This document shows, one piece after another, positions 1 through 23,148 of a DNA stretch of 23,148 nt. Under the pieces are notes generated by a model. It saw only the letters and a list, made by a program, of their open reading frames with translations. It made no database searches and was not told the DNA's origin. A program made the translations under genes and the position numbers. How positions within the stretch are numbered: position 1 is the stretch's first letter; every line of letters begins with the position of its first letter. The DNA comes from an uncultured Gemmatimonadales bacterium (lineage in GTDB: Bacteria > Gemmatimonadota > Gemmatimonadetes > JACCXV01 > JAHWKZ01), in assembly GCA_947259315.1 (NCBI GenBank), contig CAMYLR010000005.1, positions 1-23,148 on the forward strand. The letters run 5' to 3'.

Positions 1-2
1 CC

Positions 3-821
3 ACGAGCGCGACCGTTCGGTTCAAGCGCAACGGCGCCACCCTTGAATGTCTGCCGGCGTACAAGGACCTCCCGGTCGAGTCGCTTCCCTGGCTCGAGCT
101 CGACAGGCTCCCGCCGGAGTTCGAGGTCGTTCGCACCCACCCCAATCAGATCGTCATTCGCGCGCCCTTCGAGGTCGACGGCCAACCGGAGCGGGTCTAC
201 TTGAAACGGTACCAGTTTGACGACCTTCGACGGCGGTTGAAAGACGCTCTTGGCCGGACCAGGGCTCGAGGCGAGTGGCTCGCGATTCACGCCGTCAAAG
301 ATCTGGGAATCGGGGTTTCCCCACCACTCCTATTCGGCGTGCGGCAGATCGGATTCCTGAGGCGGGAGAGCTTCTTGGTGACACGCGAGGTGAATGGTGT
401 CGTGTCAGCCGATGCGATCATCGGTAGTTCCCGTGGCTCTGAGCGCCGGCACGCGGTGCGATCGCTTGGACGCCTGATCGGCACGCTTCACGCGCGAGGC
501 CTCTTTCACGACGACTTGAAGGCGCCTCATATTCTGGCGGCTGGGGGGCGGCTACCCGAGAACGGCGTCGATGGCGTGGTGTTGCTGGACCTCTATCGCG
601 CCGTCACCGGACGTCGGCCCACGATGCGTCAGCGCGGGGTAAACCTGGCCCAAGCCTGGATCAGCATCCACGGCGTCACACGGACCGATCAAGCGCGGTT
701 GCTAGTGGGCGCGTTGGAGATGAGCGAGCACCCGGAAAAAGAGCGACGGAGATTGTGGCGATCGATGCAGCGCGCCGTCGCCGTCCGGCAACGCCGAAGA
801 GCGCGCAAAGGCCTTAGCTAG
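3..821 (+). CDS. Kdo/LPS kinase (InaA/WaaP-like) family protein, 5' end outside window
   Basis: This is the 3' part of a protein-kinase-fold enzyme of the lipopolysaccharide kinase family, which phosphorylates Kdo or core heptose on the cytoplasmic side during LPS assembly. The reading frame is open from base 3. A TTG at 201 could be taken as a start, but it falls inside the family motif VYLKRY, whose Lys is the ATP-binding residue, so the true start lies upstream of the window. The catalytic loop HDDLKAPHIL (about base 505-535) and a metal-binding segment LLDLYRAV (about 583-606) follow in the right order and spacing. The C-terminus is very Arg-rich, which suits binding to an anionic lipid surface. 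The stop overlaps the convergent methyltransferase gene by 8 bases. The family is confident; the exact substrate is not visible. Confidence 0.85.
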   Translation, partial: TSATVRFKRNGATLECLPAYKDLPVESLPWLELDRLPPEFEVVRTHPNQIVIRAPFEVDGQPERVYLKRYQFDDLRRRLKDALGRTRARGEWLAIHAVKDLGIGVSPPLLFGVRQIGFLRRESFLVTREVNGVVSADAIIGSSRGSERRHAVRSLGRLIGTLHARGLFHDDLKAPHILAAGGRLPENGVDGVVLLDLYRAVTGRRPTMRQRGVNLAQAWISIHGVTRTDQARLLVGALEMSEHPEKERRRLWRSMQRAVAVRQRRRARKGLS

Positions 822-1440
822 CTGGCGTTTTCTCCAACAAGACCAGCCAGCGCTCGTTCATGAACGGCAGCAGCGGGTTGCCGCGGAAGATCTTGACCAC
901 GCGCAGATCGGCTGCCGTGGTCTCCGCGTTCAACTCGCTCCGCGAAGACTTCCTCGACACCTTCTTGCTCTCGACTCGCCCAAAAGCTGCCCGGATCCGA
1001 CGCAGCGCGTACTTGATGTTGTACTTGTGATTGTAGTTGACCAGCACGTACCGTCGGCTGACGCGTGCCATCTCGCTAAGGAATTGGGTTCGCTCTTCCG
1101 GACCAAAGTGGACCATGAACCGCACGTTGAGCACACAGTCGACAGCGCCGTTTTGTAGCGGCAGACGTCCCAGGTCGGCCACGAGGCCGGCGGCATCCAC
1201 CTTGGACAGCGCCTTATGGACCATCGTGGGCGAAACATCCGCGGCGATCGTTAGCGGAAAGGTGTTGCGCACGACCTCGGTCAAGTAGCCGGTACCACAG
1301 GGGATATCGATGATCGAGTCCGTGGCCGTGACGTGTTGGAGCGCCTTCTCGACGACACGAATCCAGACCCGGCTCTTGACCGCCTTGAAGCCACCCTGAT
1401 AGCGCTTCGCGTCGTACTGGTCGACGACCTCGTCTTCCAG
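814..1440 (-). CDS. class I SAM-dependent methyltransferase, non-canonical start
   Basis: This encodes a small Rossmann-fold methyltransferase of the Methyltransf_11 type; the substrate is unknown. SAM motif I is DIPCGTG (about residues 45-51 from the start chosen here), followed by an acidic DVS after strand 2 and LPLQNGAVDCVLNVR as the motif IV region. The start is unresolved. The only ATG/GTG/TTG in frame below the upstream stop at 1624-1626 is a TTG at 1284, which lies after motif I and would remove the cofactor site. The conserved-looking N-terminus DQYDAKRYQGGF is encoded further upstream, so I place the start at a CTG (1438-1440). Another CTG at 1492-1494, overlapping the end of the cytochrome gene, is possible, as is a frameshift in the sequence. 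It lies downstream of and on the same strand as the tetrahaem cytochrome. Confidence 0.75.
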   Translation of the reverse strand: MEDEVVDQYDAKRYQGGFKAVKSRVWIRVVEKALQHVTATDSIIDIPCGTGYLTEVVRNTFPLTIAADVSPTMVHKALSKVDAAGLVADLGRLPLQNGAVDCVLNVRFMVHFGPEERTQFLSEMARVSRRYVLVNYNHKYNIKYALRRIRAAFGRVESKKVSRKSSRSELNAETTAADLRVVKIFRGNPLLPFMNERWLVLLEKTPAS

Positions 1441-1483
1441 GTAGCGCTTATCTAGCGGAGCTGCTTCGCGAGCGATACGCGGC

Positions 1484-1945
1484 TTACTCGCCAGAGGCGT
1501 CGCTTGCCATCGGCAGATGGCACATCGTGCAGCTTTCGTTCGGCCGACCTTCGTGATCCTCGGGCGCCTGGGGAATCGACTCCATCCCGGTGGTGTGGCA
1601 CATGGCGCAATCCGCCTGACCTTCTAGTCCGTGCGGTATTTGCGCCGCCATTGCGGTCTGCATCGCGGCGTCAGGTCCGTGGCACCAGAGGCAAGTCTCA
1701 TTGCCGCGCCCCTCGTGATTCTCGGGTACACCCGCCACTCCCTCCATGGCTCCCGAATGGCACATCAGACAGTCGGAACGCCCTTCCAGATCGTGTGATA
1801 CTGGTTTTGGCTTGGCCATCTCGGCAGCGGGCGTCGCCTCTTCCGCCTTCTCGGCCGGTTGTTCGTCCTGTCCGTAAGCCGTGGTTGCCCCAAAGGCTAG
1901 CAGCAGTACTAACGTCCACAGTGAGAACTGTCGTCGAACCTTCAT
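1484..1945 (-). CDS. periplasmic tetrahaem c-type cytochrome with tandem dihaem repeat
   Basis: This is a 153-residue exported electron carrier. Residues 1-25 form a Sec signal peptide ending in AYGQ, followed by an Ala/Glu/Pro/Lys linker (about 27-48). Four CxxCH haem c attachment motifs occur at residues 59-63, 85-89, 113-117 and 139-143. Haems 1 and 3, and haems 2 and 4, are each exactly 54 residues apart. The flanking sequence repeats too: HDLEGRSDCLMCH against HGLEGQADCAMCH, and ENHEGRGNETC against EDHEGRPNESC. The protein is therefore two copies of a dihaem unit. The His of each HEGR and H(D/G)LEG could be distal ligands (inference). It starts at an ATG with only a weak upstream G-rich stretch. 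The redox partner is unknown; an octahaem cytochrome lies elsewhere in the window. Confidence 0.88.
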   Translation of the reverse strand: MKVRRQFSLWTLVLLLAFGATTAYGQDEQPAEKAEEATPAAEMAKPKPVSHDLEGRSDCLMCHSGAMEGVAGVPENHEGRGNETCLWCHGPDAAMQTAMAAQIPHGLEGQADCAMCHTTGMESIPQAPEDHEGRPNESCTMCHLPMASDASGE

Positions 1946-2073
1946 ATGTCGTGACCCCCGCTTGGTCGGTTGAGTAACCCGTTAGCGCGTTTCTGTCGCT
2001 CTTGTACCCAGAATCACAAGCACCGTTCCTCGGCAGTATATCTCGATCCGGTAAACCGAGCGAGTGACGTGCA

Positions 2074-2103
2074 AGAGCCCCGATCGGAGTCGACCGAGGC
2101 TCT
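2074..2103. other. imperfect stem-loop in the gap between the secreted-protein and tetrahaem genes
   Basis: The 204-base gap 1946-2149 contains outer arms AGAGCC (2074-2079) and GGCTCT (2098-2103), with an inner TCGG/CCGA pair and a 4-base bulge. No T-tract follows on either strand, so it is not a classic intrinsic terminator. It may separate two minus-strand genes or be chance. Nothing else is evident in the gap. Confidence 0.3.
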
Positions 2104-2149
2104 GTGTAATAGGCGCTGGATAGGCGGAACGGTCTTGTCGGGAAATCGC

Positions 2150-2581
2150 CTACATATCGTCATCCCCACTGCCCGGCGCAACCACATTGTAGATGTTGTC
2201 CTTGTGCTCTGGGCAGAGGGCAAAGAACTGTTCCGTCAGCTCCCCATCGGGGTAGGTCTCATCGAGTCGACGGATGTACTCGTCCCAGCCAGCAAAAAGC
2301 GCATCCCGATCGGCTGCTGTCGTGTAGATCAAGAGGTTCCAGTCATCCCCCCAGGCGTGGCTCAGAATCCCCCAGTCCACCCACATCCCATCATCGATTA
2401 CGCTCTGAGCGACGGAACGCACATCATCGTTGGCCAAGCCTATCGCATCGCCGAGGTTTCCAAACGGGCACTTCCAATAGCTGACCTGAACTATCCCCGG
2501 CGCCTCATCCTGGGCTTCAACAGCTGGAGTGAACGCCAATCCAAAGAGCAGACAAACTGCAACACACAAGCTCGCTTTCAC
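2150..2581 (-). CDS. small secreted protein of unknown function with a conserved-looking Cys pair
   Basis: This is a 143-residue protein with a clear Sec signal peptide (residues 1-23, cleavage likely after VEA). I do not recognise the family. The mature part is compact and rich in Trp and Asp, with two cysteines, C38 (WKCPFG) and C123 (ALCPEH), that could form a disulfide after export. It ends in an acidic GSGDDDM tail. The start is a GTG at 2579-2581 preceded by an AGGGA ribosome-binding site. An open frame on the plus strand over the same bases lacks any recognisable feature and is discarded. The gene lies upstream of the tetrahaem cytochrome on the same strand with a 204-base gap, so co-transcription is uncertain. 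Confidence 0.75.
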   Translation of the reverse strand: MKASLCVAVCLLFGLAFTPAVEAQDEAPGIVQVSYWKCPFGNLGDAIGLANDDVRSVAQSVIDDGMWVDWGILSHAWGDDWNLLIYTTAADRDALFAGWDEYIRRLDETYPDGELTEQFFALCPEHKDNIYNVVAPGSGDDDM

Positions 2582-2634
2582 ATTCCCTCGCTGGCTAAGT
2601 ACGACCTTTTTCTAGAGACCCGTTACGATCAATC

Positions 2635-2880
2635 CTAGTGAACGGTCAGGTGGGCGACCATGCCGGAAGCCTCGTGAACCGTGCACAGAAGACATTTTGC
2701 TCGCTGACCGCGGCTTTGCCCGGAACATCGGTGTTGGTATGTTCCATTTGTCCATCGTTGATCCAGACTACCGTGTCGCCAACGCTGATCGCGAGGGTCC
2801 ACACGCGCCGAGGATGACCGCGAAAAGCAACTGCCGGAATGAGTTTTCCGACGTAGCGTTGGAGCTCTTGTCGACTTCAT
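2635..2880 (-). pseudogene. frameshifted cupredoxin (plastocyanin/azurin-like) lipoprotein gene
   Basis: Fragments of one blue-copper protein are spread over three frames in the right order. An intact GGAGG and ATG start (2878-2880) opens frame A. Frame C then gives a signal/lipobox-like stretch, FRQLLFAVILGACG. Frame B gives the first copper-domain half, AISVGDTVVWINDGQMEHTN. Frame A returns for the C-terminal copper loop, CTVHEASGMVAHLTVH, ending in TAG. In cupredoxins the copper ligands are a His in the HT motif and the C-x2-H-x4-M loop, and all are recognisable here. Only about 13 codons separate the two copper loops, against roughly 30 in a usual domain, so part of the middle is also missing. 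Continuous translation of frame A gives an 81-residue nonsense chimera. Sequencing error could explain the shifts but not easily the missing segment. Confidence 0.72.
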
Positions 2881-2898
2881 CTTGAACCTCCGAGATCA

Positions 2899-3372
2899 AT
2901 GAGAATCCTGCATCCGCTGTTTGTCCATCTCCACATCGCGTTCCTGGTCATGGCGTTCATCGCCATGTACGCGTGGCTCTTTCGCGGCCTGGCAACAAGC
3001 GTTTTCGAAGATCGGATCTACGGCTTCGCCCGGGTGAACACCATCGCCGGTGTGGCCACGGTCGCGCTATCGATGATCGCGGGCCTGCGCGACGCTTTCT
3101 TCGGGTCGATCGCGCGTTTCAGCGGTCCGCTCGGTGGCTGGCTGCTGCTCAAAGCCGTCCTGGCTACGTTGCTGTTGGTCATCTACGGTGTTTTCCTGTA
3201 TTGGAGCGGCCGCAAGCGATCGTACCTGCAGGAGGACCGGCAGGCGATGCTGTGGTGTCTGACGACGCAGCTCGCCGGCATCGTGATCGTCGGCATCGTG
3301 ACCCTGATCGGGACGATGATCGTCTACTACCCTGACCTGCTCCCGAGTCAGCCGATGCCATTCGGCAGGTGA
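2899..3372 (+). CDS. DUF2231-like four-helix integral membrane protein
   Basis: This encodes a 157-residue protein with four hydrophobic segments, at about residues 8-28, 47-66, 80-104 and 121-146. It opens with HPLFVHLHIAFLVMAF, the HP-x-x-VH-x-x-I pattern typical of DUF2231-type membrane proteins, which are often found near copper and redox genes. The paired His residues in the first helix could bind a metal or haem (inference). The start is an ATG only 18 bases from the start of the divergent cupredoxin pseudogene. The stop overlaps the first codon of the NADH dehydrogenase remnant. It is the one intact gene between two broken ones, and no frame damage is visible in it. Function is unknown. 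Confidence 0.72.
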   Translation: MRILHPLFVHLHIAFLVMAFIAMYAWLFRGLATSVFEDRIYGFARVNTIAGVATVALSMIAGLRDAFFGSIARFSGPLGGWLLLKAVLATLLLVIYGVFLYWSGRKRSYLQEDRQAMLWCLTTQLAGIVIVGIVTLIGTMIVYYPDLLPSQPMPFGR

Positions 3373-3726
3373 CCAGAACGCCACCCAACATCGTAATCTT
3401 GGGTGGCCGGTTTGGCGGTGTGTACGCGGCAACCTACCTGGGACGCTCCGAGCTCGCGATCGATGGGGCCTACAGCGCCAGGTTGTCCGCGCCGGCGACG
3501 TCGACATCGGTTATGACTATCGCAAGAGCATCTCGCTGGGCTCGGTGTGGCGTTGACGGACCTGTGGGGGTTCAAGATCACCGGCAGGTTGGCGTGGTTT
3601 ATCTACCGCAGCGGCTATTTGGCCAAGCTGGTGGGATTGCAGAACAAGGTGTAGGTCTTGTTCACGCTGGCGATGAACCGGATCTTCGAGCCGGATACCG
3701 CCGGCGGAACCACTGACCGCACGTAA
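3369..3726 (+). pseudogene. remnant of type II NADH dehydrogenase (Ndh/FAD oxidoreductase)
   Basis: The start GTG at 3369 opens PNIVILGGRFGGVYAATYLG, the N-terminal FAD-binding dinucleotide fold of NDH-2 enzymes (motif GGRFGG). After about 35 codons the similarity stops. In other frames, bases 3496-3555 give GDVDIGYDYRKSISLGSVWR, and bases 3552-3726 give a typical NDH-2 membrane-anchoring C-terminus (DLWGFKITGRLAWFIYRSGY, then KLVGLQNKV) interrupted by an in-frame TAG and ending at TAA (3724-3726). Only about 115 codons remain of a protein normally near 400 residues. The gene has lost roughly 300 internal codons and carries at least two frame disruptions and a stop. It cannot make a working enzyme. 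Confidence 0.82.
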
Positions 3727-3732
3727 TCGACG

Positions 3733-4083
3733 TCACCACGTCCAGCCGAACAACTTCGTCCCAACGAGCACGATCAGTATCGCCATCGTCCCGATGATCA
3801 GCGCTTGGAGCTTCTTGCGGCCATACTCTCGCATCTGTCCGAACTGTTCTTCGAACGCCGGGTCTTCGATCGCCTTTTTCCGCAATAAGACCGTAAGACC
3901 GACCTCGGGCGAGAGCCAGCGCTTGTGCACAGTCCCGAGACTCTCCCACGCCTCGGGTGCATTCGCCAACACCCACTCTTTGATCGCTTGTCCTTCGCGT
4001 ACTTGCCGATGGTTCTGAACGAATGCGTACACAACGGCGAGTGCGGCGATCGAGACACCGATCAGTACCGGGATGCTCGTCAT
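3733..4083 (-). CDS. small membrane protein with N- and C-terminal transmembrane helices
   Basis: This 116-residue protein is not recognised. One hydrophobic helix lies at residues 4-21 and another at about 93-112. Between them is a charged soluble stretch with KEWVLANAPEAWESLG and a basic, helix-forming part (HKRW, LLRKKAIEDPAFEEQFGQMR). It is probably a helical hairpin anchored at both ends. The ATG at 4081-4083 has a strong ribosome-binding site, GGAGGAG, six bases upstream in the mRNA. The overall layout recalls UspB-type proteins, but I see no sequence similarity strong enough to name it. The gene ends just beyond the NADH dehydrogenase remnant (convergent). It lies 115 bases downstream of the next membrane protein gene on the same strand. 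Confidence 0.65.
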   Translation of the reverse strand: MTSIPVLIGVSIAALAVVYAFVQNHRQVREGQAIKEWVLANAPEAWESLGTVHKRWLSPEVGLTVLLRKKAIEDPAFEEQFGQMREYGRKKLQALIIGTMAILIVLVGTKLFGWTW

Positions 4084-4198
4084 CGTCTCCTCCGGTCCGA
4101 AGCTCGGGATCCGCTGGTTCGGGTACTTAATACATGACTTTAGGCTGTAGCGCTAGACCCCTGAAGATCAAAGCCTTGCCGTGACGAATCAGATTGAC

Positions 4199-4714
4199 TC
4201 AGAGGGGTCCGATCGGGTCCTCGAAGTCGCCCAACCGCTGGATTTCCCGTCGGAGGCGAGGGTGAGCCAGCCACAAGTAGCCGCCCATCATGAACACCGC
4301 AGCAAGACTCACCAACACGGTGGGCCACATCGGAATAGCGTCGGTCACTGGTTCGACGAAGGCGAGCACCACTCCGATGGTGTGAAAAAACACGAACAGC
4401 GCCAAAAAAAGGACTAGATACCAAAGCTGCGGATACTTCTCGAGCTTGAACACGACCCACGACGCGATCAGCCCGATCAGAAGAAAAAGAACCAGGTGCA
4501 AGCCGTTATAGACGAAGATCGGCGCGGCTTCGATCGTGACGGCATTGCCGCCGTCTAGAGTGCCGAGGAGCCGGTGTCCCAGAACCGCCGCCGTGTGAAG
4601 CAGGTGTCGTCCAGCGATCAGGTTGAGCACGCCGAAGCAGGCGGCCACCGTCGCGTACCCGATCACGCCGGCGATCACGCCCTGACTCAGTATTTGACTG
4701 CGTTCCGTATCCAC
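4199..4714 (-). CDS. four-helix membrane protein of unknown function
   Basis: This encodes a 171-residue integral membrane protein. Hydrophobic segments lie at about residues 12-34, 65-88, 97-119 and 127-150, followed by a basic HPRLRREIQRLG stretch and a short acidic tail. The first two helices are separated by a long loop (LLGTLDGGNAVTIEAAPIF). I do not recognise the family. The start is a GTG at 4712-4714 with no obvious Shine-Dalgarno, so it may be translated by coupling. The alpha/beta hydrolase gene ends only 12 bases upstream on the same strand, which supports one transcript. No metal or haem motif is visible beyond scattered His residues in helices (LLHTAAVLGH, NGLHLVLF, FFHTIG). Confidence 0.65.
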   Translation of the reverse strand: MDTERSQILSQGVIAGVIGYATVAACFGVLNLIAGRHLLHTAAVLGHRLLGTLDGGNAVTIEAAPIFVYNGLHLVLFLLIGLIASWVVFKLEKYPQLWYLVLFLALFVFFHTIGVVLAFVEPVTDAIPMWPTVLVSLAAVFMMGGYLWLAHPRLRREIQRLGDFEDPIGPL

Positions 4715-4726
4715 GTCAGAACCAGC

Positions 4727-5479
4727 TTAGCTATTCACGTGCCCGCTTGCACTGGGCCCGCAGGCGTCTTCGATAAGAGCTCCCGCCGCCGCCCACACCC
4801 TGGGGTCACGGTCCATCCGAGCGTGAGCCACTCGGAATGCTTTCTTCCACCACGGCAAATCTCCGATGTCAATCGCTGAACCTGGCGGTTGATCATAGGC
4901 GAACTTCCAGTTGCCGATGACGCGGGTTCGGCTCGGATCCGTCGCTCGGATGGGGTTCTCACCGGTGATGATCCAACCGTCGTCCTGGTAGAAATTGGCC
5001 GCCCGACGAACGTTAACCGGCACTTCATCATCGCCGAGACCCACACTGTCGATCTGAAGCAGGAACTCGACCGGAACCGATCGAGTAGCGAGCATCCGCG
5101 CAAACTCGACGGCCGCCCAACCGCCGAGACTCTGGCCGTACACGACTAGTCGCACGCGCTGCATCTCTTCTGCGTCCATCGTGCCGTCGCGATCCGCATC
5201 CAACATGCGCTCAACAAACGCTACCGCCAGCGGGATGCGTCGGTTCTCGAACGTCTCGGCGTACATGCCCCGGTCGGAGTCTCGCAACTCGAGCGCCAAC
5301 TCCCGCACGCCCTTGGTGGCGTCGTCCCAGGCGTCCATCCCACCCAAGAAACCGACCACGACACAGGCTCCGGGCGGAGCCGCACGGACCGTCTCGAGAT
5401 CTGGCAGTTGGACGCTCTTGCACGTTGCCAACATGGCCAACAACAGCACCAGGCTGAAAACGACAACTGTGAGCTTCAC
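4727..5479 (-). CDS. exported alpha/beta-hydrolase-fold protein carrying an EF-hand loop
   Basis: This is a 250-residue protein with an N-terminal hydrophobic export signal (residues 1-20; LATC at its end is a near-lipobox with an unusual Thr before Cys). The nucleophile elbow is GQSLGG with Ser117, and Asp144 (LLQIDSVGLG) and a His near residue 218 (FRVAHARM) are candidates to complete the triad. Just before the nucleophile strand, residues 94-105 read DADRDGTMDAEE, a canonical calcium-binding EF-hand loop (D1, D3, D5, G6, D9, E12). This suggests a calcium-stabilised periplasmic lipase or esterase; the substrate is unknown. The start is a GTG at 5477-5479 with weak ribosome-binding sequence. 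It is followed after 12 bases by a membrane protein gene. Confidence 0.72.
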   Translation of the reverse strand: MKLTVVVFSLVLLLAMLATCKSVQLPDLETVRAAPPGACVVVGFLGGMDAWDDATKGVRELALELRDSDRGMYAETFENRRIPLAVAFVERMLDADRDGTMDAEEMQRVRLVVYGQSLGGWAAVEFARMLATRSVPVEFLLQIDSVGLGDDEVPVNVRRAANFYQDDGWIITGENPIRATDPSRTRVIGNWKFAYDQPPGSAIDIGDLPWWKKAFRVAHARMDRDPRVWAAAGALIEDACGPSASGHVNS

Positions 5480-5543
5480 CTGCTATACCACCGGGAAGGT
5501 TGCTGCTAATCGAGTCGCAAAGAGACTCAAATCTAACCCGAGT

Positions 5544-6548
5544 CTAGCTGCTGCGCCTGCCCCGACTTGGCTCGGTCACGTGGTCTGTGTCCGCGTCGCC
5601 GCCACGGTACCACTCGAGAAACAGCTCGAGCCCTTCCGACAGATCGATCTGAGGTTGGTAACCGAGCAAGCTCTTGGCCTTATGGATGTCGGCACAAGTA
5701 CGGGCGACATCGCCCCCAGGGGGAGGATGATACTCGACTATGGGCTGGCTCTTTGAGAGCCAGCCGAGCCTCGCGACCAACTCGTTCAACGTTACGGGTG
5801 GCTTTCCCGATCCGAGATTGAAGACCTCATATCCTTCGTTCTCGGAGACATATGCGAGCGCCGACACCACACCGCGTGTGATGTCTTCGACGTAGGTGTA
5901 ATCACGCTCCATCGATCCGTCTCCGAAGAGCGGTATGGGCTCTTTGTCGAGCAGCAGCCGGGTGAACTTGTGGATCGCCATCTCGGGTCGCTGTCGCGGA
6001 CCATAAACGGTGAAGAAACGAAGACAAAGCGCGCTGAAATTCTGCATGGCGGTATAGGCGCGACACAGATCCTCCCCACTCTTTTTCGTCACCGCGTACA
6101 CCGAGACCGGTACTGCGCGGTCGTCCTCGCGCGACGGTCGTCCAGGATTGTCGCCGTACACCGACGAAGACGAGGCGAAGACGAGGCGACGACAATCGGT
6201 CCTGGTCATCGCTTCGAGCAGGTTCGCCGTTCCGCCAAGATTGGTCTCCACATAGGCGCTCGGATTCCGCATTGACGCGCGGATCCCCGCCTTTGCGGCC
6301 ATGTGAACGACGACGTCAAACGAGCCCCCAGCTAGGACCTCGGTCACAGCCTCCAGGTCTCTTAGGTCTCGTTCCACGAGATTGAAGCGCGAGTGACCGC
6401 GCAGCTGGGTCACGTTCTGAAGCTTCCGCTCTCTCGAGTAGCACGGGTCGAAGTTATCCAGCGCCACGACTTGATCACCGCGGTCAATCAACGCTTCACA
6501 CAAATGTGAGCCAACGAAGCCCGCTCCCCCGGTTACCAAGACATTCAT
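5544..6548 (-). CDS. NAD-dependent sugar-nucleotide epimerase, UDP-glucuronate 4-epimerase-like
   Basis: This 334-residue cytoplasmic extended SDR enzyme starts with the NAD-binding motif GGAGFVGSH (residues 7-15). It then has DNFDPCYS after strand 2, a Ser cluster (FASSSSVYGD, 125-133) and the catalytic Y151-x3-K155 (YAVTK). The segment FTVYGPRQRPEMAIHKF (179-195) is the pattern typical of UDP-glucuronate 4-epimerases, which make UDP-galacturonate, rather than of GalE. Its ATG overlaps the stop of the upstream glycosyltransferase gene by four bases (6545-6548), showing translational coupling. It is the last gene of the operon running down from 9322, and would supply the sugar nucleotide used by the first gene. 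The exact substrate needs biochemical proof; a dehydratase role is less likely given the motif. Confidence 0.85.
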   Translation of the reverse strand: MNVLVTGGAGFVGSHLCEALIDRGDQVVALDNFDPCYSRERKLQNVTQLRGHSRFNLVERDLRDLEAVTEVLAGGSFDVVVHMAAKAGIRASMRNPSAYVETNLGGTANLLEAMTRTDCRRLVFASSSSVYGDNPGRPSREDDRAVPVSVYAVTKKSGEDLCRAYTAMQNFSALCLRFFTVYGPRQRPEMAIHKFTRLLLDKEPIPLFGDGSMERDYTYVEDITRGVVSALAYVSENEGYEVFNLGSGKPPVTLNELVARLGWLSKSQPIVEYHPPPGGDVARTCADIHKAKSLLGYQPQIDLSEGLELFLEWYRGGDADTDHVTEPSRGRRSS

Positions 6549-8254
6549 TCGAGACCCCCTATGCTGGGCTGCACCGCTGCCGGCTCACCCTCTGTGGTTC
6601 TCGCGATGCGACCTATACGATCCGGTACACCGATCAAGTGGTAGAGAGCCAACCCGCGATCCTTGTGGGCCGCTGGCTGTCCGATCACTTCACGCCGAAT
6701 CACCGGCGGCAGAGCGGAAATCTCACCCGGCGACGAGATGACCACCATCTCCCGCCGGCGAAAACGTTCCAGCTCAGTTATTACTTCAGACTCAGATCGC
6801 AACATCCTTACCGGAAGTCGACCGTGGTAAACGTAGGGTTCAGGGGCCACGTTCCAAGTGAAGATCGTCTCCCGCGGAAACGTTAGCATCGCGGCCGAGC
6901 GCCCCAACTGGGCTAGACCCGGTCGATCCTTCGTCCACGCCTGGATCGAGGCGCCCAGAGTCCAGAAGCCGACAAAAAAGAGTGTCACGATACCATAAAC
7001 ACTCACCAGGGCGTTGGGCTTGCATCGAGTTGTTGCCATGGTCGCGAGGCCAAGCACCAGCGAGAGAATCAGCAGCGCTCGGGCCCGAGAGACGACGCCG
7101 TCTGGAAGGTCAGGAACCCTGCCCGCCATCGAGAGCAAGATCACCAAGCCAGCCGCGACGAGCATCCAGTACCCAGGGCCGACCCAGGCGATCGCTCGAC
7201 GTGCCCGACTCCACGCTTCCGGCGTCGACACGATTCTCATCGTTCCCGCGGCGATCAGAAGCAACGCCGGTGCGATAACGGGAAGCAGATAGAACACTCT
7301 CTGTTTCGGTCCCAAACTCAAGACCACGATCGTGACGGCGATAACCAACGCCAATAATCGCGACGCTTGCGCCTTCTGGCCCCCTCGCCAATCCACCGCA
7401 AATAGACACGGCAGCAAGACGAACCAGGGGATCAGGAGTTGTGGGAACCGGTAGGCGTAGTCGAAGGCGATCCCGTCGATTCTCAACAGGCTGCCCGCGA
7501 GCTGAGTCCCAGCAAGCCCGTCACCGTCCAATTGGTGGTGCAAGATCCACCACCACGGCACGGTCAAGCCCAAGTAGACGCCGATGCCCGCTACGGGCCG
7601 AATCCAGCGCATCGCGCTGGCCCTCGGGATCTTTTCGATAACGATCCACAACGCAAACGCCAACAAGAACATCGCCGGGACCTGCGGTCCCTTGGTTAGC
7701 GTCGCCAGCGCGAAGCTCCCCCACCCAATGAGCGGCGCGAGCACTACCCGCTCTCCATCCTTGACGATCAGCGAGCCATAAAGAAAAGCGGCCAAGCCCA
7801 GACCACACCAAAACGCGTACAGCATGTCAGAACGCGCGTTGTGCGTGTACGAGAAGAAGGCCAGCGAGCTGACCAACATGCAGCCCGCCATGAGCGATGC
7901 GCGCCGATCGTACAAGCGAGCACCGATCCAAAGGACGACCGCCACGAGGCCGAACCCTGCGAGCCCGGAAGGTAGACGGCCGTGTCGTGGCTCGAGATAA
8001 CCGACATCACCCGAGAGTCTGCCGGCAACAGCGGTCAACCAATAGCTCAGCGGTGGCTTGCGGAGTCGCGGCTCCCCGTTGAAGTACGGGACGACCCAGT
8101 CTCCGCGCTGACCCATCTCGTGCGCTGTCTGGACGACATATGTCTCATGCGTTTCCAGCGGCGCCAGGTTGAGCTCGCGAGTCGCCAGCAGCAGAGCGCC
8201 GGTTAGCAAGACAGCCCCGCCGAGCCGCCACGCGCTTGGACTCAGGTCTGACAC
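6545..8254 (-). CDS. GT39/ArnT-like polyprenyl-phosphate-sugar glycosyltransferase
   Basis: This is a 569-residue polytopic inner-membrane enzyme with around a dozen hydrophobic segments. The first periplasmic loop after helix 1 holds an acidic pair in LAPLETHETYVVQTAHEM, at the place of the catalytic Asp/Glu of ArnT/PMT-type GT-C enzymes, followed by the family signature PRLRKPPLSYWL (about residues 62-73). Such enzymes take a sugar from a polyprenyl-phosphate carrier and attach it to lipid A or a protein in the periplasm. The C-terminal 120 residues form a smaller soluble domain after the last helix. Spacing is 10 bases from the LAB_N gene upstream, and there is a four-base overlap with the epimerase gene downstream. 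The context favours lipid A or another envelope glycolipid as acceptor. Confidence 0.85.
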   Translation of the reverse strand: MSDLSPSAWRLGGAVLLTGALLLATRELNLAPLETHETYVVQTAHEMGQRGDWVVPYFNGEPRLRKPPLSYWLTAVAGRLSGDVGYLEPRHGRLPSGLAGFGLVAVVLWIGARLYDRRASLMAGCMLVSSLAFFSYTHNARSDMLYAFWCGLGLAAFLYGSLIVKDGERVVLAPLIGWGSFALATLTKGPQVPAMFLLAFALWIVIEKIPRASAMRWIRPVAGIGVYLGLTVPWWWILHHQLDGDGLAGTQLAGSLLRIDGIAFDYAYRFPQLLIPWFVLLPCLFAVDWRGGQKAQASRLLALVIAVTIVVLSLGPKQRVFYLLPVIAPALLLIAAGTMRIVSTPEAWSRARRAIAWVGPGYWMLVAAGLVILLSMAGRVPDLPDGVVSRARALLILSLVLGLATMATTRCKPNALVSVYGIVTLFFVGFWTLGASIQAWTKDRPGLAQLGRSAAMLTFPRETIFTWNVAPEPYVYHGRLPVRMLRSESEVITELERFRRREMVVISSPGEISALPPVIRREVIGQPAAHKDRGLALYHLIGVPDRIGRIARTTEGEPAAVQPSIGGLE

Positions 8255-8264
8255 CGAGACCCCG

Positions 8265-8561
8265 CTAGGTCACCTGAGAGCCAACGGCTCCCACGCGACC
8301 CCGTTCTTCGCGTTGTATCAGCACGAGGTTTCGGATGTAGATGAACAACCCGGTCGACTGCCCTATGATGAACACCGGGTCCTCGCGCCAGATCGCGTAC
8401 GACAGGATCACTACGCTGCCCATAATCGAGAAGTACCAGAACGCACGCGGGATCACGCTTCTCCCTACTCGCTCACTGGCGACCCACTGCACGACGAAGC
8501 GAAGGAAAAAGCACGCCTGGCCAGCCAGGCCGATCGCGATCCAGGTTTGAGAGGAGATCAC
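8265..8561 (-). CDS. stand-alone LAB_N (lipid-A-disaccharide synthase N-terminal domain) membrane protein
   Basis: This small membrane protein of 98 residues matches the LAB_N family: QACFFLRFVVQWVASER, then IPRAFWYFSIMGSVVILSYA, then DPVFIIGQSTGLFIYIRNL. These give three hydrophobic helices in the standard order. A longer reading from 8666 is possible, but its first 35 residues are low-complexity and overlap the glycosyltransferase. The GTG at 8559-8561 overlaps the TGA of that gene (GTGA) and directly precedes the conserved part, so I use it. The domain is named after its fusion to LpxB in some bacteria, but here it stands alone between a polyprenyl-phosphate glycosyltransferase and a GT39 enzyme. 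A role in moving the lipid-linked sugar across the membrane is an inference from position and topology. Confidence 0.85.
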   Translation of the reverse strand: MISSQTWIAIGLAGQACFFLRFVVQWVASERVGRSVIPRAFWYFSIMGSVVILSYAIWREDPVFIIGQSTGLFIYIRNLVLIQREERGRVGAVGSQVT

Positions 8562-9322
8562 AGCCAGGCCCCGAGACGCGCAGTTGTCGGGGCTTCCTTG
8601 GTCTGATACTGGATCTTGCGCCGAAGTAGCCTGCGGACCATCAGCAGATCCGCCAACCCGCACCACAATCGATTGTTGATCCCATACTTGGACTGGCCGG
8701 TGATGCGGGGTCGGTGATTGACGGCCAACTCGTCAATCGTGTAGCCGCCAGCACGAACGAGCGTCGGTAGAAACCGGTGCATCCCCTCGAACCGTACCAC
8801 GCCCAGGAGCGCCTCCTTGGGAAGCAACCGGGTCGAGCAGCCGACGTCGGTGATCTCGTCGCCCAACACCCGGTTCCGGACTTCGTTGGCGATCCGAGAT
8901 GCGGCTCTCTTGATCCACCCATCTGCCCGATCGATGCGGATACCAGTAACGCCATCACATTTCCGCCTTGTGATGACCTCCCACATGCGCGGGATATCTC
9001 TGGGATCGTTCTGGCCATCTGCATCGAGCGTTGCGATCCAATCGCCGAATGCCGCCTCGGCGCCGGCAATCATGGCGGTCGACTGGCCGTAGTTGCGATC
9101 GAACGTCACGACCTGAACGCGTGAGTCGAGATCCGCGAGTTGAGCTAGAGTGCGCGGACCAGCGTCACGGGAGCCGTCGTCGACATAGACGACCTCCCAA
9201 CCCACGTCGAGAGCGGCCATCGCGTCGACGATCTCGGCATGCAAGCGCGGCAGATTTTCGGCCTCATCGAGGAGGGGGACGACGACAGATACGATGACCG
9301 GGTCGTACACCACCGGGACCAT
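8558..9322 (-). CDS. GT2 polyprenyl-phosphate glycosyltransferase (DPM1/ArnC/RgtE-like)
   Basis: This 254-residue GT-A fold enzyme transfers a sugar from a nucleotide sugar to a polyprenyl phosphate at the cytoplasmic face. Visible motifs are VSVVVPLLDEAENL (residues 11-24), VDDGSRD (47-53) and the metal-binding DADGQNDP (100-107, DxD at 100-102). Further on are RNRVLGDEITDVGCSTRLLP and a basic C-terminal NHRPRITGQSKYG motif typical of the dolichyl-phosphate-mannose-synthase branch. It lacks the two long C-terminal transmembrane helices of ArnC/GtrB and so resembles the soluble DPM1 type. The start is ATG 9320-9322, with a purine-rich GGAGGGGAGG upstream at slightly long spacing. It is the first gene of the operon, and its TGA overlaps the LAB_N start. 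Confidence 0.88.
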   Translation of the reverse strand: MVPVVYDPVIVSVVVPLLDEAENLPRLHAEIVDAMAALDVGWEVVYVDDGSRDAGPRTLAQLADLDSRVQVVTFDRNYGQSTAMIAGAEAAFGDWIATLDADGQNDPRDIPRMWEVITRRKCDGVTGIRIDRADGWIKRAASRIANEVRNRVLGDEITDVGCSTRLLPKEALLGVVRFEGMHRFLPTLVRAGGYTIDELAVNHRPRITGQSKYGINNRLWCGLADLLMVRRLLRRKIQYQTKEAPTTARLGAWL

Positions 9323-9432
9323 GCTCCGTCGCGCCTCCCCTCCAAGCAGTAGTAACGCTTACTTATAGAGGGAGCGCCTGACGACGAGAGTTTGTGGCGT
9401 TGGTTTGGAGTGTCTTGGAGTCGTGAGAACGC

Positions 9433-10167
9433 TTAGAACTCGATCCGGTAAAACTCTCCATCCTGGTCAAACTCGTTCTGCAAGACCCTGGAACCCCGCT
9501 TGGCAAAGACGGTGCGCGTGCCGACTCGAATCACGATTTGCGACAGGTTGTCGGGCAGTGTGATCCGGTAGCTGGCGGTCGCGTTTTGGTTCTCGACTTG
9601 GATCGATCGATCCCCGACCGCGAAGCCGATCGGGTCACCGCGGACCTCGATTCTGGCGCTGTCGGTCTCAATCAGCCGCATCTCGATCGAACCGCTGGGC
9701 TGTCCGGCCTCGAAAACGACCTCAATCGCCCCGTCGGGGGTCATCGCCACGCCGGTTTGAGCATCCCACGGCTCTAAGGGAGCTATCGGTTCGGACGACT
9801 CGGTCCCGAGCTCCTCGAGCAGATTCTGGACGATCGTTCGCACCGGCGATCCAGGAATAGCGGCCGCCACAACCGTCGCCACAACCAGACCCGCGACCGA
9901 GGCCGCCCAAGCGATTCCACGCGGTGCCTTGCGGGTCGGGATATGCCGACGCTGAGCGATCTCGATCAGCTGGTCAGCAGATATCGCGGGTGGAGACTCG
10001 TCGAGCGCCGTCAGCAGCTGCCCCGTTTCGCGAAACACGGACCTCATCGTCTCCAACCGTGCCGCGCATTGCTCACACCCCGCAATATGCGCCCGAAGGC
10101 TCTCGTCCTCGTTCCCGCTCAGCTCCCCATCGAGCAGCGCTTGCAGTTCGCCGTCATGCAGATGCAT
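9433..10167 (-). CDS. zinc-finger anti-sigma factor with one transmembrane helix
   Basis: This membrane-bound regulator holds the neighbouring ECF sigma factor inactive. The N-terminal ZAS-type domain has H27-x3-C31-x2-C34 (HIAGCEQC). A single transmembrane helix lies at about residues 84-104. The periplasmic part (105-244) ends in a beta-rich domain (GSIEMRLIETDSARIEVRG, then a Gln/Asn-rich stretch and RITLPDNLSQ). I chose the ATG at 10165-10167, since GAGGAG stands seven bases upstream. A start at 10188 is possible but poorly placed. It overlaps the end of the sigma gene by 14 bases, as expected for a coupled sigma/anti-sigma pair. The C-terminal domain is not one I can name; it is presumably the signal-sensing part. 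Confidence 0.86.
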   Translation of the reverse strand: MHLHDGELQALLDGELSGNEDESLRAHIAGCEQCAARLETMRSVFRETGQLLTALDESPPAISADQLIEIAQRRHIPTRKAPRGIAWAASVAGLVVATVVAAAIPGSPVRTIVQNLLEELGTESSEPIAPLEPWDAQTGVAMTPDGAIEVVFEAGQPSGSIEMRLIETDSARIEVRGDPIGFAVGDRSIQVENQNATASYRITLPDNLSQIVIRVGTRTVFAKRGSRVLQNEFDQDGEFYRIEF

Positions 10168-10690
10168 CGACCATCTCCTCATAAGCACGCTGAAAAGCCA
10201 GCGTCGCGCGGCTGATCAGTTTTCCGACTCCGGCTTCGCCATAATCGAGGGCCCGCGCGATCTCGCGATAGGTATAGCCTTCATGACGCAGCAACAGAGC
10301 TTGCTGGTCGCGGACCGAAAGCGTCGCCAGAGCCTTTCGGACGCGCCGCTTCCGCTCGTCAGCCTCCAACCGTTCTACCGGATCGGAGCTGGTGTCCTCG
10401 TATAGCCGATCCGCCTTGGCTTCCAATAGCTCCCGCCTCCTGCCCGTACGCCGGTGGGCATCGCGAAACAAGTTGTTCGACACCGTCACCAGCCATGCTC
10501 TCGGGTCATCGGGTAATTCACCTCGTTGGTACAACCTCACAAAGGACTCCTGGGCGATGTCCGCGGCCGTCGCTGGGTCCCCGCATAGCCGATTCACATA
10601 GCGGAACAGCGACTGGAACCGCGCCTCAAAGACATCCCGAAAAGCGCGCTCGAATGTTTCATCCCGTTTCACGTCCCGGCGCTCACTCAC
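10154..10690 (-). CDS. ECF-type RNA polymerase sigma factor
   Basis: This is a 178-residue sigma-70 family factor with only regions 2 and 4. Region 2 covers about residues 24-92 (ARFQSLFRYVNRLCGDPATA, DIAQESFVRLYQR, then DDPRAWLVTVSNNLFRDAHR, which contacts the -10 element). Region 4 covers about 110-168 (LSVRDQQALLLRHEGYTYRE, then IARALDYGEAGVGKLISRA, a helix-turn-helix for the -35 element). The start is a GTG at 10688-10690; a second GTG (residue 7) is an alternative. The gene overlaps the anti-sigma gene by 14 bases and lies 95 bases downstream of the TonB receptor gene on the same strand, so all three may share a transcript. The target promoter is not identified. Confidence 0.92.
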   Translation of the reverse strand: MSERRDVKRDETFERAFRDVFEARFQSLFRYVNRLCGDPATAADIAQESFVRLYQRGELPDDPRAWLVTVSNNLFRDAHRRTGRRRELLEAKADRLYEDTSSDPVERLEADERKRRVRKALATLSVRDQQALLLRHEGYTYREIARALDYGEAGVGKLISRATLAFQRAYEEMVDASA

Positions 10691-10785
10691 TCCCAGGAGA
10701 CCCGGTTCACAAATGGAACGCTTGACTCTTCAGATATGTGGCGATACGAGTAGGATTTTGCCCAGGCTAAACCGCGGCTCGGCGA

Positions 10786-13095
10786 TCAGAAGCTCCACTC
10801 CAGGCCAAATGTGGCCGACGCCGGGAGAAGATCCAGACCGCGGCGCTCGAACTCCGACGGGGTAACCCCGTATCCGATAAAGTTGTCACGGCCCAGCACA
10901 TTGGTTACGTCGAGGTAGGCCATAACCGAGCCCGAAAGCCCGAGCAACGAGGGGTTCCATTCCCGGCGGATACCGACGTCCAACCGAACGTAGGCCGGCA
11001 ACCGTTCGTCGTTTACCGTCTCCGAGACCCGAAGCGGTGTTCCGCTGAACTCGACCTCGCCGCTCAATCGATCAAACGTCTCCCAGTCAAAACCCTCCTG
11101 GATCGGGCTGGTGGGCCGACCCGCCGCCGCCTGGAAAGCGGTGCGCACCTTGGTTTGCGGGGTGAGACGGTAGGAGGCTGCCGCAATCACCGACCGCCGT
11201 CGTTCAAAACCAGGGTTGTAAGTGATATCGCCGGTCCGCCGCTCGATCCTACTCCATTCGATGATCGCCTCAGCGTCGACTCGATCGCCCCTGTAGAACA
11301 GCGCCGCACCCGTACCGATCGCCCGCCCCTTCCCCTGTTCGAACCCGTCGACTGCGAACGGCTGGGCTGTCACGGGCGCCACGAGAACCAGGTCGTCGAG
11401 CCACCGAACGTGTCCATCAACCGTCAGGAGAAGACGATCCGACAGCCGGGCCTCCAACGCAGCGGTCAACTGGTCGGAACGCCCTACCGGCACGTTCTCA
11501 GTATCGGCCGTGACCAATGGCTCAGCTCCAAAGGCCGCGGTAAGGAGCGATTCCTCGTTGCGAAGCGACTGTACGTACTGATGGACTCGTGCGTATCCAC
11601 CCGAGAGAGTGATCCTCGCATCGGGCCGGTAGTGAACCGACAACCGCGGTTCGAGCGCCACGCCATGACCATCGGCAAAGACGGCGCGCATTCCGTTGTT
11701 GACGATCCAGTGATCGCGCGCGATCCAGCGGTGCTCGACGTACGTCGACACCATCTTTTGGTTCGATCGCAGGTCCAAAACGGCGTCCGCATCAGCCAAG
11801 CTCAGCGCTGTCTCGCTGGTCAACGGATCGGCGACGTATTTGGAGGACAGCGCCTCGACCGTGATCCCGGCTCGCCCTACCGTCTCGGACCGCACCCACG
11901 AGACGTCACCCGACGCCCCCCAGTGTTTGAGCCCATTGACGGTCTGGTAGCGCGCGGAGTTGGTGCCCCAGTGAATGTCCGAGTTCGTCGTCGAGCGCCA
12001 GAGTTGAAAACGGATCTCGGACGTGTCGTCTGACGAGCGAGTCCATGCGATGGCGTTAGTCGATGCCGACCACAGGGCGCTGTTCCTCGCGGCTTGATCT
12101 TCTTCCGCGACGAGAGACTCGTCGATCACGTTTGCAAAGAGCCAGTTATCTGAGGTGAGCGAGACGACGTCGAAGCGGCCCCCCAGCGCATCGATCGATA
12201 CCTTGCCGAGCACGTCGTCGAAACCACTCGTGCGTCCTTTGTCGAGGAACGGGCCCCGCCGGAACAGGTCGTACCTCGTTCGACGACCGCCAACCAGCAC
12301 CCCGCCGGTGTTGCCCGGCATCGGCGAATCAACCGTCATACGGAAATCAGCCAGCCCCGCACCACCCTGGACCCGCAACCCATTCTGACCGGGCACCGGC
12401 GTCTCGACATCCACTACGCTCGATAGCCGGCCACCGTACCGTGCCGGGAACACGCCGGTGTGGACTGCGACCTCCGACACCGCGTCGGGGCTGATCGCGG
12501 ACATGACCCCGCTCGTGTGGTAGGGGTTGTATACCGGGACTCCGTCCAACAGGATCAGGTTCTGGTCAGCCGAGCCACCACGCACGTGAAGCTGGGTCGG
12601 CGACTCTTCGGCCATATCGATGCCAGGGACGATCGACAGGATCTCGAGAACATCGGGCTGGCGGGCCAGCGGGTCGGACCAGAGCACCTCGCCGGCCAAC
12701 ACCCTCGAGCCGATCTCGGGTAATCCAGTGGGCTCGAGAACCTCGCCCGGATCGAGCAACGACGCGTAGGCGAGCGCCGAGATCTCGGGGAACACAATGA
12801 AGCGGGTTCGCAATCGAACGTCCAGGCTAAGCGAACCGTCGTGCGGCACGGTGATCTGTAGCTCGAGGGGGTGATAACCGAACTGGGAGAACCGGATCTT
12901 GTACTCGCCCGGTTCGAGGCCTTCGATCTGGTAGGCGCCGGTCGAGTCCGACCACGCCACCACGTCCTCAGCCGGGATCTCGATCCGCACGCCGCCGACC
13001 GCTTCGTAGCGGTCGGACTCGATCGTCCCGTGAACGGAACCGTCCCCCGGAGGGGGCCCGAGGGACATCACGGCTATGAGCGCAAGCCTGATCAT
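10786..13095 (-). CDS. TonB-dependent outer membrane receptor with N-terminal carboxypeptidase-regulatory-like domain
   Basis: This is a 769-residue outer membrane beta-barrel importer. The start ATG at 13093-13095 begins a signal peptide (MIRLALIAVMSLG); an ATG at 13137 would add 14 residues without a plausible leader. Residues about 18-97 form a CarboxypepD_reg-like beta domain (GSVHGTIESDRYEAVGGV, then GAYQIEGLEPGEYKIRFSQF). A plug domain follows at about 130-250 (ILSIVPGI, QLHVRGGSADQNLILLDGVP, VYNPYHTSGVMSAISPDAV, ARYGGRLSSVVDVET). The rest is a barrel ending in the aromatic C-terminus FGLEWSF. No STN signalling domain is present, so it does not look like a FecA-type transducer. The ligand is unknown. 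It is followed by an ECF sigma factor and an anti-sigma factor. Confidence 0.9.
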   Translation of the reverse strand: MIRLALIAVMSLGPPPGDGSVHGTIESDRYEAVGGVRIEIPAEDVVAWSDSTGAYQIEGLEPGEYKIRFSQFGYHPLELQITVPHDGSLSLDVRLRTRFIVFPEISALAYASLLDPGEVLEPTGLPEIGSRVLAGEVLWSDPLARQPDVLEILSIVPGIDMAEESPTQLHVRGGSADQNLILLDGVPVYNPYHTSGVMSAISPDAVSEVAVHTGVFPARYGGRLSSVVDVETPVPGQNGLRVQGGAGLADFRMTVDSPMPGNTGGVLVGGRRTRYDLFRRGPFLDKGRTSGFDDVLGKVSIDALGGRFDVVSLTSDNWLFANVIDESLVAEEDQAARNSALWSASTNAIAWTRSSDDTSEIRFQLWRSTTNSDIHWGTNSARYQTVNGLKHWGASGDVSWVRSETVGRAGITVEALSSKYVADPLTSETALSLADADAVLDLRSNQKMVSTYVEHRWIARDHWIVNNGMRAVFADGHGVALEPRLSVHYRPDARITLSGGYARVHQYVQSLRNEESLLTAAFGAEPLVTADTENVPVGRSDQLTAALEARLSDRLLLTVDGHVRWLDDLVLVAPVTAQPFAVDGFEQGKGRAIGTGAALFYRGDRVDAEAIIEWSRIERRTGDITYNPGFERRRSVIAAASYRLTPQTKVRTAFQAAAGRPTSPIQEGFDWETFDRLSGEVEFSGTPLRVSETVNDERLPAYVRLDVGIRREWNPSLLGLSGSVMAYLDVTNVLGRDNFIGYGVTPSEFERRGLDLLPASATFGLEWSF

Positions 13096-13137
13096 AGTTT
13101 CCGCTCTTCGGAATATCGCGGCAGGCGCTGCATCCAT

Positions 13138-13516
13138 TCAGTTTACCGGACCGCGCCCAACCTGTCTATCCGAAGTCCCCTACGAGTAGCTGTAGAAGTG
13201 GTCAATTCCTGGATTTCAGGCCTCCAGAAACGACTCCGACATATGCACTTCGGCCATGACTCACGGCTTCTACAGTGGGAACGTATGACCGCATGCAAAT
13301 GTGGCGAGAAGCCCGCTCAAGCGGAGGTCGGACCAGGGTTGGCGGGCAACTCGCCACGAGGGCGGGCGCTGGATGGGCCCGTTGCAGGGCATCGGGACCC
13401 ACCCGTTGTAGCGCCCTAGGTACCCTGAGTGAGCGTCAGGGTCCTACGGGATCTGCTACTTGGGGAACGATCCGCTACAGTGGGTTGTGGCGCGACTCGC
13501 GTGACGTGGCAGAGCC
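13138..13516. other. about 380-base region without a convincing gene
   Basis: This stretch lies upstream of the TonB receptor gene and beyond the 3' end of the FkbM gene. Both strands have short open frames, but none has a recognisable domain, leader or good ribosome-binding site. It holds a perfect 7-bp hairpin, ACCCTGA (13422-13428) and TCAGGGT (13436-13442) with a 7-base loop and no T-tract. It also holds a 9-bp inverted pair, CTGTAGAAG (13190-13198) and CTTCTACAG (13267-13275). It should contain the receptor's promoter; I cannot identify -35/-10 elements with confidence. Confidence 0.5.
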
Positions 13517-14314
13517 TTAGCGTTGGCGACGCAAGGCCTCCAGAACCGTAGGTTTGACCCACAGGGCATCAGCCTGGACGGCCTTACCGCTGTCGTTGTG
13601 TAGACACGGATAGATGTCTCGAAGGACGAAACCGAACTCTGTCGTCAACCGCTCGTGGACCGCACCAAAGTCCGTTTGCCCGCTGTACATGGGAGACAGC
13701 ATCACCTCGCTGTAGAACGCAATTACGCGTTCGCGCATTGTCTCTCGGCCGCCTTCGATCAGGAGCCCCTCCGCGCCCTGCACGTCTGCCTTGAGTACCA
13801 AGCGTCCGCGCGGGATTTCTCTGGCTGCCCACTCGTCGAGCGTGGTCGTTCGTACTTCGATTCGCCTCACGTGAGTGCTCTCTTCTCCGAAAGATTCCTC
13901 GTTCTCCGCATCATTGTCGAGGAGCGAGTTTGTCTGCTCATCGACGTTGCAGAAGAATTCATGAACCCCGCTCTCGTTCGAAAGCGCCACGTTGTGGAGA
14001 ATCACCTGGTTCGATCCGCCAAACCGCTGTTGGAGTTGCTGAAACGACTCCGGAGTGGGCTCGAAACCATGGACGGGTATCGATCCAAGCTCATCGAGAT
14101 AACGGACAATAGTACTCCCCTCGTGACTCCCGACATCGAGGATCGCTGCGGGACGCAGCAATCGGCAGATCCTCACGATCTCGCCGTACGCGTCCGGCAC
14201 GTTGAAGGCGCTTTTTATTCTCCGCGCTAGACGACGCTGGGGGCCTCGCGTGAGCTCGTGTGCGGTCAGTGCTCCGTGCGCCCTATAGAGGATTCGGGAT
14301 ATGGGAGTGCCCAT
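13517..14314 (-). CDS. FkbM family methyltransferase
   Basis: This 265-residue SAM-dependent methyltransferase is of the FkbM family, which often O-methylates sugars of surface polysaccharides or natural products. SAM motif I is AILDVGSHEGS (residues 57-67) and the second-strand motif is GFEPTPES (83-90). The family signature LKADVQGAEGLLIEGG (174-189) is clear and close to the usual LKIDVQGAE. The TTTLDEWA segment before it is also typical. The ATG at 14312-14314 has no clear Shine-Dalgarno. The gene stands alone on the minus strand, with the cupin gene divergent 158 bases away. Given the glycan genes at 5544-9322, an envelope sugar is a reasonable but unproven substrate. Confidence 0.88.
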   Translation of the reverse strand: MGTPISRILYRAHGALTAHELTRGPQRRLARRIKSAFNVPDAYGEIVRICRLLRPAAILDVGSHEGSTIVRYLDELGSIPVHGFEPTPESFQQLQQRFGGSNQVILHNVALSNESGVHEFFCNVDEQTNSLLDNDAENEESFGEESTHVRRIEVRTTTLDEWAAREIPRGRLVLKADVQGAEGLLIEGGRETMRERVIAFYSEVMLSPMYSGQTDFGAVHERLTTEFGFVLRDIYPCLHNDSGKAVQADALWVKPTVLEALRRQR

Positions 14315-14472
14315 TACGGCAGTCTAATTCTATACCGTCGTGGTGGTCCAACTCTGAGTCACCGTTTGAACCAACGTGAGTGTCAACTCGCTCGATTGCG
14401 GGACGGTATAGGATAACCTATTATTTTCTGGTTCCAACAATTCGTACTCTGGGCCCCAGCCGGAGGTGAGCA

Positions 14473-14895
14473 GTGCTTGTCCGAGCATTCCTTTCGCTGC
14501 TTCTCGTAGCCATGTCGGCATCCGCGACATGGGCTCAAGATCCAACCGAGGTCGATCCCGAGCACTACACGGTAGCGTTCGAGAACGACAAGGTGCGCGT
14601 CCTGCACATTCAGTACGGACCGGGCGAGACATCGGTGATGCATGAGCATCCCGACGGAGTGTCGATCGGGTTGACGACGACCACCTGGCGGATGCACGCC
14701 CCCGACGGTACTTCAGCCGAGTACACGACTGAAGCCAACCAGGTGGAGTGGGCGGATGCGGTTGTCCACTCGCCAGAGAATGCGTCCGATGAAGCCGGAG
14801 AAGTGTTCCTGATCGAGTTCAAGAAACACAAGAAAATGGACCACGCTGAGAAGTACGAGAAAGAACACGCAGAGGAGCACGACGACGACTACTGA
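14473..14895 (+). CDS. exported cupin-domain protein with His/Asp/Glu-rich tail
   Basis: This 140-residue periplasmic protein has a signal peptide at residues 1-21 (cleavage after TWA). The single cupin domain starts with VAFENDKVRVLHIQYGPGE (34-52). Motif 1 includes MHEHPDG with His57 and His59 as metal ligands, and motif 2 includes His99 (AVVHSPENA). The C-terminal 23 residues (118-140) are almost wholly Lys, His, Glu and Asp, ending in EHDDDY, which may bind extra metal. The start is a GTG at 14473-14475 with GGAGG six bases upstream. It is probably co-transcribed with the small membrane protein that follows after 32 bases. No enzymatic function can be assigned. Confidence 0.82.
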   Translation: MLVRAFLSLLLVAMSASATWAQDPTEVDPEHYTVAFENDKVRVLHIQYGPGETSVMHEHPDGVSIGLTTTTWRMHAPDGTSAEYTTEANQVEWADAVVHSPENASDEAGEVFLIEFKKHKKMDHAEKYEKEHAEEHDDDY

Positions 14896-14927
14896 GGCCT
14901 AAGCGAGACCGCTTCATAAAAAGCCGT

Positions 14928-15311
14928 GTGTTTCAATCCGGCGTGGTCACTCTCGGGTTGGCGGCCGCGATCCACATTGACTGGCACCTCGCGCGGCACG
15001 GTCCCGGTCTGAGTCTGGGCTGGACCTACCATTGGTTAGTCGCGGTTCCGATCTTCGCGCTGACTGCCGTGCTCACTGTTCACCGTTGGCGTTCAGCCGC
15101 AGGCGTGGCCGGTATCGTGATCATCGTGATTGCGACTGTGCTTGCACAGGGTCTGGAGCCGATCGCCGAGTCTTTATTCTTTGGCGTGCCGTTGGGTTAT
15201 GGCTTCCGTCCTGAGCGGCTAACGGCGTTTGGCGCTTTTCTCGGGATCGGCGTAGCTACATTTGGCGTCGTCGTGTCGGTGTTGCGAAGGCGTCCCGATG
15301 TAGCCGAGTAA
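14928..15311 (+). CDS. small four-helix membrane protein of unknown function
   Basis: This encodes a 127-residue integral membrane protein with hydrophobic segments at about residues 3-15 (short), 34-52, 57-76 and 100-119. A short loop between the last two holds EPIAESLFFGVPLGYGF. His residues near the first helix (AAAIHIDWHLARHG) could bind a metal or haem, but nothing proves this. I do not recognise the family. The start is a GTG at 14928-14930 without a visible Shine-Dalgarno, so the start is uncertain. It follows the cupin gene on the same strand by 32 bases and ends 24 bases from the convergent cyclase-ATPase gene. Confidence 0.62.
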   Translation: MFQSGVVTLGLAAAIHIDWHLARHGPGLSLGWTYHWLVAVPIFALTAVLTVHRWRSAAGVAGIVIIVIATVLAQGLEPIAESLFFGVPLGYGFRPERLTAFGAFLGIGVATFGVVVSVLRRRPDVAE

Positions 15312-15335
15312 CGCAGCAGGCATCCGGGACGCCTC

Positions 15336-18020
15336 TCACGGGATCGGCTCACCCGGTTCGATCACCGACTCACCAGGCTGCTCGTCGCCGAACGCCTCGG
15401 CGACCGCCTCGTCAAGCGACAACTCGCTCCCCTCGGCCCAAGTAACTGCAAAGACCTCTTCACCGAGGGCTTTCCGCGCCGCGTTGACCGAGCGGTCGTA
15501 GAGCAACTGGTCTGGAGGATCGAGCGTCCGACCCTGGGCCGCCAGACCTGCCTCACCGGCACCCAGCAGTCGCGCCGCTAGATCGTAATCACCTCGAGTG
15601 GCGTGGACCTCCGCCATACCGATGAGCGCTTGCAGACGACCCGCCAGATGATGGAGCTCGGCGGACACTTGCACCGTTTGCCGATAGCGTCGGTCGGCTT
15701 CATTCGTGTTCCCCATCGCGTGCGCCGTCTGACCCAGGTTGAAGAGGATATCCACGTCCCGATAGCGATTCCCATACTCCTGACACCGCACGCGCGCCTC
15801 CTCGTACATCGCTTCTGCACGCTCCAAGTGCCCCCAGTATCGAGCCGTTTCTCCCTGGTTCACGAGCAGAACGAGCTCCGAATCCCGGTCGCCGAGCTCC
15901 CGGGCTAACTTCAACCCCTCCTCGGCAGCAACAGTGCCGATCTCGTAGTCACGCTCGCTGAGCGATGCGTTCCTCCCGACCGCCGAGAGCGCGAGCACCA
16001 AGCTTCGCTTGTCACTTACCTCCCGCGCGACCGCCAACGCTTCGTTGGCCGCCGAACGAGCGCGATCTTTATCGCCGTGAAAGAATGCCAGCGCGCTCAA
16101 GGCACTCAGTGCCTGGCTACTCGCGATGCTCGGTTCCGAGCCAGCAACAAGCGCCCGCTCGCACCACCCGATCCCCTCGGTCAGCAAACCCTCAGACTTC
16201 CACGAATGCTTCATCGAAGCCACGATACGAAGCGCCGGCTCGATTTCATTTCGCGCCAGACTCCACTCCAATGCCGCCCGCACGTTGTCGTTCTCGGTCG
16301 CCACCAACTCCAACCTCGGTGTCACTTCCGAACCCAACCCAAGCACCAACCCCTCTACGAGTGCAAGCGCCCAGTCCCGTTGTCGGCGCTCGATCGTCTC
16401 ATCCTCTTCCGCGGCGGTGAGCTTCTCACGCGCATACTGTCGCGTCGTCTCCAGCAGCCGGTAACGCATTCCTGAATCGTCATGAGGCTCCGCAATGACG
16501 AGGGATTTGTCTACCAGTCGCGACATCAGATCAAGCGCTCCCGGCTCGCCCCAGATCGCTTCCGCGGCGTCCAGCGTCCAGCCGCCAACGAAAACCGCCA
16601 ATCGCCGTAGAAGCACCTGTTCCTGCGGTTCCAACAAATCGTGGCTCCAGTCGATAACCGCCCGAAGCGTCTGGTGGCGGGGTGATGCGGTCCGGCTGCT
16701 GACTCCGAGAAGCTGAAAGCGATCGTCGAGACGCTCGGCGATCTGATCCAGAGAAAGGACCGCAACTCGTGCGGCGGCCAACTCGATCGCGTGTGGGATG
16801 CCGTCCAGTCGTGCGCAGATCTGACCTATCGCTCGAGCGTTGTCCTCATCGATAGCAAAATCCGGTTGTACGAGTCCCGCACGATCTACAAACAGTTGGA
16901 CCGCCTCGTAGGCGCCTAGATCCAATGGAGAAGCGTCCTTTGGATCCGCTCCGATATCTGGCGCCGCCAACGGGGGCACCACGAATACGACTTCTCCCGG
17001 GATGCCCAGCGTCTCCCGACTGGTAGCGAGCACTTTCAGCCCCGGGGCCGCGCGTAATGCGGACTCAACCCACTGAGCGCTCGCATCAATCAAGTGCTCA
17101 CAATTGTCCAACACGATCAGCACGGTTTGTGGACCCAGATTCTGCATCAACGTGTCGGCCACATCCCGACCCGGCACCTCACGCAAACCGAGGGCGCTCG
17201 CTACGGTCTGTGGAACTCGCGTGGGATCACGAAGCCTGGCTAGCTCGACAAACCAGACTCCGTCAGCGAACGCCTTTGATGCCTGAGCCGCCAGTTGCAG
17301 GCCGAGACGGGTCTTGCCTTGTCCCCCAGCACCGGTAAGCGTGACGATGCGATGTTCAGCCAACAGTTCTCGAACTTCTGCGATCTCCGTCTCCCTACCC
17401 ACAAAGCTCGTAAGCTGCAGCGGTAGGTTGTGGGGCAGCGTGTCGAGCGATCTCAAAGGCGGGAAGTCCGTCCGGAGAGACGGGTGATCCAGTTGGTAAA
17501 TCTGTTCGGGGGATTCGAGATCGTGGAGCCGGTGGTACCCTAGGTCGCGTAGCGCCACACTGTCAGGTGGCGAGCCACTCACCAAATCGCATGCCGTTCG
17601 GGAGAGAACCGTTTGGCCACCGTGGGCCACCGATACGAGACGGGCCACTCGGTTGACCGCCGATCCGTAGTAGCCTCCCTCTCGTGGGTCCGCCGCGCCG
17701 GTGTGGATCGCTACGCGAACCCGCAGTCGACTCCCGGCACGTTGAGCTTCCCGGTCAAGATCGCGTTGAATGACCAGCGCCGCTCCGACCGCTTCCGGTG
17801 CCCGCTCGAACACCGCCCAAAACCCATCGCCGACAGTATTGAAGATGCGTCCACCGTTGGCGCTGACCGCATCGAGGACGATCTCGTCGTGGCGCTCGAG
17901 GTTCGTCTTCATGCGGTCAGCATCCTCTTCCCAAAGACGCGTGCTGCCCTCGATGTCGGTAAAGAGGAACGTGACCGTCCCCGATGGAAGATCAGTACCG
18001 GCGGACGAGTGTGTGATCAT
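15336..18020 (-). CDS. class III nucleotidyl cyclase - NB-ARC-like ATPase - TPR signalling protein
   Basis: This is a large cytoplasmic regulator of 894 residues. The N-terminal class III adenylyl/guanylyl cyclase domain (about 13-185) has metal Asp22 (FTDIEGST) and Asp65 (VGDGFW), and the transition-state pair Asn and Arg in GSAVNRVARL. The usual base-selecting Lys and Asp appear replaced by Asn61 and Gly. Then comes a STAND-type ATPase: LPLQLTSFVGRE, Walker A LTGAGGQGKTRL (about 230-241), Walker B VLIVLDNCEH, and LATSRETLGIPGE as sensor. After a winged-helix part, the last 300 residues are alpha-helical TPR-like repeats. This resembles the large family of predicted cyclase-ATPases related to AfsR/MalT. 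I use the ATG at 18018-18020, close to the domain; a TTG at 18068 is an alternative that would overlap the divergent gene. It is divergent from an AraC regulator. Confidence 0.87.
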   Translation of the reverse strand: MITHSSAGTDLPSGTVTFLFTDIEGSTRLWEEDADRMKTNLERHDEIVLDAVSANGGRIFNTVGDGFWAVFERAPEAVGAALVIQRDLDREAQRAGSRLRVRVAIHTGAADPREGGYYGSAVNRVARLVSVAHGGQTVLSRTACDLVSGSPPDSVALRDLGYHRLHDLESPEQIYQLDHPSLRTDFPPLRSLDTLPHNLPLQLTSFVGRETEIAEVRELLAEHRIVTLTGAGGQGKTRLGLQLAAQASKAFADGVWFVELARLRDPTRVPQTVASALGLREVPGRDVADTLMQNLGPQTVLIVLDNCEHLIDASAQWVESALRAAPGLKVLATSRETLGIPGEVVFVVPPLAAPDIGADPKDASPLDLGAYEAVQLFVDRAGLVQPDFAIDEDNARAIGQICARLDGIPHAIELAAARVAVLSLDQIAERLDDRFQLLGVSSRTASPRHQTLRAVIDWSHDLLEPQEQVLLRRLAVFVGGWTLDAAEAIWGEPGALDLMSRLVDKSLVIAEPHDDSGMRYRLLETTRQYAREKLTAAEEDETIERRQRDWALALVEGLVLGLGSEVTPRLELVATENDNVRAALEWSLARNEIEPALRIVASMKHSWKSEGLLTEGIGWCERALVAGSEPSIASSQALSALSALAFFHGDKDRARSAANEALAVAREVSDKRSLVLALSAVGRNASLSERDYEIGTVAAEEGLKLARELGDRDSELVLLVNQGETARYWGHLERAEAMYEEARVRCQEYGNRYRDVDILFNLGQTAHAMGNTNEADRRYRQTVQVSAELHHLAGRLQALIGMAEVHATRGDYDLAARLLGAGEAGLAAQGRTLDPPDQLLYDRSVNAARKALGEEVFAVTWAEGSELSLDEAVAEAFGDEQPGESVIEPGEPIP

Positions 18021-18100
18021 CCTGGAAGCGGTTCCAGATTCAACCTCGCGTGCAGAAGCTCTGTTCAAACGTCAGGCAATCTACTCGCGAGGAGTCCGGG
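18021..18100. promoter_or_regulatory. shared divergent promoter region of cyclase-ATPase and AraC genes
   Basis: With the starts chosen here, only 80 bases separate the two divergent genes, so their promoters must overlap each other or the coding sequences. The plus-strand ribosome-binding site GCGAGGAG (18087-18094) lies six bases before the TTG start at 18101. No clear operator repeat is visible. This is position-based inference. Confidence 0.4.
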
Positions 18101-18994
18101 TTGGCTCAATTCGATCGTCTTTACACCGGTGGCGGGATCTCCGTTCTCGACTGGCACTGTCCTGGAACGGACGATGTCTCAGAGAGCTCAGCGCCGGTTT
18201 ACGGATTCGCGTTCCCGCGCCAGGGCGTCTTTCACAAGGTGCTGGGGCGCAAGCAAGTAACGGCAACACCGGGAGCGGTGCTCTTCTTTCAGCCCTCGGA
18301 GGCCTTCCAGACGAGTCATCCAATGCCCGGCGGGGATCGAGGCACTGTAGTCCGCGTCGACGAATCGATGATCGAGGAGATCGTAGGCGCCATCGGAGCG
18401 GACGGGGCGAGGGTCGATCTGCGCTCGCTGCGGGGTCGATTGGCGTTTTTGCGACCCAGGACCTTGTTGCGAGTTCACGGGCTCGCTGCCCTGGCTCGTC
18501 AGGTTCCCGACGAGGCGCAGTTGGACATCGCCGAGACGGCACTCGAGCTGGTCGCCGAATCTCTGCGTGCGGATGCGACGACCCGGCCCGAGTGTTGCTG
18601 TTCAACGCGCGCTCGATCGACGCACGAGCAAGTAGTCGAGGCGGTGAAGCTTCTCATCAACGAGCGCTTCGCGGAGCGCCTCTCGCTCGAAGGGATCGCT
18701 CGTTCGGTTGGCTATTCACGGTTCTATCTAGCGACGATCTTCCGTCGCCACACGGGGCTTTCGATTCACCGCTATCTGAACAACCACCGCTTGCTGATCG
18801 CACTCGAGTCGTTGAACTCCGGGCTCGACCTCACACCCCTCGCCCTGCGCGTCGGGTTTTCGTCCCACGCTCACCTGACGACCGCGTTTGGACAGCAGTT
18901 TGGCCTCCCCCCATCACGAGCTCGGCGTTGCCTCTCGCCTTCTGGCCGCGATGAACTCTCGCTTCTGCTTCGAGACTTTCGCCGCCGCGCTTAG
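18101..18994 (+). CDS. AraC-family transcriptional regulator
   Basis: This 297-residue regulator has an N-terminal cupin-like sensing domain (GFAFPRQGVFHKVLG, then TPGAVLFFQPSEAF with a His in the following loop) and a C-terminal double helix-turn-helix. Helix-turn-helix 1 is LSLEGIARSVGYSRFYLATI; helix-turn-helix 2 is LTPLALRVGFSSHAHLTTAF, followed by FGLPPSRAR, the typical AraC ending. I prefer the TTG at 18101-18103 as start because GAGGAG stands just upstream; a GTG at 18050 would extend into the divergent gene. It lies back to back with the cyclase-ATPase gene, so it may control that gene or itself. The stop TAG (18992-18994) interlocks with the stop of the convergent lipoprotein gene. 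Confidence 0.88.
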   Translation: MAQFDRLYTGGGISVLDWHCPGTDDVSESSAPVYGFAFPRQGVFHKVLGRKQVTATPGAVLFFQPSEAFQTSHPMPGGDRGTVVRVDESMIEEIVGAIGADGARVDLRSLRGRLAFLRPRTLLRVHGLAALARQVPDEAQLDIAETALELVAESLRADATTRPECCCSTRARSTHEQVVEAVKLLINERFAERLSLEGIARSVGYSRFYLATIFRRHTGLSIHRYLNNHRLLIALESLNSGLDLTPLALRVGFSSHAHLTTAFGQQFGLPPSRARRCLSPSGRDELSLLLRDFRRRA

Positions 18995-19524
18995 AACGTT
19001 CTTACCTGGACGTTTCCACGCGTGATCTCATCGAGAACGAGTCCCGGTGGGGCCTCGCCCGTCGCACAGAATGCCGCCGCGCTGCCCGGAGGCGCGTTGC
19101 GGAACGCGCGGAGATTCGTCGTCGCGTCTGCCGGTGCGTTGGCGCCCTCACCGCCATCGACAGCCGCCCAGGCGATATCCGTACCCTCCTGAAAGAACGT
19201 GAACTTCGCGTCGTCCACGGTCCCCCCGACACGGGCGTCCGTCCCGTCGACCCATAAACACGTGATCGTCCCGTGCACGATCGCCGAGCCGGCCACCAGC
19301 TGCCACTGTCCCTTAACGCTGCCGTCCACGTATTGGTTCGCGGTGAAGCTCAACCTCCGGTTGAAACCATCCGGCGTGAGAAAGTGGGCCCCGCCTTTGG
19401 CCTGAGCCGCGATCGCACGAGCGGGTGTGACGTCGCGTTCAACCGGAGACGTAGGCCCGAACTCATCGGTCTCGCTACAAGCCCCCATCACCAGACAGGT
19501 GAGAACAACCAATCCACGATACAT
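18991..19524 (-). CDS. small outer-envelope lipoprotein of unknown function
   Basis: This is a 177-residue lipoprotein. The leader MYRGLVVLTCLVMGAC ends in the lipobox V-M-G-A-C, with Cys16 as lipid attachment site. The mature part is Gly/Ala-rich with many beta-strand-like stretches (GGAHFLTPDGFNRRLSFTAN, then GSVKGQWQLVAG and GTITCLWVDGTDARVGGTV) and two more cysteines, at about 89 and 153. I recall similar secreted domains in environmental bacteria but cannot name a family. The start is the ATG at 19522-19524, preceded by GGGAGG eight bases upstream; the frame stays open to 19665 without a plausible leader. It is divergent from the octahaem cytochrome gene by about 290 bases and shares its stop region with the AraC gene. 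Confidence 0.75.
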   Translation of the reverse strand: MYRGLVVLTCLVMGACSETDEFGPTSPVERDVTPARAIAAQAKGGAHFLTPDGFNRRLSFTANQYVDGSVKGQWQLVAGSAIVHGTITCLWVDGTDARVGGTVDDAKFTFFQEGTDIAWAAVDGGEGANAPADATTNLRAFRNAPPGSAAAFCATGEAPPGLVLDEITRGNVQVRTF

Positions 19525-19699
19525 CCTCGATACCTCCCTTTTGTCGTGACGAGCGAGTCGGGGTCGTCCCAACTCGTTCTCAAGATCGGGAGGCGAATCG
19601 AGTGCGGCTTTCAGAATCGTGCGAAAAGCACGACGCTCGAACCGGAGTAGTAAAACCCCTGACAAATGTACCCCGCCCTACAGGCGTGTCTGGGAATTC

Positions 19700-19767
19700 C
19701 CTTACACATCGACCGGGACGCACCCTGACATACCGACGCCTACGTAACAGCTACCATGTGTGTAAGG
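19700..19767. promoter_or_regulatory. inverted repeat upstream of octahaem cytochrome gene
   Basis: The 290-base divergent gap 19525-19814 contains CCTTACACA (19700-19708) and its exact reverse complement TGTGTAAGG (19759-19767). The half-sites are about 59 bases centre to centre and end 48 bases before the chosen start. This could be a regulator dyad or chance. Nothing else is clear in the gap. Confidence 0.3.
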
Positions 19768-19814
19768 TATTCAACCACACCCTCACCGGCGGGTCTAATG
19801 AATCGGGGTTTCTC

Positions 19815-20966
19815 ATGATCGCAAAAGCCGCTTTGTTTCGCTGTGTGGCTGCGATCGCGTTCATGTTGCTGTTCTTCGCCGCCTGCGATGACGATGATGA
19901 TGACGGCGGTAACGTCGCTGGGCCGTCGCAACCGCGACCGTCAGTGACGTTTATCGGCTCCGAGAACTGCGGTCAATGTCACTCAGCGATCTTCAACGAG
20001 TTTCGCAAGTCAGGGCATCCTTACAAGCTCAACAGAGTCGTGAACGGGCAGCCGCCTAGCTATCCGTTCTCCACGGTTCCCAACCCCCCGGCCGGCGTCA
20101 GCTGGAACGACGTCGCCTATGTGATCGGCGGTTTCGGCTGGAAGGCGAGATTCATCGGCCAGGATGGTTTCATCATCACTGCCGGCGGGAACAACCAGTT
20201 CAACCTCGCGACCGACGAGTTCGTCGACTATCACAAGGACGAGCTCAAACCCTACAACTGCGGCCGCTGCCATACCACGGGCTATCAAGCGACCGGCAAC
20301 CAGGACGGTCTGCCCGGGCTCGAGGGCACGTGGGCGGCCCCCGGCATTCAGTGCGAGGAGTGCCACGGGCCCGGTAGCCTACATGCCACTACGCCCGGGA
20401 CCGTGAGACTGACGGTCGACACGCGACCCGAGGCGTGTGGAAAGTGCCATAACCGTGGCGGGATCAACAACATGATCCCGGCTAGTGGCGGGTTCATTCG
20501 CCATCACGAGCAGTACAACGAGATGGTCGCCGGCGGACACGAGTTCCTGTCGTGTGTGACGTGTCACGACCCACACACCGGGGTACGGTACAACGACCTC
20601 GAGGACGCCCAGGCGATCCGCCTACAGTGTGAGGCTTGCCACAGCGACGCTCGCCCATCACTCAGGGACGCGCCTCTCGCCGCAGTGAAGGCAGACTTCG
20701 ATTGTGAGTCGTGTCACATGCCATTCGCGGCCAAGAGCGCCGTCAAGTTCGACACGTATGTGGGCGATGTTCGGTCACATCTCGTGACGATCAACTCCGA
20801 CGTCCTCGCCGAACCGTTTGACGGTGGGACCGCGAATCACTACCTGACGCTCGAGTTCACGTGCCTCGGCTGCCACACCAACGAGACAAAGGAGTGGGCG
20901 GCAGGCGAAGCGTTGAACGTGCATGGTGACTACGGCGCCAATCGAGCACTCGGTTGGGCTCGATGA
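19815..20966 (+). CDS. octahaem c-type cytochrome lipoprotein
   Basis: This 383-residue electron-transfer protein has eight CxxCH haem motifs, at residues 52-56, 149-153, 180-184, 208-212, 247-251, 272-276, 297-301 and 350-354. The leader ends in the lipobox FFAAC with Cys24 as lipid attachment site, followed directly by six Asp residues. Asp right after the lipidated Cys is the classic Lol-avoidance residue in enterobacteria, so inner-membrane retention on the periplasmic side is possible. The first haem lies in GSENCGQCHSAIFNEF, similar to cytochrome c554-type multihaem proteins. The long gap between haems 1 and 2 (about 95 residues) could hold a small domain. The start is ATG 19815-19817; the frame is open further upstream to 19602 but carries no leader there. 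A terminator follows after 45 bases. Confidence 0.88.
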   Translation: MIAKAALFRCVAAIAFMLLFFAACDDDDDDGGNVAGPSQPRPSVTFIGSENCGQCHSAIFNEFRKSGHPYKLNRVVNGQPPSYPFSTVPNPPAGVSWNDVAYVIGGFGWKARFIGQDGFIITAGGNNQFNLATDEFVDYHKDELKPYNCGRCHTTGYQATGNQDGLPGLEGTWAAPGIQCEECHGPGSLHATTPGTVRLTVDTRPEACGKCHNRGGINNMIPASGGFIRHHEQYNEMVAGGHEFLSCVTCHDPHTGVRYNDLEDAQAIRLQCEACHSDARPSLRDAPLAAVKADFDCESCHMPFAAKSAVKFDTYVGDVRSHLVTINSDVLAEPFDGGTANHYLTLEFTCLGCHTNETKEWAAGEALNVHGDYGANRALGWAR

Positions 20967-21011
20967 AAGGAGGCTGAACCAGCGAACCCGATTCATCACG
21001 CCTGCAAGCGG

Positions 21012-21040
21012 AAGAGGGGTCGTCTTTGACGACCCCTCTT
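21012..21040 (+). terminator. intrinsic terminator after octahaem cytochrome gene
   Basis: There is a perfect 13-bp stem, AAGAGGGGTCGTC (21012-21024) paired with GACGACCCCTCTT (21028-21040), with a TTT loop, followed by TGCTGTTT. It lies 45 bases past the cytochrome stop. The stem also lies 26 bases beyond the end of the convergent lipoprotein gene and may stop that transcript too, though no T-tract follows on that strand. Confidence 0.9.
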
Positions 21041-21066
21041 TGCTGTTTCCAAGTTGTTCCGCGTGG

Positions 21067-21429
21067 TTACTCGCGCGGAGAGCTCTTACTGGGATCGGGC
21101 TCGGTCTCCGGCGGCGTCTTTTCGGCTTCAGCACTAAGCCGCTCCGCGGCTCCTGCCGTCCAGGCCTCCTGGGCCACGCGGTCCCTCTCCCGTGCGGCAT
21201 CGATTCTGTCCTGTTGCCTCATCAACTCTTCTCGCGCTTTTTCTTCCGACCGAGTCTCCCGATCCGATGTCCGATCCCGATTTTCGCCCTGACTCAATCC
21301 CGCAGCGGTAGTCGCTTCCCCGCCGGTAGCTGCTTGGTCAGCGGTCGCGACTCCCGTTCCACCAGATCCGCTCTGGCAAGCCACCGTCATAGCTAGAAAC
21401 ACGACAACGGTCGACAAAACGAGTCTCAT
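21067..21429 (-). CDS. small lipoprotein with a highly charged helical tail
   Basis: This is a 120-residue lipoprotein. The leader MRLVLSTVVVFLAMTVAC ends in the lipobox M-T-V-A-C (Cys18). A Gly/Ala/Thr-rich flexible linker follows (about 19-45). From about residue 46 the chain is rich in Arg, Glu, Asp and Gln (DRETRSEEKAREELMRQQDR) and probably forms one long helix or coiled coil, ending in a Pro/Glu tail. The start is ATG 21427-21429 with GGGAGG upstream; 23 more codons are open before it but carry no leader. No family was recognised. A structural role tethered to the envelope is possible. It lies between the terminator and the tRNA gene. Confidence 0.72.
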   Translation of the reverse strand: MRLVLSTVVVFLAMTVACQSGSGGTGVATADQAATGGEATTAAGLSQGENRDRTSDRETRSEEKAREELMRQQDRIDAARERDRVAQEAWTAGAAERLSAEAEKTPPETEPDPSKSSPRE

Positions 21430-21520
21430 GATCGCCTCCCGGGATAGCCTGCATATCCCTCTCACTGCAGCATACCTGCACCCGAGGGGTCTCGTCAAAA
21501 CCGGGTTGTGTCGACGTTTA

Positions 21521-21597
21521 TGGTGCGCCCGAGAGGATTCGAACCTCTGACCTACGGCTCCGGAGGCCGTCGCTCTATCCAGCTGAGCTACGGGCGC
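21521..21597 (-). tRNA. tRNA-Arg(CCG) with encoded CCA
   Basis: Read on the minus strand, the acceptor stem GCGCCCG pairs with CGGGCGC, followed by A and a genome-encoded CCA (21521-21523). The D arm has AGCTCAGCTGGATAGAGC. The anticodon stem ACGGC/GCCGT encloses the loop CTCCGGA, so the anticodon is CCG (codon CGG, arginine). The T arm has the standard GGTTCGAATCC. The cloverleaf is complete with no visible defect. Confidence 0.97.
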
Positions 21598-21645
21598 AGT
21601 CGGTGGGAGATCGAAGCTGACAGGGCGGCTCGGCCCGGGTTCTGA

Positions 21646-21963
21646 CTAATAGACCGGCGCTGAGCCCCCGGACGCGGTTGCGCCCCCGCCCTGCATGACA
21701 AGTTCCTTCAGTTCCTTGGACGGTTTGAAGGTCGGCACCATCCGTCCGGGGACGTGAACCGCCTCACCGGTCCTCGGGTTGCGGGCTTTCCTGGCCTTAC
21801 GCTGCTTGACCTTGAACGACCCGAAACCACGGATTTCGATGTTCTGCTCGCGGGCCAAGGCCTGTTTGACCGCTTCGAGAAAGCCGTCAACCACGACGGC
21901 GGTGTCCTTCTTGGTGAGCCCTGTCGCCTCAGCTATCTGCTCGACGAGGTCGGCTTTGGTCAT
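21646..21963 (-). CDS. HU/IHF family DNA-binding protein
   Basis: This is a 105-residue histone-like nucleoid protein. It starts MTKADLVEQIAEATGLTKKD, the usual HU/IHF N-terminus, followed by the dimerisation helices and the core IEIRGFGSFKVKQRKARKAR. The DNA-binding beta-arm has NPRTGEAVHVPGRMVPTFKP, where the RNPRTG and P motif intercalates into DNA. About 15 Gly/Ala-rich residues (MQGGGATASGGSAPVY) extend past the normal HU end. The start is ATG 21961-21963 with AGGAGA upstream; the frame is open to 22047, but those 28 codons lie before the family start and are not needed. Homodimer HU against IHF subunit cannot be settled. It lies between carB and tRNA-Arg on the same strand. Confidence 0.93.
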   Translation of the reverse strand: MTKADLVEQIAEATGLTKKDTAVVVDGFLEAVKQALAREQNIEIRGFGSFKVKQRKARKARNPRTGEAVHVPGRMVPTFKPSKELKELVMQGGGATASGGSAPVY

Positions 21964-22054
21964 GGTTTCTCTCCTGTCCTCGCGCCGTCGTTGGCTCCGA
22001 ATCCGGTCATCGACGTGGGAAGCGCGGACCAAGATACGTTGCCGCAAGCGCTTG

Positions 22055-23148
22055 TCAACTCAGCGCTTGGGCGATCCACCCCTGGAGGCTCTGCACATCG
22101 GGGTGCGGCTGAGCGCTCTCCAGCGCCTCGACCCCGAAGCCGGCCGCCGCAATCGTGGTCACGCAAGGCACCCCATGGACCAGCGCCACCCGTCGCAAGG
22201 CGAACTCGTCGTAGGGCGAGTCTCTCCCTAGCGGCGTGTTTACGATCAACCCGAACATCCCGCCCCGAATGGCGCACACCGCATCGGGTTCTCCCTCGCC
22301 GACCTTGAGCACCAACTCGCTCTCGACGCCCACGGCAGCGAAGAATTCCCGGGTCCCCCGCGTGGCATGAATAGCGACGCCGCGAGCTGCCAAGCGACCG
22401 GCGATCTCTGAACCGGCACGCTTGTCACGATCGTTGAGCGAGAAGAGGACCCCGCGACTGAGCGCCGTCTCGAGATCGGTCCCAGCTCCGAGAAGCGCCT
22501 TCAGGTACGCCGTCGGTGCATCGTCGGCCAACCCGATGACTTCCCCAGTCGACAACATTTCGGGGCCCAGCACCGGGTCGGCGCCCGGAAACCGGTTGAA
22601 CGGGAAGACCGGCGCCTTCACCGCTACGGCTGCCGGGATCGGATCATCGAACAGCCCGAGCTCTGCCAACGAGGCGCCGACCATCACCTTGGCGCCCAGC
22701 CGGGCCAACGGTACACCGATCGTCTTGCTGACAAACGGGATCGTGCGCGACGCCCGCGGGTTGACTTCGAGCACGTAAACCCCATCGTCACGAACCGCGA
22801 ACTGCACATTCATTAGCCCCCGGACGCCAAGCTCGAGGCCCAAGCGCCGCGTTTGCTCACGCAGCTCGCGATCGATATCCGAATCGAGATCGTGCGGTGG
22901 CAGGATGCACTTCGAATCTCCGGAGTGGACGCCCGCTTCTTCGATGTGTTGCATCACCCCGCCAACGATCACCCGTTCGCCATCTGCGATCGCGTCGACA
23001 TCGAACTCCGTGGCCGCTTCGAGGAACTCGTCGATCAACAGCGGGCCATCGTCTCCGATAAGCGCACTTGCTAGGTAATGCTCGAGCGCTCTGGCGTCGC
23101 GCACCACGACCATCCCTCGGCCACCGAGCACGTACGACGGGCGGAGCA
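22055..23148 (-). CDS. carB: carbamoyl phosphate synthase large subunit, C-terminal part (runs off window)
   Basis: This is the 3' third of the enzyme that makes carbamoyl phosphate for pyrimidines and arginine. The window edge cuts the gene; the visible 363 residues begin in the second ATP-grasp domain at RPSYVLGGRGM, a strong CarB signature. Other marks are NVQFAVRDDGVYVLEVNPRA and SRTIPFVSKTIGVPLA (ATP-grasp core) and GEVIGLADD at the linker. The C-terminal MGS-like allosteric domain follows (GVLFSLNDRDK, then INTPLGRDSPYDEFALRRVA), ending in TTIAAAGFGVEALE. A GTG at 23131 inside the signature is not the start. The stop is 91 bases upstream of the HU start on the same strand, so they could be co-transcribed. 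Confidence 0.95.
   Translation of the reverse strand, partial: LRPSYVLGGRGMVVVRDARALEHYLASALIGDDGPLLIDEFLEAATEFDVDAIADGERVIVGGVMQHIEEAGVHSGDSKCILPPHDLDSDIDRELREQTRRLGLELGVRGLMNVQFAVRDDGVYVLEVNPRASRTIPFVSKTIGVPLARLGAKVMVGASLAELGLFDDPIPAAVAVKAPVFPFNRFPGADPVLGPEMLSTGEVIGLADDAPTAYLKALLGAGTDLETALSRGVLFSLNDRDKRAGSEIAGRLAARGVAIHATRGTREFFAAVGVESELVLKVGEGEPDAVCAIRGGMFGLIVNTPLGRDSPYDEFALRRVALVHGVPCVTTIAAAGFGVEALESAQPHPDVQSLQGWIAQALS

Follow-up and report, generated by a model that had tools for sequence, protein, structure and literature searches.

A putative three-component lipid-linked glycosylation cassette with a predicted SemiSWEET-fold protein and a UDP-glucuronate 4-epimerase-type enzyme in an uncultured Gemmatimonadales bacterium

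Results

The window analysed here, a stretch of 23,148 nucleotides from an uncultured Gemmatimonadales bacterium (GCA_947259315.1, contig CAMYLR010000005.1), carries four consecutive genes on the minus strand. The first (9322–8558) encodes a GT2 protein of 254 amino acids, an ArnC/DPM1-type polyprenyl-phosphate sugar synthase (Pfam Glycos_transf_2, 8.8e-28); it is followed by a stand-alone LAB_N protein (8561–8265, GTG start) of 98 amino acids and three helices (Pfam LAB_N, 6.7e-32), by an ArnT-like GT-C glycosyltransferase (8254–6545, GTG start, 569 amino acids) to which the periplasmic transfer step is putatively assigned, and by a predicted UDP-glucuronate 4-epimerase (6548–5544; Pfam Epimerase, 1e-63), which would convert UDP-GlcA to UDP-GalA. 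The GT2 stop and the LAB_N start share the bases GTGA (8561–8558), 10 bases separate the LAB_N stop from the GT-C start, and the GT-C stop and the epimerase start share ATGA (6548–6545), as expected for translational coupling; coordinates and family scans bear out the initial annotation of this arrangement. Upstream of the GT2 gene, on the same strand, lie genes for a zinc-finger anti-sigma factor (9433–10188; zf-HC2, 1.7e-7), an ECF sigma factor (10154–10690; Sigma70_r2 and r4_2) and a TonB-dependent receptor-like outer-membrane protein (10786–13137; Plug and CarboxypepD_reg domains).

Comparison with a sister species shows that these genes do not stand together everywhere. Its locus (L110, on G001:C274) matches the window from 3524 to 6554 and again from 13513 to 13629, with only 113 bases between, so that the block at 6555–13512, holding the GT-C, LAB_N, GT2, anti-sigma, ECF sigma and TonB receptor genes, is absent at the same site while the epimerase is present. 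An epimerase without a cassette, together with the missing 7-kb block, marks the four-gene operon as a local assembly and gives no support to its being one old unit; the window epimerase is a resident gene, and its adjacency to the cassette may be recent. Homologues of the ECF sigma factor (48% identical) and of the TonB receptor (30%) adjoin the cassette of another genome (G323), and a weak homologue of the anti-sigma factor adjoins a LAB_N cassette of another family. The sigma and anti-sigma factors likely regulate the block.

The epimerase has as its best PDB matches 5u4q, BcUGAepi (6zl6) and MoeE5 (6kv9), and it scores 212 bits against BcUGAepi and 162 bits against WbpP, the comparison with UDP-GlcNAc(A) epimerases being one of PDB and NCBIfam scores only. 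We used as a signature the catalytic Y149/K153 and the carboxylate-binding S/T126, S127, S128, T178 and R185 (BcUGAepi numbering). By alignment, all of these residues are found in the window epimerase, and the signature is complete in the eight cassette epimerases aligned but not in GalE, RmlB or ArnA. The roles of the carboxylate-gripping Arg185 and of the Thr/Ser residues have been described (PMC12338863). In the tree, the window enzyme falls within the UGAepi clade with BcUGAepi and Klebsiella Uge (support 89/85, with long outgroup branches), apart from GalE, RmlB and ArnA. Scores and residues disagree with an assignment as GalE, RmlB, ArnA or TviC, and these were ruled out. The sequence evidence supports an enzyme of the UDP-GlcA 4-epimerase type, predicted to make UDP-GalA; it shares its diagnostic residues and clade with BcUGAepi, MoeE5 and Klebsiella Uge, but it sits in a lipid-linked sugar operon.

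The GT-C protein has no Pfam match at E 0.01, although PMT_2 reached 29.3 bits in the genome search. Its only NCBIfam match is ArnT (NF009784), at 58.8 bits against a cut-off of 567, which makes it ArnT-like and not ArnT, and a profile of 16 cassette GT-Cs searched against the PDB found ArnT (5ezm, 8e-66) and no protein mannosyltransferase. Neither search supports the latter, and the “ArnT-like” half of the earlier label “GT39/ArnT-like” stands while “GT39” is better replaced by ArnT-like GT-C. The kinship with ArnT, supported at the sequence level, appears also in individual residues: E37 (ArnT E56), K66, D143 and K188 are invariant with E. coli ArnT. At the position of the catalytic Asp55, in the first periplasmic loop, the window protein has His36 and the second GT-C of this genome has Thr; more than half of the other cassettes have Asp. 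The AlphaFold2 model of the GT-C has a pLDDT of 38. The cassette GT-Cs are highly diverse (about 20% identity), and those from epimerase-bearing cassettes do not form the single clade that was considered, there being at least four changes.

The GT2 covers only positions 8–213 of the 316-position ArnC model, and its best PDB matches are ArnC and the GtrB-type sll0501. The C-terminal membrane helices of ArnC, two in the E. coli protein, are absent from all 16 cassette GT2s; by this helix test the enzyme is ArnC/DPM1-like and not a membrane GT2 of the ArnC/GtrB type.

The small LAB_N protein appears, in its AlphaFold2 model (pLDDT 74.7), to have the three-helix SemiSWEET fold across its whole length. 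The model superimposes on SemiSWEET 5uhs with Z 11.8 and 1.3 Å across 80 residues, and the top 22 rows of the structure comparison are all SemiSWEET, SWEET or MPC, the next row having Z 6.7; the Foldseek E for the SemiSWEET match was only 0.065, and the LAB_N profile matches SemiSWEET 4x5m at E 0.0034. As with SWEETs, LAB_N is also found as fused tandem copies, in Phocaeicola (209 amino acids) and Hymenobacter. Our literature search found no functional experiments on any LAB_N protein and nothing pertinent beyond the fold family. The Pfam name, and a match to the N-terminal part of the long LpxB model, might suggest a stray piece of LpxB in a cluster belonging to lipid A disaccharide synthesis. 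This is very improbable: the genome has a complete LpxB on another contig (C19), which rules out the stray piece, and LAB_N stands alone among GT2/GT-C or other sugar genes, even in the Gram-positive Paenibacillus.

Elsewhere in the same genome are lipid A genes (lpxC/fabZ, lpxK, lpxA-like and lpxD-like, besides LpxB) and a TuaD-like UDP-glucose dehydrogenase on contig C6, outside the cassette, which is consequently not the self-contained unit with a whole precursor route that had been envisaged. The absence of arnA- and arnB-like genes holds for the window; genome-wide it does not hold in full, as a UDP-GlcA decarboxylase-like gene (ArnA-C/UXS type) lies on contig C8. A bifunctional ArnA is absent from the genome: with the full model the highest score was 253.8 bits, where the cut-off is 777, and it covered the decarboxylase half only. 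The GT2, DegT and deacetylase genes on C8 are closer to LegC/PseC- and XrtA-type models than to ArnB/ArnD; an Arn system was rejected on these grounds. A second GT2-LAB_N-GT-C set, without an epimerase, lies on contig C3, and its GT2 and LAB_N are 56% and 70% identical to those of the window, compared with only 27% for the GT-C. Similar GT2 and LAB_N proteins beside divergent GT-Cs suggest the same donor module with different acceptors, as in gtrAB/gtr-type systems.

The repeated occurrence of the GT2-LAB_N-GT-C cluster, in Gemmatimonadota, KSB1, Fusobacteriota, Alpha- and Gammaproteobacteria and Bacteroidota, goes beyond chance. In our cross-phylum survey, a plasmid collection in which some records look like chromosomes, a UDP-GlcA epimerase adjoins LAB_N in seven of ten genera (Paracoccus, Cetobacterium, Ilyobacter, Hymenobacter, Paenibacillus, Aeromonas and Phocaeicola), three of which (Cetobacterium, Paenibacillus and Aeromonas) also have UDP-glucose dehydrogenase in the cluster; the Azospirillum, Thalassospira and Pelagovum cassettes have no adjacent UDP-GlcA epimerase. 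The chance rate, from 297 such genes in 7.3 Gb, is 0.0006 per 15 kb, and the cassette-adjacent epimerases fall into at least two subclades, the label changing at least four times across the tree. Within Gemmatimonadota, a signature-bearing epimerase occurs in 10 of 10 genomes with LAB_N and 10 of 20 without (Fisher 0.006), or by genus 6 of 6 and 10 of 17 (p 0.08); the other nine cassette-bearing genomes examined all have the epimerase, none of them next to the cassette. Two-component systems adjoin several cassettes.

Discussion

We regard the cassette as a variant, not known before, of the three-component glycosylation systems typified by Arn, Gtr and Rgt, and on balance we think it probable that the system as a whole serves the lipid-linked transfer of GalA. 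Like Arn (ArnC, ArnE/F, ArnT), it combines in one operon a GT2 that loads polyprenyl phosphate, a small membrane protein and an ArnT-like GT-C, and like the route to the Ara4N of lipid A its precursor begins from UDP-GlcA. It differs in having a UDP-GlcA epimerase instead of ArnA/ArnB/ArnD, LAB_N with its predicted SemiSWEET fold instead of ArnE/ArnF, a GT2 without membrane helices, and a genome without bifunctional ArnA. The Rgt system (RgtE, RgtA-F) of rhizobia, Caulobacter and Aquifex is similar by description in its polyprenyl-P-GalA synthase and GT-C transferases, and its sugar is GalA, on lipid A and core (PMC7663294). Caulobacter, our control, possesses rgtD/E/F-like genes and decorates its lipid A with GalA but has no LAB_N, so that LAB_N is not required for GalA decoration. 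The Gtr systems (GtrA, GtrB, Gtr*) likewise join a donor-loading GT2 to a small membrane protein resembling a flippase and to a GT-C that varies; however, GtrA is of SMR type and LAB_N of SemiSWEET type, GtrB has membrane helices, and the sugar is Glc or Gal (PMC11127046).

Because neither the grouping of the epimerase with UGAepi nor that of the GT-C with ArnT spoke against it, GalA is our best guess for the sugar, and the initial proposal of GalA instead of Ara4N gains from the recurrence of this epimerase type beside LAB_N/GT2 in distant phyla. It is also worth considering that GalA is not the sugar of the cassette, the epimerase serving another polysaccharide, the 7-kb block lying beside it by chance and the GT2 loading another sugar. 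The sister species, with its epimerase and no cassette, the C3 set and its orthologues without an adjoining epimerase, and the decarboxylase-like gene on C8 would all fit such a view, but the same combination has arisen repeatedly in other phyla and the GT-C and epimerase frames overlap; we consider it rather improbable.

In the pathway that we favour, the UDP-glucose dehydrogenase would oxidise UDP-glucose to UDP-GlcA, the window epimerase would convert this to UDP-GalA, and the GT2, a soluble enzyme docking at the membrane, would load GalA on polyprenyl phosphate. LAB_N, as a SemiSWEET-like dimer, may then bring polyprenyl-P-GalA to the periplasmic side, where the ArnT-like GT-C would pass GalA to an envelope acceptor; the ECF sigma/anti-sigma pair probably switches the set on. 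Counting against this pathway are His36 of the GT-C in place of the catalytic Asp of ArnT, the cassette-free epimerase of the sister species and the cassettes with no epimerase next to them. LAB_N is probably the flippase for polyprenyl-P-GalA, or otherwise its anchor. As an anchor or activator of the GT2, it would resemble DPM2/DPM3, which serve soluble DPM1, with another protein flipping. The lack of membrane helices in cassette GT2s and a Paenibacillus locus with GT2 and LAB_N but no GT-C agree with this, yet the fold is that of transporters (SemiSWEET, SWEET, MPC), SWEET-like fused pairs exist, Hymenobacter has LAB_N without a GT2 in the stretch examined, and the cassettes contain no second flippase gene; we therefore hold an anchoring role to be unlikely, though not negligible. 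A flippase would find its analogue in DPM1 and MPDU1, where a soluble DPM1-like GT2, a PQ-loop/SWEET-family membrane protein, polyprenyl-P-sugars and GT-C enzymes likewise meet, although LAB_N is a single three-helix unit, MPDU1 has seven helices and the sugar is another, making this an analogy only.

Given that the organism bears lipid A, LPS (lipid A or core) would be the likeliest acceptor. The initial annotation had suggested lipid A, which these data do not support, the Ugd-epimerase-GT2-LAB_N cluster occurring also in Paenibacillus, which has no lipid A. There is a substantial possibility that GalA goes not to lipid A but to LPS core, O-antigen, exopolysaccharide, a secreted protein or a cell-wall polymer, as that cluster, the diversity of the GT-Cs and the disparity between the window and C3 sets would suggest. 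Against this, ArnT, which acts on lipid A, is the nearest GT-C of solved structure, the two-component systems that adjoin several cassettes are reminiscent of how lipid A modification is controlled, and Azospirillum lipoferum, whose strain 4B carries a GT2-LAB_N-GT-C set, bears GalA on its lipid A (PMC7663294).

There is little proof, for bacteria or for the ER, of which proteins flip lipid-linked monosaccharides. With its 98 residues, its SemiSWEET-like character and its tie to a DPM1-like synthase, LAB_N is a small, assayable flippase candidate, and the repeated presence of a UDP-GlcA epimerase predicts its sugar. We tentatively suggest that stand-alone LAB_N proteins are a bacterial SemiSWEET-fold flippase family for polyprenyl-phosphate-linked GalA (or uronic acids), a counterpart of MPDU1, and that LAB_N-GT2 modules with interchangeable GT-Cs may form a mobile, widespread and still unnamed three-component system working in Gram-positives too. 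Such a reading would give the misnamed LAB_N family a function and, if true, would predict that envelope glycans carry GalA in gut Bacteroidota (Phocaeicola), Fusobacteriota, Paracoccus and others.

Results

The cassette and its epimerase

The window corresponds to contig C5 in a Gemmatimonadota MAG of 2.4 Mb that is 96% complete, and the four-gene cassette that the initial annotation described there is exact in coordinates, strand and junctions. On the minus strand, a GT2 (9322-8558), LAB_N (8561-8265), an ArnT-like GT-C (8254-6545) and an epimerase (6548-5544) are joined by a GTGA overlap, a 10-base gap and an ATGA overlap. The gene labelled GT39 is real, but ArnT-like GT-C is the better term: ArnT is the sole credible match of the cassette GT-C profile (8e-66). 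We do not assign the window protein as ArnT proper, as His36 occupies the position of catalytic Asp55 of ArnT (PMC7801869) in the alignment, with the following Glu retained; this may reflect either an altered mechanism or a slightly shifted alignment. The GT-C of a second set, on contig C3, has Thr there, and both Gemmatimonadota proteins carry an E-x-x-E motif.

Among solved structures, the epimerase best matches 5u4q, BcUGAepi and MoeE5; 5u4q is nearly the same protein as a Klebsiella Uge-type epimerase included in our tree. Aligned to BcUGAepi, the window enzyme has all of S126, S127, S128, Y149, K153, T178 and R185, whereas GalE, RmlB and ArnA differ at most substrate positions; the carboxylate of UDP-GalA is held by Arg185 and that of UDP-GlcA by Thr/Ser residues (PMC12338863). 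In the tree it groups with BcUGAepi and the Klebsiella Uge-type epimerase (support 89/85), nearest to Hymenobacter epimerases that themselves lie beside a LAB_N gene (85/94). Taken together, matches, residues and tree placement make UDP-GlcA/UDP-GalA a well-supported prediction for its substrate pair. In plasmid records L049, L058, L062 and L065, UDP-GlcA epimerase-like proteins are publicly annotated as GDP-mannose 4,6-dehydratase.

Recurrence of the partners

A tblastn search of plasmid records with LAB_N returned 19 records from 10 genera, in seven of which an epimerase bearing these signature residues (S or T at 126) lies within a few genes: Paracoccus (L051, L057), Cetobacterium (L049), Ilyobacter (L050), Hymenobacter (L058, L067), Paenibacillus (L052), Aeromonas (L056, probably a chromosomal record) and Phocaeicola (L072). 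The loci examined from Azospirillum, Thalassospira and Pelagovum have no UDP-GlcA epimerase beside LAB_N. With 297 such epimerase places in the 7.3-Gb collection, 0.0006 are expected per 15 kb, an order of magnitude only because sugar genes cluster and the genera are not fully independent. The LAB_N-associated epimerases come from two subclades with at least four changes of association on the tree, so the association arose more than once.

Gene order varies. Paenibacillus has Ugd-epimerase-GT2-LAB_N (L052 2859-6330), overlapping or abutting throughout; Cetobacterium has GT2-LAB_N-epimerase-Ugd-GT-C; and in Aeromonas Ugd and epimerase converge toward GT2-LAB_N-GT-C. The top model for all three dehydrogenases is TuaD (UDP-glucose dehydrogenase), under its strict cut-off. 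Phocaeicola (L072 3258-7315) has all four parts of the window cassette in a single overlapping or abutting row, GT-C-GT2-LAB_N-epimerase, in which the LAB_N is a fused double. This recurrence and the epimerase residues support the original suggestion that the sugar may be GalA.

Genome setting

LAB_N is rare in the phylum (9/395 genomes, 6/138 genera), and every one of the 10 LAB_N genomes surveyed carries a signature-bearing UDP-GlcA epimerase, compared with 10 of 20 genomes lacking LAB_N (p 0.006, or 0.08 when counted by genus). The window's own genome encodes a TuaD-like UDP-glucose dehydrogenase (C6:191039-192364) and the second GT2-LAB_N-GT-C set, which lies beside moaA (L012 8516-11159; C3, about 170.5-173.2 kb), has no adjacent epimerase and has orthologues in the genus and family. 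Between the two sets identity is 56% for GT2 and 70% for LAB_N but only 27% for GT-C, a pattern suggesting one donor module with two acceptor modules. Elsewhere, a lone UDP-GlcA decarboxylase-like gene with unrelated flanks (L079 10835-11872, contig C8) lies near lipid A genes and scores 290.5 bits against a cut-off of 294 for the UDP-xylose synthase model. The window also encodes a 910-aa protein with adenylate/guanylate cyclase and NB-ARC/AAA-type NTPase domains and TPR repeats (15336-18068), and multihaem cytochrome-like proteins with CXXCH motifs (19602-20966 and 1484-1945).

In the sister species G001 (locus L110), a match to window 3524-6554 (76%) is followed by 113 bases (L110 3771-3883) and then a match to 13513-13629 (83%). 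Absent from this site are 6.96 kb (window 6555-13512) holding a TonB receptor, ECF sigma, anti-sigma, GT2, LAB_N and GT-C, and the G001 assembly (79% complete) has no orthologue of the window GT-C or TonB receptor. Misassembly of either MAG is a possible source of the difference. Taken at face value, the presence of epimerase-side DNA without the block marks the epimerase as resident at this site, with the block either acquired beside it or deleted in the G001 lineage, and makes the four-gene cassette a local assembly. The block itself appears to form a unit, because G323, a genome of another family, has homologues of the ECF (48%), anti-sigma (31%) and receptor (30%) beside its own cassette.

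Discussion

The candidate transport component is LAB_N. Its structure model, built from five sequences (pLDDT 74.7), has three helices and matches SemiSWEETs (Z 11.8, 1.3 A, 80 residues); the only other matches with Z of 7.4 or more are to SWEETs and mitochondrial pyruvate carriers, and unrelated structures start at 6.7. Foldseek also ranks SemiSWEETs first, at a weak E of 0.065, and, independently, an 18-protein LAB_N sequence profile has a SemiSWEET as its top PDB match (E 0.0034). Double LAB_N genes, fused or tandem, occur in Phocaeicola (L072 5623-6252) and Hymenobacter (L067 2980-3648; L058 5608-6276), the fused pairs paralleling the step from SemiSWEET to SWEET; the Hymenobacter doubles adjoin genes for RND efflux and for a two-component system. 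MPDU1 and SWEETs belong to one family, among whose InterPro labels is the LAB_N name (Saudek, PMC3281891). The membrane helices of ArnC are absent from all 16 cassette GT2s, and the main rival reading makes LAB_N the membrane anchor of the GT2. Given the fold, the fused doubles, the GT2s without ArnC's membrane helices and the MPDU1/SWEET kinship, we propose instead that LAB_N may be the flippase for the polyprenyl-P-sugar.

Lipid A, as initially suggested, is a possible acceptor. Lipid A of Azospirillum lipoferum carries GalA at C-1 (PMC7663294), and strain 4B has the three-gene GT2-LAB_N-GT-C set. Also in favor are the kinship of the GT-C with ArnT and the two-component systems adjoining several LAB_N cassettes; against it, cassette GT-Cs are highly diverse, and Paenibacillus, one of the Bacillota, has no lipid A. 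The window's own genome has lipid A genes, namely LpxB, an LpxC/FabZ fusion and LpxK, the last two identified by model, and lpxA-like and lpxD-like neighbors recognized from sequence, and a Kdo/WaaP-type LPS kinase is encoded at the start of the window. Genes for response regulators and sensor kinases lie next to the cassettes of L049, L050, L053, L057, L058 and L067, which hints at stress-induced control.

Overall, the cassette design is a variant of the three-component Arn/Gtr/Rgt systems, from which it differs in that the transport component would be a SemiSWEET-fold LAB_N, the part that appears to be without precedent within the literature and data searched.
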